From the IMG/VR virus record IMGVR_UViG_3300020171_000001, positions 93,288-157,287 of that record: 64,000 nucleotides of DNA; one strand, 5' to 3'. Shown piece by piece: positions 1-64,000 of this stretch. Source of the stretch: a virus. The notes beneath the pieces were generated by a model. The model was not told the origin of the DNA and searched no databases. It worked only from the letters and a program-made list of their open reading frames with translations. The first letter of the stretch is position 1. Every line of letters starts with the position of its first letter. A program made the position numbers and the translations under genes.

Positions 1-115
1 GGGCTTTCGCATGCCCCTGTACATCTATGAGACGAAGCCTGCTTCTGCTGGCGTAGGCCCCGACGGCTACTCGTTGGAGCTTCTCTATACCATGGAAGAG
101 GACCGGGTGGTCTGA
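1..115 (+). CDS. 3' end of an unidentified virion gene (partial)
   Basis: An open frame enters from the left edge and stops at TGA 113-115. Only 37 codons are visible (containing MPLYIYETKP and EEDRVV), too few to assign a function. The stop overlaps the start of the next gene as TGATG, so it belongs to the same tail-block operon. Its place upstream of neck and sheath genes suggests a head completion or neck protein, which is inference only. Confidence 0.6.
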   Translation, partial: GFRMPLYIYETKPASAGVGPDGYSLELLYTMEEDRVV

Positions 116-897
116 TGGGTTCACAAGCCCGTGTATCCCGGTACCGGCCGCGGCAGCGGCGGCTGCCAGTTCCGCAGCAGCACGCCCGCGCATCCTGGTA
201 CTCCCAGGGCATTGCATCAATGCGAAACATCCTACGAGCCGTGGATAGCCCAGTGGCTTGGTCGGCTATTGCTCGGCCTCGGGCGATGGCCCTCGGGCAG
301 TACGCCGTGTTTGTGACGGCAGCCATGTACTCGGGCATGGCTGATGCCGCGGCGCAAACGGGCCTTGGGACCATCTTCGCCACGCAGGGGAAGGACCAAG
401 GAGCCGTACGGCCTCCGCGGCCACCGTACCAGCCTGGAGAAACGTACCGGAGACTCGCGGGGGCTATCAGCCACGTTGGCGCTCTTGCAACGCCTCCTTC
501 GATAGCTGGGCGATGCCACGTGGGGATCCTCAGTGGGAACGTGGCACCGGATCCCAATCCCAAGTTTCCGCTGGGTACGCCTCTGGAGGTGATTGACGCT
601 GGCGTGAATGGGCCCACGAGGGTCCTGTCATACGACGAAACAGTACGTTCTCGGGCCTACGCCATTATGATGCGGGAGGGCCGCGGCGGATTCGGCACCC
701 GAAAGCCCGACACAGGGCACTTACCGGATGCCCTGGCTGTGCCATCGAGCACAATCACCGTTGTGCGGACCGGAAAGCCCATCTGGGAAACTGCCGCGCG
801 GTCAATTCAGTCCCTGCTGAAGCAGAGCGAAGGGCTCGGCGGGCCGACGAGTGTTGTTGCTACCCTGGTTCGGCAAGCCGCGATGAAGAGACCATAG
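115..897 (+). CDS. Hypothetical neck/head-completion region protein
   Basis: This 260-aa protein is not recognised. The first 60 residues are rich in Arg and Ala, followed by a small hydrophobic stretch and then a mixed alpha/beta-looking region with a conserved-looking segment SRAYAIMMREGRGGFGT. Its ATG overlaps the upstream stop (TGATG), which supports this start and implies translational coupling. Position between the presumed head end and the sheath gene fits a neck, tail-terminator or minor structural role, but no motif proves that. Confidence 0.55.
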   Translation: MGSQARVSRYRPRQRRLPVPQQHARASWYSQGIASMRNILRAVDSPVAWSAIARPRAMALGQYAVFVTAAMYSGMADAAAQTGLGTIFATQGKDQGAVRPPRPPYQPGETYRRLAGAISHVGALATPPSIAGRCHVGILSGNVAPDPNPKFPLGTPLEVIDAGVNGPTRVLSYDETVRSRAYAIMMREGRGGFGTRKPDTGHLPDALAVPSSTITVVRTGKPIWETAARSIQSLLKQSEGLGGPTSVVATLVRQAAMKRP

Positions 898-898
898 G

Positions 899-1906
899 AT
901 GGCCATCCCTACCATTACAGCGGTGTCCCCGAATACCGGCGTGTCACAAGGCGGCGACCTGATCCTCATCACGGGGACCGGATTCCCAACACCGGCCATA
1001 CCGGTGGCTCTACCCACGCCGGATGTCTACCCGTCTGTTTCTGTGATGCTTGGGAGCGCATCGGCAGAGGTCGTCCGGGTCCTGAGCGCCACTGAGTTGA
1101 TTGTTCGTACTCCGGATTACGAGGACAGTGTTCGTGCCTCGGCAGGCGCTGTTGGGGGACCGGTCCCCTACAACGCGTTCCCAGCCGTCGCTGTGGTTCT
1201 GCAGAACTTGGATGCAAACGGCACCCCGGTGCCTGGTGAGAGCGCCACGCTTGCCAGCGGGTTCCAGTTCATTCGGCGGGCCCTGGGCCCCCCGCGATCC
1301 CGCGGTGTCTACAAGCGCATCCAGGACCAGGTCATGGAATGGCTGCGTCGGAATGTCTGCAAGACCGTGTCCACGGGTCGGAATAGCGAATATGCAGACG
1401 GTGCCGAGATCGACGTGCGATTGGCCGCGCTACCGGGCATCGGCGTGGTCTGTGTGTTTGAAGAGGATCCTGGGTGGTCGCAGTTTACCGGGGGGCTTGA
1501 GGAGGTCGTCGATCCGACCGACGCGACCCGGGTACTGGTCTACGACGGCATGAGGGCTCGCCAGGCCCGCGTGAGGCTCTTGTACGCCGGGCAGACCTAC
1601 GACCAGTGCTTGGAACTCAGCGAGGCCCTGGAGGACGCTGTGGAGCGCCAGGGGTACATGGTCATGGATGCAGATCCGGATCTGTACCCCGGAGAGTCTG
1701 ATCGCTACCCGATGTTCTGGGCAGAAACTCCACGAGTGGCCAGTCGCGGCGCAGACACAGACGTGACGCATGGCCACGCTGCGTTGCTGATTCGGGGATT
1801 CCTGCTCATGTCTGATGCGCCACGAGAGCGCGCCTGGACAGTTAGCACCTTCGAAGTCGAGGAAGTTGGCATGGACGGTGGCCCACTTCGTACCACTACG
1901 ACGTAG
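899..1906 (+). CDS. IPT/TIG-domain structural protein (neck/tail completion candidate)
   Basis: The 335-aa product opens with an IPT/TIG immunoglobulin-like fold: residues about 3-75 contain PTITAVSPNTG, GGDLILITGTGF and VRVLSATELIVRTP, the usual succession of strands and loops of that domain. The middle (about 135-270) is a separate globular region with WLRRNVCKTV and EALEDAVERQGY, reminiscent of tail-terminator type proteins. TIG domains in phages usually sit in virion-surface or tail proteins. The start lies two bases after the previous stop. The domain call is good; the exact virion position is inferred from the sheath gene downstream. Confidence 0.6.
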   Translation: MAIPTITAVSPNTGVSQGGDLILITGTGFPTPAIPVALPTPDVYPSVSVMLGSASAEVVRVLSATELIVRTPDYEDSVRASAGAVGGPVPYNAFPAVAVVLQNLDANGTPVPGESATLASGFQFIRRALGPPRSRGVYKRIQDQVMEWLRRNVCKTVSTGRNSEYADGAEIDVRLAALPGIGVVCVFEEDPGWSQFTGGLEEVVDPTDATRVLVYDGMRARQARVRLLYAGQTYDQCLELSEALEDAVERQGYMVMDADPDLYPGESDRYPMFWAETPRVASRGADTDVTHGHAALLIRGFLLMSDAPRERAWTVSTFEVEEVGMDGGPLRTTTT

Positions 1907-2058
1907 GCGCCACAGTGGGTCATACCTGGTAGCGGACCGAGGAGCCACGCATTATCCGGCTTGCGGTCGGGCTCGCAAGACCACGGGCAGGCCATGCAGG
2001 TGCACTGCGTCCCCAGTGCTATTTGCACACGGTGACGCCGGAGTTTACCATCAGGGCA
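1907..2058. other. Gap between the TIG protein and the small Cys-rich protein
   Basis: This 150-base stretch has no convincing gene. A short + frame crosses it but has neither a start signal nor a recognisable product. No clear promoter or hairpin was found. Confidence 0.3.
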
Positions 2059-2370
2059 ATGATTCGATTGAAGAACCGTGACCGGCGGCCCTTTGCCTTC
2101 AACCTCTACCACTCGGAGGTCTGCGCGGAGACCGGTGCATGCTCGTGCACTTCGGTTGTCGTTGACCTCCCCGGGGGTCTTCGCAGTGCACGTCTGGAGC
2201 CCTTGGGCGTGCGCATCGGAGGATGCCGAGATCCTCATGGGAGCATCAGCGCTCCACTCCCTGACGCCGTGGAACATCTGGGGGCTGTTCGCTCTCGCGT
2301 GCGAGACGGAAGCCTGGAAGTTCTCTCTGGTGGGGGCTACGCTCGGGTAGAAATCATCAAGCCGGAGTAG
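2059..2370 (+). CDS. Small conserved-looking protein upstream of the sheath
   Basis: A 103-aa protein starting MIRLKNRDRRPFAFNL, with a Cys/His-rich patch (HSEVC, GACSC) near residues 16-30 that could bind a metal. Small proteins with the same opening pattern are commonly encoded just before the sheath in Mu-like and other myovirus tail clusters (family recollection, not searched). An in-frame TTG 36 bases upstream is possible, but ATG 2059 gives a more natural N-terminus. The Shine-Dalgarno (AGGG) is weak and close to the start. Confidence 0.5.
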   Translation: MIRLKNRDRRPFAFNLYHSEVCAETGACSCTSVVVDLPGGLRSARLEPLGVRIGGCRDPHGSISAPLPDAVEHLGAVRSRVRDGSLEVLSGGGYARVEIIKPE

Positions 2371-2409
2371 CCGGTCGGCACTGGCAAACACCGGAAAGGA
2401 ATTTCAATC

Positions 2410-4086
2410 ATGGGTCAGGGTAGAAGCCGCATCGACAACAAGTGGGAGAGCAGTACGCTGCGAGGCATGCCCTCGAAAGACTTCGGCGTTCTCCTGGCCT
2501 TGGGCGTCACCGAGTGGGGGCCGGAGGACGTCACTGCGGTGACCTCGTTCGATGACTTCCGTACGAAGTTCGGTCGGTTCCTGACCAGCTACGACCTCGC
2601 GTTGCAGGTCTGGCTCTTCTTCAAGCTGGGCGGGACACGAGCCTACGTCAAGCGGATCTTCCACTACATCGGGCACGGCGTTGGCGACAGCGCTACCCCG
2701 GTGACAGCCGCGCGGGGAACGACCACGCTCTCCACGGCCGGGGGGCTCCCCTACGGTGTGCAGCAGACGCTGCAGGTGGACGGCCTCTACTTTGGGGCTC
2801 TCGCGCTGCGCGTGGAGGTGATCCTGGCGTCAAACGGCTCGACCGAGTATTTCGACCTGAACGTGTACCATCCCGAGTACACGCTCCCGATCGAGCACAT
2901 TCGGAACGTGACCATGGACGAGGCCTCCGTGGACTACGTCGAGGACGTGGTCAACACGTCAGTGCGACGGAGCAGCTACATCACGGTGACCGATCTGTCA
3001 GCGACGGGCACGGCCACACAGCGTCGTCCGGCGGACCTGGTCTCGCCGGTGCCCCTGTCTGGCGGGAATGATGGCCTCGCTGGCCTTGTCGATGCGGACT
3101 ATACGGGCGGACCGACCAACCGGACCGGCCTCTACGCGTTCAATCTGGTCGACGAGGGGAACTTCCTGATCGTCCCGGACAACACGGTCATCGCGACGCA
3201 GAACGCGGCCACCGCGTACTGCCGAGATATCAAACAGGAAAAGGTCGTCTTCATCCCCGATGTCCCGGCTTCGCTGAGCAGTACATCGGCCGTCAACCAC
3301 GTAACTGCGCTCACCAATTCCCGGGCTCGGTCGGGCCTGGATTGGCCACGCATGCGAATTTCGAACCCGAGTAAGGCCATCTACGGGCAAAACGTGGAGA
3401 CCCTGGCCGTCGGTACTTCGGGCGCCAGAGCTGGTCTCTCGGCTGCTCTTGGCAAGGGCGGCGTCTCCGGCGTCGTAGTTCCTCAGAAGATGTGGACGAA
3501 CCCGTCCAACGAGGTCTTCGGCTGGATTGCCGAAGCCGTGGGCCTCGAAGGCTTGGACAGCAAACACGAGGTGCTGGATCCCACCGTGCAGGACCGTGTG
3601 ACGGACTACGGGATCAACCCGGTGCTGGTGGGCAAGCGTGGGACCGACGGTCGCTACGGCGTGTGGTTCAACGACTGCCAGACGGGGGAAGCCACTTCTG
3701 CTGTGGAACTGGGATCCTTCGGCAACCAGGCTGGGCTTTCCCACCTGCGGTACATCTACACGGCCTATCTCCAGCAGCACCGAACGCAGGGAAACACTGA
3801 GATGCGGCGGTTGCAGATCGAGATGGCCCTGAAGACCAGCCTGGGTTCCTGGGCAGCTCTGGGCTGCTTCGCCACGACGGACGCCGCACAAGCGTTTTAC
3901 GTCAACGTGGACGTGGGCGGCCAGAACATCAACAACCCGTTGGTCCAGCGACAGCAGAGGATGATCATCAAGATCGGCATCGCGTTCGCGGACCCGGCCC
4001 GGTTCATGGAGCTGGTCTTCACACGGGACAATCGCGCCGTGGAGAGCTACATGCAGCAGATCACGGCCAGCACGGGCAACGCATAA
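2410..4086 (+). CDS. Contractile tail sheath protein
   Basis: This 558-aa protein has the features of phage tail sheaths: an N-terminal strand-rich region (FGVLLALGVTEWGPEDVTAVTSFDDFRTKFG) and the LALQVWLFFKLGGTRAYVKRI segment where sheath proteins describe one subunit joining its neighbours. A large variable domain follows, then a C-terminal region (KTSLGSWAALGCFATTDAAQAFYVNVD, ending near FTRDNRAVESYMQQI) matching the conserved core that contacts the tube. The sheath stores the energy that drives contraction. The strong Shine-Dalgarno GGAAAGGA precedes the ATG. The tube gene follows 34 bases later, as in nearly all myoviruses. Confidence 0.92.
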   Translation: MGQGRSRIDNKWESSTLRGMPSKDFGVLLALGVTEWGPEDVTAVTSFDDFRTKFGRFLTSYDLALQVWLFFKLGGTRAYVKRIFHYIGHGVGDSATPVTAARGTTTLSTAGGLPYGVQQTLQVDGLYFGALALRVEVILASNGSTEYFDLNVYHPEYTLPIEHIRNVTMDEASVDYVEDVVNTSVRRSSYITVTDLSATGTATQRRPADLVSPVPLSGGNDGLAGLVDADYTGGPTNRTGLYAFNLVDEGNFLIVPDNTVIATQNAATAYCRDIKQEKVVFIPDVPASLSSTSAVNHVTALTNSRARSGLDWPRMRISNPSKAIYGQNVETLAVGTSGARAGLSAALGKGGVSGVVVPQKMWTNPSNEVFGWIAEAVGLEGLDSKHEVLDPTVQDRVTDYGINPVLVGKRGTDGRYGVWFNDCQTGEATSAVELGSFGNQAGLSHLRYIYTAYLQQHRTQGNTEMRRLQIEMALKTSLGSWAALGCFATTDAAQAFYVNVDVGGQNINNPLVQRQQRMIIKIGIAFADPARFMELVFTRDNRAVESYMQQITASTGNA

Positions 4087-4119
4087 CCGAGTCCCTGACG
4101 GGGACTCCCGGAGCAAGAT

Positions 4120-4605
4120 ATGGCGACCCAGGCACGATCGCGGGAACTGGCAGCCCAGGCGTTCTTCTACATCTTCGATATGGACGGGAACCTGTCCGGG
4201 AAGGTGCGATCGGTCACCGGGGGTGACATCACTTTCGAGATCGCAACGAACCGCGAGGGCGGATCTATCTTCCCCCAGAAGATGGCCACAATCGCGGACA
4301 CCGGTGAGGTCACGCTCCAGCGCGCTGTGCTCCCTTCGGATTCCTCCTTCTACGACTGGCTGCTGGACCAGGCCGATGTTCTGGCAGACATGCCCGTGGG
4401 CTCCGGTCTGCGTGATCCGGACACCCTGCGGGATATCGTCATCGTTGGCGAAGCCCGAGACCGCACGCGCATTCTGCAGTGGACCCTGCACGGCTGCTCG
4501 GTGGCTGGCTACCCCATGTTCCAGTTCGACAACATGGGCGGGGATCTGCTCATCGAGGAACTCCGGATCGTCTATGAATGGCCCGAGGTCGATTTTCTCG
4601 GGTAA
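4120..4605 (+). CDS. Tail tube protein (gp19-like)
   Basis: The 161-aa product matches the size and strand-rich pattern of myovirus tail tube proteins. It begins with a region that includes FFYIFDMDGNLSGKVRSVTGGDITFEIATN and closes with LIEELRIVYEWPEVDF, the typical C-terminal strand of the T4 gp19-like family. It polymerises into the inner tube around the tape measure. GGAG precedes the ATG. Its position directly after the sheath gene supports the call. No further gene follows for 234 bases, so this may be the end of a strongly expressed sheath-tube transcript. Confidence 0.88.
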   Translation: MATQARSRELAAQAFFYIFDMDGNLSGKVRSVTGGDITFEIATNREGGSIFPQKMATIADTGEVTLQRAVLPSDSSFYDWLLDQADVLADMPVGSGLRDPDTLRDIVIVGEARDRTRILQWTLHGCSVAGYPMFQFDNMGGDLLIEELRIVYEWPEVDFLG

Positions 4606-4631
4606 GTTTTCCAGGCATTCCACTAGCCTCC

Positions 4632-4667
4632 AGCCCCAGCCCCAGCCCCAGCCCCAGCCCCAGCCCC
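4632..4667. repeat. (AGCCCC)x6 hexanucleotide repeat, G-quadruplex-prone on the - strand
   Basis: Six perfect AGCCCC units lie 27 bases after the tail tube stop in otherwise gene-free DNA. On the - strand they read as runs of four G separated by CT, a classic G-quadruplex-capable pattern. The repeat sits between the tube gene and the promoter of the chaperone gene. Confidence 0.85.
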
Positions 4668-4785
4668 CCGTAGAGCCTGTCCTGGTGCCTTTCGTGCCGT
4701 TGTATAGTTTGCCCCCGTAGCACTCCCAGAACTGCGCGGTGCTCCAGCCAACGGGTCGAGGGGGCAGAGTGCCCGCTCGCAGTCC

Positions 4786-4813
4786 TTGACAGGCCTGACA
4801 GGCATGGTAGATT
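4786..4813 (+). promoter_or_regulatory. Sigma70-type promoter for the tail chaperone/tape measure operon
   Basis: TTGACA (4786-4791), a 16-base spacer and TAGATT (4808-4813) form a near-consensus promoter. It is followed by a short leader, the Shine-Dalgarno GAGGAGG and the ATG at 4840. The -35 and spacer include two tandem TGACAGGC words with a 9-base period, a pattern repeated near 44.69 kb. Confidence 0.65.
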
Positions 4814-4839
4814 GGCACGAATCTGAGGAGGTCGTACCC

Positions 4840-5994
4840 ATGTCTGTCGTTTGCGAGCCATCCGGCCTTGTCCTGAATCTGCGTGCGCTGAGACCCGGAG
4901 ACATCCACGATGTGTTGGAGAGCCTCCGAGGGAGCTCGGGAGCAAGCGCCAGTGGGTCCGCAGATGTCTCAGCCACGCAGCGCATTCAAGAGCGCATGCG
5001 CCGTCGTCGGCAGCAGAAGCAAGGGCACGCGGGCGAGGACATCGACGACATGCCGTCGCAGGGCGCCAAGTTCTACGCCGATTATGGCGGTGGCACCCTG
5101 GTGGGCGAGATTCTGAACCGGCTGCAGCAGCCGCCCTTCGTTCTGGATGCTGGGGCCTACGGCGGGAACCTCGTGCCGGGGCGCCCGGTTGACTTCCGCA
5201 AGTTGCTCATCACGGACGTGGAAAGTGCTGTGTACCGCGTTCGCGAAGCCGCCGGAGTACCCCTGAGCATCCGCCCCAACTGCGGGGCCTGCGGACGACT
5301 CTCACGCGAGTCGCAGGACATCTACGTGTCCGATGTGGAGCACTGGGCATGCTCAGATCGGGGGAAGCATGCCCTGGCTGAGGGGACGCCTGTCGATGTC
5401 GAGGGGCGAGAGTGGATCGTGAGCTTGGTCCCGCCCACGCTGGCTCGGCAGAGTGCTGTGGACCGCATCTTGGCTCTGCCCACCTACCCCGTGAGCTTGC
5501 GCCTGGACACGACCCTCTTGGCGTCCATCGGTGCCGTGATCCCGTACTGCCCCGCAGATGCCGCAGATGCCGCAGACGCTGGCAGGCCCGTGGGGGCTGG
5601 CGGGTCTGAGGACCGCGGAGCATCAGCGGAATCGGGGGGCCCGGCGCCGGCAGCGCCTGCTGCGAAGTCCCCCACGGCCCTGGAGAGGCAAGTGCGGGAG
5701 ATCAGCCTCCTGACCCGCGGGGGGTCTGCTGAGAACTCGGTTGGTGGGCCCGGCAAGGTGCTCACGATGCCCCTGGAGATCATCCAGTGGTGGCGAAACA
5801 TGGACGACTGGGCTCTCCGTGAAGACATCATGGAAGAGGTCAGCGATCTCTGGGGCGGTGTGGACTCAGAGTTCATGTGGACCTGCAAGGTCGACCCCAC
5901 TGTTTGCAGTACGGAACAGCGGGGGATGGTCCCTTTGGATCTTTCGTTTTTCGGCTTGGTGAGCGTGGGTCCGCGCCGCCGCCGGAGGAAGTAG
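4840..5994 (+). CDS. Tail assembly chaperone, 0-frame product (gpG-like)
   Basis: A 384-aa protein encoded between tube and tape measure, the position of tail assembly chaperones. ATG 4840 is chosen because GAGGAGG precedes it; the longer frame starts inside the promoter. A possible zinc site (CGACG and, 20 residues later, HWACS) lies near residues 148-175, and a low-complexity linker (ADAADAADAGRPVG) follows. The last residues, VSVGPRRRRRK, look like readthrough of a GC-rich hairpin rather than folded protein, and the neighbouring -1 frame continues with a normal-looking sequence. This suggests programmed -1 frameshifting at GTTTTTC (5946-5952). Confidence 0.7.
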   Translation: MSVVCEPSGLVLNLRALRPGDIHDVLESLRGSSGASASGSADVSATQRIQERMRRRRQQKQGHAGEDIDDMPSQGAKFYADYGGGTLVGEILNRLQQPPFVLDAGAYGGNLVPGRPVDFRKLLITDVESAVYRVREAAGVPLSIRPNCGACGRLSRESQDIYVSDVEHWACSDRGKHALAEGTPVDVEGREWIVSLVPPTLARQSAVDRILALPTYPVSLRLDTTLLASIGAVIPYCPADAADAADAGRPVGAGGSEDRGASAESGGPAPAAPAAKSPTALERQVREISLLTRGGSAENSVGGPGKVLTMPLEIIQWWRNMDDWALREDIMEEVSDLWGGVDSEFMWTCKVDPTVCSTEQRGMVPLDLSFFGLVSVGPRRRRRK

Positions 5995-6002
5995 CCCAAG
6001 CC
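5946..6002 (+). promoter_or_regulatory. Candidate -1 ribosomal frameshift site and downstream stem
   Basis: GTTTTTC lies in phase (codons TTT 5947-5949 and TTC 5950-5952) and is followed at once by GGCTTGG (5953-5959), which can pair with CCAAGCC (5996-6002). A GC-rich inner region could stack inside. Slippage by -1 joins residue 371 of the 0-frame product to the frame that ends at 6338. The first base of the heptamer is G instead of T, so the P-site re-pairing is imperfect. Confidence 0.55.
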
Positions 6003-6338
6003 CGGGAGGACCTCCCGGAGGAACTAGCCTATTTGGCCGAGCATCCGATTCCGCCGAACTGGGTAGACTTCCTGTTCGGGTTCCCCGTGACACGCCTGGG
6101 GTACCTGAATTTGATCCGCGCTCTTATCCAGAACGGCGGGATGACACCAGCGCTTGCCCTGGGGTCTGTTCGGGAGGCCAATGCCATGCCCCTCTCCTTG
6201 GCCACTGAATTGCTGCAGTTGATGTCTCATTCCCTTCAGGACATAATGGACGGTGCCGACTCCCCGCAGGAGACGACGTCTGATGGCCGCCGTCGCACCA
6301 GCATTGTTTCCATGTTCCATGGCGGCGGCAAAGGATAG
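5952..6338 (+). CDS. Tail assembly chaperone, -1 frame extension (gpT-like)
   Basis: The frame reads RLGERGSAPPPEEVAQ, then EELAYLAEHPIPPNWVDFLFGFPVTRLGYL, and ends in FHGGGKG: 128 codons that look like genuine protein. There is no ATG for the first 60 codons, and the only nearby start (GTG 5877) would add residues that are a shadow of the upstream gene. It is therefore best read as the C-terminal part of a 499-aa frameshift fusion, as in the gpG-gpGT pair of lambda-like tails. It ends 8 bases before the tape measure gene. An independent short protein from an internal start cannot be excluded. Confidence 0.6.
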   Translation, partial: RLGERGSAPPPEEVAQAREDLPEELAYLAEHPIPPNWVDFLFGFPVTRLGYLNLIRALIQNGGMTPALALGSVREANAMPLSLATELLQLMSHSLQDIMDGADSPQETTSDGRRRTSIVSMFHGGGKG

Positions 6339-6346
6339 AGCCTGAC

Positions 6347-9300
6347 GTGGCGCTCATAGCCAACCTCATCTCCCGGCTCACCATCGACATCCGGGTGAAA
6401 CGGGCCACGCTGCAAGTCCAAGCTCTCACGGCATCGCTCGTCGGCTTGGAAGCAGCGATGGGGAACACTGTTGCTTCGCTGTCCTCTGGGGCCCTGGCAT
6501 CGAGTATCGCAGCGGCCACGGGGCGATTCAAGCTTGTCGCGACGACCGCCGCAACCAATTTCAATGCAGCCACTACCGCAATCAACGGAACAACTGCCGC
6601 GCTTCGCAATGCCTCGACGGCCCTGACCGCCACGGGCACCACGATGGGCGGAACTGCCAATCGTGTCCGCGCAGCAGCGGCTGGCGGGAGCACCGTTGGC
6701 ACCGTTGGCACCGTTGGCCGAGGCGGCGGTGCAGGCAAGGGCGGCCTGAACAGGGGCGGTGGCCGCCCGGGGGTGCCGCCCGGGGGCGGATTTGCCGGTG
6801 TTGCAGGTTCCTTCGTGGGCATGCTGGTGGGCGGCTATGCCCTGCAGGGCATCAGTTCGTTTCTGAACCGGTCCATGGAGATGGAAACGGCGCTGGTGCA
6901 GCTCCAGGCCATCACACGGGCCAACACGCAAGAGATGGCTGCCTACGAGAAAAAGATCTTGGAGGTTGCCGGCGCCACGCCCTTTGACCCTGCGCAGATC
7001 GCCGAGGGCATGCTCAAACTCCGGCAAGCAACCGGGTCGAGTAAGGCGGCTCTCGAGCTTCTGGGTGCCACAGCCAATACAGCACTGGCATCGTTCGATA
7101 AACTCTCGCTCCCTGCCGCTGCGGATTTTATCGGGCAGATTTCCAAGTCGTTCGGTGGGACACCGGCCGAGGTCGGCGAACGCGCTCAGAGCATCTATCG
7201 ACTCTCCCTGGCGTCAGGCACGCCCATTGAGCACTTTTCCAAGGTGGCCGGTAAACTCGGTGCTGCGGCCAAACGCGGCGGGCAATCACCGGAGACGATC
7301 TTGCGCATGTTCGCGCTCTCCGCGGGTATGACCGGTGGGGCCAAAGAAGCAGCTACGCAGCTTGAGCGCGTCTCTGGCGAAATAGGCACCCAAGGTGCCA
7401 TTGAGGGCCTGAAACAGATTGGCGTCGTCATCGAGAAGACCGAAGGGGGCATCAAGGACTTCGGAGACATCATCCTCCAGCTCGTAGAACGATGGAAGCA
7501 CAGTCCGGAAATGGCCAAGGCGGCGTTGACCAAGAGCACCGGTGGGATCGACATGACCAAGACGGGCTCGCGTCGCGGGGCAGGGCAGGGCATCGGTGAA
7601 AAGTCGGTTCGCGCGATCCTCTACCCCGTGGTTCGGCTTCTCGAAGGGGTCGGCGGAGTCGGGAAAGGCGCTCAAGCCTGGAACATGCTAGGCGATGAGA
7701 TGAAGAGCACTGTTGACATCATGGCTATCCTCGCTGAGCGCCGACTGAGCACGCTGAACGGGCAGCTGCAGCTCCTGGGAGAAGAGCTGGGCAAGACCGC
7801 GCGAATCGTTGGGGACATCATGGCGCCCTTCGTGCGCAGACTCGCGGGGGACCTGCAGGCCCTCACCGGGCGCTTCCAGGCTGCGTACAAGAACAGCAAG
7901 TTGTTTGCTTGGGCCGTGGACAACGTGGTTGAAGTCCTGGGCAAAGCAGTAGTTGCTTTTTCGGCAATAGCGATGGCCAAGGGTGGCTACGGCCTTGTCA
8001 AGAACGTGGCCGGGTTCACAGGTCTTACGGGGGCCGCGGGCTGGGCTATCGACAGATACAAGAACAGGGGCATGCCTTCAGCAGCTGCGCAAACCCGCGC
8101 CATGGCTATGCGTGGCCCGGTGCCCGCAGTTGCCGCGAATGCTCTTACTGGTGCTGCACTGGGTCAAGCCATGGGCGGTGTGGGGTTTGGCGCGGCTTCA
8201 CTCGGGGGGAAGATAACCGTGGGGGCCCTCGGGTTGGGCTTGGCGCTTATAAAACTGGCGGCTATCGCCGCTGCGCTCTACGTCGCGTTCAAGGCTCTCG
8301 AGTGGGTCGCTGTGAACGTCTGGTCGGTGGCCACCAGGGGCTGGAAAGGGACAGTGCAGAAGAAGCGGGAAGAGAAATGGCACGAGATCATGCGCGGGGA
8401 AGAGACAGGTGTGAAGCTAGCAAGCAATCAGAAATTGATCAAGGTCCTTCAACCCATGTCGGACTCTGACATACAGGCTGTCTCTGCCGAATTCCGGACC
8501 AAGTTCCGCAAGTCCATAGGCGAAGCCTCGCTAGACGAAATGGAATGGCTGGGATGGCGCATCACGAACCACGGCGCGCTCCTGGCCAGAGCTCTGTGGG
8601 CGTCGAACAAGGCCAGTATCGAGATGACCAAGAGCCTGGTGGACCAGGCAAAAGCGACTCATGCTCAGGTTGCCCTCCAGGAGAAGCTCAACACAGCCTA
8701 CGCCTACGGGTTTACGCGGATGAACAAGCTCATGGAGGAGGCCAAGGGCATGGCCTCTTATGTCCCCCCCGAGATAAAGTGGGGTACGCACAAGAAGGGC
8801 GAGGCACTGCTGCAGGCTGCTTTGGGCCGTGGCGACCTCGGGGACGCCGAGCAGCGCCTGGTCATGTCGGCGCTGAACATTGGCCAGCAGATGCAGCCCC
8901 TGGTGGAAAGCTCCGTGGCAGGAAATATAAGCACGGAAGACCATGCTACGCTCACCCGACTGGCGGAACTCTGGCAGATAGCCTTTACGCAACTTGCTCG
9001 TCAGCGCGTGGGCGGATTCTCGCTGGACTTCGCTGGGAAATACGGGGCAGACGTCCTGTCGCAGATCACGGCGATTGGCACGGAGCAAAACCGGCACTAC
9101 AGCCGTGGCCTCGGTGCGCTCACCCACGGGCAGTTCCTGGATCGGGCCAATCCCGCCATGTTCATCCCCGGCTGGGACCAGAGCGCCCTCGGGTACCAGC
9201 CGATACCCGGCTGGTCCGATGTACTCCAGGGGCCGTGGAATCGCCAGTACACCAACCCGACCGTGGATCCCAAGACGGGTCGGCCGATCGGCGCCCGAAC

Positions 9301-9616
9301 GTCTGAGAACGACTATGATTATAATTGGCTGAGTCCCACGAACACGGACTACAGCACTGGGCAGAGCAGACTGCCGCAAGCACAAAAGAGCGAGCGGACG
9401 TCGTTCCTCACGGAGCAATCGGCCTTCATGGAAAGGGCCATGTGCAGGGCTCTGCAAACGGTATTTAAAGTACCTTCCCCGACTGCACGGTCGCTTGCCC
9501 TCGAATGGGAGAACTTGCCCCGTGCTGAGAGCAGCACACCGGCGCCTGCATGGGCCAAAGACCCCATGTCGCGAGCGCAGGATGGGGGCGAATACCACAA
9601 ATGGGGGCCACAGTAA
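6347..9616 (+). CDS. Tape measure protein
   Basis: At 1089 aa this is the longest tail protein, and it follows the chaperone genes as expected. Its N-terminal part (about 145-260: GSFVGMLVGGYALQGISSFLNRSMEMETALVQLQAITRANTQEM, then GATPFDPAQIAEGMLKLRQATG) resembles the TP901-type tape measure core domain. A Gly-rich stretch with three TVG units lies near residue 120. Hydrophobic segments around residues 545-640 (including LGLGLALIKLAAIAAALYVAF) fit the membrane-active part of such proteins. It sets tail length and is ejected into the host. The start is GTG; its last base is the first base of the next ATG (TAATG). Confidence 0.88.
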   Translation: MALIANLISRLTIDIRVKRATLQVQALTASLVGLEAAMGNTVASLSSGALASSIAAATGRFKLVATTAATNFNAATTAINGTTAALRNASTALTATGTTMGGTANRVRAAAAGGSTVGTVGTVGRGGGAGKGGLNRGGGRPGVPPGGGFAGVAGSFVGMLVGGYALQGISSFLNRSMEMETALVQLQAITRANTQEMAAYEKKILEVAGATPFDPAQIAEGMLKLRQATGSSKAALELLGATANTALASFDKLSLPAAADFIGQISKSFGGTPAEVGERAQSIYRLSLASGTPIEHFSKVAGKLGAAAKRGGQSPETILRMFALSAGMTGGAKEAATQLERVSGEIGTQGAIEGLKQIGVVIEKTEGGIKDFGDIILQLVERWKHSPEMAKAALTKSTGGIDMTKTGSRRGAGQGIGEKSVRAILYPVVRLLEGVGGVGKGAQAWNMLGDEMKSTVDIMAILAERRLSTLNGQLQLLGEELGKTARIVGDIMAPFVRRLAGDLQALTGRFQAAYKNSKLFAWAVDNVVEVLGKAVVAFSAIAMAKGGYGLVKNVAGFTGLTGAAGWAIDRYKNRGMPSAAAQTRAMAMRGPVPAVAANALTGAALGQAMGGVGFGAASLGGKITVGALGLGLALIKLAAIAAALYVAFKALEWVAVNVWSVATRGWKGTVQKKREEKWHEIMRGEETGVKLASNQKLIKVLQPMSDSDIQAVSAEFRTKFRKSIGEASLDEMEWLGWRITNHGALLARALWASNKASIEMTKSLVDQAKATHAQVALQEKLNTAYAYGFTRMNKLMEEAKGMASYVPPEIKWGTHKKGEALLQAALGRGDLGDAEQRLVMSALNIGQQMQPLVESSVAGNISTEDHATLTRLAELWQIAFTQLARQRVGGFSLDFAGKYGADVLSQITAIGTEQNRHYSRGLGALTHGQFLDRANPAMFIPGWDQSALGYQPIPGWSDVLQGPWNRQYTNPTVDPKTGRPIGARTSENDYDYNWLSPTNTDYSTGQSRLPQAQKSERTSFLTEQSAFMERAMCRALQTVFKVPSPTARSLALEWENLPRAESSTPAPAWAKDPMSRAQDGGEYHKWGPQ

Positions 9617-10239
9617 TGCCATCAACCTACGCCGTGCAGCCACCGACCCGGGCGCGGAGGCATCTGACGTTCTACGATGTAGATACCCCGTCCAACTACA
9701 TCGTGGTGCCGTACAACCCGGTTGAGTTCTCCGGCAAGATCGAGGCAACTCTCGCCAACCCTCAGGCTGTTGGCTGGACGGGGCCAGCTGTGCAGCACGG
9801 GTCGACCGGAGGCCTGTCGCCCGTTGAGATCCCACTGCGGTTCGACGAGCGCCCGCAGACAGACGCGCGTCGTATGGGCGTTGGAGCTGGGCTATCCTTC
9901 GAAGAAGCCCGCGACTGGCTCACATCTCGGATCTACAGCCCACGGTTGGGGATTGCGCCAGTGCTGGTTACCGTGGTTTGGCCCAACACCGTGTCATTCT
10001 GCGGTGCCATCGGCAGCGTGGGTGTCAACATCACGCGGTGGGACGCCACGCTGAAAGTACGCGATGCCACGATTACCGTGTCCATGCAAGAGATCGTGGA
10101 CGGCTTCCGATCAGCGGCTTCGATCGTGGCCAACGGGTGGGAGTTCGTGCGGTCTCCGGGTACTTCCGGCGGTCAACAACCGAGCATCGGGTTAGACGGG
10201 CACACGGCAGAAGGGGACTTTCCCCCGGAGTTGCCCTGA
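9616..10239 (+). CDS. Baseplate/hub-proximal protein (LysM-position equivalent)
   Basis: A 207-aa protein overlapping the tape measure stop as TAATG, with its own stop overlapping the next start as TGATG. It opens with RRHLTFYDVDTPSNYIVVPYNPVEFSGKIEATL, which resembles the small tail proteins (gp53/gpU-like) that follow the tape measure and bind the hub; such proteins commonly contain the phrase VPYNP or QFNPTEL followed by strand pairs. The middle carries FEEARDWLTSRIYSP. A role joining tube and hub is likely from context. No enzyme motif is visible. Confidence 0.55.
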   Translation: MPSTYAVQPPTRARRHLTFYDVDTPSNYIVVPYNPVEFSGKIEATLANPQAVGWTGPAVQHGSTGGLSPVEIPLRFDERPQTDARRMGVGAGLSFEEARDWLTSRIYSPRLGIAPVLVTVVWPNTVSFCGAIGSVGVNITRWDATLKVRDATITVSMQEIVDGFRSAASIVANGWEFVRSPGTSGGQQPSIGLDGHTAEGDFPPELP

Positions 10240-10622
10240 TGGCTGTAGACACGTCACTGGCGTCTTTCAACCTGGGTGGGCTGTACCGCCACGGGGCCAT
10301 CTACGAGGGAGCCGACGGGCGCTTGTACGTCTCTGTTCCTGAGCGGTTGCCGGCCTTCGACGTGGTGGACGGGCAGTACGCCGCGGTCTACGCTGCCCGG
10401 GGCGGCGGGGAGACTCTGATCGATGTTGCTCTGCTGTACTATCGGGGCACCCTGTCGTCCCCCGTGGACGCATGGGAGGTCCTGGCGCAGTTCCAGGACG
10501 ACCCCCTGGTGGACCCGTTTTGCTACCTGACACGTGGCCGACTCCTGCAAGTGCCTCCGGCGGCCTACTTTGGGGCGTATGCCTACGGGGATTCCTTGCT
10601 GGATGGATCTCCGGAGTTCTGA
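10239..10622 (+). CDS. Small baseplate-region protein
   Basis: This 127-aa product (MAVDTSLASFNLGGLYRHG) is not recognised. Its ATG shares a base with the previous stop (TGATG), which fixes the start. The sequence is strand-rich and aromatic (ALLYYRGTLSSPVDAWEVL, AAYFGAYAYGDSLL). Position between the hub-proximal protein and the gpD-like hub suggests a baseplate accessory (gpX-like) role, which is inference. Confidence 0.5.
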   Translation: MAVDTSLASFNLGGLYRHGAIYEGADGRLYVSVPERLPAFDVVDGQYAAVYAARGGGETLIDVALLYYRGTLSSPVDAWEVLAQFQDDPLVDPFCYLTRGRLLQVPPAAYFGAYAYGDSLLDGSPEF

Positions 10623-10628
10623 GGCGCT

Positions 10629-12119
10629 ATGCCCGTAAGCGAATTCAAGACCTGGAACCCTGTTCTGCACATCCGGACTGTGCAGGGGAATGTCCCCGGT
10701 GAAGAACTGCGAAAGCGGACCCTCAAGCTCGCCTTCGTGAGCCGCCTGCGGGAGTTCGACCATATTGAATGGGAGGTCATGAACCACGATGGGCTCCTGA
10801 CGCAGCCTAGTACTATGGTCGCGGGGATGATCGTGGCCATCAAGCTCGGGTACATCGATCAGACTGCGCCCTGGCGAACCTTCGTGGTCAATCGCATGCG
10901 CGGCGGCGTGGGTGTCTCAGGCCGGGAGTGTGCATCGGTCGGGGATGGGGAGAGCACCATTACGCTGTTTGGCCGTAACCGAAATGCTCGTGGCGGACAG
11001 CCCCGGAGCCCACAGGGGCAATCATGGGAGGCCGGCCGAGGGTCCGCGAGGAAGTGGCCTGAAAAGGACCTCACGGCCAAGGGCAAGGTCCGCAAGCCAC
11101 GGAAGGTGCATCCGTCGACGGGCGACATGGATGCCACTGACATGCTCCTCAACCGGGAGCGATCCGGGGGGCAATCTTCCAAGCCCCGGGTGATCATCGC
11201 GCGGAGCACGTCGAAAGCCGTCATCCAGATTGCCCAGCGTTGGGGCTTCCGAGAGGAGCAGATCCTGGTCGAGAGCACCGGTGATTTCCTCGAAAACATG
11301 ACGGTTCCGGCTGGCCGTTCAGACGCCGAGCACCTGCAGATCCTGGCAAGGGACTACGGTTTTCAGTTCTTCATCGACCACCAGGGCGTGTTCCACTGGC
11401 ATTCCGTGGCCTACGCGCGGGACACGGCAAATGCAGGGCGGCCGGTCGAACAGTTCTTCTACGGAGGGGGTCCTGATATCCTCCGCATAGGCATCGACGC
11501 CGATTTCACATTGCCCTTCGCGCAGTCCATAAAGGTCAGTACAGCCAAACGGAAGGTCCGCGGCGTCCTGGTCCAGAACATGGACGGAGACGCGGCCATC
11601 AAGGCCGTTGGTATCGGGCAAGGCACGATCTCTGATCTGGGCATGGACGGTGGCCCGCGGGCTACGGAGCAATCGCGTCAGCTCGTGAAGCCTTACCATC
11701 TACCAGCTATACCCACGGACTATGGCTCTGCGGTTTGGGAGAGCATCCGCCGCAAGTACATTCGTAAGCTCACGGATGCCTTCAAGCTTACGATCAACTG
11801 TGTTGGCAATCCCAGGCTCCTGGCCGGCAAGATCGTGGAGGTTGCGGGCACCGGCTCAATCTTCGTGGATGGGCCGTGGATGATCGGAGAGGCCCGACAC
11901 ACCATTCAGAACAGCAACAGTATCGTATACGGTACGGATGTCCAACTCCAGCTTGCAGCGCGACCCGCTGGCGGGAAGAAGAGCAAGGGCAAGGTGCGTG
12001 TTGGATCTACGGGGAATCTACGGCTGAATCGGCAGAACAAGACGGATGAACGTGGCACATTCACTGTAGACGGCTACCAATCGACAGGCCGGTCCGTGGC
12101 CGGCGAGGGAGGCAAGTAG
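10629..12119 (+). CDS. Baseplate hub protein, gpD (late control D) family
   Basis: A 496-aa protein with the architecture of gpD/gp27-like hubs: an N-terminal strand domain (KTWNPVLHIRTVQGNVPGEELRKRTLKLAFVSR), a central segment containing AVIQIAQRWGF, and a diagnostic stretch near residues 225-265 (AEHLQILARDYGFQFFIDHQGVFHWH). A C-terminal domain follows (GNPRLLAGKIVEVAGTGSIFVDGPWMIGEARHTI) that resembles the strand barrel contacting the spike. A basic, Gly/Ser-rich insertion (about 110-165) is unusual. The hub trimer links tube and spike, consistent with the spike gene just downstream. Confidence 0.75.
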   Translation: MPVSEFKTWNPVLHIRTVQGNVPGEELRKRTLKLAFVSRLREFDHIEWEVMNHDGLLTQPSTMVAGMIVAIKLGYIDQTAPWRTFVVNRMRGGVGVSGRECASVGDGESTITLFGRNRNARGGQPRSPQGQSWEAGRGSARKWPEKDLTAKGKVRKPRKVHPSTGDMDATDMLLNRERSGGQSSKPRVIIARSTSKAVIQIAQRWGFREEQILVESTGDFLENMTVPAGRSDAEHLQILARDYGFQFFIDHQGVFHWHSVAYARDTANAGRPVEQFFYGGGPDILRIGIDADFTLPFAQSIKVSTAKRKVRGVLVQNMDGDAAIKAVGIGQGTISDLGMDGGPRATEQSRQLVKPYHLPAIPTDYGSAVWESIRRKYIRKLTDAFKLTINCVGNPRLLAGKIVEVAGTGSIFVDGPWMIGEARHTIQNSNSIVYGTDVQLQLAARPAGGKKSKGKVRVGSTGNLRLNRQNKTDERGTFTVDGYQSTGRSVAGEGGK

Positions 12120-12125
12120 TCGCCC

Positions 12126-12743
12126 ATGGGCTCGCCAATCCCAGGTTTCGTCACGGGGTTTGTCACCCGGCGGGATGACCCGCAGGGCCTCCACCGGATT
12201 CGTGCTGTGATCCCTGCGCTCCTGGAGCCCGAGACACCGTTCTGGATCTGGCCCGGGAACACACCGGGGGGCGGCGGGCCAAACCAGGGCGCGCTCTACC
12301 CACCGCCGCAGGTCGAAGCGCGTGTCTTGATTATGTTCGAGTATGGGGTTTGGGATACCCCCGATGCCCACGCCGTGTATTTCCCGGGCTACTATGGCCT
12401 GGACGAGGCCACGAAAGAGCCCGAGGGGCCTGCCACGACATATGTTGCGACGACGGCTGACAAGGCGCGGCAGCGCGCCACGATCTGGGAGGACTCGGCC
12501 TTCGCTATCTATGTGGCAAACGAGGACGATGACAAGCGCTTGGTGCTCCTGGCCAAGAAAAGTGGCAATCGCATCGAACTCAATGAGACCAGCGGAACGA
12601 CCAAGACTGGGGCCAAGATCAAGATCATAGCACGGACAGGCCTCTCCCTAGCCGCCGATGGACTAATCGATATCTATGCCAAGCTGGCTGTGCAGATCAT
12701 GAAGCGCCGGGTGCAGACGCTGACCCCAGACAAGGGGATATAG
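12126..12743 (+). CDS. Baseplate spike / assembly protein V-like (gp5 OB-fold)
   Basis: The 205-aa protein begins GFVTGFVTRRDDPQGLHRIRAVIPALL, the signature of the OB-fold that starts gpV/gp5-type spike proteins (VxxxxDPxGxxRVxVxxP). It then has VLIMFEYGVWDTPDAHAVYFPG and a repetitive strand-rich tail (NRIELNETSGTTKTGAKIKIIARTGLSLAADG), typical of the triple-stranded beta-helix or its lead-in. It should form the trimeric needle under the hub. No lysozyme domain is present, unlike T4 gp5. It lies directly after the gpD-like hub, as usual. Confidence 0.75.
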   Translation: MGSPIPGFVTGFVTRRDDPQGLHRIRAVIPALLEPETPFWIWPGNTPGGGGPNQGALYPPPQVEARVLIMFEYGVWDTPDAHAVYFPGYYGLDEATKEPEGPATTYVATTADKARQRATIWEDSAFAIYVANEDDDKRLVLLAKKSGNRIELNETSGTTKTGAKIKIIARTGLSLAADGLIDIYAKLAVQIMKRRVQTLTPDKGI

Positions 12744-12753
12744 GAACTGTCCT

Positions 12754-13671
12754 GTGTCTGATATCGACCTCGCATGCCTGGGCATTCCGCTGCCTGCGCC
12801 CCCGCCGCAGATGGACTTGCCTGGGCTCGGCACGTTGCAGGAGGCGTGGAAGACCCTCGGGGGTATCCCATCTGCCTCAGACATGGTCGCAGAGTTCCTC
12901 AACCAGGCGCAGACCGCGCTGGCCCCGGTCAAGCGCTACTTGGAGATGGTGCAGACCGTCGCAGCCATCGTCGAGTGCATCACGAAGATCCCCGATGCGC
13001 TCATGTCGCTGGACCCGACTGAGCTCCTCGACTGCTTCGAAAAAATCCACAAGGCCGTCATGAAGATCCTGACGTACCTGCCGCCCCTGAGCTACCTGAA
13101 GATGGGCCTGGACCTCTGCTCGTTCTGCATTCAACTCATCGATGGCATCCTTGACCTCTTGCGGGCCATCGACCGCCGCATCCAGGATTACTCGAAGCTC
13201 CTTGAGGAGGCCAAAGCTGCCGGCGACCAGGAGCTGCAGCAGGCCATGTCGTGCGGGGCCTCCGAGCTGCTCCCCGGGATCATCCAGATGGCCGATGCCA
13301 TGCTCTTCATCAAGCCTGCCATCGATACGCTTCTTGAGCCATTGTCTATGGCCCCCGGGGGCGGGTCTCTCGCCACCATCAAGACCCCGCTGGCGCTGGC
13401 CGCGAGCTATGCCCTGAAGGCGAAGGCCCAGATCATGTCTCAGGGCGGCTCGCAGACTCCGCCGCTGCCGCCGTTCCCTCCGTTTACTTTTTCGCCTCCG
13501 GAGCAACCGGACTTCGTACCGTTTCCGCCGCTGGGGTCTCTGCTGTACGCCATGAGCATTCAGCGAGAGCAGCTGGTGTTCATGTACAACTTCTTGGCCA
13601 AGATCCTGGGCGGCGATCTGAAAGACAATGTGCTGTTCGACGCGGTATTCGGGTCCTTCAGCAACTTTTGA
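12754..13671 (+). CDS. Helical baseplate-region protein of unknown function
   Basis: A 305-aa product starting at GTG. Residues about 45-215 are strongly helical (for example VQTVAAIVECITKIPDALMSL and LLRAIDRRIQDYSKLLEEAKAA). A Pro-rich linker (PPLPPFPPFTFSPPEQP) precedes the C-terminus at about 230-255. Cysteines in the helical part (CLGIP, VECI, LLDCF, LCSFC, SCGA) are unusually many for a virion protein. I do not recognise a family. The position between spike and gp25-like wedge suggests a baseplate component or assembly factor. Confidence 0.55.
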   Translation: MSDIDLACLGIPLPAPPPQMDLPGLGTLQEAWKTLGGIPSASDMVAEFLNQAQTALAPVKRYLEMVQTVAAIVECITKIPDALMSLDPTELLDCFEKIHKAVMKILTYLPPLSYLKMGLDLCSFCIQLIDGILDLLRAIDRRIQDYSKLLEEAKAAGDQELQQAMSCGASELLPGIIQMADAMLFIKPAIDTLLEPLSMAPGGGSLATIKTPLALAASYALKAKAQIMSQGGSQTPPLPPFPPFTFSPPEQPDFVPFPPLGSLLYAMSIQREQLVFMYNFLAKILGGDLKDNVLFDAVFGSFSNF

Positions 13672-13695
13672 TTTCTCGCAGGGTTCTCTGCTAGG

Positions 13696-14181
13696 ATGTC
13701 CGGAATGGGATCGGGCCTGCAAACGCAACGTCTCCTGCCCCCGGGTCTCCGGGCAGAGGCCATTGCTTGGCCCGTGACGTGGGGCAAGGGCGGACTGGAA
13801 CGCGTGCAGGGCGTGGCTCGCATCCGGAGCGCCCTGGAGCACCTGGTCATTACACCGCTGAACGCCTACTGGGTGGACCCAAAGTACGGGAGCCTGTTTC
13901 ATCAGCTCCGCACGCAGGGGATGTCCATCGATGCATCTGGGCAAAGCGGGGGCGGCGCCGGTTCGGGCCTGCAGACCGTGGTTGTTTCGCACTTCATGCA
14001 GCAAGTTGCTATCTATCTACCGGCTGTGGCCGTCCACGGAGTCTCGCCCCGGCCGCAGGCAGACCACCGGCTCGTGATCCACGTCATCTGGACCCTGGCC
14101 ACTGCCCGAGGTCAGGGGTCTTCTGGGACGATGCAGGGGCCAGGTCTCGGAGCCATGGCCCCGCTGAACGTGGTGGTATAG
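13696..14181 (+). CDS. gp25-like baseplate wedge protein
   Basis: In this 161-aa protein, residues 20-80 follow the gp25/GPW pattern: WPVTWGKGGLERVQGVARI, then SALEHLVITPLNAYWVDPKYGSLFHQL, where the family has an inner-strand Gly region, the (R)xALxxLLxTxxGE segment and the P-x-YG-S motif. The C-terminal half ends with a strand-rich segment (HRLVIHVIWTLATARG). It should connect the baseplate to the sheath as a wedge part. Its position immediately before the J-like gene is canonical. The GE dipeptide common in the family is replaced by NAYW. Confidence 0.72.
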   Translation: MSGMGSGLQTQRLLPPGLRAEAIAWPVTWGKGGLERVQGVARIRSALEHLVITPLNAYWVDPKYGSLFHQLRTQGMSIDASGQSGGGAGSGLQTVVVSHFMQQVAIYLPAVAVHGVSPRPQADHRLVIHVIWTLATARGQGSSGTMQGPGLGAMAPLNVVV

Positions 14182-14185
14182 GAAT

Positions 14186-15760
14186 ATGGCCAAACCCCTT
14201 CTGCCCACGCAAGAACTGGATTTCGTCGGGCTCGACCGACAAATGCTCCTGGCGCGACTCCGGTGGAACGCCTCCCAGGCTTTCTCGGGCTGGATAGACT
14301 ACTCCCTGGCGTGCCCGGAGAACGTGATCTTGGAAGCTGAAGCGCTCCTCGGCGCCATGGGCTTCTCGCTCACCAACGAGCGGACTCGGCAACTCACCTT
14401 TGCCACGGTGACTGACCGCTTGATGATGATCCGGAAAGCCGGGCCCCATGGCCTCACACTGTCCTCGGCCACGGCTGCGCAGGTCTCCGGCGTGTTTTCC
14501 CTGCCCGGGGGCGCACTGGCCACGAAGGTGGTGACCGTGACTGCTGGTACTCGGCTCCAGGCTGGACCAGCGCAGTATGAGATGCAGGCCACTGCCACAA
14601 TCTCTATCGGGTCCAACGCGTCGGGCTCGGTCATCCTGGAGAATAGCGAGACGCAGTCCGAGCTTGTTCGGTCCGATGGCTCAGCAGACCAGGTTGTGGG
14701 CCTCTCATCCTACCCCGTAATCGACAGTAGCGTAGTTATCGCGGCGGCAAACGGCACGTATCGAACGACGCGCCCGGACAACGGAATGGCCTACAGGTCT
14801 TTCCTGGAGATGAGCGGGGCTACACTCGGCGCAGTCGTTCGCGTGGATAACGAGGGCCGTGGGTATGTTTTCTTCGGCAATGGCCTCAACGGAGTCATCC
14901 CGCAAGGCAACGTCCAGATCACGTATAAGACCGGCGGGGGGTCCTCTGGCCGTGTGGTCTCTGGGGCCTCCTGGACGTTCCTCGATGCGGTCTACGATGA
15001 GTCTGGAAGCCAAACCACTGTTCTATTCGCCAACCCGGCGGCGTCAACAGGCGGCCTCGACCAGATGTCTGTTGAGGAGGCCCGGGTTCGCTTGCCCATG
15101 CAGATCCGCGTGCGAGAGCGGACTGTCAACGAGGACGATGCGGAGACCACCGCGGAGACCACAGGAGGCATCGTCCGGGCCACGTTGATGACCTCGAACC
15201 ACTCGAAGAGCATCCCTGAGGACACAGGCCGGTTGTACCTCGTTGCCCTCGGAGCGCAGTACGCGGACACCGGGTACTACCCGCCGGCGGCGCCTACGAC
15301 CGCGCAGATCGCCGCGGTGACGGCCAAGATCGCTCGTGGAGGCGAAGCCCCGGTCATCATGGGGGCCCGAGTGACGGTCCACGCGTTCATCGCGCGGACC
15401 GTGAACGTCGCCGTCCGGGTTCACAAGGCAAGCGGCATCTCTGCGACCGCAGCCAAGGCAGCAGTGACCAGTGCGTTGCAGACCCACTTTGCTGTGGCGA
15501 ATAGCAGCGGAACGCCGCTTTACACTGTGGGCTTCGGGCATGAGATGCTCAGCTCCTCCGGCGTGGCGGACTACGAACTCCCATGGTCTGATCTCTTTGG
15601 CGCGATTCGCAGCACGCCGGAGATCCGGAAGATCCCATCAGACCCGCTCAACTTGCTCCTCAACGGCGCACAGGCCAGCGTATTCCTCAAACCCGAGGAG
15701 TTCCCGGTCTTGGGGGCCCTGACCGTGTACGACATGGACACCGGGGGCACCGTGATCTGA
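14186..15760 (+). CDS. Baseplate protein J (Mu gp47-like wedge)
   Basis: This 524-aa protein has the baseplate J layout: an N-terminal helical arm (LDRQMLLARLRWNASQAFSGWIDYS), a strand-rich middle with VTAGTRLQAG and YVFFGNGLNGVIPQGNVQITYKTGGG, and the conserved J motif region that includes MSVEEARVRLPMQIRVRERTVNEDD. A C-terminal domain follows, with ARVTVHAFIARTVNVAVRVH and SALQTHFAVANSSG. J proteins form the wedge core and trigger sheath contraction. The stop overlaps the next ATG (TGATG). Gene order with the gp25-like protein upstream agrees. Confidence 0.85.
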   Translation: MAKPLLPTQELDFVGLDRQMLLARLRWNASQAFSGWIDYSLACPENVILEAEALLGAMGFSLTNERTRQLTFATVTDRLMMIRKAGPHGLTLSSATAAQVSGVFSLPGGALATKVVTVTAGTRLQAGPAQYEMQATATISIGSNASGSVILENSETQSELVRSDGSADQVVGLSSYPVIDSSVVIAAANGTYRTTRPDNGMAYRSFLEMSGATLGAVVRVDNEGRGYVFFGNGLNGVIPQGNVQITYKTGGGSSGRVVSGASWTFLDAVYDESGSQTTVLFANPAASTGGLDQMSVEEARVRLPMQIRVRERTVNEDDAETTAETTGGIVRATLMTSNHSKSIPEDTGRLYLVALGAQYADTGYYPPAAPTTAQIAAVTAKIARGGEAPVIMGARVTVHAFIARTVNVAVRVHKASGISATAAKAAVTSALQTHFAVANSSGTPLYTVGFGHEMLSSSGVADYELPWSDLFGAIRSTPEIRKIPSDPLNLLLNGAQASVFLKPEEFPVLGALTVYDMDTGGTVI

Positions 15761-16692
15761 TGGAAGTGAAGAACCCATCTTTTGAGATCGCCGGGCTCGG
15801 CCCAGGCCAAGCCCAGGACTGGGCGGAAACCCAGACCGGCCCGGCGGAGGACATCGGTGTCTTCGACGGTGGCGCAGTTCTGGGCTCTGTACCCTTCGAG
15901 TGCTTCGAAGCCGAGTGGGGTGACAACCACCTGTCTGCCTGGGTGCTTACCGCAGCGATGGTTTCCCCGGGTATGTTCGAGTACGGCACCGAACCGCAAG
16001 AGACCTTCGAGACATCGTGGGTCGAACCCGCTGCCCCGACGTCGCCTCCGGTCTGGAACCACCATGCCCGCTGGGGATTCCTGGCTTCGGATCTGGACGC
16101 TGCGCTGTTCGATGTGGGCCTGGGCACGCCAGAGGCCTACGAGGACTTCGAGGCGTACTGGCTCGACAACGACGCAGCGAGCTGGATGTGGCCCGGGGGC
16201 GCGCTGTTCTCGTTCAACACAGAGGCCGGGCCGCGGGGGCCCTTCGCTGTCATCCTCGGCGATACCTTGTCGGTCAGCATAGACGGGGCTCCAGCGGTCA
16301 CCATCACGTTCGTCGCTGGGGCCACGACGGCCGTGGGCATCGCCGCAGCCATCGCTGCGTTGCTTGCCGGATGCCGCGTCTGGAGCACGGCATTGGGGCG
16401 CATCGGACTCGCCTCGAACGCGCCTTGGGGGACCATCCAGGTTACTGGCGGAACGGCCAACGCAGCCTTGCAGTTCCCTACCGGGGCACCGGCGACGTCG
16501 GCCACAGGGAGCTTCGATGTCGGGACACCGGAGAACGGGGAGGACTTCGAAGAGGAGTGGATGGACAACGAGACCTATGATGTTGGCTTCGCCCCGTTCG
16601 GTGGTGGTACACTGGGCTTCGCCCTGTTCGATGGCGGCAGCTTGCCCTATGAGAGCTTTGACGGCGTTGCCTGGACGGAGACCTTCGCGTAG
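15760..16692 (+). CDS. Repeat-containing virion protein, EDFExxW motifs
   Basis: A 310-aa acidic protein. At least five imperfect repeats are visible, each with a Phe-Glu pair and a following Trp (FECFEAEWGDN, QETFETSWVEP, YEDFEAYWLDN, GEDFEEEWMDN, YESFDGVAW), usually preceded by a strand such as GAVLGSVPF or FDGGSLP. The middle contains a different domain (ILGDTLSVSIDGAPAVTITFVAGATTAVGIAAAIAALLAG). The repeats suggest small structural modules stacked along a fibre or the baseplate rim. I do not recognise the family. It follows J by TGATG coupling, where gpI or fibre genes are normally found. Confidence 0.6.
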   Translation: MEVKNPSFEIAGLGPGQAQDWAETQTGPAEDIGVFDGGAVLGSVPFECFEAEWGDNHLSAWVLTAAMVSPGMFEYGTEPQETFETSWVEPAAPTSPPVWNHHARWGFLASDLDAALFDVGLGTPEAYEDFEAYWLDNDAASWMWPGGALFSFNTEAGPRGPFAVILGDTLSVSIDGAPAVTITFVAGATTAVGIAAAIAALLAGCRVWSTALGRIGLASNAPWGTIQVTGGTANAALQFPTGAPATSATGSFDVGTPENGEDFEEEWMDNETYDVGFAPFGGGTLGFALFDGGSLPYESFDGVAWTETFA

Positions 16693-16724
16693 CTCGGCTG
16701 GAAAACCTAAAAAGAGAGATCGGC

Positions 16725-17462
16725 ATGTCTCAAGCAGACTGGAAAGACCTGACGGGCACTGCGCTGGACACGGGCAGTATTCGCCGCGGAGTCTCGAGTG
16801 CCTTCGTGGTCCCCAACGGCGGGAGTACGTTCATCTATGGCCTGCGTGCGCTCGTGTCCACGACGGGCGCAGGCGGGAAGTACTGCGACCTCGCCGATTT
16901 CAAGCCCATCGTCGGCGCGAAGAAGGGCGGGTCTGTCTCGGTGGCCATGAAACGGCTTACCAGCGGGATCACATACGCGCCGTTCATCGGCTTGCTCAAG
17001 GGTACTGACCCGGCCACGGCCATCGGGTACTACCTGGGGCTGACCCAGGAGACCTCTTACAAGATCGGCCTGTTCAAGGGGACTCCGGCGACCGGCCTCT
17101 CGGCCAGCGCTGCGAACCTGCTTCCCGGTCGATCGAGCACCGCGACCTACACTGACGTGGGGGACACAGCCGCGGCCTGGCATCACCTCCGGCTCGACGT
17201 TCTGTCCAACCCACACGGCGAAGTGGTCCTCAACGTGTACAAAAACAACCTCGACGCAGTGACCGGCAATCCTGTCACCGCGCCGGTGTGGGAGGCGATC
17301 CCGGGCATCTCGCAGTTCATCGACGACCCACTGGGGTTCTGGAGCGGCAGCGCGCCCCACGAGGACGGCTTCTACGTGGTCTATGGCATGTACACGAACA
17401 ACGGCGCCGGTGAGGCCTGCGCCTTCGACCACGTGGTGGTCCAAAGGCAGATAACCCCGTAA
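16725..17462 (+). CDS. Virion-associated protein, possible lectin-like fold
   Basis: The 245-aa product (MSQADWKDLTGTALDTGSIRRGVS) has alternating strands and aromatic residues: YYLGLTQETSYKIGLFKG, then AAAWHHLRLDVLSNPHGEVVLNVYKNN, then EDGFYVVYGMYTNNGAGEACAFDHVVV. That order (heterogeneous strand, a LRLDV core strand, an NVY strand, a final FDHVVV strand) resembles concanavalin/LamG-type jelly rolls such as those on virion adhesins. The fold call is inference from pattern only. It lies between baseplate and fibre genes, which suits a surface decoration or receptor-binding role. Confidence 0.5.
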   Translation: MSQADWKDLTGTALDTGSIRRGVSSAFVVPNGGSTFIYGLRALVSTTGAGGKYCDLADFKPIVGAKKGGSVSVAMKRLTSGITYAPFIGLLKGTDPATAIGYYLGLTQETSYKIGLFKGTPATGLSASAANLLPGRSSTATYTDVGDTAAAWHHLRLDVLSNPHGEVVLNVYKNNLDAVTGNPVTAPVWEAIPGISQFIDDPLGFWSGSAPHEDGFYVVYGMYTNNGAGEACAFDHVVVQRQITP

Positions 17463-17496
17463 AGCCTCCGAGCGGGGCTTAGGCTGGAGCACCAAC

Positions 17497-18321
17497 GTGG
17501 CACACCCGTTGTGGGCGCATCCTGGGACACGCGAGGGGCGCATTGCGCCTGTGCACAGCTCCGCCGCGGTCGGCTCCGGATACTCCTACGGCGTACCCTA
17601 TCTGTACTACGGGAGCTACTACGGGCTGTCCGCGCATGTCTTCTGCCTCGGCCGCGACATCATCCCGTTCTCCCTCCGACGGCTGCAGATTGGCGCCACG
17701 GCGTCTGTGGAGCAGTCCTTCGTCGTCACGACGGTGCACAAGTTCCTCCTGTTCGTCTGGCACATGCGCGTGCCTACCAGCCTCCCGGTGGCCCGCACGC
17801 TGGTCAGCAACGGCTCCGTGTCCTTCGTGGGGGGCTATCAACAGGCCGGGTGCCGCGGGCTCCTCAGCCCTGTCGATGGTCTTTCCGGCGTCATCCTCGA
17901 TGCCCCCGGGGCTCTGTCGCAATTCCAACTCAGCGACTTCGAGCAGTGGTGCACCATCAGCAACGCCACGGACCCGGTGAACGACGGGACGCATCGCATC
18001 GTGTGCCCGTCGCAGGATGGCACCGAGGCCGGGTACTTCGACCGGGCCGTGCTCGAGAACGTGAACCGGATGGGCGTTCCGGCGCCCGACACGGGGTCCA
18101 TGGTCGAGCGCCTGAACGACCCTGCAGTGACTATCCGGGTCCACGGGCTGCGCTGGGTCGCTCGGGCTTACTGTGACTGGGGCGCCGGTTGGCAAGCCCG
18201 TGTGGTGCTCCAGGAGCCCGTGGGTCGCAACCTGATCCGGAGTTCCATGGCCTTGCATGTCTCTCAGTACACGGGGCCTCTGGGCGTCAAGTTCGAGCTG
18301 ATGCTCGAGCGGGCAGAGTGA
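17497..18321 (+). CDS. Hypothetical tail-periphery protein
   Basis: A 274-aa protein with a GTG start. It has many Tyr and Gly early on (SGYSYGVPYLYYGSYYGLS), Cys at several positions, and a strand-rich remainder. No motif is recognised. It is encoded between a lectin-like candidate and the gpI-like protein and ends four bases before the next start, so it is very likely a virion or tail-fibre-attachment protein. The aromatic-rich segment could form a surface adhesive loop, but this is speculation. Confidence 0.5.
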   Translation: MAHPLWAHPGTREGRIAPVHSSAAVGSGYSYGVPYLYYGSYYGLSAHVFCLGRDIIPFSLRRLQIGATASVEQSFVVTTVHKFLLFVWHMRVPTSLPVARTLVSNGSVSFVGGYQQAGCRGLLSPVDGLSGVILDAPGALSQFQLSDFEQWCTISNATDPVNDGTHRIVCPSQDGTEAGYFDRAVLENVNRMGVPAPDTGSMVERLNDPAVTIRVHGLRWVARAYCDWGAGWQARVVLQEPVGRNLIRSSMALHVSQYTGPLGVKFELMLERAE

Positions 18322-18325
18322 GGAA

Positions 18326-20098
18326 ATGGCCGACGACACCCGGGTGACTGTCCCTGCCGTCTACACGGATGAGATCCGCGCGTGGGATCCTGCCGAGGCC
18401 CTGCTGGTGGTCAATCGGATACCCGACGCTGGCGAGACCGGCGTGCCGTGGGATCCGGACATCCGGTTCCAGGTCGTGTGCACCACGGGTAGTCCACTGG
18501 CGGCCGATACGCAGGTCTGGGTTCTTCGCGGGTCCACGGGCACCACTGTTCTGGCCGTGGACATGGCCGCTGGCGGTGTCCAGCCCGGGTACTCGGGGTC
18601 AGCGGCCTACCGGCAGTCCGTGGGCTCCGCGGTCCTTGACGAACTCGACGTGGCCATTGCCCCGGATATTGCGTTCGAGTCCATGGAGGTCGTTGGGATC
18701 CGCATCACGGCGGCGATCGGCGGGCAACCGAGCGAGACCACGAACTACGAATTCACGGTAGCCGACTACAACCATCCGGAGATCACGGAGATCGTCTGGC
18801 TCTCGGCCACACGGGCTCTTGTCCGACTGGACGAGGTGGCCCACGATGATTCGCTGTACCTGCTCTACGCCAAAGGGAACGTCGATATCCAGGGATCCGG
18901 TCATGTAATCGTCCGCGGCGCTTCGGATGAGGCCACGAGTATCTCCGCGGGGATGGCTCTGGAGGTCCGCGGGTCTGGCGCCACCGTCAACAACATGAGC
19001 GGCTTTGTGATCACGGCCACCGGCTCAGGCAACAGCGGGGCCCCGGGCTACCTCGATCTGGCCGGCGACGAGAGCAATACCGTGGAAGACACTGGCGTGG
19101 ATCGGGATAGCCAGGGGATCATTGAGGACCAGCGGGACCTCCGGTGCTCCATTGCCCGTATCGTTTTGACGGCCCGTCTGTCCAGCGAAGGGGCAACTGC
19201 AGAGAGCTACGCGGCGGAGCGCATACAGACCAGCTACGTCCCGCTGGTTCGGCAGATCTCGAAGGTTGCCTCAGAAGACCTCGCTGAGGGCCTCGCCTAC
19301 GGACAATGGCTCTACGTGGACTTCGATGAGCCCCTGTCCTTGGGACGGCTCTACACGCTAGCCTGGACCCTCGGGGACACACTGGGCAACTGGGGCGAGT
19401 CAACGTACATGTTCCAGATGCCACGGTTCGGTGTGGAGGAGGGCATCGATTTTTGGGCAAACGGCATCCAGTCTTCGCGGGACAAGGAAGCCGACCTTCG
19501 GGAGGGCACAGGGGCGCTTCGCCGCCTGTCTGTCATCTTGGGGGATGCGCTCTTGCTCCAGCGCTACTACGCGCAGCAGATGGTCCACCTGGACGACGCC
19601 GGTAAGTGCCCGGATGCCTGGGTCCCCTTCCTGCTCTACGACCGTGGAAACCCGTTCACGTTTGCCACGCAGTCTCTCCGGCTGGGCCGGCGCGTGGCCG
19701 AGTTCCTTCCCGATCTCCTTCGGGCCAAGGGGACAGCGGGGGCCATCGAAGTCTTCATTGCCCGCGTTCTCGGGATCCAGGGGTCCGCTGTGGCCTACTG
19801 GACGGCCGACAATTGGGTTCTGGGGAGCCCTGTCTTGGGTCGCCTGGGGCACACCACAGTGCTGTGCCCGTCGACGGCCTATGAGCGCAACTGCTGGGTG
19901 TTCTACAGCGCGCGTGACGTGACGGACGCAGAGGAGTCTATCATAGTTGAGATCTGCCGCTGGGCAGACCCCTTCAATTTGCACTTCCTGGGGGTCATTG
20001 AGCCCTCTGATGTTCAGGATGGCTCCCTGGTCCCCGGCGGCGGCTACTGGGTCCTGGGGACATCGGTGCTGGGCAGTAGTACAATCCTGTCGCCCTGA
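18326..20098 (+). CDS. gpI-like tail/baseplate protein
   Basis: The 590-aa protein starts after a Shine-Dalgarno (GTGAGGAA). The N-terminal half has Ig-like strand patterns (IRAWDPAEALLVVNRIPDAGETGV, ITAAIGGQPSETTNYEFTVADYN). The C-terminal half carries the pattern of P2 gpI-like tail proteins: LLQRYYAQQMVHLDDAGKCPD, then LRLGRRVAEFLPDLLRAKGTAGAIEVFIARVLGI, then WVLGSPVLGR and an ending with WVLGTSVLG. GpI proteins join the J-type wedge to the tail fibres. The long Ig-like N-terminal addition is unusual for gpI and may make this a fusion of an adhesin module and gpI. Confidence 0.6.
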   Translation: MADDTRVTVPAVYTDEIRAWDPAEALLVVNRIPDAGETGVPWDPDIRFQVVCTTGSPLAADTQVWVLRGSTGTTVLAVDMAAGGVQPGYSGSAAYRQSVGSAVLDELDVAIAPDIAFESMEVVGIRITAAIGGQPSETTNYEFTVADYNHPEITEIVWLSATRALVRLDEVAHDDSLYLLYAKGNVDIQGSGHVIVRGASDEATSISAGMALEVRGSGATVNNMSGFVITATGSGNSGAPGYLDLAGDESNTVEDTGVDRDSQGIIEDQRDLRCSIARIVLTARLSSEGATAESYAAERIQTSYVPLVRQISKVASEDLAEGLAYGQWLYVDFDEPLSLGRLYTLAWTLGDTLGNWGESTYMFQMPRFGVEEGIDFWANGIQSSRDKEADLREGTGALRRLSVILGDALLLQRYYAQQMVHLDDAGKCPDAWVPFLLYDRGNPFTFATQSLRLGRRVAEFLPDLLRAKGTAGAIEVFIARVLGIQGSAVAYWTADNWVLGSPVLGRLGHTTVLCPSTAYERNCWVFYSARDVTDAEESIIVEICRWADPFNLHFLGVIEPSDVQDGSLVPGGGYWVLGTSVLGSSTILSP

Positions 20099-20120
20099 AA
20101 AGACGGGCTCGAGGTAGCAG

Positions 20121-21953
20121 ATGGACCGATTCGATTTCTACGCAGGGCAGATAGTCACACAGGCCGACCTCGATCAAGCCTTTACCGACTGTGAGGTGTC
20201 CGAGGGGCACCTTGCCACAGACGGCGGTATGATTCAGGTCGACTCGGGCGCATCACCTGGGCCCACGGCCCTCGGCGGCATCCTGTCTGGGCTGGTGATC
20301 AGCGCGTCCGCTGGCGTGGACAAAGCCACTATCACGGCAGGCGTCGCACGCGACGAGACAGGGCGCCGTATCACGCTTCCGTCGGGGGCCACGGTGTCAC
20401 TGACCAAGGCCGGCGCCACGGACGAGGGTGACATCGTGGATGCTCTGCCGGCCTCCGGCGCGAGCATCGCGGCCTCGTGCCCGATCGGGCGGCAGATCGT
20501 GGCATCGCTGTTCATCGTGGCCGACGAGCACCTGTCGCTTCTGGAGCAGGACGAGACCGAAACCTGGGTCTACACTCGGCGGGAGGACTCGTTTCACTTC
20601 ACCGTCGAGATCGGCACGTCCTTCGACCCCGCAGCGGTACCGGATCCGATCGTCGTGTCGGCTCTGGCCAACGGCAAGGTCCTCCTCGCCGACATCCTGC
20701 TGACCAACAACGCAGGAACCATGGTGGCCATAGCCGGGGGCGTCTGCACGTGCGACCGCGATTGGGACCTCCTCGGCGGCAACTACGCCAAGGCGAACGG
20801 GCGGCGCAGCGATGCCATCGCTTTTGAAGGTTCCAATGCCGACTTCCCGCAGCTCGGCTCCGTCAACTACCTGCGAGCGCCCACCGTGCGCAAGGCCCTC
20901 TACGACATGATGGCCATGCTACAGGACAACGCCTCCGGCTTCCCAGGGGCCTACAACGTGGGTGCCATCGCCGAGACCGGCGCCGGCCTGCTCCACGAAG
21001 CCATCGTGGCCAAGACGCTTACCAAGGGCAATGTCTCCGTCCAGCTCCTGGAACTGCTCAACGCCGTCAACACCAAGCTGTCCCGCGGTGGAGACACTAT
21101 CCAGCCCCAGGCGGGTGTAGACGGCCTCGTGCTGGATCCCTCGGTGATGACGGACACGCAAGCCCTCTTGAGCATCCTGTCTCTGAGCAATGCCGGAGCT
21201 GCACCGTTTCTACGTGTCAGTGGCTCTCGCGGCCACCTGTGTTTGCCGCACCCACTGTATGAGGATTTCAACTGGATCGGGCCCGCCGCCGGTTCTCTGA
21301 CGTTCTCTGGAGAAACTGACGAGTGGGGCACCACGGTAATCGGCGGTGGTGGTTCCATCGGCTTGCAAACCAGTGTCCCAGGCGGAGTTCTTATCTTTGT
21401 CACAAGCGGTGGGGCCAACGACGGTATAACCCTGGCCTCGGGCTACAACACAGCGACGGGGGTCTCCCACGGGCGCTGGAACTGCGGCGCTGCGCCTTGG
21501 GCCATCTTCGGAATCCGATTCCGCATTCCGGCTATCGGGTCCATGAATGACCTCAAGCTCAACTTCGGATTGTCTACTTTCGGCGGGAGTAGCTCTGCCA
21601 GTCTACTGTACAACGACGACACGGCAGGCGGCACGCCCAACAAGAACTTGTACATTGTCTGCGCGGACAGCATCGGGGGCAGCGGCGCAGCGCCCCTCGG
21701 AGAGCTATCCCAGGACACCTGGTACACGGCGCGTATCGCTGTGCTAGGGGACACCTCTGTGGTGGGGCAACTCGCAGAAGAGGGGGCAATGCCTGGCCCC
21801 GAGGTCTTCGCCCCGCCCCCCGGGGGTACCATGGCGGATAGCCACTATTCGGCTGTAGCAGGTATCATCGGAACCACAGGCGTGGCTGCACGGACACTGG
21901 AGGTAGACTGGATCTATGCTGCCGATGGCTACCTGCCACCGGACATGAGGTAA
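20121..21953 (+). CDS. Tail fibre or baseplate-attached fibre candidate
   Basis: A 610-aa protein opening MDRFDFYAGQIVTQADLDQAF, the type of start seen in phage fibre and baseplate-tip proteins that dock on the baseplate. Residues about 40-230 are strand-rich (ILSGLVISASAGVDKATITAGVARDETGRRITLPSGATVSL). The C-terminal part (about 350-600) is Gly/Ser-rich with jelly-roll-like strands and aromatic residues, suiting receptor recognition. It is preceded by a GAGG-like Shine-Dalgarno. It is the best receptor-binding candidate in the block, though no enzymatic depolymerase motif is visible. Confidence 0.6.
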   Translation: MDRFDFYAGQIVTQADLDQAFTDCEVSEGHLATDGGMIQVDSGASPGPTALGGILSGLVISASAGVDKATITAGVARDETGRRITLPSGATVSLTKAGATDEGDIVDALPASGASIAASCPIGRQIVASLFIVADEHLSLLEQDETETWVYTRREDSFHFTVEIGTSFDPAAVPDPIVVSALANGKVLLADILLTNNAGTMVAIAGGVCTCDRDWDLLGGNYAKANGRRSDAIAFEGSNADFPQLGSVNYLRAPTVRKALYDMMAMLQDNASGFPGAYNVGAIAETGAGLLHEAIVAKTLTKGNVSVQLLELLNAVNTKLSRGGDTIQPQAGVDGLVLDPSVMTDTQALLSILSLSNAGAAPFLRVSGSRGHLCLPHPLYEDFNWIGPAAGSLTFSGETDEWGTTVIGGGGSIGLQTSVPGGVLIFVTSGGANDGITLASGYNTATGVSHGRWNCGAAPWAIFGIRFRIPAIGSMNDLKLNFGLSTFGGSSSASLLYNDDTAGGTPNKNLYIVCADSIGGSGAAPLGELSQDTWYTARIAVLGDTSVVGQLAEEGAMPGPEVFAPPPGGTMADSHYSAVAGIIGTTGVAARTLEVDWIYAADGYLPPDMR

Positions 21954-21957
21954 CGCC

Positions 21958-22236
21958 ATGCCACTGATTGATTGTCGAGTGAGCGTGAAGGAACAGACCC
22001 TGGAGACCCTCCAGGGACTCCGCCAGGGCCCGCGAACGCGCATGAAGTTGGCCTACAAGGACCGGCCGGATCTCACCTTCATCGTCCAGGGAGACCTCCC
22101 GAGCCAGTGCCAGCGTGCCGCGCAGGATGCTGCCCGGCAGCGCTTCGGCCACACGCATGACATCCTGTCCGTGAACATCACTGATGCGCGGGGCCGCGCG
22201 GTTGCCGTGGTCATCAAGCCCCGCGTCGTGGGATAG
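21958..22236 (+). CDS. Small hypothetical protein after the fibre gene
   Basis: A 92-aa protein (MPLIDCRVSVKEQTLETLQGLRQGPRT), start four bases after the fibre stop. It has a helical N-terminus, then SQCQRAAQDAARQRFGHTHDILSVNI. It could be a fibre-assembly chaperone, as often encoded right after fibre genes, but no family is recognised. Confidence 0.5.
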   Translation: MPLIDCRVSVKEQTLETLQGLRQGPRTRMKLAYKDRPDLTFIVQGDLPSQCQRAAQDAARQRFGHTHDILSVNITDARGRAVAVVIKPRVVG

Positions 22237-22243
22237 CGGTCCC

Positions 22244-22765
22244 GTGTCCTACGCCTACGCAGCTCTCAAGGTTGCGCTGCAGGCCGCTGCCGACATCCTG
22301 GGGCGTGCAGCGCAGGTTGCTCTTGGGTCTCCCGACGAGGTCGAGTACCCGACGTATGGCCTGTCCCGCGCTACCCGGGACACGGGGCAGATGTGGGCTA
22401 CTGGTGAGTCCCCAGTAGACCTGGTCTTGCAGGGGCTAGGGGCCGAGTTCGACCGGGCGGCCGTGGCCTGGGCCATGGTGAAGACCCAGGCGGCGGGGGT
22501 GCCGCCCACGATTTCGGCACAAAGTCGAATAGCCAACGTGTCCAAGGACGAGGTCAACGACCAGATCACGGTGACGTTCGCTGTCCCGTTTCTTTCCTCA
22601 GAAGGGATCGTCCCTTGGGCCTTCCCCAGCATCGTCGCCGGGTGCCCTCGGCTTGTCGGCATCAATACAGGCCAGATGACCCTCGAGTTCATCGACCCGG
22701 TCACCGGCCTCAAGCTCGGGATCAACAGCCGGAACATCCGGTTGTTTGCCATCGGCGCTGTCTGA
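22244..22765 (+). CDS. Last tail-block gene, hypothetical
   Basis: A 173-aa protein starting at GTG 22244 (SYAYAALKVALQAAADILGRAAQVALG), seven bases after the preceding stop. The second half is strand-like (DQITVTFAVPFLSSEGIVPWAF, then GQMTLEFIDPVTGLKLGINSRNIRLFAIGAV). The product is not recognised. It closes the rightward tail transcript; its stop lies inside a strong hairpin, and its last 168 bases are overlapped by a leftward gene on the other strand. Confidence 0.55.
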   Translation: MSYAYAALKVALQAAADILGRAAQVALGSPDEVEYPTYGLSRATRDTGQMWATGESPVDLVLQGLGAEFDRAAVAWAMVKTQAAGVPPTISAQSRIANVSKDEVNDQITVTFAVPFLSSEGIVPWAFPSIVAGCPRLVGINTGQMTLEFIDPVTGLKLGINSRNIRLFAIGAV

Positions 22766-23218
22766 CCTCGGAGTGCTCTCCGGGGCCCAGGTCAGTTCTG
22801 GGTCCCCGGCGCCACGAACCAGAGCAACGAGCTGCCGTTTGCCCCCCGGCCCCGCCGGGCCCAGCACCACGACGCGCGTCATGGCCACCCAGGCCGTCAA
22901 GATCGGCGGCTCGTCGAATGGCAGGAGCTGGCACAGCGGCGCAGCCTGCGCAAGGGCCTGCGACAGGCCCGGGTGGACGGCAAGACGCAGGTCCCGGTGC
23001 AAGAGACCGAGGAGTTCAAGACGTCGCCAGAGCATGTGGACCCACGCCGTGCCCATGACCAGGGCCTCGGGCGTCTGGATGACCAAGGTCCCATGGGGTA
23101 TACGGAGCACGATGCCCAGGTGAGACTGGTCGCCCACAGCTGATACCTCCCTGAGGCCGCAGGGGAGCTCCAGGGCGCCGAAGTCTTCTGGCGGGGCTCC
23201 AGTATGCTCTATGGGCAT
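22598..23218 (-). CDS. Hypothetical protein with a C-terminal end antisense to the tail operon
   Basis: A 206-aa frame starting MPIEHTGAPPEDFGALELP with a 10-base overlap of the upstream gene's stop. The first 150 residues look real, including SHLGIVLRIPHGTLVIQTPEALV and PAGPGGKRQLVALVRGAGDPE. The last 55 residues are the exact antisense of a secure rightward gene and are rich in Asp, Pro and Ala, so the true C-terminus may be reading through overlapping DNA. Function is unknown. Confidence 0.45.
   Translation of the reverse strand: MPIEHTGAPPEDFGALELPCGLREVSAVGDQSHLGIVLRIPHGTLVIQTPEALVMGTAWVHMLWRRLELLGLLHRDLRLAVHPGLSQALAQAAPLCQLLPFDEPPILTAWVAMTRVVVLGPAGPGGKRQLVALVRGAGDPELTWAPESTPRSDSADGKQPDVPAVDPELEAGDRVDELEGHLACIDADKPRAPGDDAGEGPRDDPF
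22762..22795. terminator. Stem-loop at the convergence of the two operons
   Basis: CTGACCT (22762-22768) pairs with AGGTCAG (22789-22795), with an inner CGGAG/CTCCG stem (22769-22773 and 22778-22782). The stop codon of the rightward gene is inside it. No long U-run follows, so it may be a weak or bidirectional terminator, or a protective 3' hairpin. Confidence 0.45.
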
Positions 23219-23634
23219 GGACGGCACTTCCAGGCCACGTAGCGCGCTACCAGCGATACAAGCGGCTCAGGCTTCGATGTGCTTCGGAAGGACAGCGCGT
23301 CCCACGGGTACCGCAGGGGGTAGACCTCGCTGAAGCCCGCCTGGTGGCCCATCATCTCTTGGAGCAGACTCAGGCCGTTGGCCCCTTGCGCTACAGCTAC
23401 GTTGAACATACCGAACACGAGCTTGGTACCGGCCAGCGGGTCATGGTTGCCCACGACGCCTGCCCGGTGCTCGCAATCGCCGTGCAGGGTGATATGGCAG
23501 GGGGCGCCTTCTTTGGTTGCGTAGACCACTCGGATGTTCCACCGACGGTCCAGATCGTCTTGCACCGCAAAAGAGCCCACGGTGGTCTGCACAGAATCAA
23601 GCTCAGGCATGGCCCCTGGACGCAGCTCGGACAT
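23209..23634 (-). CDS. Hypothetical protein
   Basis: A 141-aa product, MSELRPGAMPELDSVQTT, with a plausible central domain (RWNIRVVYATKEGAPCHITLHGDCEHRAGVVGNHDPLAG) containing two Cys and three His that could bind a metal. It overlaps the downstream gene by 10 bases. No family is recognised. The alternative start at MPELDS nine residues in has an AGGGG close by. It lies at the distal end of the DNA metabolism operon. Confidence 0.5.
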   Translation of the reverse strand: MSELRPGAMPELDSVQTTVGSFAVQDDLDRRWNIRVVYATKEGAPCHITLHGDCEHRAGVVGNHDPLAGTKLVFGMFNVAVAQGANGLSLLQEMMGHQAGFSEVYPLRYPWDALSFRSTSKPEPLVSLVARYVAWKCRPCP

Positions 23635-23744
23635 TCAGGGCCTGGAGGGCACCGGGTCCCGTTGGGGAGCTGGACAATGGCAGAGCTGCTGAAGCCAGTG
23701 AGCAGCAACCTGCAGTGTCTGCTGGGGGGCCCGACCTGTCAAGT
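23635..23744. other. Short gap after the deoxynucleoside kinase gene
   Basis: No gene fits here. On the - strand a TTGACAGG word occurs (TTGACA at 23742-23737), resembling the -35 words at other promoters of this phage, but the matching -10 (GACACT) is poor, so a promoter is only a weak possibility. Confidence 0.25.
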
Positions 23745-24455
23745 TCAAAGGGACCGGCGGTGAATGTCCAGGAAGGGATCCGGGGGGGACACTGCGTGGA
23801 TACGCGTGGCAAGGTCTTGGACGGTTTGCTCCCGGATCTCCGGTGTGTCCCGGTTGGCGCTCCAGGGAACGTCCAGGATCGCTACGCCTTGGCGGCGTAG
23901 GACATCGACCATGAAGTCGATCTCACGGTCCAGGGCCTGTAGGTATTCCAGGGAGACGGCAGACTCGCAGGCTCGACCGGTCTGCTTCTCCATGCGGGAG
24001 ATGATGCGCTCCCGGCAGACCACGGGGGAGGACAGGATCCGGATGCACACGGTGGGCAGCAGCACCATGGTGGTCATGGCCTTGTAAATCGCTTGGTATG
24101 TATCGAACTCCCGCGCCGAGAGCGTGTCCATGGCAAGCTGCAAACGTGCAAAACACGTATCCCCGTAGAAGCTACGGTCGATGAGCGCGAGCCCGTAGCC
24201 CTGCAGTGCATGCCACTGCGCGTGGAGGTGCATGCGGAGCCGGAGTCCGAGCAGGTGAATCTGCATGGTCATGGCCCACCGCTGTGGGTCTGCGTAGAAG
24301 TCCGCCAAGTACGGATTGGCGTTGTTTTGCTCATCTGGCTCTTGGAGCACCAGCGTCTTTGGCCCCAGAGCCTGCCCCAGCTCGGCAACCAGTGTGCTCT
24401 TCCCGCTGCTGATCAGGCCTTCGACGACGATGACCTTGCTACTCCCGATGTGCAT
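23745..24455 (-). CDS. Deoxynucleoside kinase family protein
   Basis: This 236-aa protein has the dNK/dGK-type layout. The P-loop is GLISSGKST (residues 13-21). Then come LQEPDEQNNANPYLADFYADPQRWAMTMQIHLLGLRLRMH (EP and the QxxxLxxR-like substrate helix), the DRSFYGDTCFA motif (a DRS Asp-Arg-Ser like that of the family), and the lid region IISRMEKQTGRACE followed by SLEYLQALD. It phosphorylates deoxynucleosides to dNMPs for phage DNA synthesis. Start MHIGSSKVIV is chosen because GGAGG precedes it; the longer frame runs into the polymerase gene. It follows the DNA polymerase gene by 19 bases. Confidence 0.8.
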   Translation of the reverse strand: MHIGSSKVIVVEGLISSGKSTLVAELGQALGPKTLVLQEPDEQNNANPYLADFYADPQRWAMTMQIHLLGLRLRMHLHAQWHALQGYGLALIDRSFYGDTCFARLQLAMDTLSAREFDTYQAIYKAMTTMVLLPTVCIRILSSPVVCRERIISRMEKQTGRACESAVSLEYLQALDREIDFMVDVLRRQGVAILDVPWSANRDTPEIREQTVQDLATRIHAVSPPDPFLDIHRRSL

Positions 24456-24474
24456 GAGGACCTCCGCTTCCGTT

Positions 24475-26712
24475 TCATTTTGCTTCGTACAGTGATTTCC
24501 CGGTGCTGGGCTCTGCATCGAGGTAGATAGTGCCATAGGCCGTTTCCATGGGCGTGTTGCCGAAGTGCTTCATGAAGACCCTGGCCACGTCCTCGGCATC
24601 GTTCTCCCTCGCTAGGAAGACGGCTTGGTCGTGCCCGTGGAAGATGCAGTGCGCAGAGTTTCCTGGTCTCGCGTCGAGTTCCCACTGCGTCTGGCACATC
24701 TCGGAGGTCACGATCTCCGCGCCTCGGCACTGGATCCTCCAATTCGCAAACTCTGTGACAGGCGGGGGCATGACCGGCGAGTACCTCCGGCGACCGAAGG
24801 GTGGGATCTCCATGAAGCCTTGGCGCTTGACCAGGTCGATCTCTTGCTCGTGCTTCTCGTAGATCTCGTGGAAGAGCCCATGGAAGAGCCCTCGGTGGAT
24901 CTCTCGGACGAGATCCAGGGTCATCATCCGGCGGAGTTCCATGTCAACACGCTTGTTTTCTCGACTGGTACGCCAGATCTTCTCCGGGCCTCCAAGATAG
25001 AAGCCGCAGAACTCCACGTTCTTGGTGACCTTGCGGATTTTGTCTCGCTCCTCCGGCGTCTTCCGCTCCCAGTAGTCCCTGCCAAAGACGTTGACCGCCG
25101 CGAACGTGTGCGGGTCGACCTTCCGGCAGAAGTAGCTCGCTGGTTCCACTTTGCCCTGGATGACCTCGATGAGGGCTTTGCAGTCGGCTGCCCCTGCGTT
25201 CAACCGGAGTTCCAGATTGTTCTTGTCGCTGCCGACCAGGCACCAGCCGGGGGGCGCTTCGAAGAACTTCCTGTCGTCTTCTCGCTGATTTGCGACGTTG
25301 GGAGAACTTGTGAATCGGATGCCCTTCTGGTCAAACGGTTTCCACTTGGTGTACAGGACACGGTGCTCGCCAGTCCCCACGATGGCCGCTGCGTAGGCCC
25401 CGCACACGCGGTTGGTGACGACCTGCATCAGATCTTCAGTCAGGTCCTCCGGGCCGAAGTCCACGTGGTCGATTGGGTTGTTGTTGCGGTCGACGATGTT
25501 GAACGTGCCAAGGTCCGCGAGGCTGCCGCCGGCCTCTTCGACCTTCTTCCGTTCTTCGTCTGGGTCATCCTGGTAGCATGTTGCGTAGGCCTTGCTCTCC
25601 TCATCGAGAGCAACCAACATGGCCACGAACGGGTGCTCGATGTGATCGATGATCGCACGATAGCCTGTGGAGGGATCACCCCGGGCTTTGGTCGTTGCCG
25701 TGGGCACAAGCCCCAGGTTCCAGGGCGCCTGGGCGTACTTGGCGCCGAACAGTGCTTCCTGCTTGTCCGCGGGCTTGCGTGGTGAAAAGTCGGGCCAATC
25801 GAGCCATTCCCGCATGCGCTTGCGCAGGGCCAGCATGAACTTGAGCTTTTCCACGCCCATGGCCCGGCGCTTGACCATGTTGACTGGGATCCCAGTATTC
25901 TCCATGGTCCTGGCCAACTCAGCATAGCTGTTCTGCCAGAAGATGAGTTCGTCGGACATGCCCCGGGCATGGATGTGCTCCGTCAGTCTGGGCACGAGCT
26001 GCACCGTGTAGAGCGCGTCCTTGGCATTGTAGATGAGGAGCTTCCAAGGGTTATGGATTTTGACGCCGAAGCCCTCGTTGGACTTGTACTCCAGCTTCCA
26101 CGGGCCAACCTGCAGATAGGTGTGGCCCATGAATCCGAGGTCATGCGGGATATCCGGTTGGACCAGGTGGTGCAGGCCCATGGTGTCGCAGATTGGCCCG
26201 CGGACCCGGAGACCCTTGCGGTCGAGGACGCCCATGTCGAAGGGTGCGTTCTGGAAGATCTTGGTGATCTGCTCATCGGTCAAGATCTGGCGGAGCAGGA
26301 CCAAGAGCTCGAGTTCCAGGGCCTCGGGTAGCAGTCGGAGGTCGAGCAGAGGGAACGCCACGGCGACGTTATTCGGAGCGCCCTCCGCGATAGCAATGGA
26401 GTGGAGCCTGCATTTGGCATAGTCAAGGGACGTGGATTCCACGTCCACGGCAAGCGCAGGTTTGGCTTGCAGCCAGTAGCGCATCCAGGACTTCGCCGTC
26501 TCGAAGTACGTCATGAAGTCCACGGGGCCCCCCGGGAGCAGGCAGACCAAGTGCTCCTCGTGCTGACGTCCGTGCTCTGACATCTCGTATGCCTTGAGAT
26601 AGTCCATCCGGATGCAGTCTGTGATGGGCTTGATTCCCCGGATGTCTCCGTGCTTGGATTCTGCCGCGGCATGGAAGAAGGACGCGAGGTGGACCGTTGG
26701 AACGACGAGCAT
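24475..26712 (-). CDS. Family A DNA polymerase (3'-5' exonuclease and polymerase domains)
   Basis: A 745-aa polymerase replicating phage DNA. Exonuclease motifs: LAVDVESTSLD (Exo I, DxE), FQNAPFDMGVLD (Exo II) and IYNAKDALYTVQL (Exo III, YxxxD). Polymerase motifs: LVGSDKNNLELRLNAG (motif A, catalytic Asp kept but DYSQ replaced by DKNN), IRKVTKNVEFCGFYLGG (motif B with Arg, Lys, Phe and Tyr in the right spacing), and FHGHDQAVF (motif C, HDQ instead of HDE). There is no 5'-3' exonuclease domain. Its ATG shares one base with the upstream stop (TGATG), fixing the start. The Phe in motif B is the normal pol I type. Confidence 0.88.
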   Translation of the reverse strand: MLVVPTVHLASFFHAAAESKHGDIRGIKPITDCIRMDYLKAYEMSEHGRQHEEHLVCLLPGGPVDFMTYFETAKSWMRYWLQAKPALAVDVESTSLDYAKCRLHSIAIAEGAPNNVAVAFPLLDLRLLPEALELELLVLLRQILTDEQITKIFQNAPFDMGVLDRKGLRVRGPICDTMGLHHLVQPDIPHDLGFMGHTYLQVGPWKLEYKSNEGFGVKIHNPWKLLIYNAKDALYTVQLVPRLTEHIHARGMSDELIFWQNSYAELARTMENTGIPVNMVKRRAMGVEKLKFMLALRKRMREWLDWPDFSPRKPADKQEALFGAKYAQAPWNLGLVPTATTKARGDPSTGYRAIIDHIEHPFVAMLVALDEESKAYATCYQDDPDEERKKVEEAGGSLADLGTFNIVDRNNNPIDHVDFGPEDLTEDLMQVVTNRVCGAYAAAIVGTGEHRVLYTKWKPFDQKGIRFTSSPNVANQREDDRKFFEAPPGWCLVGSDKNNLELRLNAGAADCKALIEVIQGKVEPASYFCRKVDPHTFAAVNVFGRDYWERKTPEERDKIRKVTKNVEFCGFYLGGPEKIWRTSRENKRVDMELRRMMTLDLVREIHRGLFHGLFHEIYEKHEQEIDLVKRQGFMEIPPFGRRRYSPVMPPPVTEFANWRIQCRGAEIVTSEMCQTQWELDARPGNSAHCIFHGHDQAVFLARENDAEDVARVFMKHFGNTPMETAYGTIYLDAEPSTGKSLYEAK

Positions 26713-26927
26713 CAGACACCTGTTCCCGACTCGAGTACCTCGACGGCACGCCGAGCCAACGTGTAGGACCTGAAGCGCTTCAAGCACACCAATGAATGCC
26801 TCCCGTGGGCCCGCAGATGGATAACCCAGCCCCCGCCGGGCTCACGGTCGCAGACTAGGCGGCAGCTGCCATCGGCCAGCGTCTCACGCAAGGCCCGACT
26901 GTCAAAGAGCATGTCCATCGTGTCCAT
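26712..26927 (-). CDS. Small hypothetical protein before DNA polymerase
   Basis: A 71-aa protein starting MDTMDMLFDSRALRETLADG after a good Shine-Dalgarno (CAGGAAG). Its stop overlaps the polymerase start (TGATG), so the two are translationally coupled. It has a Cys-His-like segment (SCRLVCDREP) and a basic C-terminus (KRFRSYTLARRAVEVLES). The function is unknown. Confidence 0.6.
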   Translation of the reverse strand: MDTMDMLFDSRALRETLADGSCRLVCDREPGGGWVIHLRAHGRHSLVCLKRFRSYTLARRAVEVLESGTGV

Positions 26928-27276
26928 TGGGTATGCTTCCTGTGTAGGCTGCGGTCTGCCCAAAGCGCCGTGGGCGCGAGCATCTTCGGGCATCTTCGCA
27001 GGTCTTCGACCGGAGGATGCACTGGACCCCCAGGGGGATGCCAAAGGCTTCGGTCTTCTCGCACCAGGTAGAACATGGCGTGCCGTCTGCGAGAACTCCG
27101 CCTTCTGCGCAACCGAGGCTTTGCAGGTGCTGGCACATCATCGCGCATCCTCCGGTTTGGGACCTGGGCACGACCTCTGTATCTGGTGGGCTTGGCAGGC
27201 ACCCCGCAGAGAGCACGGCGAGAACGCCAGCGAGAGCACCAGCGAGGGCCCCTGCGGCCCCTGCGTGCGCGGCCAT
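26902..27276 (-). CDS. Cys-rich lipoprotein encoded beside the papain-like protease
   Basis: A 124-aa product whose N-terminus (MAAHAGAAGALAGALAGVLAVLSAGC) is a signal peptide ending in a lipobox-like LSAGC at residue 26. The mature part has many cysteines (CAMMC, GCAEGG, CSTWC, GVQCI, KTCEDARRC), suggesting a disulphide-rich periplasmic or outer-surface lipoprotein. The ATG shares a base with the protease stop (TGATG). The C-terminus overlaps the next start by 26 bases. No catalytic motif is visible. It could be a superinfection-exclusion or lysis-related protein, but that is speculation. Confidence 0.65.
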   Translation of the reverse strand: MAAHAGAAGALAGALAGVLAVLSAGCLPSPPDTEVVPRSQTGGCAMMCQHLQSLGCAEGGVLADGTPCSTWCEKTEAFGIPLGVQCILRSKTCEDARRCSRPRRFGQTAAYTGSIPNGHDGHAL

Positions 27277-28076
27277 CAACGGCTCCACGCCGGGGCATTG
27301 GACACGACCCAGAAGCCGTGCGAGGGGCCATCCGCGATGATACCCGGAGAGAGATAGCCAAAGCCCCGGTACCCCCAGGCACTGCCGAACCAGTTCTCCA
27401 CGATGAACGCGTGCTGCGACATGTCGTAACCCACGATGACCATGGCGTGGAAGAAATCGGGCTTGTCCACATGCCCGTCTAATCGGCCATGGCGTAGTGG
27501 GTTGAGCATGCTGTAGGCAATCCACGCGTTGCGCATACCGCAGGAGAAAACCACTGGGAGACCGGCCTGGAGCGCCGCGTGAACCGCGGCCACACGGGCT
27601 GCCCCGGTCTTTCGTATGGGCCGAGCGAAGCCCGGGGCCGTGTGAACAAAAGCCCGCTGCAGGACGGCAAGGCTCGGTTCCTCGTGAATGGCCTGAAGAC
27701 GCCAAGGCCAATCGGATTCTGCAGGCACACCGAGTTGCTCGACCACAGACACTGCAGACTCGAGAGAGACGGCAATGTTCCGCCAGGGGTCAGCCGGCGC
27801 GTAGACCTGCCGGGCCACAGTCCAGAGGAACAGCGGAGATGGATTCTCCCAGGCCTCCCCCGCCCGGTGTATCTTGGCCCAGACCTGCATGGCTCGGCAA
27901 AAGGCAAAAGCGACGCATGCCTTGGTGCTCCACTGCTGAATCCGGTCAGGCCCGCAGTGCGCCCGGAAGTCTACCGGGCGTGGATCGATCTCCGGCAGGT
28001 ATGCTTGGCGATCGATGAAGACGCCCATGCGGTCCGGTGCAACAGTGCTCTCCAGCGTAGCTGGCGGCGCGGGCAT
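27276..28076 (-). CDS. Papain-like (C1 family) cysteine protease
   Basis: A 266-aa protein with a papain-type triad. The oxyanion Gln and nucleophile lie in IQQWSTKACVAFAFCRAM (Gln 47/48, Cys 54), where papains have QGxCGSCWAFS. The His is in FFHAMVIVGYD (His 210), equivalent to the papain HAV..VGY. The Asn is in FIVENWFGSAWGYRGFGYL (Asn 228), matching the NSWG-x-WG-x-G-Y segment. There is no long prosegment and no signal peptide. Start MPAPPATLES shares a base with the upstream DHH gene stop (TGATG). Such proteases are uncommon in phages; virion maturation or cleavage of a host protein are both conceivable. Confidence 0.8.
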   Translation of the reverse strand: MPAPPATLESTVAPDRMGVFIDRQAYLPEIDPRPVDFRAHCGPDRIQQWSTKACVAFAFCRAMQVWAKIHRAGEAWENPSPLFLWTVARQVYAPADPWRNIAVSLESAVSVVEQLGVPAESDWPWRLQAIHEEPSLAVLQRAFVHTAPGFARPIRKTGAARVAAVHAALQAGLPVVFSCGMRNAWIAYSMLNPLRHGRLDGHVDKPDFFHAMVIVGYDMSQHAFIVENWFGSAWGYRGFGYLSPGIIADGPSHGFWVVSNAPAWSR

Positions 28077-29011
28077 CAGCCTGGCTCCTTGGGTACCAGC
28101 ACGAAGGGCAACTCCGCGCACTGGAAACCCCCAGCACCCGCATGACCGCCGCCCCCGTGCTTCTCGCAGACCCTCGAGAGGTCCACGCTCGGATGCGTGG
28201 TGTAGAGTCGCACGGTCCAGTGGCCGTTAGCCCAACCGAAGGTGCACATGGCGTGGTGCCGTTGCATGTCGAACACGGACTCCAAGACGAGAGAGCCCTT
28301 CTCCGCTGCGTTCATGGCCACGAGCTTCATGCCGTCGAACTCGGTCTCGAAGCTGCACGCCTTGGCCGTCTGCTCGTACTGCAGCATCTGGTACAGATAG
28401 ATGGCTTCGCCGTCCTGACATGTACTCCGGATGTCAGACTCGTCGCTCGCGAAGATCCGCTGCCAGTCCGGGGACTCGGGCATGAACTTGGCCATGCGCA
28501 TGCCGTACTGGAACGCAATCGCGTCGGGGTCTTCGTCGTGCTGCCACACGTCGTACAGGGACAGCAGATGCACGGTGCGCGGTACAGGCTCGTCCGGGAA
28601 GAAGCAGCGCCACGCCAGTTCGCACGCAGCGATTCCCTCCTCCTGGAGTCCGGCCAGTTCGTGCCCGAGTTCGAGGACACCAGCCATGGCCGACCGATGG
28701 TGGTCAATCCAGATCAGATTGCACAAGGCGTCGAGCTTGACCATCTCCTCGACGGGCTCGATGCACCAGTCTACCATGACCACCGTGGTATCTCGGTCGA
28801 CCTTGTCCCACGGGAATGGCTTGCCGTAGTCCATTCCGAGGAGCTGGGCACCTGGGAACTTCCGCAGCGCAATAGCCCCGGCGCAGCGTCCGTCCAGGTC
28901 GCTCCGGTGATACACGATGAGGGTTGCGTTGCCCACGTCTGTGTCCGCTGCGGCCGGTTCGGTAGCCAAGCCTGTGGTGCCCGCGGTGTCCGTTGCATTC
29001 ATGGTCTCCAT
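28076..29011 (-). CDS. DHH-family phosphoesterase (NrnA/RecJ-like)
   Basis: In this 311-aa protein the DHH motifs are in order: IVYHRSDLDGRCAGAI (motif I, with DLDG in place of DNDG), VVMVDWCIE (motif II), LIWIDHHRSA (motif III, the DHH triad), and the C-terminal DHHA1-like GGGGHAGAGGF. This family hydrolyses short oligonucleotides, pAp or cyclic dinucleotides with Mn2+. Start METMNATDTAG follows AAGGAGC. It lies 13 bases after the upstream stop, and its own stop is coupled to the protease start. The phage might use it to recycle nanoRNA or to degrade signal nucleotides such as cyclic oligonucleotides; the latter is inference. Confidence 0.8.
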   Translation of the reverse strand: METMNATDTAGTTGLATEPAAADTDVGNATLIVYHRSDLDGRCAGAIALRKFPGAQLLGMDYGKPFPWDKVDRDTTVVMVDWCIEPVEEMVKLDALCNLIWIDHHRSAMAGVLELGHELAGLQEEGIAACELAWRCFFPDEPVPRTVHLLSLYDVWQHDEDPDAIAFQYGMRMAKFMPESPDWQRIFASDESDIRSTCQDGEAIYLYQMLQYEQTAKACSFETEFDGMKLVAMNAAEKGSLVLESVFDMQRHHAMCTFGWANGHWTVRLYTTHPSVDLSRVCEKHGGGGHAGAGGFQCAELPFVLVPKEPG

Positions 29012-29024
29012 GTTTCTCTGCTCC

Positions 29025-29402
29025 TTACTTGACGAGGATTGTCTGCCGGAAGTCATCGCCGAAGACTCCCCGCAGGGCTACGAACAGCGGCTTGTTGATG
29101 ATGTCAGCCACAGGCTTCTCGTGCTGCGTCTCCCCGAGTTCTCGGGGCAGGCGAAGGCCCTTCTCGGCCATGCTCGCGAGCAACCGGGAGATCCCGCGGG
29201 GTGTGAGGTCGCCGGCGTCGTTCATGCGTTTCAAGAAATGCGCGGGGATCGCCACCTGCTGCATCACCGCTTCAGCGGTTTCAGCAGTTTGGGGCACTCC
29301 GTCTTTCTCGAAGGTGAAGCGGTACCGTGTCTCGACCAGGATCTCCAGGCACTTCTCTCCGACGGCGCTGACAAAGCCACTCTGTCGCTCTTTCTCAAGC
29401 AT
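29025..29402 (-). CDS. Hypothetical protein
   Basis: A 125-aa protein (MLEKERQSGFVSAVGEKCLEIL) with GGAGG seven bases before the ATG. It has a helical C-terminal part (LTPRGISRLLASMAEKGLRLP, then IINKPLFVALRGVFGDDFRQTILV). The start overlaps the stop of a 33-residue gene. The product is not recognised. Confidence 0.6.
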   Translation of the reverse strand: MLEKERQSGFVSAVGEKCLEILVETRYRFTFEKDGVPQTAETAEAVMQQVAIPAHFLKRMNDAGDLTPRGISRLLASMAEKGLRLPRELGETQHEKPVADIINKPLFVALRGVFGDDFRQTILVK

Positions 29403-29496
29403 TGGCTGCCTCCAATTGGCGATGGATTTCCATGGCCAGTACGAATGCGTGGCCCATGACCTTCGTCTCGCAAGCCACAACGTCTTCGTAGGTCAT
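29395..29496 (-). CDS. 33-residue hypothetical protein
   Basis: ATG ACC TAC GAA GAC begins a reading frame of 33 codons (MTYEDVVACETKVMGHAFVL, then AMEIHRQLEAANA) that ends by overlapping the next start. The sequence is typical amphipathic helix, and the frame fills what would otherwise be a gap in a tightly packed operon. No Shine-Dalgarno is evident, so the start could be the upstream TTG. Confidence 0.4.
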   Translation of the reverse strand: MTYEDVVACETKVMGHAFVLAMEIHRQLEAANA

Positions 29497-29518
29497 GCCC
29501 AAGCACCGAGCGATCCGG

Positions 29519-29797
29519 TCATGTCAAAATCCCCCCGCGGGCGATGAACATGAGCGGAAACCCGTTAGCATGCGCTGGCATCAGGATCACGAGCGCTGTC
29601 CCATCAGGGAGACCCGCGATCATGTCCTTGCGCTGCTCTGAGAGCACTCGCCGCGTGTCTTCCACCACATCCAACGTCAGGTCGTGCATCTCGAAGTACG
29701 ACTCAGAGACCCCGAGCCAGCGCCCGCGCTGCCCCGTTTCGCCCGTAGCGAACAGGTGGATCTCCATCTTGCAACAGGCGCCCTGCGCGATGATCAT
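29519..29797 (-). CDS. Hypothetical protein coupled to the DUF1848 gene
   Basis: A 92-aa protein whose ATG overlaps the upstream stop (ATGA). MIIAQGACCKMEIHLFATGE is followed by the helix YFEMHDLTLDVVEDTRRVLSEQRKDMIA and a strand segment (GTALVILMPAHANGFPLMFIA). The family is unknown. It is tightly coupled to the DUF1848-like gene. Confidence 0.55.
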   Translation of the reverse strand: MIIAQGACCKMEIHLFATGETGQRGRWLGVSESYFEMHDLTLDVVEDTRRVLSEQRKDMIAGLPDGTALVILMPAHANGFPLMFIARGGILT

Positions 29798-30549
29798 GGG
29801 ACTTCTCCATCGTGCCAGTAGCAATAGAGACATCCGTGGGCGCATGGCCCGTGGCCGGCGAGCAGCTCGTGCTTCCCAGCGATGCAGCCGCAGCCCTCTC
29901 GTCGCCGGTCCTGCCGCCGCGGGTCGCAGACCAGATCCTCATCGTCGGGCTTGAGACTCAGGGCCTCAAGGTCGCGATGGCTCACGCACCCCGGATCGCA
30001 CACGATGCCAGGCTCGCCGCAGACCTCGATGCTTTCAGGCTCAGGCAGGAGGTCTTGCAGGTCACTCAGTGCGTCGATGCGCGTGTCCAGAGGCGCATGG
30101 AAACCATAGGGGAGTGCAGGAGCACCAGCTGCGGCAAGGCGCGCCCGGACATGCTTGTAGTTGTCCAGGAACGAAACCCGGACTCGGTCCCCGACGCGCA
30201 GTCCTGCGAGGCGGATCACACCCTGAGATGCCTGGAGCCAGGGCCTCAGGGGGACGATGGGATCGACCCGGAGCACCGCGCGCTGGCCCCCAAGACGGTC
30301 CCGCAGCGCCTGGTAAGCCTCGAGAGCCACGAGGTGCGCAGGCACACCAGGCTCCAGGGCAGAGCCGCCGTAGCCCGTGATGGTGCTATGGACAATGATG
30401 TTCTCGGGCCAGTCCATCCCAGCGAGCCGGCGGGCGAGCTTGCCTGGGTTCTTCGTGATCAGTATGGCCGGGTGACCGTGCCTGACCCAGGGCTTCCAGC
30501 GCGTGTCGAGAGATGCGTCGCCGCGCTCTGTGATTCCAATGATGGTCAC
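29794..30549 (-). CDS. DUF1848-family protein, radical SAM-like
   Basis: This 251-aa protein matches the DUF1848 scheme: LITKNPGKLARRL and IIVHSTITGYGGSALEPGVP (family TKNP and TITGY..EP), then RVDPIVPL, a central VRVSFLDNYKHVRARL, and GCGCIAGKHELLAGHGPCAHGCLYCYW at the end. The last stretch has the two-Cys pair (CGC) and CAHGCLYC, likely an iron-sulphur site. Members are poorly understood and sometimes grouped with spore-photoproduct-lyase-type proteins. The start is GTG, overlapping the upstream stop (GTGA). A DNA lesion or modification role is plausible given the neighbouring uracil glycosylase. Confidence 0.7.
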   Translation of the reverse strand: MTIIGITERGDASLDTRWKPWVRHGHPAILITKNPGKLARRLAGMDWPENIIVHSTITGYGGSALEPGVPAHLVALEAYQALRDRLGGQRAVLRVDPIVPLRPWLQASQGVIRLAGLRVGDRVRVSFLDNYKHVRARLAAAGAPALPYGFHAPLDTRIDALSDLQDLLPEPESIEVCGEPGIVCDPGCVSHRDLEALSLKPDDEDLVCDPRRQDRRREGCGCIAGKHELLAGHGPCAHGCLYCYWHDGEVP

Positions 30550-31070
30550 GTGTTGACCTCTTCCCAGAGCTTCTGGAGATCGACAGGGTTGACCGAGCCT
30601 CGGTAGTCGTTGATCTTGCCGCGGTTTCCGGTGAGCGTTTCAAAGGCGAGACGGCCCACGGCCACGACCACGGCTTCGGGGTTCCCCTGGGTCACCGAGA
30701 GGAGCTCGCCGATGAGCCGCCGACGGCATGCCTTGGCCGAGAGCTTCTTGACCAAGTCCAGCCCCAGCGTGGCTCCGCTGGCCAGTAGAACCTTGCGGGG
30801 CTGGCAAAGCGCACAATTCGATGTCCACACCTGCTCCCGGGTGAATCCCGAAGGGTCTCCGCCGTTGGCGCACATGACCCACTGCGCCTTGCCAGTGGCA
30901 CCGACGAAGCCCCTGCCCTCGCGAACCTCACTCGTGCCTGGGCCCTCGCCCACGATGCAGAGCTTGGCCGGGTAGATACCGTCGGGCAAAACCATGCGGT
31001 CTCCGCGCAGCGGGCACAGATGACAATCGGGCTGCACGATCAGCCCGTGGTAGTAGTACGGGGCTGGCAC
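30546..31070 (-). CDS. Uracil-DNA glycosylase (family 4/5-like)
   Basis: A 174-aa protein with the Fe-S type UDG pattern: CHLCPLRGDRMVLPDG near the N-terminus (two of the cluster cysteines), LCIVGEGPGTSEVREGRGFVGATG (the active-site GEGPG loop), a second Cys pair in TSNCALCQPRKV, and VVVAVGRLAFETLTG near the end. Family 4 enzymes remove uracil from DNA with an [4Fe-4S] cluster. Starts at GTG directly after the stop of the previous gene and ends coupled to the DUF1848 gene. It could correct deaminated phage DNA or attack uracil-containing competitors. Confidence 0.8.
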   Translation of the reverse strand: MPAPYYYHGLIVQPDCHLCPLRGDRMVLPDGIYPAKLCIVGEGPGTSEVREGRGFVGATGKAQWVMCANGGDPSGFTREQVWTSNCALCQPRKVLLASGATLGLDLVKKLSAKACRRRLIGELLSVTQGNPEAVVVAVGRLAFETLTGNRGKINDYRGSVNPVDLQKLWEEVNT

Positions 31071-31598
31071 CTACGGTGTCTCCTCGGGGGGCCTCGTATC
31101 CCAAATGTCTTCTGTGGCCCTTGCCGGCCCCGGATTCATGTACTCCTGCCACGTCCGGTCGAAGAAGTGCCGCCCCCGCGCTTCCTGCGACGGGCCGCCC
31201 ATCGGGAAGTACATGTGGAGGCAACCCGGAACCACGACGTCGGGGCACCCGCCCAGCGCCTGGAGTATCTCCCGGAGCCTTGAGCGGAGTTCCTCTGCGT
31301 AGCTTTCGGGGCGCGCGTGGACCACCAGAGCCAATGGCCCGCAAATGGCCGGTCTGCGCAGAGCCGCGGCCGCAGCCGTGCATAGCATCTTCGTGGTCTC
31401 GCCAGTCCTCCGTCTGGACAAGATAGCGTCGGTCGTTTGCTCGTCGCCGTTTTGCCCGCGCCGTTCCACGGCCTGTCGGATGCCCTCCAGGAACATCTCC
31501 CTCCAGGGCATTAGGCCGAGAGCATCAGCTACACGTTCTGGAGTCCAAACCGGTGCAACAGCGGCAGCAGTTGGATCCACCTCGGAACCTGTTGCCAT
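31071..31598 (-). CDS. Hypothetical protein with a degenerate P-loop-like motif
   Basis: A 175-aa protein, MATGSEVDPTAAAVAP, with GGAGA upstream. Residues about 60-75 read SRRRTGETTKMLCTAAAAAL, similar in form to a GKTT P-loop but with Glu for Lys. Then come GPLALVVHARPESYAEELRSRLREILQALGG and HMYFPMGGPSQEARGRHFFDRTWQEYM. Spacing to the UDG is 0, so it belongs to the same operon. It might be a decayed ATPase or an unrelated fold. Confidence 0.5.
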   Translation of the reverse strand: MATGSEVDPTAAAVAPVWTPERVADALGLMPWREMFLEGIRQAVERRGQNGDEQTTDAILSRRRTGETTKMLCTAAAAALRRPAICGPLALVVHARPESYAEELRSRLREILQALGGCPDVVVPGCLHMYFPMGGPSQEARGRHFFDRTWQEYMNPGPARATEDIWDTRPPEETP

Positions 31599-31671
31599 CT
31601 TCAGTCTCCATTCTCGTAGCGAGAAGAATGCGGCCAGCCCCCAAGACCGCGGGGGCTGGCGCATCACTGCG

Positions 31672-32325
31672 TTAGCCCCTCGGCGGCGGGGGCGGGGGCG
31701 GGGGCGGGACCATGCCCTGGGCCGGGGCCGCGGGCGCCGCGGGCGCCGCGGGCGGGGCCGGCGGAGCAGCCGGCTGCGCAGGCGCCATGGGCTGGGCCGG
31801 CGGGGCCGGCGGGGCAGCCTGCGGCATGGCGCTGCCGACCTGCTGCTGGGTCACGTAGGCCCAGGTCTCGTCGGTGTAGGGGAGCCGTGCGTTGACGAAG
31901 TTGTTCGTGCCCTGCTTGTTGGGCACCAGCAGGACGATGTACCGGTAGCCGACGCACACGCCCGCGTCGATCTTGTGCCCGGACGCAGCGAGCTGCTGCA
32001 GGTAGCCGGCCAGGGCCTCCTCGCCGCCCATGCACGCGGACCAGAGGGCTTTGTGGGCCTGCATGTCGCGGGTGTCCCGCTCCTTGTCGCCGGTCTTGCC
32101 GTCCCCGATCATGTCGCTGTAGGGCCGGTCCTTCTTCTCGGTGGTGGCGTTGGGCCCGAGGACGATCTTGGTGCGGTACCGGGTGTACGTCCCGGGGCTG
32201 CTCTTGTACGCCTGCTGCGTGTCCACGTCCGTGACCTCAAGGAGATAGTACCCCTCGGGGTACGCGACGTAGCCACCGGACGGCGTGCTGAGGAACTGAT
32301 TCGGATCGAACGGGAGTTCTTTCAT
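31672..32325 (-). CDS. Single-stranded DNA-binding-type protein (DUF669-like)
   Basis: A 217-aa protein. The first 140 residues (MKELPFDPNQFLSTPSGGYV, EGYYLLEVTDVDTQ, NARLPYTDETWAYVTQQQV) resemble the small phage proteins that accompany Sak4-type ATPases and act as SSB. The last 60 residues are almost only Pro, Ala and Gln, ending in a run of nine Pro, a flexible tail typical of SSB C-termini although no acidic tip is present. It lies next to the RecA-like ATPase gene, which suits a single-strand annealing pair. The coding repeats make a G-rich + strand stretch. Confidence 0.55.
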   Translation of the reverse strand: MKELPFDPNQFLSTPSGGYVAYPEGYYLLEVTDVDTQQAYKSSPGTYTRYRTKIVLGPNATTEKKDRPYSDMIGDGKTGDKERDTRDMQAHKALWSACMGGEEALAGYLQQLAASGHKIDAGVCVGYRYIVLLVPNKQGTNNFVNARLPYTDETWAYVTQQQVGSAMPQAAPPAPPAQPMAPAQPAAPPAPPAAPAAPAAPAQGMVPPPPPPPPPRG

Positions 32326-32380
32326 ACTGTGTCTCCTGCGGCCTCTTCGGACCGGTTACGGGCCCCATGGACCCCGTGCG

Positions 32381-34495
32381 TTACTCTGACCGACTGGGCA
32401 GAGCAATATGGTTGTAGATACGGTTGTAGACAGCCCGGAAGGTGGGCACCCCTGGGATTTCCGGATCCACCAGTTTGCCTTCCGAGAATGCAAAAGCGAA
32501 TCGGTGTCCTACGCTCCCAATGCTCTTCTCATCAGGGGTCGTCCAGAAGATCGGGCGGGTGACCCGCCGGCCCACAGCACTGCCGAGCGTGATGGCCTCT
32601 TCTTTCAGCTCGGTCTGGATGATCAGGTCTGCGCCGGCCGGCACGTACGTGCGGTTTTGGCCGCTGATCCCCAGCACGATCTTGTCCACCTCGGTTTCGC
32701 CTGTGGGCCGCCCCTGCGCGTTGAGCTTTTCGCGCATGACGGCTTGCTCGTGCCCCACGATGATGCGATTCAGTGGCAGTGCGTTGATCCCCTCCTGGAG
32801 CACCTGGAGGAAGTTGTTGAACTGGCCATAGTCAGCGCGCTCGAACAGAACACCGCCCTGCTCCTGCATGCGTTCGGCCCAGCGCTTCGACGGATCGTTG
32901 CTCTTTCGCCCGAGGCCTTGCAGTCCTGGAGGCGGGCGTGTGTCGCTGAGCATGCTGTATCGGAATGCGATCAGGTCCGTCATCCAGAGCCGCTGGAGGA
33001 ATCCGATGGAGTCCAGTACAACCGTGGCCACGCCCCATGCGAGCCAGTTGGCCTCGATCATCTTGATCGCGTCCAGCAGACAATGCTTTGGCGGATACCC
33101 CGAGATGTTCTCCGCGTCACGCGACGATCCAGAGTAGTAGATGTCGAAGTGCGGTGGCTCCGACCGGTTGAAAACTGGCGGCGGCAGATCCTTGTTCTTC
33201 CACTGGCTCAGGAGGTACTGCGCGATCTGCGGGTAGGTCCCCAGCGCCGCGTTGCCGCCTTCGGCCACGATGTTCAGCACGATGGGCGCCGGCCATTGAT
33301 AGCACCAGGTGGAGTTGTGCACCACGAAGTCATTGGCCACGAAGTTGTGACTGCCGTCTACAGTCAAGTCGTAGACTGTATCGACATGGGTAGGTACCAC
33401 ACTGATGACTCGATCAAAGACAATGGGACCGAGGCGATCCAACTGGGTTTCAGATCCCCGTACCTGGTACAGCGCGGCGCGCACGACCTCTGCCTTGGCG
33501 AGCTTCCCGCCGAAGAAGCCAATCTCGTCGATGAAGCGTAGCACGTTGGCCTTGCTGGAAATAGCCAGATCAGAGCCATAATGCTCACCGCCGCGCAGAC
33601 GTTCTCCGACGATCGAGACGATACCGAAGCGGGAGAGTAGGTGTTGGACCTGCTGGACGAGGCGAGTCGATGTCGAACTATAGCTCACTTGCCCTGTGAT
33701 GTGCACCGATCCGTCGCAGGTGAACAGCCGGTTGAGAAACAGAGCCAGTTTACGCTTCTTGAGACCGAATACGAAGTCCGGGATGAACTTGTCGGGGGAT
33801 CGCAGCCCGTGCAATCCTACCTTCTTGAGGAAGGTGATGATGCTGTTGCGCTTGCCCTTCTTGCCGCGTACCCGGACGTGGGATATTCCCTCCTTGTTGG
33901 TGAACTCCACGCACTCGCCGCCTCTGGCCTCCACCGCGGCTTCGAAGTCCATACGGACCTCTGGATCAGCCTTGGTGAAGACGGGCGAGGAGCTTGGGCC
34001 AAGGGATCCGTCGGCGATGAGATAGGCCAGGATCTTGATCAGCGAGTCGTTGGTCTTGGTGCTGCCGAACATGCTCGGGTATTCGGCAATGATAGCTACA
34101 CGGTCCCCAACACCCAGATCGGAGAGGTCTTTCCAGCCTCCTCGTGTGAGGAACGGATGGTTGCCAGTAGCCTCGATGCTCCGCCCCGTCTGGGTCGTCA
34201 GTCGGTAGAGCTGGGCAGGCTCATGAATTGAATAGCCACTCGGGCGCTGCGGCACAATGACGCTGGCCTCTTTCATGGTGAAGACACTCGCCTCGCTACC
34301 TTCAACCACGTCCTTTATTGTCGTGGGGCGTCCAGTGCCCGGGTCGTACATGATCGTGTCGCCGCTCAGGCACTTCCATGTCTTGGGCGGCCCAAAGATG
34401 AGAACGGAGCACTTCTTCGATGTCTTTGGATCCACCAGGGTGGATTGGTCCACAGATGCCTCGTAGGTCACGGCGTCATTCCATTGCGCGGTCAT
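32381..34495 (-). CDS. Sak4/RecA-like ATPase interrupted in its P-loop by an intein
   Basis: A 704-aa precursor. The extein is a RecA-fold ATPase: VLIFGPPKTWK, interrupted, then STWCYQWPAP forms the Walker A GPPKTWKST, followed by VVLDSIGFLQRLWMTDLIAF (Walker B) and RIIVGHEQAVMREK. It resembles Sak4 single-strand annealing ATPases. An intein of 353 aa starts at Cys 42 and ends at Asn 394 before Ser. The mature extein would be 351 aa. Start MTAQWNDAV overlaps the upstream stop (ATGA). The neighbouring SSB-like gene supports a recombination or replication function. A long N-terminal extension in the same frame is an artefact. Confidence 0.85.
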   Translation of the reverse strand: MTAQWNDAVTYEASVDQSTLVDPKTSKKCSVLIFGPPKTWKCLSGDTIMYDPGTGRPTTIKDVVEGSEASVFTMKEASVIVPQRPSGYSIHEPAQLYRLTTQTGRSIEATGNHPFLTRGGWKDLSDLGVGDRVAIIAEYPSMFGSTKTNDSLIKILAYLIADGSLGPSSSPVFTKADPEVRMDFEAAVEARGGECVEFTNKEGISHVRVRGKKGKRNSIITFLKKVGLHGLRSPDKFIPDFVFGLKKRKLALFLNRLFTCDGSVHITGQVSYSSTSTRLVQQVQHLLSRFGIVSIVGERLRGGEHYGSDLAISSKANVLRFIDEIGFFGGKLAKAEVVRAALYQVRGSETQLDRLGPIVFDRVISVVPTHVDTVYDLTVDGSHNFVANDFVVHNSTWCYQWPAPIVLNIVAEGGNAALGTYPQIAQYLLSQWKNKDLPPPVFNRSEPPHFDIYYSGSSRDAENISGYPPKHCLLDAIKMIEANWLAWGVATVVLDSIGFLQRLWMTDLIAFRYSMLSDTRPPPGLQGLGRKSNDPSKRWAERMQEQGGVLFERADYGQFNNFLQVLQEGINALPLNRIIVGHEQAVMREKLNAQGRPTGETEVDKIVLGISGQNRTYVPAGADLIIQTELKEEAITLGSAVGRRVTRPIFWTTPDEKSIGSVGHRFAFAFSEGKLVDPEIPGVPTFRAVYNRIYNHIALPSRSE
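33314..34372 (-). other. Intein with LAGLIDADG endonuclease in the Sak4-like P-loop
   Basis: Translated 353 aa. Splice blocks: N-terminal CLSGDTIMYD (block A), TGNHPFLTRGGW (block B), and C-terminal YDLTVDGSHNFVANDFVVHN (blocks F and G) before the +1 Ser. The endonuclease has two LAGLIDADG helices: ILAYLIADGSLG and FLNRLFTCDGSV, each with the expected Asp. Insertion after the Lys of the GPPKTWK loop disrupts ATP binding until splicing is complete, which is the classic site for inteins in RecA-type ATPases. Confidence 0.9.
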
Positions 34496-36585
34496 GCGTT
34501 CTCCGTTGGGAAGACCTGCCACAGGATCACTCGGTCTTCGTTGTCTTGCACGATGACGGCCCAGCCCTTTCCAGGGCAATACCCGAGGCCGGCGAGCGTG
34601 TCCTCGTCCAGACTCTCGAGACACGCCAGTGCTTCCGGCGGCGCGCCGTGCAACGCCCATTGCTCGGCCGGGACAAGAGGGAAGTCGGTAAGCGGATCCA
34701 CGAGTTCTTCAGTCGGCTCACCCACGGGCACAGGGCCATTCGCGAGTATGGGCGCGTCGCGCACATCACCAGATTCACCAGTGGGACCAGCATGCCCAGT
34801 GGACTCGTCGGCAGACTCAGGGGCCAAGGCCATTCCGGCTTCCCCCATTCCGGGTGCTACAAACGGATCCAGCACTTGAAGATGCTGGATTATGCCGTCC
34901 CAGAGAGCCCCTGCATCCTGCAACAGAGCTGTGTCACCTGCGAGGTCACGTCCTACAGCTTCGTCAGGGCCCAGTCCAAGAACATCGGAGACATCCGATT
35001 CCTTTTCTATGATGCGCTGCAGGATGCGCTCGTCGACTGGGTTGCCGTCCAAGAAAAGGTAGACGGACTCCTTCTCTGTTTCTACGTTGTCGCCCTCAGA
35101 GAGAAGACGGCCTTCTACCTGCAGGTTGGTATCAGGATTCCAGAACGGTGTGACCATCAGCGCAGCCGTGGCTGTCCGCAGGCTGTGGTTGGACACGCCA
35201 ATGCTCCCGGCCGTGCCTACAAGGATCGCATGGTCATAGTCCCCGAGCGCTGCACACACGGCCCAGCGCTTGGCCACCAGCATGCCTCCGTCTACGGGCC
35301 CGAGAATCGACACGGTCTCTGGGGCCGTCTCCCGGAGTTCAGCGGTTAGGACCTTGGCGCTCTCCCGGCGCTCGGTGAAGACGATGACTCGAGCGTGCTG
35401 CGTGGCAAGGGACAAGGCCTCGCGGGCTGCATGACGCACCTTCACAGAGGCCATGGCCGTGATAGCGTGGGTCAACGCGACCAACTTCTCCGGGTATTTC
35501 TGCGTCGACTCTGCACCCGCGCCATTGGCGTTCAGGGAGAGCCGAAAGCCCCCCAGGTTCACGCGGATCTTGGGGTTCTTTGCTTGTCGGGCCTGCGCGG
35601 CTTTGCGCCCGGCGGAAAGGATGGCTTCCTGCAACTCACTGCGCTCAGATCCTGTGAGTACAAGGCGCTTGGCTGTTCGACGGACTCGCGTACCGCCCAA
35701 CGCTGCTGCCGTGCCACGACTGACCTTTAGCGTGCAGCTGTTGATCCGCGCCCGGAGTTCCGCCGTGTTTGTGGCGCCCGTGGGCCGCCAATACACCTGG
35801 CCACCGCGTGACCGGTTCTGCTCGAGCCCCACGTACCGCACTGAGAACTCGTGGGCTGTCCCCCACTGGCCAGGTTGCATACAGTCGAGCTGGGACCAGA
35901 GGTTTTGGCGACCCGTTCGAATCGGCGTCGCCGTCAGCCCGATTCGATAGCGCACCGAAGCCATACCGCTGAGGGCCCGCGACGCGCGGGTGCGCTGCGC
36001 CGCAGGGTTCGCGATGCAGTGGGACTCATCGAAGATAATAACGTAGGGGTGCTGCCCATGGGGCAGTCGCCCGATATCCAGTGTGTTGTCATCCAGGACC
36101 TCGTAGTGCACGAAGGTCCATGTGTTTCCGGGGAGCGACGTGGTAGCTTTTCGCTGGTCCCACGGCACAACGCGGAGGTCGAAGCACCGCGCCGGATCGC
36201 TATTCGGGGCGCACCAAGTATCAAGGGCTTGGAGCGGTCCGACGATCATCCCGGGCTGACCCAGCAAACCCATGCGCCAGATGGCCTGGAGCGACAAAAA
36301 GGTCTTCCCCATGCCGGGCTGGGCATAATAGCTGCAGCCATTGGCTTGGAATCCCAGCGCGTCCAACCCATGGCTGTGGAGAGCTTCAGTCATGAACGAC
36401 ACAGCACGTCGCTGGTACCCCTTGAGTCGGTAGTGCCCGAATGGCGTACGGTCTACGGGGTCTTCGGGGTAGTCCAGAATGCTGCGAAGCGGCATGGTGA
36501 GATCCAGGCAGTTCACCGGGATGCTCTCTCCTCCGCGTGTGACGCGATAGGGTCCGACAATTTTGATTAGCGATTCCAACGCCAA
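34492..36585 (-). CDS. SF2 (SNF2/DEAH-type) helicase or translocase
   Basis: A 697-aa protein with SF2 motifs: YRLKGYQRRAV (Q-motif region), AQPGMGKTFLSLQAI (Walker A), VIIFDESHCIAN (Walker B, DESH), RIGLTATPIRTG (motif III), and in domain 2 VIVFTERRESAKVLT, AILVGTAGSIGVSNHSL, and LQVEGRLLSEGDN (motif VI-like). Phage SNF2-type proteins handle replication forks or transcription. The C-terminal 170 residues are an acidic, Pro-rich extension. The start is TTG; the alternative TTG 6 bases further in has AAAGG spaced well. It heads the leftward operon, and the Sak4 gene is coupled at its end. Confidence 0.8.
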   Translation of the reverse strand: MALESLIKIVGPYRVTRGGESIPVNCLDLTMPLRSILDYPEDPVDRTPFGHYRLKGYQRRAVSFMTEALHSHGLDALGFQANGCSYYAQPGMGKTFLSLQAIWRMGLLGQPGMIVGPLQALDTWCAPNSDPARCFDLRVVPWDQRKATTSLPGNTWTFVHYEVLDDNTLDIGRLPHGQHPYVIIFDESHCIANPAAQRTRASRALSGMASVRYRIGLTATPIRTGRQNLWSQLDCMQPGQWGTAHEFSVRYVGLEQNRSRGGQVYWRPTGATNTAELRARINSCTLKVSRGTAAALGGTRVRRTAKRLVLTGSERSELQEAILSAGRKAAQARQAKNPKIRVNLGGFRLSLNANGAGAESTQKYPEKLVALTHAITAMASVKVRHAAREALSLATQHARVIVFTERRESAKVLTAELRETAPETVSILGPVDGGMLVAKRWAVCAALGDYDHAILVGTAGSIGVSNHSLRTATAALMVTPFWNPDTNLQVEGRLLSEGDNVETEKESVYLFLDGNPVDERILQRIIEKESDVSDVLGLGPDEAVGRDLAGDTALLQDAGALWDGIIQHLQVLDPFVAPGMGEAGMALAPESADESTGHAGPTGESGDVRDAPILANGPVPVGEPTEELVDPLTDFPLVPAEQWALHGAPPEALACLESLDEDTLAGLGYCPGKGWAVIVQDNEDRVILWQVFPTENA

Positions 36586-36788
36586 CCTTTGTAGCCTCCG
36601 GAGGCGCGTGCAGTCAATATCTTTTTCGATGGGTTACTCGAACGCTGCGGAATCCCACGGGAAAAATCGCGCAACAGGCATACACCAGACTATTCACTTG
36701 ACGCAGGCCGAACCGGGAAGTAGGCTCGCGCAGATATTTCGGCAGGCCGTGCAAGGCCTAATTTTGCTTTTCTGTGAGGAGCCGCGCC
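36586..36788. promoter_or_regulatory. Divergent intergenic region with a promoter for the RepA-like gene
   Basis: TTGACG (36698-36703), 17 bases, TAGGCT (36721-36726) form a rightward promoter about 60 bases before ATG 36789; TGAGGAG gives the Shine-Dalgarno. The left part (36600-36670) is relatively AT-rich and has TTGACT on the - strand (36617-36612). A matching -10 (TACAAA) would put transcription inside the first codons of the leftward helicase gene, so that promoter is doubtful. Confidence 0.5.
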
Positions 36789-37922
36789 ATGGAGATACAC
36801 GGTCTGACTTACCATTCCACACCAGAGATCATCAGCCTCGGCGACCCGCCCGAAGGCCGGTGGATTCTCAAGCCCCTAATTCCTGCGGTGGGAAAGACCA
36901 TCGTATTCGGCGCGCCGAACGACTACAAGACATTTACGATGCTGGATCTCTGCTTGGCCTATGGAAGCAATGGCTCGCTCTTCCAAGAACTTCCGTTGCA
37001 AAAACACGGGCGTGGGCTGTTCATCACGGTCGAGGGCGACGCCTATGACACACGGGATCGGCTCTCCATGCTCTTGCGCGGGCAAGCCAATCTGGACCCG
37101 GGGAAGATCGACCTGTTCTTCGGGCACGAGCCGATCTACCTCAACACGCCGCGTGGGATCCAGATCTTGGGCGAGGTGATCGGCGACATCAAGCCAGGGC
37201 TCGTGGTCCTTGATCCTTTGCGGCACTTCATCCCTGGCTGCGACGAGAACGATGCCACCCGCGTGAGCGCCGTCTGCGAGGGCCTCAACACGCTCCTGCG
37301 CACCCACCGGTTCTCTCTGGTGGTGATCCACCACGCGGGAAAGCGCGGGGATATGCGCGGGTCGTCGGCCTGGGATGGCTGGGCCGACAGCGAAATCCAG
37401 TTCATCGCGGCTCGCAATCAGATCTTGGAGGGGATGGGGGGCCCCTGCGACGTGATCACGATGCGCCAGCGCAAGGTCCGGAACGCGGGGTACTCCGATG
37501 ACTTCTTGCTCGTGCCCTTGATCGATGACAAGACCATGACGGCCTTCTACTCCATCATGGAGGGTCCCATACAGGGGGACACCCCGGTGGCTATCGATGG
37601 TGCTCAACGCATCCTCCACTGGTGGAACATCGAGGGATCCATCGGTGATTGCGCAGGTGGATTCGCCGTAGACAGCGCCCGGCGCGGAGCCAATATCTCG
37701 CCAGAGAAGGCCAAGGCCGGATTGCTGTTCCTGGAGCGCCGTGGGCGCGCCAAGCAGATCAAGATTCTTCGCAGACGCGGGGCCGACGGCTTCGGTAGTT
37801 TTCCCGGGTGGGTTATCGAGGCCTCGACAACAGATCATATCCGTGCGATGCTCTCCGTCATGAAACGGCATATGGCCGCCGACGAACCCCAGGTCGATTG
37901 GGCCGAGGAAGACACGGTGTAG
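36789..37922 (+). CDS. RepA-like AAA ATPase (hexameric helicase, AAA_25)
   Basis: A 377-aa protein opening MEIHGLTYHSTPEIISLGDP. The P-loop lies in TIVFGAPNDYKTFTML (residues 37-52, with K47 and T48), followed by GLFITVEGDAYDTRDRL, GLVVLDPLRHFIPG (Walker B) and FSLVVIHHAGKRGDMRGSSAWDGWADSEIQF, the sensor and arginine-finger-like segment. This layout matches the RSF1010 RepA/AAA_25 helicase family. It could be the replicative helicase, encoded divergently from the replication operon. An ATG upstream (GTG 36774) lacks support; 36789 has TGAGGAG seven bases before. Confidence 0.8.
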   Translation: MEIHGLTYHSTPEIISLGDPPEGRWILKPLIPAVGKTIVFGAPNDYKTFTMLDLCLAYGSNGSLFQELPLQKHGRGLFITVEGDAYDTRDRLSMLLRGQANLDPGKIDLFFGHEPIYLNTPRGIQILGEVIGDIKPGLVVLDPLRHFIPGCDENDATRVSAVCEGLNTLLRTHRFSLVVIHHAGKRGDMRGSSAWDGWADSEIQFIAARNQILEGMGGPCDVITMRQRKVRNAGYSDDFLLVPLIDDKTMTAFYSIMEGPIQGDTPVAIDGAQRILHWWNIEGSIGDCAGGFAVDSARRGANISPEKAKAGLLFLERRGRAKQIKILRRRGADGFGSFPGWVIEASTTDHIRAMLSVMKRHMAADEPQVDWAEEDTV

Positions 37923-37927
37923 CACAC

Positions 37928-38197
37928 GTGCTGACCCTGGAAAGCGAAGTTGAGAGCGTCCTGGCCATGCTGTCCACGGACTGGTCCCTGCGTCAACTGT
38001 ACGAGCGTCTCGTGGGCGCCCTGGAAGACCGCGGTATCGTGCCAGGCGCACCAGTGCCTACAGACCGTGACTGGCTTGCTCTCGAGCTTGATGCCGGGGA
38101 GGGGCACATGCGGCCCCTGGCAACGCTCCTGTTCCGCGTGAGGGACTCGCAGCAAAGTTGCCCGCAGTGGGTCCGGCAGATCAAGTCGCGGTTCTAA
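37928..38197 (+). CDS. Small hypothetical protein downstream of the RepA-like ATPase
   Basis: An 89-aa product starting at GTG (LTLESEVESVLAML, DWSLRQLYERLVGALEDRGI, then MRPLATLLFRVRDSQQSCPQWVRQIKSRF). The sequence looks helical. GTG follows the previous stop by five bases. It could be a helicase accessory or loader, unproven. The frame can be extended upstream but only as a shadow of the ATPase gene. Confidence 0.5.
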   Translation: MLTLESEVESVLAMLSTDWSLRQLYERLVGALEDRGIVPGAPVPTDRDWLALELDAGEGHMRPLATLLFRVRDSQQSCPQWVRQIKSRF

Positions 38198-38207
38198 AGC
38201 CCAGTTC

Positions 38208-38247
38208 AATAAAAGGCCTGGCGCGGGGGAGAGGGACCCGGCCAGGC
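38208..38247 (-). terminator. Rho-independent terminator for the leftward helicase transcript
   Basis: GCCTGGC (38216-38222) pairs with GCCAGGC (38241-38247), with an inner CGGG/CCCG pair. Read leftward, the stem is followed by CTTTTATTG, a U-rich end. It can also end the rightward ATPase transcript, with a weaker U-run. Confidence 0.6.
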
Positions 38248-38342
38248 TTCCTACAATACCGCGGAGAGGGAGACAGGTACCCCGGAGTCTAGCAAAGGCT
38301 CCTGCGCCATGCAAGAGCTATTGCTTCCAGCTCTGAGCCCGC

Positions 38343-38377
38343 GCAGCCCGCAGCCCGCAGCCCGCAGCCCGCAGCCC
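38343..38377. repeat. (GCAGCCC)x5 heptanucleotide repeat, G-quadruplex-prone on the - strand
   Basis: Five perfect GCAGCCC units between the terminator and the DnaA-box element. The - strand reads GGGCTGC repeats, with runs of three G at seven-base spacing, a quadruplex-capable pattern. Confidence 0.85.
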
Positions 38378-38571
38378 GCGCCAACGAAGGCCCACCCAAA
38401 CCCTCCCCTACGAGACTTACATATGTGAGACACTTTAGCTGGTCTGCGGTAGTGAGACTCGCAACCTGTGGGGCTACCGAGTGGCAGTTTGCGAACTCTT
38501 TCGCGTCTGCAAGCGTGCTCCTGCGGGGTTCGGCAGAGCCCCGATTTTGGCCGGTGGGGGGGCCCTCGCTC

Positions 38572-38653
38572 TATACGGAAACAGCAAAAGTGAACAAATC
38601 TCGACTTATCCACAGGTATTTCTGAATGATTCCGAGACGTTCGAGATTTTCGT
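38572..38653 (+). repeat. Left copy of the 82-bp inverted repeat with a DnaA box (origin-like)
   Basis: This 82-bp element recurs in inverted orientation at 45646-45727 with 79 matches; the first 60 bases are identical. It contains the E. coli-type DnaA box TTATCCACA at 38606-38614. The box lies within a pair of arms AAATCTCGA (38596-38604) and TCGAGATTT (38641-38649). A diverged further homology includes TTGAGATTTTTGC (38709-38721), spaced almost the same in the other copy. Origin, regulatory or recombination function is inferred, not shown. Confidence 0.8.
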
Positions 38654-38685
38654 GCGGATCTGTCACACTGTCCCGTGACCACGAA

Positions 38686-41600
38686 TTAGTCCTGTGATTC
38701 CGGATAGCTTGAGATTTTTGCCAGAAGTCGCCAGAAGGGCGAGTCGCGGCAGGACTCGAGCCGTTTGGCCCGCGTCACGATTAGCCGATCTTTCGCCCGG
38801 CTGACTGCCACGTAAAGGATGCGCAGCTCCTCCTCGGCCAGAACCGGGTCTTGTCTCACGCGGCCGCTCGGGAAGACCCCGTACGAGACATTGGCCAGGA
38901 CCACGACAGGGGCTTCCAGGCCCTTCATGCCGTGGCACGTTGCCAGCGTCAGCCGCTCGGTGTCCCCCGCGGCCATGGCCGCTGCGTCGCGCTGCTTCTG
39001 GATGTTGTGCAGGCCCCGAAGGTACTCCACGTGCGTCAGGAGCTCCGTGGCCGTCTCGAAACCCGCGGCGTACTCCAGCAGCTCCTCCAGGACGATGGAC
39101 GCCCCCTCGTCCTCCGAGGCGCTCGACAGGCCCATCTCCTCGGCCATGTGGTCTTCGTACTCGATGACGTCCACGAGCCAGCGCAGGGCCTCGGCCGGCG
39201 CGCGGCCAGCTCGATCCTGTAGTTTGTCCAGGATGTCCCGGAACCGCACGATGCTGCGCCGCTGCGGGTACGCCAGGCTTCCGTGCTCCAGTAAGTCAGA
39301 GAGCAGGTCTCCTGTAGCTCGGCCGGCGGCCTGGGCCTCCGCGACGCCCCGGAAGGCCTTGGCACCGATGTACCGGAAGGGCACGTTGACGATGGCCCGG
39401 AGGCTCGAGCCGTCCGGATCAGCGCCCGTGGCCACTCGCAGGTAGTTGAGCAGGTCTCGGGCCTCCCTGGTGTCAAACAGGAAGCCTCCAGCCAACTTGC
39501 GAAACGGGATGCCCTGCTTTGTGCAGAGGATGGATAGCCAATGCAAGATCCCCGCTGTCCGGGACAGCACCGCGGTGCGCCCGAGGCCTTCCTCCCGTGC
39601 CACCGCGAGGCAGAACTCCAGTTCTTCGCGTCGTCCTGGAAAGCTCCGCATCTCGATTGGCGCTCCAGGCACTCCGCGGATTGGCCGAATGGCACCGGTG
39701 AGATTCCACGGGCGACCCTCAATGACGCGCGAAGCCGTCTCGCAGATGCGGTCCGTCGACCGGTAGTTGTTGGGCAGCGTGTAGACTACTGGCTTGTACT
39801 CGTGCATGAACTGGAGGATCTGCGCGGGGTCTGCCGTGCGCCAGCTGTACAGTGAGTTGTGGACGCAGATCCCGTTGGCATAGTAGCTCGTGGTCTTCGC
39901 CACCTGCAGATCTGCCAGGACCTTCAGGGCGTCGTAGCGCTCCAGGCGGACCACCTCGCGGGTGCAACCCTCCTGCGTCCAGACCTGGCAACCCGGGACG
40001 AGCGAGCCCAGAGGGATTGCCACGATCTTCTCCTTGTTAGGCCCCTGAGCCGCGCTGAGAGCCACTCGAACCGTGCAGTCGATCTCCTCGCAGCGCAGCT
40101 TCACGGCCCTTGAGATGCGAAGGGCCAGATCATGGGCCTCGGCCCCGGAAGACACCTTGACTCGAATAACCCCGGTTCCCCTGCGGCCCTCTCTGGGTGT
40201 GATGCCGAAGTCGCGGAGCAGGGCCTCCCGAACGGCAGGCTGCTGCAAGATCTGGGACTCGCAGACCACCTCCGAGGCATCGTGCTTGTCTCCTCTCGAG
40301 AGGATGACGGAGAGCACAAGGCGATTCGTGACGTAGGTCTGCGGCATGAACGTCGGCCAGTCGAACAGGAGACGGAACGCGGTCAAAACCCTGCGACCGT
40401 TGTCACCGAACTCAGCAAACATCCTGGAGATCTCCTCTTCTCGGACTCGAAGTCCCCGGCCGTAGCGATTGAAGGGCATCGTGGGTACTTGGTAGAGCAA
40501 GGAGAGCCTTGATTCTTCGTAGCCGGCGCTTGCAGACGTCTCGTGGGCGTTAAGGAGCCAGAGCCTGTCCGCGTTTTCGTTCAGAGCGCGAGCGGCTACC
40601 GAGTGCCGCGTCTTGTTCTTTGCCCCCTGGGTTACTCCCAAGCGGAATCCCATGCCCTTGCGATACATCAGGTAGGTATAGAAGCGATCGTTGCTGGCAG
40701 GCATGCACGCGAACACGAGGTGGTCGTTGGAGCCGTCGAGGGCTCGACCGTCTTCCAGGGTGATCCGCGCGTGGTGCATCTTGGTCTGCTGCCCCACATG
40801 CTCTACTACCTGAGGGACGGGCCAGCCCTTGGCGCAGGAGAGAACCTGCATGCCTTGTCGCACCGACCCGAGCACTATGGTTGCATCCTCCGGTCCAGGC
40901 AAAGAGACTTCGGTGCTGTCTGGGTCCAGGCACTGTGCCAGGTCGCTGCACAGCATCAGGTTGTGATCGCGGTCGGTCCCCGGTGCTCCGGAGATAGCAT
41001 CTGGTAGGCCCACGGCCAGCCTCGCGATGGAATGCTGGATGCTGGACGAGTCCTGAGCTTCGTCCACGATGACCACGGACCATTGGGATGCCCACCAGCC
41101 CTGAAGTTCCTGGCTACCCGCCAAGGATTGCCAGAGCCAGCCCTGCGCATCGTCATAGCCGTAGAGACCCAGCTCCCATCTGCGTTCCTCGACTTCGCGG
41201 AAGAACGTGAAGGCGTCTTCCGCCGACATCCCAATGCGTTGGCTAAGCCAGGCTTCTGCAACGTCCATCACGTTCTGTCTTGAGGCTGCCTCGGAGACCT
41301 GAAACGGGTTGCCATGTACATGGAACGGCCCCAGGTTCTTGCACCTGGAGATGAACGTCTCAAGAACCCGGACATCGAGGGCATCCGAGACCTGGATGGC
41401 GCCCTGCCGCCGAAGACGCTTGGCCACGATCTTCATGTGGTAGGGCAACGCACCGCGCTCATCGAAGGCAACTTGCCGCATGCCCTCGGGCCAGATCTTC
41501 TTGATCCGGTGGAAGCACAATGAATGGAAGGTTCGAACCTCCACGCCGGGAACCCCAGCAGACTCCAGTCGGTGCAGGACTTCGCCGCAGGCCGCCCGGG

Positions 41601-41802
41601 TGAAGGTGAGCACCAGAATGTGCTCGGGGCGTACACCGGCGCGCACCAGACGGATGACCCGTGACACCACCGAGCGCGACTTCCCCGAGCCCGGAGCACC
41701 TGCCACGAGCGACGGTCCTAGCCCATGGTCGCGCACAGCCGTCTGGTGCTCGTCGAGCTGGAAAGCAGACGCAGGTTGCGGTTGTAAATTCAGGCTTGAC
41801 AT
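38686..41802 (-). CDS. UvrD/PcrA-type SF1 helicase interrupted by an intein
   Basis: A 1038-aa precursor; the extein is about 679 aa. SF1A motifs: LVAGAPGSGKSRSVV (Walker A, residues 33-47), HILVLTFTRAACGEV (Ia), VVIVDEAQD (motif II, 243-251), then the interrupted DLAQ/SLYSWR (motif III), YTLPNNYRSTDRI (motif IV), LATCHGMKGLEAPVVVL (motif V) and LYVAVSRAKDRLIVTR (motif VI). It should unwind DNA ends or flaps. The intein sits between Gln 290 and Ser 650. Start MSSLNLQPQ is chosen for AAGGAGG upstream; the longer frame to 41946 has no such site. It pairs with the nuclease gene upstream like AddAB or RecBCD components. Confidence 0.85.
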   Translation of the reverse strand: MSSLNLQPQPASAFQLDEHQTAVRDHGLGPSLVAGAPGSGKSRSVVSRVIRLVRAGVRPEHILVLTFTRAACGEVLHRLESAGVPGVEVRTFHSLCFHRIKKIWPEGMRQVAFDERGALPYHMKIVAKRLRRQGAIQVSDALDVRVLETFISRCKNLGPFHVHGNPFQVSEAASRQNVMDVAEAWLSQRIGMSAEDAFTFFREVEERRWELGLYGYDDAQGWLWQSLAGSQELQGWWASQWSVVIVDEAQDSSSIQHSIARLAVGLPDAISGAPGTDRDHNLMLCSDLAQCLDPDSTEVSLPGPEDATIVLGSVRQGMQVLSCAKGWPVPQVVEHVGQQTKMHHARITLEDGRALDGSNDHLVFACMPASNDRFYTYLMYRKGMGFRLGVTQGAKNKTRHSVAARALNENADRLWLLNAHETSASAGYEESRLSLLYQVPTMPFNRYGRGLRVREEEISRMFAEFGDNGRRVLTAFRLLFDWPTFMPQTYVTNRLVLSVILSRGDKHDASEVVCESQILQQPAVREALLRDFGITPREGRRGTGVIRVKVSSGAEAHDLALRISRAVKLRCEEIDCTVRVALSAAQGPNKEKIVAIPLGSLVPGCQVWTQEGCTREVVRLERYDALKVLADLQVAKTTSYYANGICVHNSLYSWRTADPAQILQFMHEYKPVVYTLPNNYRSTDRICETASRVIEGRPWNLTGAIRPIRGVPGAPIEMRSFPGRREELEFCLAVAREEGLGRTAVLSRTAGILHWLSILCTKQGIPFRKLAGGFLFDTREARDLLNYLRVATGADPDGSSLRAIVNVPFRYIGAKAFRGVAEAQAAGRATGDLLSDLLEHGSLAYPQRRSIVRFRDILDKLQDRAGRAPAEALRWLVDVIEYEDHMAEEMGLSSASEDEGASIVLEELLEYAAGFETATELLTHVEYLRGLHNIQKQRDAAAMAAGDTERLTLATCHGMKGLEAPVVVLANVSYGVFPSGRVRQDPVLAEEELRILYVAVSRAKDRLIVTRAKRLESCRDSPFWRLLAKISSYPESQD
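39856..40932 (-). other. Intein in the UvrD-like helicase, GIY-YIG-like insert
   Basis: A 359-aa intein. Block A: CLDPDSTEVSLPGPEDATIV; block B: DGSNDHLVFACM; blocks F/G end VAKTTSYYANGICVHN before +1 Ser. No LAGLIDADG helices are visible. Instead, FYTYLMYRKGMGFRLGVTQG, then ARALNENADRLWLLNA and EESRLSLLYQVPTM follow the GIY, YIG, Arg and Glu order of GIY-YIG nucleases. Insertion at the Q/S of motif III abolishes the helicase until splicing. The endonuclease assignment is an inference. Confidence 0.8.
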
Positions 41803-41899
41803 GGTCCTCCTTGCTAGCATACAATGTCGGATAAGGGGAGATCTGTCTAAAGCGTGGTTGCATGCCTTGCAGGTTAGAGGCTGTCTGCAAAGGCCCGGA
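41803..41899. other. Gap between the Cas4-like nuclease gene and the helicase start
   Basis: No gene is evident. Close to the helicase start, the - strand holds an extended -10-like TTGTATGCT followed by CAAGGAGG, so a weak separate promoter is possible; no matching -35 is obvious. Confidence 0.3.
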
Positions 41900-44218
41900 T
41901 CATGACGGTTCGCTTGCCGCAGTTTCCCCCGTGCCCCCGATCTCAAAGAGATGCTTCAGCATAGCATCCACGATGGACTTCTGGGACACGGCGGCCCATT
42001 TCGGGTTGGGCCCCTCGTAGGCGACAATGGGCGACTTGGGCCGTCCGCTCTCCGTGTCCCCGCCCAGCAGGACATAGAGTAGGCCTGCCTCGCCGTCCGT
42101 GTTCGGTTTCTCTTTCGACCCGATAGCTTCGTGCACCAGCAAGGCCTTCAAGATGCCCGTAGCTGCACGCCGGGCAATGGCCTCGTCCACGCCCTGACCT
42201 GCGTCGCCCCGGAAGAGTTGTTCCACGAAGTCCTCCTCGGGCTCGTTGAACCAGTCGGGGAAGCGCACGCCGCGTTCCTCGGCTATGCCCGGATTGCTCA
42301 TGGTCTGAAACAGCTCACGGAACGACTGAAGCAGAATGCGCCCCAGGGTCTCAGCCCCCTGAGCTTTCAGGGCAGCCGTCGACGCAGCAGCCGGAGCAGG
42401 GGCAAGAGCATCTCCATGTGTGCTTGCCGGCCCGCTCTGGCCCGACAAGGCTGTTGATGCCTTGGTCACCTTCTCGAGGTACGGCGCGCCCTTCTGGAGA
42501 ACTCGCACTTGCCGGTGTTCCTGTTCTTCGTACCGGTCTTCCACGCCGCGCACCGAGTCAAAGTGCCGGGAGCACAGGTCGAAGTAGTCACAGCGGCCCC
42601 AACGCCCCACGCAGTTGGGCGTGCACCGGGGCCACGCGAGGTCAACAGGGGGCAAGTCCTTGCCGCGTTCCCAGGCAACAAGGCCGCGGAGGAGGTCAGT
42701 TGCAGCGGGGACCAGCATGTACTCCCAGGTGTTCCGCACATCGCGAAGGTCTATCGGTGATTCAACACGGACAATGCCCCTGTCTGGGTCCACAGCTTTG
42801 ACGCCGCCGACGTGCACATCGGGCTTCACGCCGATGGTCACCATGGTGGAGGCAAGCTCAGGCTTCGGCTCGCCAGCGATACCGCTCATGCCACCGCCCA
42901 TGACGTAGAGACCGGCGTAGCCCATGAGCTGAAAATCCAGGCCGAAGCCCTCGGTCAGCTCTCGAGTCAGCATGGAAGCCGTCTTCTCGTCGTGGACGAT
43001 CGCTTTGCCCTCGGAGGTCCGGCGCACATCGTCGAGTCGGCCACAGAGCCGTATGCGGAACGAGCCGGTCTTGCCCGGGATCTTGACCGGCGCGGACACA
43101 GCCTCCATCCGGATTTCCGAGGTGATCACGTTGCTCGACGGGCCGTAGTCGAGGTAGCCATACCGCTTGAGTCTGGCACGCAGGACGGCGCGAGCCACAG
43201 ACATCTCCTCGCCGAGTACGCCTGCGCCGGCGTGCTCTTCAACGAATGCCAGCGGGTCATCCGCACGGTCGAGTCCGTAGGTCTTCGCGAAGTGGAGTGC
43301 CGCGTGGTACAGCGTTCCAATCTGGAAGTGCGGGCGAGGAAACCGAGACCGGATGCCTCTGACGTGCGCCAGGTACACACGCCGGCGGCACTGGAGCCAG
43401 TCGATGAGGATGTGCACGTTCACACCCCATGACAGAGATGAGCCCCCCTGCATTCCGGGCATCGTGGACAGGATCTCGGAGACATCCGGCTTCTTCAGCA
43501 CGATGGGCTCAGCACCTCCCGTGATGGACATCAGGAGGTCTTCGAACGTCCCCTTGCTTGCCGTCTGACCGAGTTGCTGTTGGCCAGTGCCAGAAGCCGC
43601 CGTAGGTGCGGCCGCGGCGACGGTGGCAGCGGCCGCCAGTTCTGCGGCGGCTTCGCTGCGCGCCAGGTCCTGCCGGCTCTGCGGCGCCACACCGAGGTCA
43701 CTGGCCATGACCCATTCCGGTGCCTGGGCCCACGGGAGCTGCGTGTAGTAGGCTACCTGCCCGTCAGGGTAGACGTGCTGGCGCTGCACCGTGATGGGCG
43801 GCAGCGCCAGGTCCTCTGGCTGATACCACGTGCTGTTGGCCAGAAGCACAACGGACCCATCCTCGTACATGTGCGTGTGTGTCACATCTGCCGGAGTCCC
43901 GGTGCCGGTTACGGCCGGGCCACGGTACGCCATACGCGCGGCCACGGGCATGGCAGAGAACGGAATGGTCACCAAGAGCACCTCCGAAGCAGCCTCTGGG
44001 CCGCCCACGGCCAATGCTTGACCGTGCATCCGGTGGTATCCTGAGCAGCTTTGCTCCTCGTTGAAGTACTTGTGGCAGTAGCGCTGCACGGTATCGATGC
44101 TCATGCCAATGAGACCCCCTCCGCATGGCAGGAGTTCGATGGTGATACCCGCGACGGGGTTCACACGCACGATCTTGTTGCAGGGGGGCAAATGCGCTCC
44201 CACGTCTTGCTGACTCAT
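41900..44218 (-). CDS. PD-(D/E)XK nuclease with Cas4/AddB-type Fe-S cysteines
   Basis: A 772-aa protein. The nuclease core has GRLDD (393-397), IVHDEKTAS (D410, E411, K412), FQLMGYAGLY (QxxxY) and TSEIRM (E368), the RecB/Cas4 order. Cysteines for a 4Fe-4S cluster are C277 (LIDWLQCRR) and C532/C536, C543, C549 (WPRCTPNCVGRWGRCDYFDLC). The first 270 residues are an unfamiliar domain ending in an Ala-rich linker, and a C-terminal 200-residue domain follows another low-complexity linker. It probably acts with the UvrD helicase encoded next to it as an end-resection complex. The ATG overlaps the upstream stop (ATGA). Confidence 0.75.
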   Translation of the reverse strand: MSQQDVGAHLPPCNKIVRVNPVAGITIELLPCGGGLIGMSIDTVQRYCHKYFNEEQSCSGYHRMHGQALAVGGPEAASEVLLVTIPFSAMPVAARMAYRGPAVTGTGTPADVTHTHMYEDGSVVLLANSTWYQPEDLALPPITVQRQHVYPDGQVAYYTQLPWAQAPEWVMASDLGVAPQSRQDLARSEAAAELAAAATVAAAAPTAASGTGQQQLGQTASKGTFEDLLMSITGGAEPIVLKKPDVSEILSTMPGMQGGSSLSWGVNVHILIDWLQCRRRVYLAHVRGIRSRFPRPHFQIGTLYHAALHFAKTYGLDRADDPLAFVEEHAGAGVLGEEMSVARAVLRARLKRYGYLDYGPSSNVITSEIRMEAVSAPVKIPGKTGSFRIRLCGRLDDVRRTSEGKAIVHDEKTASMLTRELTEGFGLDFQLMGYAGLYVMGGGMSGIAGEPKPELASTMVTIGVKPDVHVGGVKAVDPDRGIVRVESPIDLRDVRNTWEYMLVPAATDLLRGLVAWERGKDLPPVDLAWPRCTPNCVGRWGRCDYFDLCSRHFDSVRGVEDRYEEQEHRQVRVLQKGAPYLEKVTKASTALSGQSGPASTHGDALAPAPAAASTAALKAQGAETLGRILLQSFRELFQTMSNPGIAEERGVRFPDWFNEPEEDFVEQLFRGDAGQGVDEAIARRAATGILKALLVHEAIGSKEKPNTDGEAGLLYVLLGGDTESGRPKSPIVAYEGPNPKWAAVSQKSIVDAMLKHLFEIGGTGETAASEPS

Positions 44219-44628
44219 GGCTCCCGACTCCTGTCTTTTGAGCCCTGGGGGCTCCCAGTGAGCGCCTTCGCGCGGTAGTTATCTCGGGCCCGGCGCTGCG
44301 CTTTGGCCCGGTACACCGGATCAGTGTTGTACCGATTGCGCTGGGCATCGGTGATGCTTGGCTTGTTGGCCTTGCGGTACCCCCGGGCTCGTTGGGCGTC
44401 GGCGCTCCGCGAGCATTCTTTGCACCGCGGGCGAAAACCATCCTTGGCAGCAGCCATGCGATGGTAGAACTCGTGCGTGCGGGGCTTGTCCTCGCCGCAA
44501 CTCAAACAAGTCTTGCGGGCGACAAGCGCCCCCGAGTCGCTGGGAATCACGGAGGTATTGGCACCGCCCGCGCGTTCTTCGTCCGTGCGCTCGGCATGAC
44601 CGGGGCTCTCTGCTCTCTTATTCTTCAT
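44215..44628 (-). CDS. Zinc-finger protein, endonuclease VII/HNH-like N-terminal module
   Basis: A 137-aa protein. KTCLSCGEDKPRTHEFYHRM and DGFRPRCKECSR form a CxxC...CxxC zinc site of the kind that begins recombination endonuclease VII and many phage HNH proteins. After it comes a basic tail (RARGYRKANKPSI, then RRARDNYRAKAL) but no clear catalytic HNH set. It may be a DNA-binding or junction-recognition factor. The start follows AAGGA, with a promoter 20 bases further upstream. Its stop couples to the nuclease gene. Confidence 0.6.
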   Translation of the reverse strand: MKNKRAESPGHAERTDEERAGGANTSVIPSDSGALVARKTCLSCGEDKPRTHEFYHRMAAAKDGFRPRCKECSRSADAQRARGYRKANKPSITDAQRNRYNTDPVYRAKAQRRARDNYRAKALTGSPQGSKDRSREP

Positions 44629-44645
44629 CGTTTGTTTGTCCTTGG

Positions 44646-44675
44646 ATAGTGGCGGAGACCTCGGTGCTCTGTCAA
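44646..44675 (-). promoter_or_regulatory. Leftward promoter of the zinc-finger/nuclease/helicase genes
   Basis: On the - strand TTGACA (44675-44670), an 18-base spacer and CACTAT (44651-44646) precede AAGGA and the ATG at 44628. Just upstream lie two tandem TGACAGG words with a 9-base period (44684-44698 on the + strand), matching the promoter near 4.79 kb. A repressor or activator site is a good possibility. Confidence 0.5.
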
Positions 44676-44700
44676 CCCTAAAATGACAGGCATGACAGGT

Positions 44701-45522
44701 TCACTGGGCCATCCACCACTGCGTCATCCACCGGGTTCCAAACCAGAGCGCGAGCCCAGCCACAGTGAGGGACAGCAAGAGCCAGATGCACCCGGTGTAT
44801 CGGGGTAGGCCCACCGGCAGCTCCTCTGCCTGCGTCTGCCCATGGTCTGGGGCAGGTACACCCCGTGGGCCCCGTGGGCCCCTTGGGCCCCGCGGCGGGT
44901 CGTAGCCGGCTGTTGCAAGCGCGGCCAGCTGCCGAGCACGGTGCGGGCCTGGCGGGACCAGGATCTCGAAACGGGATTTGCCAGCGGGCCTCCGGGCCCC
45001 GCGGCCGCCAGACTGGGCCACGGTGACCGGCGCACCCACTGTCGGGTCGAGGATGACCCAGGAGACAGCCGGGATGTCGACTCCTGTGTTCCAGATGCGT
45101 GTGGCGACCACAGCATGCACTGAGCCCGGTTGACTGGCGATGCGTGCGGCCAAGTCTGCTCGTTCGGCCACCGTAGTGGTTTGCCCGCTAACAGCGACAA
45201 TACGCTCGACTCCAGGCAGTACGGGCAGCAGCGTCTTGGGGCCCGAGTCTGCGTTACCCGAGGTCGGGGCTGAGGACAGAGACTGTTCCGGTGCCAGTGC
45301 CCAGTCCGGCCGGAGTATCGCGACCCGGGCGCGGAGCGCCGTCGTGAGTTTGTGCATCGCAGCAATCGACGGGACTAGGACGAGCCCCGGGCCGCGGCGA
45401 ATGTCCAGGATCCGGGCCAGGGCTTTGTCTACGATCCAGGCTTCGGTGGGGTCCAGTTCCATGCCAGATTCCTGCCCATCGAATACCGCGCCTGTCCAGT
45501 CCACCTGCAGCGCATGAGACAT
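44701..45522 (-). CDS. SF2 helicase C-terminal (RecA2) domain with a C-terminal membrane helix
   Basis: A 273-aa protein with only the second helicase domain: GLVLVPSIAAMHKLTTALR (motif IV region), AVVATRIWNTGVDIPAVSWVILDP (motif V) and VAQSGGRGARRPAGK (motif VI, QxxGRxxR). After it come three GPR repeats in a collagen-like linker, then a hydrophobic segment GCIWLLLSLTVAGLALWFG at about 243-262, likely a membrane anchor. AGGGGG precedes ATG 45522, the chosen start (an ATG 36 bases upstream has none). The matching RecA1 domain is encoded 437 bases upstream. A full helicase needs both. Confidence 0.7.
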   Translation of the reverse strand: MSHALQVDWTGAVFDGQESGMELDPTEAWIVDKALARILDIRRGPGLVLVPSIAAMHKLTTALRARVAILRPDWALAPEQSLSSAPTSGNADSGPKTLLPVLPGVERIVAVSGQTTTVAERADLAARIASQPGSVHAVVATRIWNTGVDIPAVSWVILDPTVGAPVTVAQSGGRGARRPAGKSRFEILVPPGPHRARQLAALATAGYDPPRGPRGPRGPRGVPAPDHGQTQAEELPVGLPRYTGCIWLLLSLTVAGLALWFGTRWMTQWWMAQ

Positions 45523-45542
45523 ATGGCGTGCCCCCTTGTAGC

Positions 45543-45962
45543 TCACGGGTTGATCCATGGGGTTTGCGCGATCAGCAAAAATCTCAATCGATGTGCAATA
45601 TCGTTGAGGAATTCGCGGCAGATCGGCCTATATTTCGTGTTTTCGACAAAAATCTCGAACGTCTCAAAATCATTCAGAAATACCTGTGGATAAGTCGAGA
45701 TTTGTTCACTTTTGCTGTTTCCGTATAAGGCCGGGGCATCTTTTTGGCCATCATCGGGGCCTCTTTGCAAGGGATTGAAGGCCTGAGTAGGGCCCTGTCT
45801 CACGCCATGCGTGAGACACATGAGACATACCCCAGCGTGGTCTGGCGAACTGCAGAAGTTCTCGGTTCTGGCTGCGCTACACCGGCCGATTGGCGCATGC
45901 ACGGAGCACAGCAAATGCCCACGCGCGTCTGCTTCCACGCGCTTGTGCATGTGCACACTCAC
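45543..45962 (-). CDS. Bridging frame between the two helicase halves (uncertain)
   Basis: A 139-codon frame that starts inside the RecA1 stop (GTGA) and ends inside the RecA2 region. The repeat at 45646-45727 is read as ALYGNSKSEQISTYPQVFLN with FETFEIFV after it, and the left copy reads the same in its own frame, which is intriguing. The rest (for example HLLCSVHAPIGRCSAART) is compositionally noisy. It may be a real small protein, or this DNA may be an inserted non-coding element. No motif is recognised. Confidence 0.3.
   Translation of the reverse strand: MSVHMHKRVEADARGHLLCSVHAPIGRCSAARTENFCSSPDHAGVCLMCLTHGVRQGPTQAFNPLQRGPDDGQKDAPALYGNSKSEQISTYPQVFLNDFETFEIFVENTKYRPICREFLNDIAHRLRFLLIAQTPWINP
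45646..45727 (-). repeat. Right copy of the 82-bp inverted repeat with a DnaA box
   Basis: The inverse of the copy at 38572-38653, identical over 60 bases and 79 of 82 overall. The DnaA box (TGTGGATAA on +) is at 45685-45693. Flanking sequence homology continues: TTGAGATTTTTGC on the - strand at 45587-45575, and ATCGGGGC-type matches at about 45753. It lies exactly between the RecA1 and RecA2 helicase genes. Confidence 0.8.
45796..45818. promoter_or_regulatory. Perfect dyad next to the right repeat
   Basis: TGTCTCACGC and GCGTGAGACA form perfect 10-base arms around a CAT spacer, with a second GAGAC word nearby. GAGAC words also occur near the left repeat. It is a candidate operator or cruciform site between the helicase halves. 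Confidence 0.45.
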
Positions 45963-47059
45963 GCCCCTGTCTCAGCAAAGCCCGAGCCTGAGTCCCGCTC
46001 CACGTCCACGATGCAACCGCCAGACAGGAATCCGGCATCGACCAGCGCCGGCATGGATGCCTGCGCCGGCGTACGAAGTACAGGCCCGGTCAGCGCCACC
46101 ACAGACATGTTTCGCCCGTCCTGCCGACCGGCTGGAGTTGCCGACAGCCCGATGACCATCTGAGCGCGTTGGATGCCCCGCGTGACCCATGCCATGCGCT
46201 GTTCCCCGCCGAGAGTGTGGCACTCGTCAATGAGGACTCCCGTCCAGCCCCCCGGGGGCTCGTCGCCAATCCCCCCGTAGGATACGCAATGCAGCCAGTC
46301 CCAGCCACAGCCACAGTCGCCGATGCCTGTGCCGGCTTCTGCATCAGCTCCGGTGCCCGCCGCCAACTGCAACCGCGGAAGTGCCCTGTGGAGCACCCGG
46401 GCAGTCTGCCGAGCCAGCTCAGCGTTCGGCGCAATGTAAAGCCAGCGCCCGCCCAGAACTCGACGGCCTACCGCCAGAATCGCGGCAGCAACCCACGTCT
46501 TGCCGGCACCGCAGCTGGCAGACAGGATCCCGCGCCCGAAGGGCGCCGAGAAGGCTGACCAGGCCAGATCTGCCTGGTAGGGACGCAATGGAGCATCGGG
46601 GACCGACGCCAGCCTCAAAAGCGCCTGGCGCAGTTCCCACGCGCGTTCTCGGGTCAAGCAACTGGCAACCTGGGGCCCGCCGGCAACACGCAGTACAGGG
46701 CAAATGCGGTCTGTTGATGCCCATGTGAACGCCGAGGACGGAGACACAGCATGGGCCATCCAGGCGACCAAGCCCATGGGCATCGTCTGGTCTGCCGAGC
46801 CCAACCCGGCAGTCCACAGCATGCCCTCCAGGGACTCTTGACATGCCCAGCGCAAGGCTCGCAAGGCCCCGGGTCGCGAAGCAGCACGACCGCGGCTATC
46901 GCGTGCGAGGCGAGACAACCCGCCAGGTGTACGGACTTCTGCATCGCACGCCAGGCGCAGCCAGGTCTCGTAAAACGATTGAGAATCAGGCCCCTCGCAG
47001 ACCCGTGCTCGGGCGTCTCCAAGGCGCATGATTTCCAAACTCACGTAGCGGGTAGACAT
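45959..47059 (-). CDS. SF2 helicase N-terminal (RecA1) domain, truncated
   Basis: A 366-aa protein with helicase motifs of one RecA domain only: LRPYQADLAWSAFS (Q-motif-like), ILSASCGAGKTWVAA (Walker A, 182-188), WLYIAPNAELARQTARV (Ia), VLIDECHTLGGEQ (DECH at 278-281) and MVIGLSATPAG (motif III, 302-311). It ends 55 residues later, where an intact UvsW-like helicase would continue into domain 2. The stop overlaps a bridging GTG (GTGA). The missing second domain is encoded separately downstream, beyond the repeat. Confidence 0.75.
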   Translation of the reverse strand: MSTRYVSLEIMRLGDARARVCEGPDSQSFYETWLRLACDAEVRTPGGLSRLARDSRGRAASRPGALRALRWACQESLEGMLWTAGLGSADQTMPMGLVAWMAHAVSPSSAFTWASTDRICPVLRVAGGPQVASCLTRERAWELRQALLRLASVPDAPLRPYQADLAWSAFSAPFGRGILSASCGAGKTWVAAAILAVGRRVLGGRWLYIAPNAELARQTARVLHRALPRLQLAAGTGADAEAGTGIGDCGCGWDWLHCVSYGGIGDEPPGGWTGVLIDECHTLGGEQRMAWVTRGIQRAQMVIGLSATPAGRQDGRNMSVVALTGPVLRTPAQASMPALVDAGFLSGGCIVDVERDSGSGFAETGA

Positions 47060-47082
47060 TGGGGGCTCCTACGCTTACTACT

Positions 47083-47111
47083 TTTACATGACACGTTATC
47101 CATGGTAGTGT
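47083..47111 (+). promoter_or_regulatory. Rightward promoter for the terminase genes
   Basis: TTTACA (47083-47088), 17 bases, TAGTGT (47106-47111), followed by the start at 47144. The spacer has CATGG then TAG, the same words as the 4.79-kb promoter. It lies in an 84-bp divergent gap. Confidence 0.5.
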
Positions 47112-47143
47112 GTGACCCAGACATCGAAAGCTGACCCTGCGCA

Positions 47144-49009
47144 ATGCCAAAGCTCGAAGAAGGCGTAATTCCGACGAACCAGGAAACCCTCGAGGCTCCT
47201 GACCCCCCAGGGTCCTTGCCGCAGGACCCGACGCTGGCTCCAACGGAGCCAGAAGACGACGGCGAGCCAGCCGAGTCGCTGGATACCGCGGATACCGAGG
47301 CGGGTGCGAGCGCAGTCATTGATCCCCCTGTGTCTCTTGGATTCCGGGATGGCAAGGGCCAGCGATGGGTCCACCGCACTGACATGCAGATGTGGTGGGC
47401 TCGCCGCGAGTCTGAGGGGAACCTCATCAAGACCCTGGACGCAGAGGGCCAGCGCATTCAGCGCACCGCGCCTGTGCGCCTCGACCTCATGGGCCAGCTC
47501 CGAGCAGGGCTCATGGACATCGACTACTCGACGTGCATGGAAACGGATATCTCGCGCAAGCCCAGGCACATGGAGCCCCCGCCGGGCAGAATTGATCCGG
47601 TCCAGGTTCCCGAACTCCGGGGCTCGTGGGCTGCAGCGTGGTCGAGCTATCCGTCCATCAACGGGGTGATCAAGACCACCCAGAAGAAGACAGTGCAGCG
47701 GGTCTACCCTGTGGAGTGGGTTGTTACCTGCGCCGCGCTGCTCGTCCTCATCGAAAAGTTCGAGGGGACGTCCTCCTACGGCCCGGACTACCTGTCGCTT
47801 CCGCCCGTGCGAGGCATCAATCGGTGGTGCACCCTGAACTTTTTTCCGGTGTGGAAGCCGGGCGAATGGACCCCACGGCTGATCATCCATGAAGGCCTGT
47901 TCCACCGCGGGCTCCCGCCGGCTCCGCCGTTCGTCGATGCCCTGCGGGCCATCGGCGTCCTCGACCCGCGCTTGCTCACCCGCGACATGCGATTGACCAT
48001 GGAGGCAGGCAGGGCCTTCGCCATGGAGATGCTTTGGGGCAACGCCCGCAAGGAGGCTATCTTGCCCTTCTTCCTGGAAGACGGGGACCTGGAGCCCAGC
48101 GCTGATCCAGTCCAGGACGCCGTGGGGCAAGTCCAGCGGCAGGTTGCCCAGCGACATCCGCAGGAGAACACCCAGCGACCGAAAACAGCCACCGAGGCCC
48201 GCGCCCGTGCAGAAGCGCAAGCCGCTGCCGAGATCCTCCGAGAGGTCCCAGACACGCCCGCGGGCCCCGCGGCCCCGCTCATCCGTGCCAATGACGGGGG
48301 CAGCGTGGCGAATCTCACCGGGCTCAATCCTCGGCAAGCCGAGGTGGCTCGGAGGTCTGGGGCCATGCCGCCCCTCCCGAAAGAGCATTTCGTCCACCGA
48401 ATCACCACGGGAGACGTGGACCGTTCTGTCCGCGAGGTGGACGCGGCGCACGTCGGTCTGGAGAGCGCCATCCGGATGAGCGATATCATCCTGGGGGCTG
48501 TGGGCCAGACCCTCACGCGCGTCATGGAAGACCCAGAGGCTCTCGCCATCCCTGACGTGATTGACGCCAAGTACCTGAGCAGTCTGACCATGGCCCTCCA
48601 GCGCGCCACGCGTACTCTGGAATCGGCCGTGGCGCTCTCCCGCAAGACCGGCGGCGAGCCAGACCAGACGGTCCTCCACACGCTGCTGCGTGTCGCCAAC
48701 GAGATGACTCCGGCAGAGCGCCAGAGCTACCGGAAGACCGGTGTCCTCCCTGGTCGTCTGCTCACCGGTGGGAGCATCACCAGCGGAGGCGATGCGATAC
48801 GCCTTGAGCCGGCCGAAGCAGAGGTCATCGACGTCGACGTCAAGCCAACGACGGAGAATCCGCTCGAGGCCAGAGCCAGAGCCGGAGCCAAGGTCGGTGG
48901 GCCCATGGCCCCCGCGATGGCGTCCACCAGCACCGGCTCTCCGGGCATACAAGAAGCCGCGGGGACTGTACTGGATAGACTGCGCCGAAAGCCACCCGGA
49001 GTCGGCTAG
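47144..49009 (+). CDS. Terminase-associated protein of unknown function
   Basis: A 621-aa protein preceding the large terminase. It has an acidic N-terminus (PTEPEDDGEPAESLDTADTEA), a central domain (about 60-260) with VRGINRWCTLNFFPVWKPGEW and IIHEGLFHRG, and a helical C-terminal half: ATEARARAEAQAAAEILREV, TGLNPRQAEVARRSGAMPPLP, and LTMALQRATRTLESAVALS. Long Pro/Ala linkers are present. The position suggests the small terminase subunit or an accessory packaging factor, but it is far longer than usual and no helix-turn-helix was identified. No strong Shine-Dalgarno is visible. Confidence 0.5.
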   Translation: MPKLEEGVIPTNQETLEAPDPPGSLPQDPTLAPTEPEDDGEPAESLDTADTEAGASAVIDPPVSLGFRDGKGQRWVHRTDMQMWWARRESEGNLIKTLDAEGQRIQRTAPVRLDLMGQLRAGLMDIDYSTCMETDISRKPRHMEPPPGRIDPVQVPELRGSWAAAWSSYPSINGVIKTTQKKTVQRVYPVEWVVTCAALLVLIEKFEGTSSYGPDYLSLPPVRGINRWCTLNFFPVWKPGEWTPRLIIHEGLFHRGLPPAPPFVDALRAIGVLDPRLLTRDMRLTMEAGRAFAMEMLWGNARKEAILPFFLEDGDLEPSADPVQDAVGQVQRQVAQRHPQENTQRPKTATEARARAEAQAAAEILREVPDTPAGPAAPLIRANDGGSVANLTGLNPRQAEVARRSGAMPPLPKEHFVHRITTGDVDRSVREVDAAHVGLESAIRMSDIILGAVGQTLTRVMEDPEALAIPDVIDAKYLSSLTMALQRATRTLESAVALSRKTGGEPDQTVLHTLLRVANEMTPAERQSYRKTGVLPGRLLTGGSITSGGDAIRLEPAEAEVIDVDVKPTTENPLEARARAGAKVGGPMAPAMASTSTGSPGIQEAAGTVLDRLRRKPPGVG

Positions 49010-49048
49010 CAAATCAGCCAGCGAAGACAAAGACAGAAGAGAGCCCGC

Positions 49049-51451
49049 ATGCCCGAGTCCGACAGTAAGCCGCCGCGGCAGCAAGCCACGTTCTGGCGCC
49101 GAGAGATGCAGTACCGGAAGGGCCAGGCCGATGCAGCGACCCGGCAAATCCTGGCGCCGCCCGCCGAGCACCGGCTGCTCATGCCCCTCGATGTGATCCC
49201 CAAAGGCGCCACGGCCCCGTCGGCCGATCAGGACTACCTGAAAGACGTTCTGGCTGCGGCTCTGGACATGGAACGGCGTATCGAGGCCGCGCGTCTGTCT
49301 CCACTGGCTCTGATGCAGCTCTGCTTCCGTGCGCCCAACGGCAGTCCGCTCTTCGAAGCTCCGTTCTACAGGGAGTGGGATGAAGCAATTCTCGGCAATC
49401 CCAAGGTGCTCATCGAGGCCGCAAGGGGGACAGGAAAATCGATGTTCATCCTGGCCGCCATCCTCTGGGCCATAGGGAGCGACGTCAACATCCGCATCAA
49501 GCTCGTCGGGGAGAACGACAAGGTTGCGAACAAGCGGCTCTCGGTGCTCCACACCATCCTGGACAACAAGGAGCACATCTATCACAAGATCTTCCCGAAT
49601 GCGAAGAAGACCTCCAGGGGCTCCAAGCGCAAGAACAACGCCAGCCAGATCAACATCGAGAGAGACCTGGATTCGCCGGACCCCACGGTCGAAGCCGTCG
49701 GCGTGACATCCGCGGGCACAGGGAGCCGCGCTGATATTCTTGTCGGTGACGACCTCGTCGGCGCTGCCAACGCCCTGGTCCAACCGGCGAAGCGCACCAT
49801 GATCTTGGAGAAGATCCAAAACGACTGGCTCCCCTCTGTGGTCCCGGAGGGGCTTTGCTGGTTCATCTTTACCGTGTGGACCGAAAACGATGCGTCGAGC
49901 TGGCTCATCGCCAACACGGGCTGGCCCCACATCAAGCACGCGCACGGCACACCGCAGGACCCGTATCACTCGGCCTTTCCGGAGCTCTGGTCGTCGGCTG
50001 TTCTGCGGCGGAAACGGCGGGAGATCGGCGAGGTGGCCTACGCCCGAGCATACCTGTTGCGCCCGCACACCAAGGAGACCGTGGTCGTGCTCCCAGAGCA
50101 CATTCGGACGTGGGACCGCCGGCGTCTTCCACCGGAGAAGATCATCCGGGCGCACATCATCGTGGTAGCCGACCCGGCCTCGGGCAAGGAACTCAAGAAG
50201 GGGTCTCTCGACCCCTCGGGGCTGGCCGTCCTCGCCTACGTCCCCAAGCTCTTGCCAGAAGACACGCAGCAGACACAGCGGTCCCCGGCCGACGGCGGGG
50301 CGCATCTGGGAAGCGCCAACCCGCAAGACCTGCAGGACCTCGATGACGCGAGCATCACTGACCTGGAAGCCGACCCCGATCAGGCCCTCGATGGTCTGCC
50401 ACTCGATGCCCGCGGCGCCAGCAGCGCAGGCACACCTGATTCCCCGGCCATGTTCAATGCCCTCGCTGACCTCGACATCGCCAACATCTATTGGACTGGG
50501 CGCGGCGTCCCCTTCGAGATCTTTGTCATCGAGGCCCTGGAACATTACCTCCCAATGGGGCAGGAACAGGCCGACTTCCTGTGGTGGGTCGCTACGCAGT
50601 TCAATGCCCACTCCATCCTGTGCGAAGCGCAAGGGCTGGCCGACCTCCACCGCTGGATGGAGAACGAGCGGCTGAACTACGCCGGGAAGGTCCTGGGCCG
50701 GGCACCGACCTCGCACGATGAAATCGCACGGTTGTTCGGCCACCGCGGACTCGGGGCCCAGATCCAACCCTTTGGGACCGGCAACATGTCCAAGGGCGAA
50801 CGCCTCATGTCCATCACGCCCTTCCTCAATCTCCCGGCCAATGAGCCGCCAGCCGTGTTCTTCCGGCCGAACACCGTTGAGACGTTCCCCGAGCCCAAGC
50901 TCCTCGTGCATCCGCGCCTCGGCTCCGTCGAGGTTTCGAGGACACTCCGTGAACAGTTCCTGAGCTTTCCAGCCCGCCATGATGACATCCTCGACTGTGT
51001 CACCGCCGGCGTCCTCTGGATCGTGGAGAACCTGGCTCCACGCGACGCCCATGGTGTCTTCCAAGTCGATTCCGAGGCCTCGCGTGGGCTTCAGCACACG
51101 TCCTTCTTCGTGGCGGGCCCCTCGGAGAACCAGGGCTGGGGCCAGAGCCATGGCCAGAACCGCTCACGTCGCGGGGCCCCACTCGACATCGACCCGCAGG
51201 CCCACAACCGTCCGGACCTGGACCACGTCGTCAGCATCAACGCCACCCTCGCCCCAGCCAGCGCTCCAGCCAGCGCTCCAGCATCGGCTGTTCCAACTCT
51301 CCCGTCCCAGGCACCATTCAGTTCAAGCCCGGACTCGTGTCAGCCGGACACCCAGACTTCCAGGGACGGCCGAGGACGCATCATCGGGCACCCCGACGAC
51401 CCGGAGCCCGGCTGGCAAAGCGTCCGCACGTCCAACCGAGATCCTTGGTAG
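49049..51451 (+). CDS. Terminase large subunit (packaging ATPase and nuclease)
   Basis: An 800-aa protein. ATPase motifs: VLIEAARGTGKSMFILA (Walker A, K130) and DILVGDDLV (Walker B region), then FIFTVWTEND (coupling-motif region). Nuclease domain: IIVVADPASGKE (first Asp), and RHDDILDCVTAGVLW with the final catalytic Asp pair near residue 645. An acidic low-complexity insertion of roughly 65 residues (about 410-475) lies inside the nuclease domain, and a Pro/Ala/Ser-rich tail with three APAS repeats ends the protein. It packages phage DNA into the prohead. Length is above the usual 450-650 aa because of these two additions. Confidence 0.88.
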   Translation: MPESDSKPPRQQATFWRREMQYRKGQADAATRQILAPPAEHRLLMPLDVIPKGATAPSADQDYLKDVLAAALDMERRIEAARLSPLALMQLCFRAPNGSPLFEAPFYREWDEAILGNPKVLIEAARGTGKSMFILAAILWAIGSDVNIRIKLVGENDKVANKRLSVLHTILDNKEHIYHKIFPNAKKTSRGSKRKNNASQINIERDLDSPDPTVEAVGVTSAGTGSRADILVGDDLVGAANALVQPAKRTMILEKIQNDWLPSVVPEGLCWFIFTVWTENDASSWLIANTGWPHIKHAHGTPQDPYHSAFPELWSSAVLRRKRREIGEVAYARAYLLRPHTKETVVVLPEHIRTWDRRRLPPEKIIRAHIIVVADPASGKELKKGSLDPSGLAVLAYVPKLLPEDTQQTQRSPADGGAHLGSANPQDLQDLDDASITDLEADPDQALDGLPLDARGASSAGTPDSPAMFNALADLDIANIYWTGRGVPFEIFVIEALEHYLPMGQEQADFLWWVATQFNAHSILCEAQGLADLHRWMENERLNYAGKVLGRAPTSHDEIARLFGHRGLGAQIQPFGTGNMSKGERLMSITPFLNLPANEPPAVFFRPNTVETFPEPKLLVHPRLGSVEVSRTLREQFLSFPARHDDILDCVTAGVLWIVENLAPRDAHGVFQVDSEASRGLQHTSFFVAGPSENQGWGQSHGQNRSRRGAPLDIDPQAHNRPDLDHVVSINATLAPASAPASAPASAVPTLPSQAPFSSSPDSCQPDTQTSRDGRGRIIGHPDDPEPGWQSVRTSNRDPW

Positions 51452-51499
51452 TCGCATCAGTCCAAGCAACCAGCCCCCCCCATCCCATCCCCAGCCCAC

Positions 51500-51907
51500 T
51501 CAGTCATCCGAGAGCACCAGGCAGAAGCTATTGAAGGCAGCATCATGCAACTGGCGCCGTTGCATCTGCTCCAGGTCATCGCGTGCCCCGCCAGCCGAGA
51601 CGTACTCTCGCTCCGCCTGGGCGAGTCGCCGCAGACAATGCTTCACGTAGGATCGCTTCCTGGCCCGCAAGTGTGCCCAAGCCTCCTCCTCCGATCTTGA
51701 CACGAACCGTGTCCCAAACGGTCGCCACGTCAGCCTGAGGCTTCGCAAGACCCCGCCCGTCGGCAGAAGCCACATCCCGCAAGGCGTCACCTTCTCCACG
51801 CGAAACGTGCCGAAGTACACGCCCCCGGCTGTACCCACCTCCGCCCGGTAGAACGTGTCTCCCACGAGAACAGGGCCCCTCGGAGGCGCTACCGGCGTGG
51901 GGTGCAT
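51500..51907 (-). CDS. Hypothetical protein
   Basis: A 135-aa product (MHPTPVAPPRGPVLVGDTFYRAEVG) with strands (GGVYFGTFRVEKVTPCGMWLLP) and a helical, basic C-terminal part (EEEAWAHLRARKRSYVKHCLRRLAQAERE). It overlaps the stop region of the upstream gene. Many phage small early genes share this sort of design. It is not recognised. It is the last gene of the leftward right-hand operon; no clear terminator separates it from the terminase end. Confidence 0.55.
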   Translation of the reverse strand: MHPTPVAPPRGPVLVGDTFYRAEVGTAGGVYFGTFRVEKVTPCGMWLLPTGGVLRSLRLTWRPFGTRFVSRSEEEAWAHLRARKRSYVKHCLRRLAQAEREYVSAGGARDDLEQMQRRQLHDAAFNSFCLVLSDD

Positions 51908-52404
51908 GGCGACTCCATTCTATCTTGCGAGACGGGGCACCGCGGCAGGCTTTGCCAAAAGCGCGGGGGATCCGCCTCTGCGCCCTCCCGCAGCCACATT
52001 CGTCCCAGTTCAGGCTGCAGCGTGCACCGGAGAAACCAGCCGCCCGTGGACCAACCGCCCTCTCGATACCCGTCGCAGTCCCACCAGCCCAGAACGGCAG
52101 TATCATCGGGCGGCGGATTGCTCCAGCACGCGTCTGCTGTTCCAGGCCGCAGCAAAGCACCGGAGCCATCTCCGGCAACCAGAACCGACCGAGGCTCCCA
52201 ATCGAGGAACACCCCGCAGCACATCGGGCGAGTCGAGCCCTGCGCTAGGTAGTACTCGTCGCACCCCAGCAGGTCCACCGTGCAGCCCACGGCCTTCAGG
52301 GCTGCCCGGAACCCACGCAGGTGTGCCTCCGCCAGGTCGTGCTCCCACTGCGTCGTAGCGGCGTTCACAGCAGCCACAGCATCGATGTGCTCAGGTAGCG
52401 GCAT
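51889..52404 (-). CDS. Hypothetical protein
   Basis: A 171-aa product (MPLPEHIDAVAAVNAATTQWEHDLAEAHLRGFRAALKAVG). A helical N-terminus is followed by a Cys-containing core (VDLLGCDEYY, RPMCCGVFLDWEPRSVLV) and a Trp/Gly-rich stretch (VLGWWDCDGYREGGWSTGGWFL). The C-terminus overlaps the next gene by 19 bases. The family is unknown. Confidence 0.5.
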   Translation of the reverse strand: MPLPEHIDAVAAVNAATTQWEHDLAEAHLRGFRAALKAVGCTVDLLGCDEYYLAQGSTRPMCCGVFLDWEPRSVLVAGDGSGALLRPGTADACWSNPPPDDTAVLGWWDCDGYREGGWSTGGWFLRCTLQPELGRMWLREGAEADPPRFWQSLPRCPVSQDRMESPCTPRR

Positions 52405-52439
52405 TCAGGTCTGTCTCCCTCCGGTCTGGCCTGGCCCGG

Positions 52440-52661
52440 TCACTCGTCGCAGCAGCACACATTGGGTATCGAGGCGAACCGCGCGAGTTCTTTCTCTGCA
52501 GGCTTCCCTGCGTGCAGCACCGCGACCCAGCCCGGTGCGCCGAACAGCAGCGTGAAGGACATCGGATCGTCCGGTGAGATCTCCCGAAGCACCACGCGGC
52601 CCTTGTACCGATTCTTGATCGCCTTCCAAGAGCACAGGTTGCACGGCGTTCCGATCCCCAT
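52440..52661 (-). CDS. Small Cys-rich hypothetical protein
   Basis: A 73-aa product starting MGIGTPCNLCSWKAIKNRY. CNLC, and a final CCCDE, give it metal-site potential. A start at 52724 would overlap the upstream gene by 46 bases and add AT-like codons, so the later ATG is preferred. The function is unknown. Confidence 0.45.
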   Translation of the reverse strand: MGIGTPCNLCSWKAIKNRYKGRVVLREISPDDPMSFTLLFGAPGWVAVLHAGKPAEKELARFASIPNVCCCDE

Positions 52662-52678
52662 GGGCTGGGCCGAAGCGC

Positions 52679-53482
52679 CTACCGCCGCTCGCGGAAACGC
52701 AAGTACGGTAGCAGCTTCCGGCACTCCTCACGTGTGAGTGCTCGCCGCCCCCCGCAGCACGGGCACACCAGTTCCCGCACGGAGTCTGCCAGATGCACCC
52801 GGTAGCCCCGAATCTCTGCGCACCACCGGCACCCTGCGGACCCGCGGCAAGCGGCCCCGTCGGCGGCCCCCGCAGGCCCCGGGAAGACATCGTACGGCGT
52901 GCGCTGGGCAAACACAGCGGGGAGGAGCGGCACGTCGGCTTCCATGCCCAGGCATGTTTGACAGCGCCAGCGCCGGTCAATGCCATCCTCCCCCGCGAAC
53001 ACGTCATTGGTGACCCGGGAGCGGCGTTCCAGCAGCGCCCGGCGCAGGCTCACCGCGGCGATCTCCAAGGGCTGAATCCCCGGCACCCGCGCACGTACCC
53101 GATAGGCGACCTTCCAAGTGCCCGCGTCCCACAACTTCTCCAGTGCGACCACGCCGCTATCCCAGGCCCCAGGCCCAGGACCCGCGTTCTCGCTGGTTCG
53201 CTCGACGCCGGGGACAGACGACTCAAGCGTCCGTGCGGCCGGCGTGGTCAGCAACACATCGAGGTAGCAGTCGGGGTCGCCTGGGCCCCCCACGCAACCG
53301 CCTCGCGGCACAGCGCCCCCCGCGAAGAACACGGGAAGCTTGACTCGGGTCACCTCCGGGGCCTCCGGGTACCGCTGCAGGTCCTCGAGATACCGGATGA
53401 GGAGCCGGTAGACCCCGCCGTCATTGGCCAGATAGCTCGGGCGCAAGCACGCCCAGTCGAGCCCGTGGGTCTCGCGGCCCAT
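52679..53482 (-). CDS. Hypothetical protein with two Cys clusters
   Basis: A 267-aa protein (MGRETHGLDWACLRPSYLAND). Two putative zinc sites occur: RWRCQTCLG near residue 165, then CRGSAGCRWCAEIRG and VCPCCGGRRALT in the last 70 residues. The middle holds a YRVRARVPGIQPLEIAAVSLRRALLERRS stretch. It may be a nucleic-acid-binding factor. No family is recognised. Confidence 0.5.
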   Translation of the reverse strand: MGRETHGLDWACLRPSYLANDGGVYRLLIRYLEDLQRYPEAPEVTRVKLPVFFAGGAVPRGGCVGGPGDPDCYLDVLLTTPAARTLESSVPGVERTSENAGPGPGAWDSGVVALEKLWDAGTWKVAYRVRARVPGIQPLEIAAVSLRRALLERRSRVTNDVFAGEDGIDRRWRCQTCLGMEADVPLLPAVFAQRTPYDVFPGPAGAADGAACRGSAGCRWCAEIRGYRVHLADSVRELVCPCCGGRRALTREECRKLLPYLRFRERR

Positions 53483-53516
53483 CAGGACTGCTCCCCAGGA
53501 GCCATCGCCGCCCGGT

Positions 53517-53963
53517 TCACCTTCGCACCATGAACACGAACCGCAGGACCTCGGCCTTGCCCGGTCCGGGGAACACCCGCCCGGCGAGCATCAGCGGCTC
53601 ACCGGGCTTGGAGACCTGCACGATGTTCCAGATGACCCCTGTCGTGAACTGAATGGAGTTGCCCGGGCTCCCGTCCTTGGCCGTCACCATGGCTACTCGA
53701 GCTACGGTCATCTCGGTCCCGTTTAGCATCAGGACCGACAGCGACCCGACCCGGCAGAGCGGCCCGGGCGGCTTCACGAGCTTGGTCGTCTTGCCCACGT
53801 CGTCACTGGTCGCATAAACGTACCAGACGCCGTGGAGCACCGGATCGATATCCAGCCGCTCCTTCAAGGCAGGACCGCTCGCAACTGCCACCTGCGACGT
53901 GCCGCAAGCAACCAGCACGAGTAGCCCACTGAGGCACACGCGAAAGCGCAAAACGTGGTTCAT
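53517..53963 (-). CDS. Small lipoprotein
   Basis: A 148-aa protein. MNHVLRFRVCLSGLLVLVAC is a lipoprotein signal peptide with the lipobox LVAC at residues 17-20. The mature part is beta-rich (VLHGVWYVYATSDDVGKTTKLV, GSLSVLMLNGTEMTVARVAMVTA, VIWNIVQVSKPGEPLMLAGRVF). Phage lipoproteins often block superinfection or take part in lysis; nothing here decides. AAGAGGAGGG lies before the ATG and is preceded by a strong hairpin. Confidence 0.7.
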   Translation of the reverse strand: MNHVLRFRVCLSGLLVLVACGTSQVAVASGPALKERLDIDPVLHGVWYVYATSDDVGKTTKLVKPPGPLCRVGSLSVLMLNGTEMTVARVAMVTAKDGSPGNSIQFTTGVIWNIVQVSKPGEPLMLAGRVFPGPGKAEVLRFVFMVRR

Positions 53964-53979
53964 CGCCGTCCCTCCTCTT

Positions 53980-54000
53980 GGCTAGCTGGCTTAGCTAGCC
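53980..54000 (-). promoter_or_regulatory. Hairpin immediately upstream of the lipoprotein ribosome binding site
   Basis: GGCTAGCT and AGCTAGCC form a perfect 8-base stem. It includes the stop codon of the upstream gene and ends two bases before AAGAGGAGGG. There is no U-run, so an intercistronic processing site or translational attenuator is more likely than a terminator. Confidence 0.45.
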
Positions 54001-54570
54001 GACCTGCGGGTGTTCCCGGGTCTGGAGCCTGCGGAGTCGCCGGCTCCAGCGAATGCCCTCGCTGACCCCCCGGGCCCACGTGTGTATCGCCGCGCGGGTA
54101 CCGAGGTCAGAGGGCTGCGTGATGGCGAGTAGCGCGCAGAGGCTCCCTACGAGGTGCATAGCACGTTCGTTGCGCTCGCGGTCAGGTTCACCTGGTAGCT
54201 CAGCAAGCGGAATAGCCAGGATCTGCTCGCAGAGTGCCATGGCATCCTTGACCATGTCAATACTCGGTCCGTTGCCCACGCGCTGGCGCCGGAGCAACCG
54301 ATTGGCCTCTCGCAAACGCTCATGGAGCATTCGCAGGAAGAACCTCTTATGGCCCAGCGCATCGCGAATTCCATCGGTGTATGGCCCAGCGGCTACAACG
54401 AGCTTGATCTCAGACAGTTCTCCGGCCGTCTTCTCAACCAAGTATACCAGGGCTCCGCGCCACTCCTCCAGTAGGTCGCTTCGCAAGCGCGAACCCAGTA
54501 CCGACGCTCGGCGGTCGATCGCGTCGTCCGCAGATGCTTGGCGTACAGCAGAGATTCCCGGCTCGTCCAT
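53995..54570 (-). CDS. Hypothetical helical protein
   Basis: A 191-aa product starting MDEPGISAVRQASADDAIDRRASVL, two bases after the upstream stop. It contains helices (RLRSDLLEEWRGALVYLVEKTAGELSEIKLVV, RFFLRMLHERLREANRLLRRQRV). The basic C-terminus ends RRLRRLQTREHPQVG. Its last codon and stop lie in the hairpin before the lipoprotein gene. It is unrecognised. Confidence 0.5.
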   Translation of the reverse strand: MDEPGISAVRQASADDAIDRRASVLGSRLRSDLLEEWRGALVYLVEKTAGELSEIKLVVAAGPYTDGIRDALGHKRFFLRMLHERLREANRLLRRQRVGNGPSIDMVKDAMALCEQILAIPLAELPGEPDRERNERAMHLVGSLCALLAITQPSDLGTRAAIHTWARGVSEGIRWSRRLRRLQTREHPQVG

Positions 54571-54572
54571 CT

Positions 54573-55217
54573 TCAGCTGATGTCCTTGACGAGCCACTTC
54601 TTGAAGCCGGCCTCGAGCACCTTCCGGGCCAGAGCCGAGCCATCGGCCCCCAGCTTGACGAGCTGGGCAAAGCCCTTGGGAGACACGGTGACCATCCGCT
54701 CGGGCGGCTTGGGTTCTGTCACGGTCATGTCCGGGTGCGCCTCAGGCACCTTGCCCGTCTTCACGAAGGCATCGACGAACCACGTGGCCAGGTCGCCCTT
54801 GAGGGTAACGCTTGGCTCGGTCGTTCCCGCCTCCTTCTCTACGGTGGCGAGGAGCCCGGCGATCTCCGGGACCTCGCTGACCTGCGCGAACAGGCCCACG
54901 TCGGTGATGTTCTTGAAATTGCCTGCGGCGCCCGGCGACGGGATGGTCACGCGGATCCCGCCCTCGCCGCCCGGCCCCATGATGTGGATCCGGGACGACT
55001 TCCAGCCGAGGAAGTCATTGAGCAGCAACCCGGGGATGCCTCCGGAGCCGGTCGCCCGGAGGATTTCCCAGAGCAGATCGTAGAGACTGTGCTCCGCTGC
55101 GTCCCCTGCCTTCTTGGCCGTTTCGATGCCGACGGCAGCTTCTCGTCGCGTTACGACGATGTCTTCCTGCCCAAGAACGCTTAGCGTCCCCTGCTTCTTG
55201 TCTACGAAGGTCTTCAT
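54573..55217 (-). CDS. Hypothetical protein, first gene of its transcription unit
   Basis: A 214-aa product (MKTFVDKKQGTLSVLGQEDIVVTRREAAVG) with AGGAGA before ATG 55217 and a promoter just upstream. Its body (RIHIMGPGGEGGIRVTIPSPGAAGNFKNI, EPKPPERMVTVSPKGFAQLVKLGADG) is mixed. A longer frame reaches into the promoter and is rejected. The family is unknown. Confidence 0.5.
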   Translation of the reverse strand: MKTFVDKKQGTLSVLGQEDIVVTRREAAVGIETAKKAGDAAEHSLYDLLWEILRATGSGGIPGLLLNDFLGWKSSRIHIMGPGGEGGIRVTIPSPGAAGNFKNITDVGLFAQVSEVPEIAGLLATVEKEAGTTEPSVTLKGDLATWFVDAFVKTGKVPEAHPDMTVTEPKPPERMVTVSPKGFAQLVKLGADGSALARKVLEAGFKKWLVKDIS

Positions 55218-55242
55218 GGGTTGTCTCCTGTCTCCTGTGAGT

Positions 55243-55271
55243 TTGTTAACATGCCATGCCTGGCACGTCAA
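55243..55271 (-). promoter_or_regulatory. Leftward promoter
   Basis: TTGACG (55271-55266), a 17-base spacer and TAACAA (55248-55243), 26 bases before ATG 55217. The spacer contains GCCAGGCATGGCATG, related to the TGACAGGCATG words at other promoters. Confidence 0.5.
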
Positions 55272-55354
55272 GGGCCTAATACGGGTGTCCAGGGCGAAAT
55301 CCGAGGAATGAGAGATGAGGAATGGGGAATACAGATTCGCCCGTCGTAGGCCAG

Positions 55355-55753
55355 CTAAGACCGGGTGATGGGCCCGGTTACTTCTTCGAGGACTTCCCAG
55401 GGCTCTCCAGCGTGCCGGACGATGAGGTCACGAACGGTCAATCCGCGGTGGGCCAGGGTCCTGTTCATGCCTTCAAGCGTGCGTTCCGACGATGTAGCGA
55501 TGAGCGAGGCCAATTCCGATGGCTCGTACCCGATCACCAGGGATAGGATCGATGTGCATGCCATGGCCACCCGCAAGGCATGCTCAGGGCCTAGACCCAG
55601 AGACGGGCTCCGGAGCAGGTCCATGACGAGCATGAGAACCTGGGGCTCACGAGCAGCCCCGTCGTCGGCCGGCACCGGTTCACGAGCTGGATTCCAGGGC
55701 TCTTGCACACGCGGTCCGAAGGTACCTTGTCCCCACTTGAACGGGAAGCTCAT
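55355..55753 (-). CDS. Hypothetical protein
   Basis: A 132-aa product (MSFPFKWGQGTFGPRV) with a helical C-terminal half (VLMLVMDLLRSPSLGLGPEHALRVAMACTSILSLV). Its ATG shares a base with the upstream stop (TAATG). After its stop a small hairpin CCGGG/CCCGG (55361-55377) may act as a weak terminator before the next promoter. It is not recognised. Confidence 0.5.
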   Translation of the reverse strand: MSFPFKWGQGTFGPRVQEPWNPAREPVPADDGAAREPQVLMLVMDLLRSPSLGLGPEHALRVAMACTSILSLVIGYEPSELASLIATSSERTLEGMNRTLAHRGLTVRDLIVRHAGEPWEVLEEVTGPITRS

Positions 55754-56316
55754 TAGTTGCTCGCAGTCCGGGGTTCCGTGAATAGCCGCCCGTCGATCGT
55801 GGCACTGGCCCGTGTGCTCTGGACCTCGAGATCCCCGGATTCCAGAGAGCCATCAGCGCTTCGTGTGTAGGGCAAAGTAACCAGCAACCGATCGACCTGT
55901 TCTCCCTGCCCGCGAAGGAGCAGGGCAACGACAAGGGCTTCCTGGCAGTCCGGTTCGTTGGCCAGGGAGCCACCATCCGGAGTCAATGTGTCCTCACCAC
56001 GTTGAACGGTATACGCGTCCATCAGTGCTCCCGCGGCGAGGACTCCGGGGAGCTTCAGGGCGCTCCGAGCAAGACCCATGGCGAAGCTAGCAGCCACGGA
56101 CCCAGTGCCATTCGAATTCGAAGCGAGATCCTCAGGCACGACCATGCAGTCGATGTGCCCTGTGAATTCTATTACCAGGGCGCACACCGGCGGGCTCTCG
56201 TGTTCCTGCTGCATGAAGGCAAACGCTCTCCGTATGAGATCACCGACCAGCTTTGCAACGCGTGGAACCAGATCGGCTGCTTCGGCGCCCAGCAGGCTGT
56301 TGTCCACGTGGGTCAT
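55753..56316 (-). CDS. Hypothetical protein
   Basis: A 187-aa product starting MTHVDNSLLGAEAADLVPRVAKLVGDL (ATGA overlap with the upstream gene). The core includes CALVIEFTGHIDCMVVPEDLA and EALVVALLLRGQGEQVDRLLVTLPYT, a pattern of helix and strands. The stop overlaps the next ATG. It is unrecognised. Confidence 0.5.
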   Translation of the reverse strand: MTHVDNSLLGAEAADLVPRVAKLVGDLIRRAFAFMQQEHESPPVCALVIEFTGHIDCMVVPEDLASNSNGTGSVAASFAMGLARSALKLPGVLAAGALMDAYTVQRGEDTLTPDGGSLANEPDCQEALVVALLLRGQGEQVDRLLVTLPYTRSADGSLESGDLEVQSTRASATIDGRLFTEPRTASN

Positions 56317-56747
56317 GCTGGGTCTCCACCGGTGGCATCGGTGCTGATGACATCGATGGCAATGTAGGCTTCGACCCACATGAGGCCCGTGCGCCCGCGA
56401 TTGATGGCTGCGCGCTCATCAACTGTGGCCGCGAGACCCGCTGCCTTGAGCACCGCGCGGGCTCGCACGATGGCCTTTGCCCGCTCGGCCTCTGAGACCC
56501 GGTCGTCCACGCGGGCAACCAGGAGCCGTAGATAGCGGTCTTCCTCGGACCCAGGAGCGAACCCAGATGCAGCCACGGTGCCCCTGAGCACGTCAGCAAC
56601 ACGTTCTCGCGGGCTCATACTCTCATCGTCTTGGTGTACCGGTGACATGGCAAAAATCTCCTTCGGGGTCGGCCCCTCGGACTTGCGCAGCAAAGAGATC
56701 GAGGGGGTTAGGTACCCGGAGTCTTCCGGGTTGTCTCGCTCAGGCAT
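56313..56747 (-). CDS. Hypothetical protein
   Basis: A 144-aa product beginning MPERDNPEDSGYLTPSISLLRKSE. The second half is helical (SMSPRERVADVLRGTVAASG, DRVSEAERAKAIVRARAVLKAAGLA). It is preceded by a promoter with a 17-base spacer. The longer frame would need the promoter itself to be coding, so this ATG is preferred. Confidence 0.5.
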   Translation of the reverse strand: MPERDNPEDSGYLTPSISLLRKSEGPTPKEIFAMSPVHQDDESMSPRERVADVLRGTVAASGFAPGSEEDRYLRLLVARVDDRVSEAERAKAIVRARAVLKAAGLAATVDERAAINRGRTGLMWVEAYIAIDVISTDATGGDPA

Positions 56748-56807
56748 CAGAATACTGTCTCTCTTTCCAGGGCGCAGCGTAAGCCCCCGAAGCTGTCGTG
56801 CAGTACA

Positions 56808-56836
56808 CGTGTAGGCTAACGTGGCATGCCTGTCAA
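56808..56836 (-). promoter_or_regulatory. Leftward promoter
   Basis: TTGACA (56836-56831), 17 bases, TACACG (56813-56808). The spacer starts GGCATGCCACGTTAG, again sharing GACAGGCATG with other promoters. It lies about 54 bases before ATG 56747. Confidence 0.5.
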
Positions 56837-56869
56837 GGAGCCCGTTTTGCCGAAAGCATGCGTCGGCGC

Positions 56870-57319
56870 CTAGCGCTTTGTCCACCATTGCTGAGCGAAG
56901 CCATGCCCGCAAGACGCGATCAGGTACGGCTTGCCACGGGCGTCAGTATCGATGTCAGCCAAGGCCACGACCGTCACGAACTCCGCGCATGCCGGGCAAG
57001 GGCCGCGAGCACCGACTTCGGGTTTCGGCCCGTCCCAGCGCGTGCAGCCGCACGCTTCGCATACCCCCTTGATGTACGGCGTGCCCTTCCGCCGGCGTTC
57101 GGTGGACTTGTCCCATCCGCACCACGCGCAGCGTGGCGGTTTTCGTTCTGTGGTGTCACTTGCCACGGGGTCTTTCTCTCCTCCTACTTTAACGTGCCAT
57201 TCGGGTAGCACGACGGTCTCGCTGTCGTAGTCGTACAACAGGCCCAGGGCCTGGGCCACATCCGCCGCGCTCTCGCCCGCCGCCAGCCGGCGCTCGATCT
57301 CGCTCGTGATCTCGTCCAT
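56870..57319 (-). CDS. Zinc-ribbon hypothetical protein
   Basis: A 149-aa protein (MDEITSEIERRLAAGESAADVAQALGLLYDYDSETVVLP). CAWCGWDKSTERRRKGTPYIKGVCEACGC and a later CPAC with CGHG provide at least two zinc-binding pairs. AGGAGAGAAC precedes the ATG. The first helix could be a small DNA- or protein-binding unit. No family is recognised. Confidence 0.55.
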   Translation of the reverse strand: MDEITSEIERRLAAGESAADVAQALGLLYDYDSETVVLPEWHVKVGGEKDPVASDTTERKPPRCAWCGWDKSTERRRKGTPYIKGVCEACGCTRWDGPKPEVGARGPCPACAEFVTVVALADIDTDARGKPYLIASCGHGFAQQWWTKR

Positions 57320-57354
57320 GTTCTCTCTCCTGTTGGTGCCTTCGCGCCGGTTGC

Positions 57355-57711
57355 CTACTCGCCCTCTCTGGCCGCAGCCAGCGACCGGACATAGTTCGTG
57401 GCCGCGTCGAACACCGCGCAGCCTTCCAGCTCCACAGTCACACTCGTGACCGTGCGCGGCCACTTCGCGCACCACGAGGTGCCCCGCGGCTGCCCGGCGG
57501 GCTCGAAGCCCAACGCCTCGGCCACGGCCAGCACCGTCTGCGCCACCTTACCGGGGGAGCGGACGGCCACAGAGCTGCCATTCCGGGCGTAGTAGTACCA
57601 GCCTGCCTCTCGGCAGGCCGGCCCGGCCACGGCCAGCCGGAGCTGCCGCCAGTCGCCGTTCAGGACGTAGTTGATTACTGCGATGGTTTTTTGCGCGCTG
57701 GTCGTGTCCAT
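57355..57711 (-). CDS. Hypothetical protein
   Basis: A 118-aa product starting MDTTSAQKTIAVINYVLNGDWRQLRLAV. The first half has helices and two Cys; the end (TVELEGCAVFDAATNYVRSLAAARE) is strand plus helix. Spacing to the downstream gene is 35 bases. It is unrecognised. Confidence 0.5.
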   Translation of the reverse strand: MDTTSAQKTIAVINYVLNGDWRQLRLAVAGPACREAGWYYYARNGSSVAVRSPGKVAQTVLAVAEALGFEPAGQPRGTSWCAKWPRTVTSVTVELEGCAVFDAATNYVRSLAAAREGE

Positions 57712-57747
57712 CGTATCTCCTCTTTGTGGCGTCTCCGCGTCGGTTGC

Positions 57748-58104
57748 CTACTCGTCGTCGTCGGACGGGACGTGCGCCCAGCCGGCGACCGTCTCGCCGG
57801 TCAACAGCCGGCCGGCGTCCCAGTGGTAGCGGGTCACGCTGCCGTCCGTGTTCTCGTACCAGCCGCCAGTCGTCACGGGCTCGCGGGTGTGCGCACGGGG
57901 CGCCTCGGCCGGTGCCGGAGCGAACCACGCCCCGCGCTCCTTGACGCCCGCGTTGACGTTCGTCTCGCGGACAGCCCCGCACGCGCAGGTGTCGATCTGG
58001 CAGATGTTTCCGTGAGCGCGGCGGTTCTCCTCTCTGCAGCCCCGCGCCGTGCTGCGGTAGCCGACGGTACGCGTGGTCTTGATACGGTGTCGGTGCTTTG
58101 CCAT
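57748..58104 (-). CDS. Hypothetical Cys-containing protein
   Basis: A 118-aa product, MAKHRHRIKTTRTVGYRSTARGC, basic at the start with CQIDTCACGAVRETN in the middle (three Cys in a row-like cluster) and an acidic end (HVPSDDDE). It is likely a metal-binding small protein. The upstream gene stops 4 bases before. No family is recognised. Confidence 0.5.
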   Translation of the reverse strand: MAKHRHRIKTTRTVGYRSTARGCREENRRAHGNICQIDTCACGAVRETNVNAGVKERGAWFAPAPAEAPRAHTREPVTTGGWYENTDGSVTRYHWDAGRLLTGETVAGWAHVPSDDDE

Positions 58105-58108
58105 TGTC

Positions 58109-58726
58109 TTACTCCTCGGCCTCCTCGGCCTCCTCCCGCGCTCGCTGCTGCAGGTCTTGCAGGTGCTCGCTGAGCCCTGTCAGCAGGACCCCATCGGCCT
58201 GCGCGGCTTCCTCGATCTCACAGCACAGGACCTCCAGGGCTTCCTCTGACGTCTCGGCAGTGACCAGCCAGTCGTCGCCGATGGCAATCCCCCCCGAAGT
58301 CACGTGCTCGACAGCCTGGAGGTAATCTGCCGCGTCCCAGACCTGCGCCAGGTTGTCAGGGTTAGCCGCTACCGCGTCGAGGTGCCACTCGGCCAGGATC
58401 GATGCGTCCTTGGCCGAATCGGTGAGCCGTCCGACGTGGTTCGAGCCGTCCCACTCAACGGTGTGCCCCGCATGCACGTCGGCCAGCAACAGACGCAACT
58501 CCGAGCCCTCGGTCAGCAGCTCGTCGAGGACCGCGCCCGAGATGAGCGGCGAGATGCTCCAGCGCATCTGCACGCCGTGGTACACCGAGAACGGGATGGC
58601 GTTGCCGATCTCGCCGTTCCAGTCGGCGCGCACGACTCCATCCTCGTCCATCTCGACGAAGGCTGGCTGCTCCTCGAACTGTCCTGGGTATTTGTGGTAC
58701 AGCGGCGCTGTTATCTTCTTGCCCAT
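58109..58726 (-). CDS. Hypothetical protein with an acidic C-terminal repeat
   Basis: A 205-aa product starting MGKKITAPLYHKYPGQFEEQ after AGGAGAACC. Residues 30-150 include GNAIPFSVYHGVQMRWSISPLISGAVLDELLTEGSELRLLLADVHAG. The last residues are EEAEEAEE, encoded by a 9-base tandem repeat. The longer in-frame extension is a shadow of the next gene. The family is unknown. Confidence 0.5.
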   Translation of the reverse strand: MGKKITAPLYHKYPGQFEEQPAFVEMDEDGVVRADWNGEIGNAIPFSVYHGVQMRWSISPLISGAVLDELLTEGSELRLLLADVHAGHTVEWDGSNHVGRLTDSAKDASILAEWHLDAVAANPDNLAQVWDAADYLQAVEHVTSGGIAIGDDWLVTAETSEEALEVLCCEIEEAAQADGVLLTGLSEHLQDLQQRAREEAEEAEE

Positions 58727-58748
58727 GGATTCGGTTCTCCTTTGCTCT

Positions 58749-59777
58749 CTACTTGTCAGCAGTCCATCTCTGCGCCGTGCGGCGCAGGCGGACGCGTTCT
58801 TGTTTCTCGCGTTCGACCCATTCGGCCCACGCGTCAGGGTCTTGCACGCGACGAACCTCCTGGAGGACCAGGTCGCGGAGCACCGTCGGCGGGAGCGCAT
58901 CGAGTTCCCAGGAGGACTCGCCGAATCGCGCAATGTAGTCTGTGGCTCGCGAGTCGGTGATCTTCGCTGGGTTGGGCGGCGGGTTGTACTGCCGAACCTG
59001 CTCCATGTTGAGTGCCACTCGCTTGATCGTAAAGGAGCCCCCGGCAACGCGGCAACCGTAGTCAGCAGCAGCGGACTGGAGCGCGTCCCCATAGCTGGGA
59101 TCGCTCTCGTCGATGGTCTCTGCCTCGCGACCGTTGAGGCCGTCGAGGCCGTCCATCAGCACGCCGTTTCCGGAGCAGTAGAGCGAGAGGCGGTCCCGGA
59201 TATCCCGGGTCATGTCAATCCCCGACGGATCGTGGTCACCGAAGTGCAGGATGGTGGTCGACTGCCCGTCGCCGCTGCGCCAGTACTGCACGATCTTCTC
59301 GGCGGTCTGGTGCATCGTGGATTGCGACATGTAGCCTCTGCAGCAGAGAACCGGTACGCGTAGTGGATCACAGATGTCCTCAAAGATGGCTCCGAGGGCC
59401 TCCTTCTCGACCATTAGCAAGACGCGCTTGGGCTGGTACGCCCACATGTCGAATCGGAACTGGTCTGCGCAGGCCGACAGGATGTCTGCGCCGCTACTCC
59501 ACGAGGCCAGCTTGTGCAGTCGTCGAGTACGATCTACCAGGGAATCCCAGTCGATGAGACCGGCCTGCCGGGCATCCGAGATGATGGACCCGAGGCGGGA
59601 GTATGATTGCTGCGTGTTGGAGATCCAGCCCCGTGACACGAAGCCGTAAAAGAGCTGGCGGAGTGTGACCGAGAGCACCTCATCGTCGCGCAACTCAGAC
59701 AGAATCGTGTTGGCTTGGCCAATCAGTTCTCGGGAAGCTCCCGAGAAGCGCTTCCATTCGTAGCAAATTCTGGCCAT
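58749..59777 (-). CDS. TopoVI-A/Spo11-like TOPRIM protein (Mini-A-type)
   Basis: A 342-aa protein. Near the N-terminus SVTLRQLFYGFVSRGWISN (residues 36-54, Tyr 44) matches the winged-helix 5Y-CAP motif of topoisomerase VI A subunits (catalytic Tyr in TxRxxYY-type). It is followed by a TOPRIM domain: VLLMVEKEALGAIFEDI (E124/E126) and LHFGDHDPSGIDMTRDI (D181, D183). Both catalytic parts are therefore present, without any GHKL (B) subunit nearby. Stand-alone A-type proteins of this kind are known from mobile elements as Mini-A. It may cleave DNA or act in recombination. The start shares a base with the upstream stop (TGATG). Confidence 0.72.
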   Translation of the reverse strand: MARICYEWKRFSGASRELIGQANTILSELRDDEVLSVTLRQLFYGFVSRGWISNTQQSYSRLGSIISDARQAGLIDWDSLVDRTRRLHKLASWSSGADILSACADQFRFDMWAYQPKRVLLMVEKEALGAIFEDICDPLRVPVLCCRGYMSQSTMHQTAEKIVQYWRSGDGQSTTILHFGDHDPSGIDMTRDIRDRLSLYCSGNGVLMDGLDGLNGREAETIDESDPSYGDALQSAAADYGCRVAGGSFTIKRVALNMEQVRQYNPPPNPAKITDSRATDYIARFGESSWELDALPPTVLRDLVLQEVRRVQDPDAWAEWVEREKQERVRLRRTAQRWTADK

Positions 59778-60262
59778 CAGGTATCCTTTCCCGGCAGGTC
59801 GACAACTTGCCCAATGTGGCGCCGAAACCCATCCAGGATCTCTGCTGCAGTCAGTACACCGTTGCCAGGTGCTGACAGGGGCAAGTTCCACTTCCCGGAG
59901 TACGGGTTGAGTCTGTGCCCGAGCCGTCGGCTCGGGTTGAGCACCGAGCAGGCGCGGTCGCGGTCCCCTGCCCGCAGAGTTAGGTAAACGAACCCGGCTG
60001 ACCGTTCCACGTCCGACCGGGTGGACGAGGACTCTGACAGGTACTTGGCTTCTCTCTCTGGATCCGGCAGTGAGATGAACACTGGCCCAATCATGGTCTC
60101 CGGCACCACGTGGGAGTACATGAACGCCCAGCTGTCCCCCGGCGCAGTCTCCCGGATCCCTACCGGCGTCAGCATCTCCAGGACCCCCTGCCGAACCTCA
60201 GCGGTTCGACGCAGCAGATCCTTCTTGGTCATGGTCATGGCCATGGCCGCGGCCGCGGTCAT
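59777..60262 (-). CDS. Hypothetical protein coupled to the TopoVI-A-like gene
   Basis: A 161-aa product (MTAAAAMAMTMTKKDLLRRTAEVRQGVL; ATGA overlap upstream, TGATG downstream). It has a strand-helix mix: SWAFMYSHVVPETMIGPVFISLPD, then AGFVYLTLRAGDRD, then a C-terminal helix (LTAAEILDGFRRHIGQVVD). The gene pair is translationally coupled, so it may be a partner. The family is unknown. Confidence 0.5.
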   Translation of the reverse strand: MTAAAAMAMTMTKKDLLRRTAEVRQGVLEMLTPVGIRETAPGDSWAFMYSHVVPETMIGPVFISLPDPEREAKYLSESSSTRSDVERSAGFVYLTLRAGDRDRACSVLNPSRRLGHRLNPYSGKWNLPLSAPGNGVLTAAEILDGFRRHIGQVVDLPGKDT

Positions 60263-60639
60263 GATCGCTTCATTCCTGCCTTCGTCTCTGCCCGCTCGAT
60301 CTCCTCGTCCAGGGCCTCTTGCACGTCCGGGTCGACATCGAGACCCCGCAAGAACCGGGACACGGCGAGCCACGTGGAGAGCTTGGCCTCAGAGTCCCAA
60401 GGCACCTGGATCACCCAAAAGGAGTCATCTTGCTTCCACAGGATCCGTGGCCGGGACGAGGCTACTAGCCCTGAGATCAGAATGCCGTCTCCTGTCTGCA
60501 TTTGGCAGGAGTTGAACGACTCGAAGTCGGCTACGATCTGCGACAGTACCCGTTGGTTCCCGCAGATGCATCGCAGGTCCGAGGCAATCCAGTCCACGAT
60601 CCGGGACAGCTGGACGGGCCTCAATGCACGATTTGCCAT
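60259..60639 (-). CDS. Hypothetical protein
   Basis: A 126-aa product, MANRALRPVQLSRIVDWIASDL, followed by a small Cys region (RCICGNQ) and a strand/helix pattern (SFWVIQVPWDSEAKLSTWLAVSRFLRG). The C-terminus is acidic then basic (QEALDEEIERAETKAGMKRS). It overlaps the next gene by 19 bases. It is unrecognised. Confidence 0.5.
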   Translation of the reverse strand: MANRALRPVQLSRIVDWIASDLRCICGNQRVLSQIVADFESFNSCQMQTGDGILISGLVASSRPRILWKQDDSFWVIQVPWDSEAKLSTWLAVSRFLRGLDVDPDVQEALDEEIERAETKAGMKRS

Positions 60640-60809
60640 TCTGCTATGATCCGCAGCATCGTCTTGCGTTCTTCGGCGATCCCGGCCCGGCAGTTGTCGT
60701 CGTACTGCGGGTACACTCCAGCATCGATCTGCCGCCGGTACTCATCGATCAGCCGCCGGCAGTGAACTATAGCTCGCAGAGCAGCTTCACGTGAGACGAT
60801 CTGTGACAT
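60621..60809 (-). CDS. Small helical hypothetical protein
   Basis: A 62-aa product (MSQIVSREAALRAIVHCRRLI, DEYRRQIDAGVYPQYDDNCRAGIAEERKTML, RIIAEWQIVH). Predominantly helical, it follows the sliding-clamp gene closely. It is likely an accessory early protein; the function is unknown. Confidence 0.5.
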   Translation of the reverse strand: MSQIVSREAALRAIVHCRRLIDEYRRQIDAGVYPQYDDNCRAGIAEERKTMLRIIAEWQIVH

Positions 60810-60818
60810 CTTCGCTCA

Positions 60819-62426
60819 TCATGGGCGCATCGGCATGACGACCGCGGTGCAATCAAGTCCGCCGCTCACGCCTACGACCAACAGAGGGTCTAACGGCCCA
60901 GTCCAGTGCAGCCCGGCCTTCTTGTCGCAGAGCTTGGACACCTGCGACAAGAATCCGTGATTGATGGAGATGACCGATGGCTCCGATGGGCCACCGAGCA
61001 CCTGGGCAGCACAGCGCACAGATGCCTCGGTGCCTTCGGTATCTGAAGCCGACAAGAGCAAGCCGCTCGAATCGAGGCATAGCGTGCAGCCCTCTACCCG
61101 GTCAAGCGGGCGGATGCACTTGACGATGGCCTTGGCCAGTACAACAGCGTCCATCTCACAGGCAGTATAGCAGGGCTCGTTGCGCATAGAATCCAGTCTG
61201 GGGATGACATGCTCAGTCGGGGGCGGAACGCGCATTTCCACGTCCTTTTGACCCCGGAGAACCCACCGGCCGGTAGCTGCCCACCACGTACCCGGTGTGT
61301 TGCCGCGGTCGGCCGTTTCAGGCTGCTTCTCCTGCCCCGGTACCCAGGCCAACAGGGCCGGACCCGAGTCGAGATTGAGCAGCCGTCGGTAGAAAGCGGC
61401 CAGTGCGCCCGGCAGAAGACCGTGCGTCTCACGCTGGAAGTCGATCCGGCCCGCGTGGCCGACCGGCGCGATGTGCCCGCGGTTCCCATCGGTGGACATG
61501 AAGCTGTAGCGCCCGAAAATCTCCCCAACGGCGATGCCCGTCAGGTGCTGGCGTGAGCTGTCCTGGCTCATGGCCGGTAGTGTAAAGTCCAGGGCAGCGA
61601 GCAGATACTTACGCGAGGTGCCGTCCCATGTGAGCTGGGGGAGACTTGCCACCGCGGGGTCAAGGCCCTCGGGGACTCTTGGATAGTCGTCCGGCAACTG
61701 CGTGCGCAGCTTCACCTGGGCGCCGCCGCAGGTGACTATGAGCGCACCCGGAATGGCACGCCCAGCAGGGACATGGGGTTGGGCCGGAACAAGCAGACTG
61801 CCGTCGTCGGCGTATAGCGCCGGTTGCTCGGTCACCCCCTCTGTCCCGGGCTCGTCAGGCAGCTTCTCCAGTATGACCGACTCTGCCTTCTCAGCCTTGG
61901 AATCCGGCTTGAGCGCCCGTTCCATAGCAACTGCGTCTACGCAGCAGGGCTCGAAGTCAGCGATGCCGGTCAGGTCCAACTTGGCGCATGCGAAGATGCC
62001 GAGATCTGTGAAGTCCACGCGGAGCTGCGCGTCTTCTACACGTAGCAGCACCATGCGCAGGATGGGCACCATCGGGGCACTGCTCTTGAGCAGTCTGGCT
62101 GCTTCTGCCATGACGACGTGCAGATCGCCGCGGTTGACAGTGATGGCTCGAGGCCCCCCCGACCCAGAGCCGGGGGGCAGAGGCCGGTCCGGGGCGGATG
62201 GTTCCGGATCCGGTGGCGGGGGCAGCAAGGGCGATTGTGTGGCTACCTGCACGCGCTCCAGGGATTCTCGGTTGGGGAGTAGCCAGACCCTCTCTTTGCT
62301 GAGCGACAGAGCGCCTGTCTCGATCATTTCAGCACGTAGCATGTCATACTGCGTGCCGAAGAGGATATCCCAGGGAATAACCAAGCCGGCGTTCTTGCGC
62401 CGGGCAACCTCGGTTGCGAAGCTCAT
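60819..62426 (-). CDS. DnaN-like sliding clamp with an N-terminal extension
   Basis: A 535-aa protein. The C-terminus, VSKLCDKKAGLHWTGPLDPLLVVG followed by CTAVVMPMRP, is the beta-clamp ending (family VMPMR-type). The first clamp-like unit is at about 100-150 (MAEAARLLKSSAPMVPILRMVLLRVEDAQLRVDFTDLGIFA), matching domain 1. The residues 1-90 form an extra domain with a Pro-rich linker (PLLPPPPDPEPSAPDRPLPPGSGSGG). It would tether the family A polymerase. The usual bacterial clamp is about 370 aa, so about 165 residues are added, here and in an insertion near residues 175-220. The start overlaps the next gene's stop (ATGA). Confidence 0.7.
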   Translation of the reverse strand: MSFATEVARRKNAGLVIPWDILFGTQYDMLRAEMIETGALSLSKERVWLLPNRESLERVQVATQSPLLPPPPDPEPSAPDRPLPPGSGSGGPRAITVNRGDLHVVMAEAARLLKSSAPMVPILRMVLLRVEDAQLRVDFTDLGIFACAKLDLTGIADFEPCCVDAVAMERALKPDSKAEKAESVILEKLPDEPGTEGVTEQPALYADDGSLLVPAQPHVPAGRAIPGALIVTCGGAQVKLRTQLPDDYPRVPEGLDPAVASLPQLTWDGTSRKYLLAALDFTLPAMSQDSSRQHLTGIAVGEIFGRYSFMSTDGNRGHIAPVGHAGRIDFQRETHGLLPGALAAFYRRLLNLDSGPALLAWVPGQEKQPETADRGNTPGTWWAATGRWVLRGQKDVEMRVPPPTEHVIPRLDSMRNEPCYTACEMDAVVLAKAIVKCIRPLDRVEGCTLCLDSSGLLLSASDTEGTEASVRCAAQVLGGPSEPSVISINHGFLSQVSKLCDKKAGLHWTGPLDPLLVVGVSGGLDCTAVVMPMRP

Positions 62427-62674
62427 CGTGCTTCCTCATCAGACTCTCCTGGTGCATCGGGGTCGTTGCCATCGGGGCACAGGTCATCGGGCGCCTGAGC
62501 CTTCAGCTCGATGTCCGGAGTGCAGCCGGCGGCATCCAATCGTGGGTCCCACTCGCGTAGCAACACCACCCTGCGAGCCTCGGTCGCAGAGACGACGCCC
62601 GCGACGTCCCCCTCGGCCAGCACCCGGCGTTCGCCCTCCGGCGTGCCGTAGAACAGTTTGAACAGGTAGCTCAT
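62423..62674 (-). CDS. Small acidic hypothetical protein before the clamp
   Basis: An 83-aa product (MSYLFKLFYGTPEGERRVLAEGDVAGVVSATEARRV). The C-terminal third is very acidic (DDLCPDGNDPDAPGESDEEAR). A GAGAGGAG Shine-Dalgarno precedes the ATG, and its stop overlaps the clamp start as ATGA, so both look translated. The function is unknown. Confidence 0.55.
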   Translation of the reverse strand: MSYLFKLFYGTPEGERRVLAEGDVAGVVSATEARRVVLLREWDPRLDAAGCTPDIELKAQAPDDLCPDGNDPDAPGESDEEAR

Positions 62675-62903
62675 GGTAGTGCTCCTCTCCATCATTTGCT
62701 TCTGAATGCGCCATGATGCGTTCGACGGCTTCCCAGGAAAACTGCGAGTGTCCGCCGCCGTCGAGCCGGGCGACCGCAGCAAAGGGCTGCCGAGTTCCGG
62801 CGAGCACGGCGGGCTCTCCGTCCAGTGTCGCCCCAGACCTCGATGCCAGCGAGATCAGCTCGCGCCGACGAGCTTCGCTCACCTGGAGCGTGGTCTGGTT
62901 CAC
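62484..62903 (-). CDS. Hypothetical protein overlapping the next gene by 191 bases
   Basis: A 139-codon frame whose GTG overlaps the upstream stop (GTGA). The first 80 residues look genuine, including QVSEARRRELISLASRSGATLDGEPAV and GGGHSQFSWEAVERIMAHSE. The last 60 are a shadow of the next gene (Gly/Arg-rich). Either the overlap is real or a base error hides an earlier stop; a frame change at the Shine-Dalgarno would give a stop at once. The function is unknown. Confidence 0.35.
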   Translation of the reverse strand: MNQTTLQVSEARRRELISLASRSGATLDGEPAVLAGTRQPFAAVARLDGGGHSQFSWEAVERIMAHSEANDGEEHYHELPVQTVLRHAGGRTPGAGRGGRRGRRLCDRGSQGGVATRVGPTIGCRRLHSGHRAEGSGAR

Positions 62904-63163
62904 TGGCTTACCGCGCCCATGAGCAGCACACCGTCCTCGAAGTGGTAGCGTCCCTGCGCCGTCTCCACGTGCCCTCCGCGGCGCAGAACGTCCCCGTGGT
63001 TGTTGCAGAAGATCACCATGCTGGTCGTAGTAACGCAGAACCACGAGCCGTGCTCCCGGGTGATCCGACACCCGCAGCGCGGAGGGATCCCTGCTCCGGA
63101 GCCTACAAGCGCTTCGCAGCGAATGGCCGGTCCCATCGATCTCTTCACCATCGCTACACGCAT
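62900..63163 (-). CDS. Small Cys-rich hypothetical protein
   Basis: An 87-aa product, MRVAMVKRSMGPAIRCEALVG, with RCGCRITREHGSWFCVTTTSMVIFCNN giving several Cys, and a final strand segment. It overlaps the previous stop by 10 bases; a start at MVKRSMG, two bases after that stop, is equally possible. The function is unknown. Confidence 0.45.
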   Translation of the reverse strand: MRVAMVKRSMGPAIRCEALVGSGAGIPPRCGCRITREHGSWFCVTTTSMVIFCNNHGDVLRRGGHVETAQGRYHFEDGVLLMGAVSQ

Positions 63164-63363
63164 TCCGACAGGTCGAAGACTGCTTCACAGACGGAGCAAC
63201 GGACACGTTCCTCGGTCGTGTTGACCTGCTTCGCATCTGAGAACGCGAATCCATCAGGCTCCAGGTACACCCCGGATGTCTCGAACTCACCGCCTATGAC
63301 CTGCAGGGCAGCGGTCTCCGGCACGGCGCCGCACCGGGGGCAGTCCAGTTTATAATCAGCCAT
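63154..63363 (-). CDS. Zinc-ribbon protein
   Basis: A 69-aa product with CPRCGAVP near the start and CSVCEAVFDLSECV at the end, a typical CxxC...CxxC zinc ribbon around a strand-rich middle (ALQVIGGEFETSGVYLEPDGFAFSD). It is probably a nucleic-acid or protein-binding adaptor. MADYKLDCP is the chosen start; the longer frame has no signal. Confidence 0.6.
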   Translation of the reverse strand: MADYKLDCPRCGAVPETAALQVIGGEFETSGVYLEPDGFAFSDAKQVNTTEERVRCSVCEAVFDLSECV

Positions 63364-63398
63364 CGGTTGCCTCCATCTCTCTACCTTCGTTATTGGGC

Positions 63399-64000
63399 TC
63401 ATCCCTGCCTCCGGGCACCGGAACAGGTAGCCTGTTTGATCATCTCCCAGGCTTCTTGAGCGCGGTCGAACAGCTCATCAATCATTTCCACAGGGAGATC
63501 CATAGACTCGGTCAGGGCGCTGAAGTCGAGGTTGTCCTGCGTCGCCATGATCTCTGCAAGGAGCCGGGGGAACTGCACCTCGTCGCATTCCCATGGGGAA
63601 CGGCCCTTCCACGAGACAGTGTTGTGGTCGCACTCGCCCAGGACAGACAGATCATGGGGGACCGGCTGCTTGATGATCTCATGGAGCTTCAGGGTGTCGT
63701 AGACTTGCCCGCCGAACGGGTAGTTGGCCAGCGCCGGATTGTGCGAAGCATCGGTCTCCGGAGGGCCCTCCGGTTCCCCCTCGTCCGGGTCTTCCCCATC
63801 CACATCGTACATGTCCCCTTCCCCTTCCATGGTAGCCTCGGTGAGAGTCACTTCCTCCTCGCCGTGCATGGCCTCGGGCTGATTGCGCACATCGAACACC
63901 GTGCCGATGTCCAACGTGGAAACCAGCTCCCTGAGCAAGTCCCTGGCCCGCTTCTCGTTCTCTGCCTTGACCCGGCAGACGGCGAGGAGCGTGATGTCAA
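63399..64000 (-). CDS. Acidic hypothetical protein, 5' end outside the window
   Basis: The open frame runs without a stop to the right edge (DITLLAVCRVKAENEKRARDLLRELVSTLD) and ends in EMIKQATCSGARRQG. About 200 codons are visible. The middle is very acidic (EGEGDMYDVDGEDPDEGEPEG), then PHDLSVLGECDHNTVSWKGRSPWECDEVQ and a helical end. It is the first gene of the visible part of the right-hand leftward operon. The function is unknown. Confidence 0.5.
   Translation of the reverse strand, partial: DITLLAVCRVKAENEKRARDLLRELVSTLDIGTVFDVRNQPEAMHGEEEVTLTEATMEGEGDMYDVDGEDPDEGEPEGPPETDASHNPALANYPFGGQVYDTLKLHEIIKQPVPHDLSVLGECDHNTVSWKGRSPWECDEVQFPRLLAEIMATQDNLDFSALTESMDLPVEMIDELFDRAQEAWEMIKQATCSGARRQG

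Follow-up and report, generated by a model that had tools for sequence, protein, structure and literature searches.

The repeated elements and the genes around them

Two copies of a repeated element, here called A and B, lie in mirror orientation around a block of helicase and nuclease genes in a large, poorly known phage with a G+C content of 64.5%. The window, by which we mean the whole 64,000-nt stretch of DNA that was analyzed, comprises positions 93,288 to 157,287 of IMG/VR record IMGVR_UViG_3300020171_000001, and element and gene coordinates are given in window numbering. The ends of the record overlap by 127 bp, so the map, ≈157,160 bp in length, is circular or circularly permuted.

Upstream of A is the gene for a RepA-like AAA_25 helicase (36774–37922, + strand; PF13481, 1.1e-21; PHROG primase/helicase matches). 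This was the only replicative-helicase candidate seen, and no DnaB-family helicase (PF03796) was found in this phage. A structure model of the RepA helicase was too poor to use. The helicase gene is followed, just upstream of A, by a small conserved partner ORF of 89 aa (37928–38197, + strand; 39% identical in a related virus), which, at a guess, might be a helicase loader. Its predicted structure was helical, with low confidence, and a fold search with this low-confidence model gave no match.

The genes between the copies are all on the − strand. They encode a UvrD-family helicase (38686–41946; PF00580, PF13361; phrog_1967, 3.6e-65), with an intein-like insert between its motifs as read by eye; a PHROG exonuclease-family protein (41900–44218; phrog_1218, 8.4e-08), 40% identical in the related virus; a small HNH/endonuclease VII-like endonuclease (44215–44628; phrog_2340, 7.7e-09), whose slot in the related virus is taken by a different gene, possibly HTH, judging from weak HTH matches; and SF2-C, the C-terminal half of a split SF2 helicase (44701–45558; PF00271, 7.4e-06; phrog_16 positions 478–589). 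The N-terminal half of the same helicase lies outside the bracket (45959–47059, − strand; PF04851, 2.8e-09; phrog_16 positions 268–448). A group I intron splitting the gene at B was considered and rejected, as there was no Rfam match. The domain and PHROG matches bear out the helicase–nuclease module that a previous reading, made from the sequence only, had placed between the copies.

The core copies of A (38572–38653, + strand) and B (45646–45727, − strand) match at 79 of 82 positions, as the sequence-only reading had stated (96.3% over 82 by blastn). The more diverged flanking homology that it described was also found: gapped alignment extended the similarity to 38535–38721 and 45575–45764, ≈190 bp in all, patchier than the core and including TTGAGATTTTTGC. 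Each element has one perfect DnaA box, TTATCCACA (core TTATCCACAGGT; TTGTCCACAGGT in the related virus), an exact motif match at 38606–38614 (+ strand) in A and at 45685–45693 (− strand) in B. These are the only two exact copies in the whole ≈157-kb genome, and 0.11 were expected in the window by shuffling; since both are parts of one duplicated element, the pair amounts to roughly a single independent event.

The sequence-only reading had also described a pair of 9-base arms. The motif, TYGAGATTT, is indeed present, but a third copy per element had been overlooked, so that each element has three, one of them inverted. With the first base of the DnaA box as reference, the boxes start at −10 (inverted), +35 (direct) and +103 or +106 (direct). 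In A, the box at −10 abuts the DnaA box and reads AAATCTCGA on the + strand, which is TCGAGATTT inverted (38596–38604, − strand); the middle box is TCGAGATTT (38641–38649, + strand), and the distal box, TTGAGATTT at +103, falls within the last UvrD codons (38709–38717, + strand). In B, the corresponding boxes are at 45695–45703 (+ strand, inverted relative to B), 45650–45658 (TCGAGATTT, − strand) and 45579–45587 (TTGAGATTT at +106, − strand), the last preceding the SF2-C start codon by ≈20 nt. Both distal boxes are placed likewise in the related virus. The distance from TCGAGATTT to TTGAGATTT is 68 bases in A and 71 in B, and the earlier description of nearly equal spacing was thus correct. 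Six copies of TYGAGATTT were observed in the window, against 0.34 expected (0/100 shuffles reached six), and no exact copy was found in the genome outside A and B.

Both elements are AT-rich. A 100-bp stretch at B (45629–45728) has 34% G+C and ties for the lowest such windows of the genome, and the lowest at A (38570–38669) has 42%. In this genome and in that of the related virus, the elements rank by G+C among the lowest 0.4% of all 100-bp windows.

The pair in a related virus

A single related virus was found, with a circular genome of ≈114 kb, present in two assemblies; its RepA-type helicase is 49% identical to that of this phage. Searches with exonuclease, RepA and polymerase queries returned the same virus again, plus a fragment (L035), and gave no further relatives in GTDB genomes. 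Conservation therefore rests on two lineages.

Absence from close relatives had been proposed as one of the grounds for discarding the earlier reading, but the related virus has the pair, at the same two genomic places and in the same mirror arrangement. The arms are different (AATGTAACCTT/AAGGTTACATT): TGTAAATGTAACCTTTGTCCACAGGTTT ... AAGGTTACATT occurs at both homologous places, mirror-oriented, and AATGTAACCTT is present in exactly four copies in the 114 kb, all inside the elements. When the four elements of the two viruses were compared, the predicted DnaA site, TTRTCCACAGGT, was kept in all four, the left arm was at −10 in all four, and the distal arm was at +103, +106, +103 and +103. That the arms are re-matched within each virus and differ between the viruses points to them being putative sites for a virus-specific DNA-binding protein, adjoining the DnaA site.

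The element had no match in annotated phages. Only one other viral contig (L003) had ATCTCGACTTATCCACAG; in it, several DnaA boxes lie close to a DnaB-type helicase, and kinship was not established. The core pattern was also matched in another contig (L043), an unrelated AT-rich phage, but there it lies within coding sequence.

Proposed replication sites and alternative functions

To our knowledge, the replication sites of large uncultured phages have almost never been located. The reading that we prefer, tentatively and at somewhat less than an even chance, takes A and B to be origin-type replication elements, paired as mirror images, and involves a virus-encoded box-binding protein, host DnaA, opening of AT-rich DNA, loading of the RepA-family helicase and an SPP1-like division of labor. 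A sequence-specific virus protein would bind the inverted box abutting the DnaA site and the distal box 103–106 bp further on, and in this phage also the additional box at +35, and host DnaA would bind the single conserved site. The AT-rich DNA between the boxes would open and the neighboring helicase would be loaded there, perhaps with the assistance of the 89-aa partner. We infer that the two sites, flanking the recombination genes, might work like SPP1 oriL and oriR: one would fire to start theta replication, and the other, bound by protein, would stop the fork, leading to a recombination-dependent switch to concatemers.

Several observations are consistent with this origin-type reading. 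In a 157-kb genome, neither the boxes nor the DnaA site occur outside the two elements, and the elements are located in the replication module, beside the sole replicative-helicase candidate and its conserved small partner. The recurrence of core, geometry, place and mirror orientation in the related virus likewise fits replication sites. Against it are the single DnaA site per element and the GC skew described below, including the presence of a different repeat array at the skew minimum. No phage-encoded DnaA domain IV was found. Among six comparator phages with RepA-like helicases, a DnaA box was close to repA in two and not in the other four. A and B could also show how replication landmarks and recombination genes are linked in a phage. 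Two diverged viruses that keep the positions and geometry, yet rewrite the arms, offer a compact and testable target for asking whether forks are started or stopped there and whether host DnaA is borrowed.

By the usual convention, the maximum of the cumulative GC skew marks the end of replication and the minimum marks the main bidirectional origin. The sequence-only reading had suggested paired replication origins, with cumulative GC skew as a check. Its suggestion gains from the recurrence of the pair, but not from the skew: in both genomes the maximum, not the minimum, falls at or near the pair, opposite to the expectation for a main bidirectional origin, although this maximum is sharp in the related virus and loose in this phage, and skew is indirect evidence in phages. 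A fork trap is therefore a serious rival. A and B would then be two mirror-image polar barriers at the terminus, which forks enter and do not leave, with the main origin at a repeat array near the skew minimum. We consider this unlikely, and rather improbable that forks from two unequal replichores are held up at the recombination module by phage-encoded, mirror-image nucleoprotein sites containing DnaA boxes, with termination and the concatemer switch taking place there.

Mirror polarity is what such a trap needs, and the two replication arms differ in length (about 102 and 48 kb in this phage, 69 and 36 kb in the related virus), so that without a trap the forks would meet elsewhere. In the related virus, the GC-skew change points are at 3.5–10.5 kb, spanning A′, and at 49–55 kb (2dLL about 290), and the sign of the skew still follows the domain after splitting by gene strand. 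In this phage, the cumulative maximum is a plateau near 116–132 kb (genome coordinates), just before A, but the change point is loose (107–143.5 kb), with the best value, 108 kb, close to the antipode; the T/A-skew change points also disagree with those for G/C. Iteron-like repeat arrays are found at the skew minimum in both genomes. The array of this phage, at 29.4–29.6 kb of the genome, holds four of the five CTAYGMAAA copies in the genome, and that of the related virus, at 51.1–51.3 kb, consists of eight palindromic TGTGAAC-N4-GTTCACA-type copies; these arrays could, however, be promoter operators. We also know of no Ter site with a DnaA box or with arms 113 bp apart.

Other functions appear less probable. 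The elements could be operators, bound by a phage regulator or by DnaA acting as one. B would then control the SF2-C-to-UvrD operon, and A, at the 3′ end of this operon, would control read-through or antisense transcription. The distal boxes, which in both viruses lie upstream of SF2-C and within the 3′ end of UvrD, would suit this, but no convincing promoter or terminator was found at A or B (numbers were near the shuffled expectation), A sits between convergent 3′ ends, and the AT-rich spacer is left unexplained, making such a role quite improbable. It is very improbable that A and B act single-stranded, as RNA or ssDNA, through pairing of the arms to close a large hairpin. The arms did change together between the viruses with their distance about kept, both elements are sense relative to the upstream gene, and for the elements of the related virus folding was better than in shuffled sequences (z −3.2 and −3.0); for those of this phage it was not (z 0.0 and −1.2), and pairing needs no extra direct boxes. 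There was no Rfam match at the gathering threshold, with only chance-level ones below it; for this reason, and because the window copies gave no fold signal, an RNA element was rejected.

The earlier proposal that the 7-kb block might invert found no support, and recombination sites or mobile-element ends are, in our estimate, the most improbable functions. Long, nearly identical inverted repeats do face each other, with an HNH-type endonuclease gene inside the bracket, but the orientation was the same in the two viruses, and the two assemblies of the related virus also agreed. Neither genome yielded a tyrosine recombinase. The only serine recombinase found belongs to an IS607-like transposon, where it adjoins a tnpB-like gene; this transposon is ≈95 kb distant and is missing from the related virus. 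Had a mobile element ending at B inserted into the SF2 gene, the C-terminal half would not lie inside the bracket beside B. In the related virus the split in this gene has the same position, and the gap holds that virus's own element, so the gap is not a recent insertion. A ParB/parS centromere was rejected, there being no PF02195 in either genome.

Comparison with known systems

In Bacillus phage SPP1, two origins with repeats and an AT-rich DUE are separated by 12–13 kb, and binding at the second site is thought to stall forks and start recombination-dependent replication (PMC6316719, PMC3485210). A and B resemble oriL and oriR in being two AT-rich sites that have repeats in common. Direct repeats are described for SPP1, whereas A and B have one inverted arm and a built-in DnaA box, and the copies are mirror images around recombination genes. 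SPP1 uses the gp38 initiator and the DnaB-family helicase gp40; in this phage, no protein was recognized as homologous to gp38, and the candidate replicative helicase is of the RepA type.

The iteron plasmid origins of P1, F, pSC101, R6K and RK2 bring together boxes for an initiator, sites for DnaA and a region rich in AT (PMC5043065). The same three kinds of component are joined in A and B, as putative initiator boxes, a predicted host DnaA site and an AT-rich region. Unlike the plasmid origins, they have two or three boxes per copy with no phased array, occur as two inverted copies, and would depend on an initiator that is only putative.

Like Tus–Ter, A and B form a mirror-image pair near the GC-skew maximum, but Ter sites are single, short and asymmetric. 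In the oriS of herpes simplex virus, initiator boxes in inverted orientation flank an AT-rich spacer, and the site is present in two inverted copies around a unique segment. A and B share both the inverted boxes around an AT-rich spacer and the inverted copies around a segment, but belong to a different replication system, with a much wider box spacing and a DnaA box.

Paired elements within the replication and recombination module

The virus record spans 157,287 bases, of which the window is the final 64 kb. The two ends of the record overlap by 127 bp, making the map either circular or circularly permuted. The genome encodes a sheath-like tail gene, a family A-type DNA polymerase, a polymerase processivity factor and a topoisomerase; no DnaB, DnaA domain IV or ParB family member was found in it. 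Genes outside the window were called by a simple codon-usage script. The inverted 82-bp pair claimed in the sequence-only reading was borne out: element A (38572–38653, plus strand) and element B (45646–45727, minus strand) are identical at 79 of 82 bases, with wider, patchier homology over 38535–38721 and 45575–45764, respectively. Both sit within the replication and recombination module, in the order Sak4-like protein, SNF2 helicase, RepA-like AAA_25 helicase (+), an 89-aa ORF (+), A, UvrD (−), exonuclease (−), small endonuclease (−), SF2 helicase C-half (−), B and SF2 N-half (−).

A and B each contain a single exact DnaA box, TTATCCACA, and three boxes of the arm motif TYGAGATTT; neither the DnaA box nor these six boxes recur anywhere else in the genome. 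With the DnaA box's first base as reference, an inverted box begins at −10 and two direct boxes follow, at +35 and at +103 (A) or +106 (B). The best 100-bp stretch of B is 34% G+C, tied for the genome's lowest, and that of A is 42%, against a genome average of 64.5%. The SF2 helicase is split between its two RecA-like domains into two genes (44701–45558 and 45959–47059) with a gap of about 400 bp. UvrD (38686–41946) and the Sak4-like protein (32381–34495) contain intein-like inserts, as read from the sequence.

A corresponding pair in a related virus

A query with the RepA helicase returned a single related virus, represented by two assemblies that overlap; it closes to ~114,027 bp. Protein identity is 49% for RepA, 59% for the polymerase and 40% for the exonuclease. 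Gene order is shared, and the relative carries its own mirror-oriented pair at both homologous places: A' at ~6461–6682 (plus strand) and B' at ~15495–15276 (minus strand) of its sequence L015. Both read TTTCTGTAAATGTAACCTTTGTCCACAGGTTT, then AAGGTTACATT at equal distance, then AAGGTAAC, with arms at −10 (left) and +103 (distal); all four occurrences of AATGTAACCTT in the relative's 114 kb fall within A' and B'. In the window, the distal box of A lies inside the last codons of UvrD and that of B ~20 nt before the SF2 C-half start, and the relative's placement agrees. Searches of IMG/VR and GTDB genomes yielded no third lineage; conservation of the pair refers to two virus lineages. The relative's SF2 helicase is split identically, and its N-half (L015 15784–17838) carries an intein-like insert (Pfam Intein_splicing, 6.2e-09).

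The arms match within each virus and are wholly different between the two, yet they stand at the same places, in equal number and at preserved spacing. The stretches between boxes have diverged, and the unchanged part is the DnaA-type box (TTATCCACAGGT / TTGTCCACAGGT). The simplest reading of these sequences is that the arms are predicted binding sites for a virus-specific protein with changed specificity. Pairing of the arms as a hairpin is a weaker alternative, which fits the relative's elements (z about −3) but not A and B. Gene conversion alone would be expected to leave continuous identity, whereas the identity seen is spaced. A candidate place for the gene of an arm-binding protein is the slot between the exonuclease and the SF2 C-half, where the two viruses have unrelated small genes (L015 14002–14418 versus window 44215–44628), one possibly HTH and one HNH-like.

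The proposal that the block between A and B inverts was not upheld, a single orientation being present in both viruses and two assemblies. No tyrosine recombinase was found, and the one serine recombinase is part of an IS607-like transposon, which counts against inversion. This transposon, at 16119–18180 of L005, a stretch of the same genome outside the window (genome 36119–38180), comprises the serine recombinase, with a MerR-like start, and a TnpB-like gene.

Origin and terminus readings

Iteron origins combine AT-rich DNA with initiator boxes and a DnaA site (PMC5043065), and matching parts are present in A and B, beside the candidate replicative helicase. SPP1 has two such sites, the second of which is thought to stall forks (PMC6316719, PMC3485210). 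Our best, if tentative, reading is that A and B are origin-type elements. Cumulative GC skew counts against this, as in both genomes its maximum coincides with the pair or lies close to it; the minimum falls, in both, where two divergent genes meet, at a boundary that is syntenic between the viruses. When third-position skew was split by gene strand, a domain effect remained, strong in the relative (change points 3.5–10.5 and 49–55 kb, 2dLL ~290) and weak in the window genome (31–40.5 and 107–143.5 kb). The T/A-skew change points disagree with the G/C ones.

The usual skew convention would put the pair where forks meet, and the mirror orientation of the two elements would be well suited to trapping forks. 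We nevertheless rate a fork trap as less likely, though a serious rival, and keep the origin-type reading, because neither a DnaA box nor an AT-rich spacer is known to play a role in such traps. An SPP1-like site acting as both origin and fork stop would reconcile the two.

Repeat arrays at the skew minima and DnaA boxes in other phages

Repeat arrays are present at the GC-skew minima of both genomes. In the relative, eight palindromic 18-bp repeats of the TGTGAAC...GTTCACA type (11074–11266 of its sequence L017, relative genome 51074–51266) lie near TGTGAACGATTGTTCACA and make up a candidate origin or operator array. In the window genome, four of the five CTAYGMAAA sites lie within 190 bp at the minimum, in a very AT-rich region that also has inverted repeats (L005 9381–9568, genome 29381–29568). 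An HNH gene fragment resembling IscB (L005 9000–9345; NCBIfam, 9.7e-15) adjoins this region.

Elsewhere, an apparently unrelated phage contig (L003 4441–4590) has several DnaA boxes clustered in ~140 bp, close to a gene for a DnaB-type helicase, and in Manatee Spring phage MW202867 two perfect DnaA boxes lie ~120–160 bp downstream of repA (L038 14552–14592).
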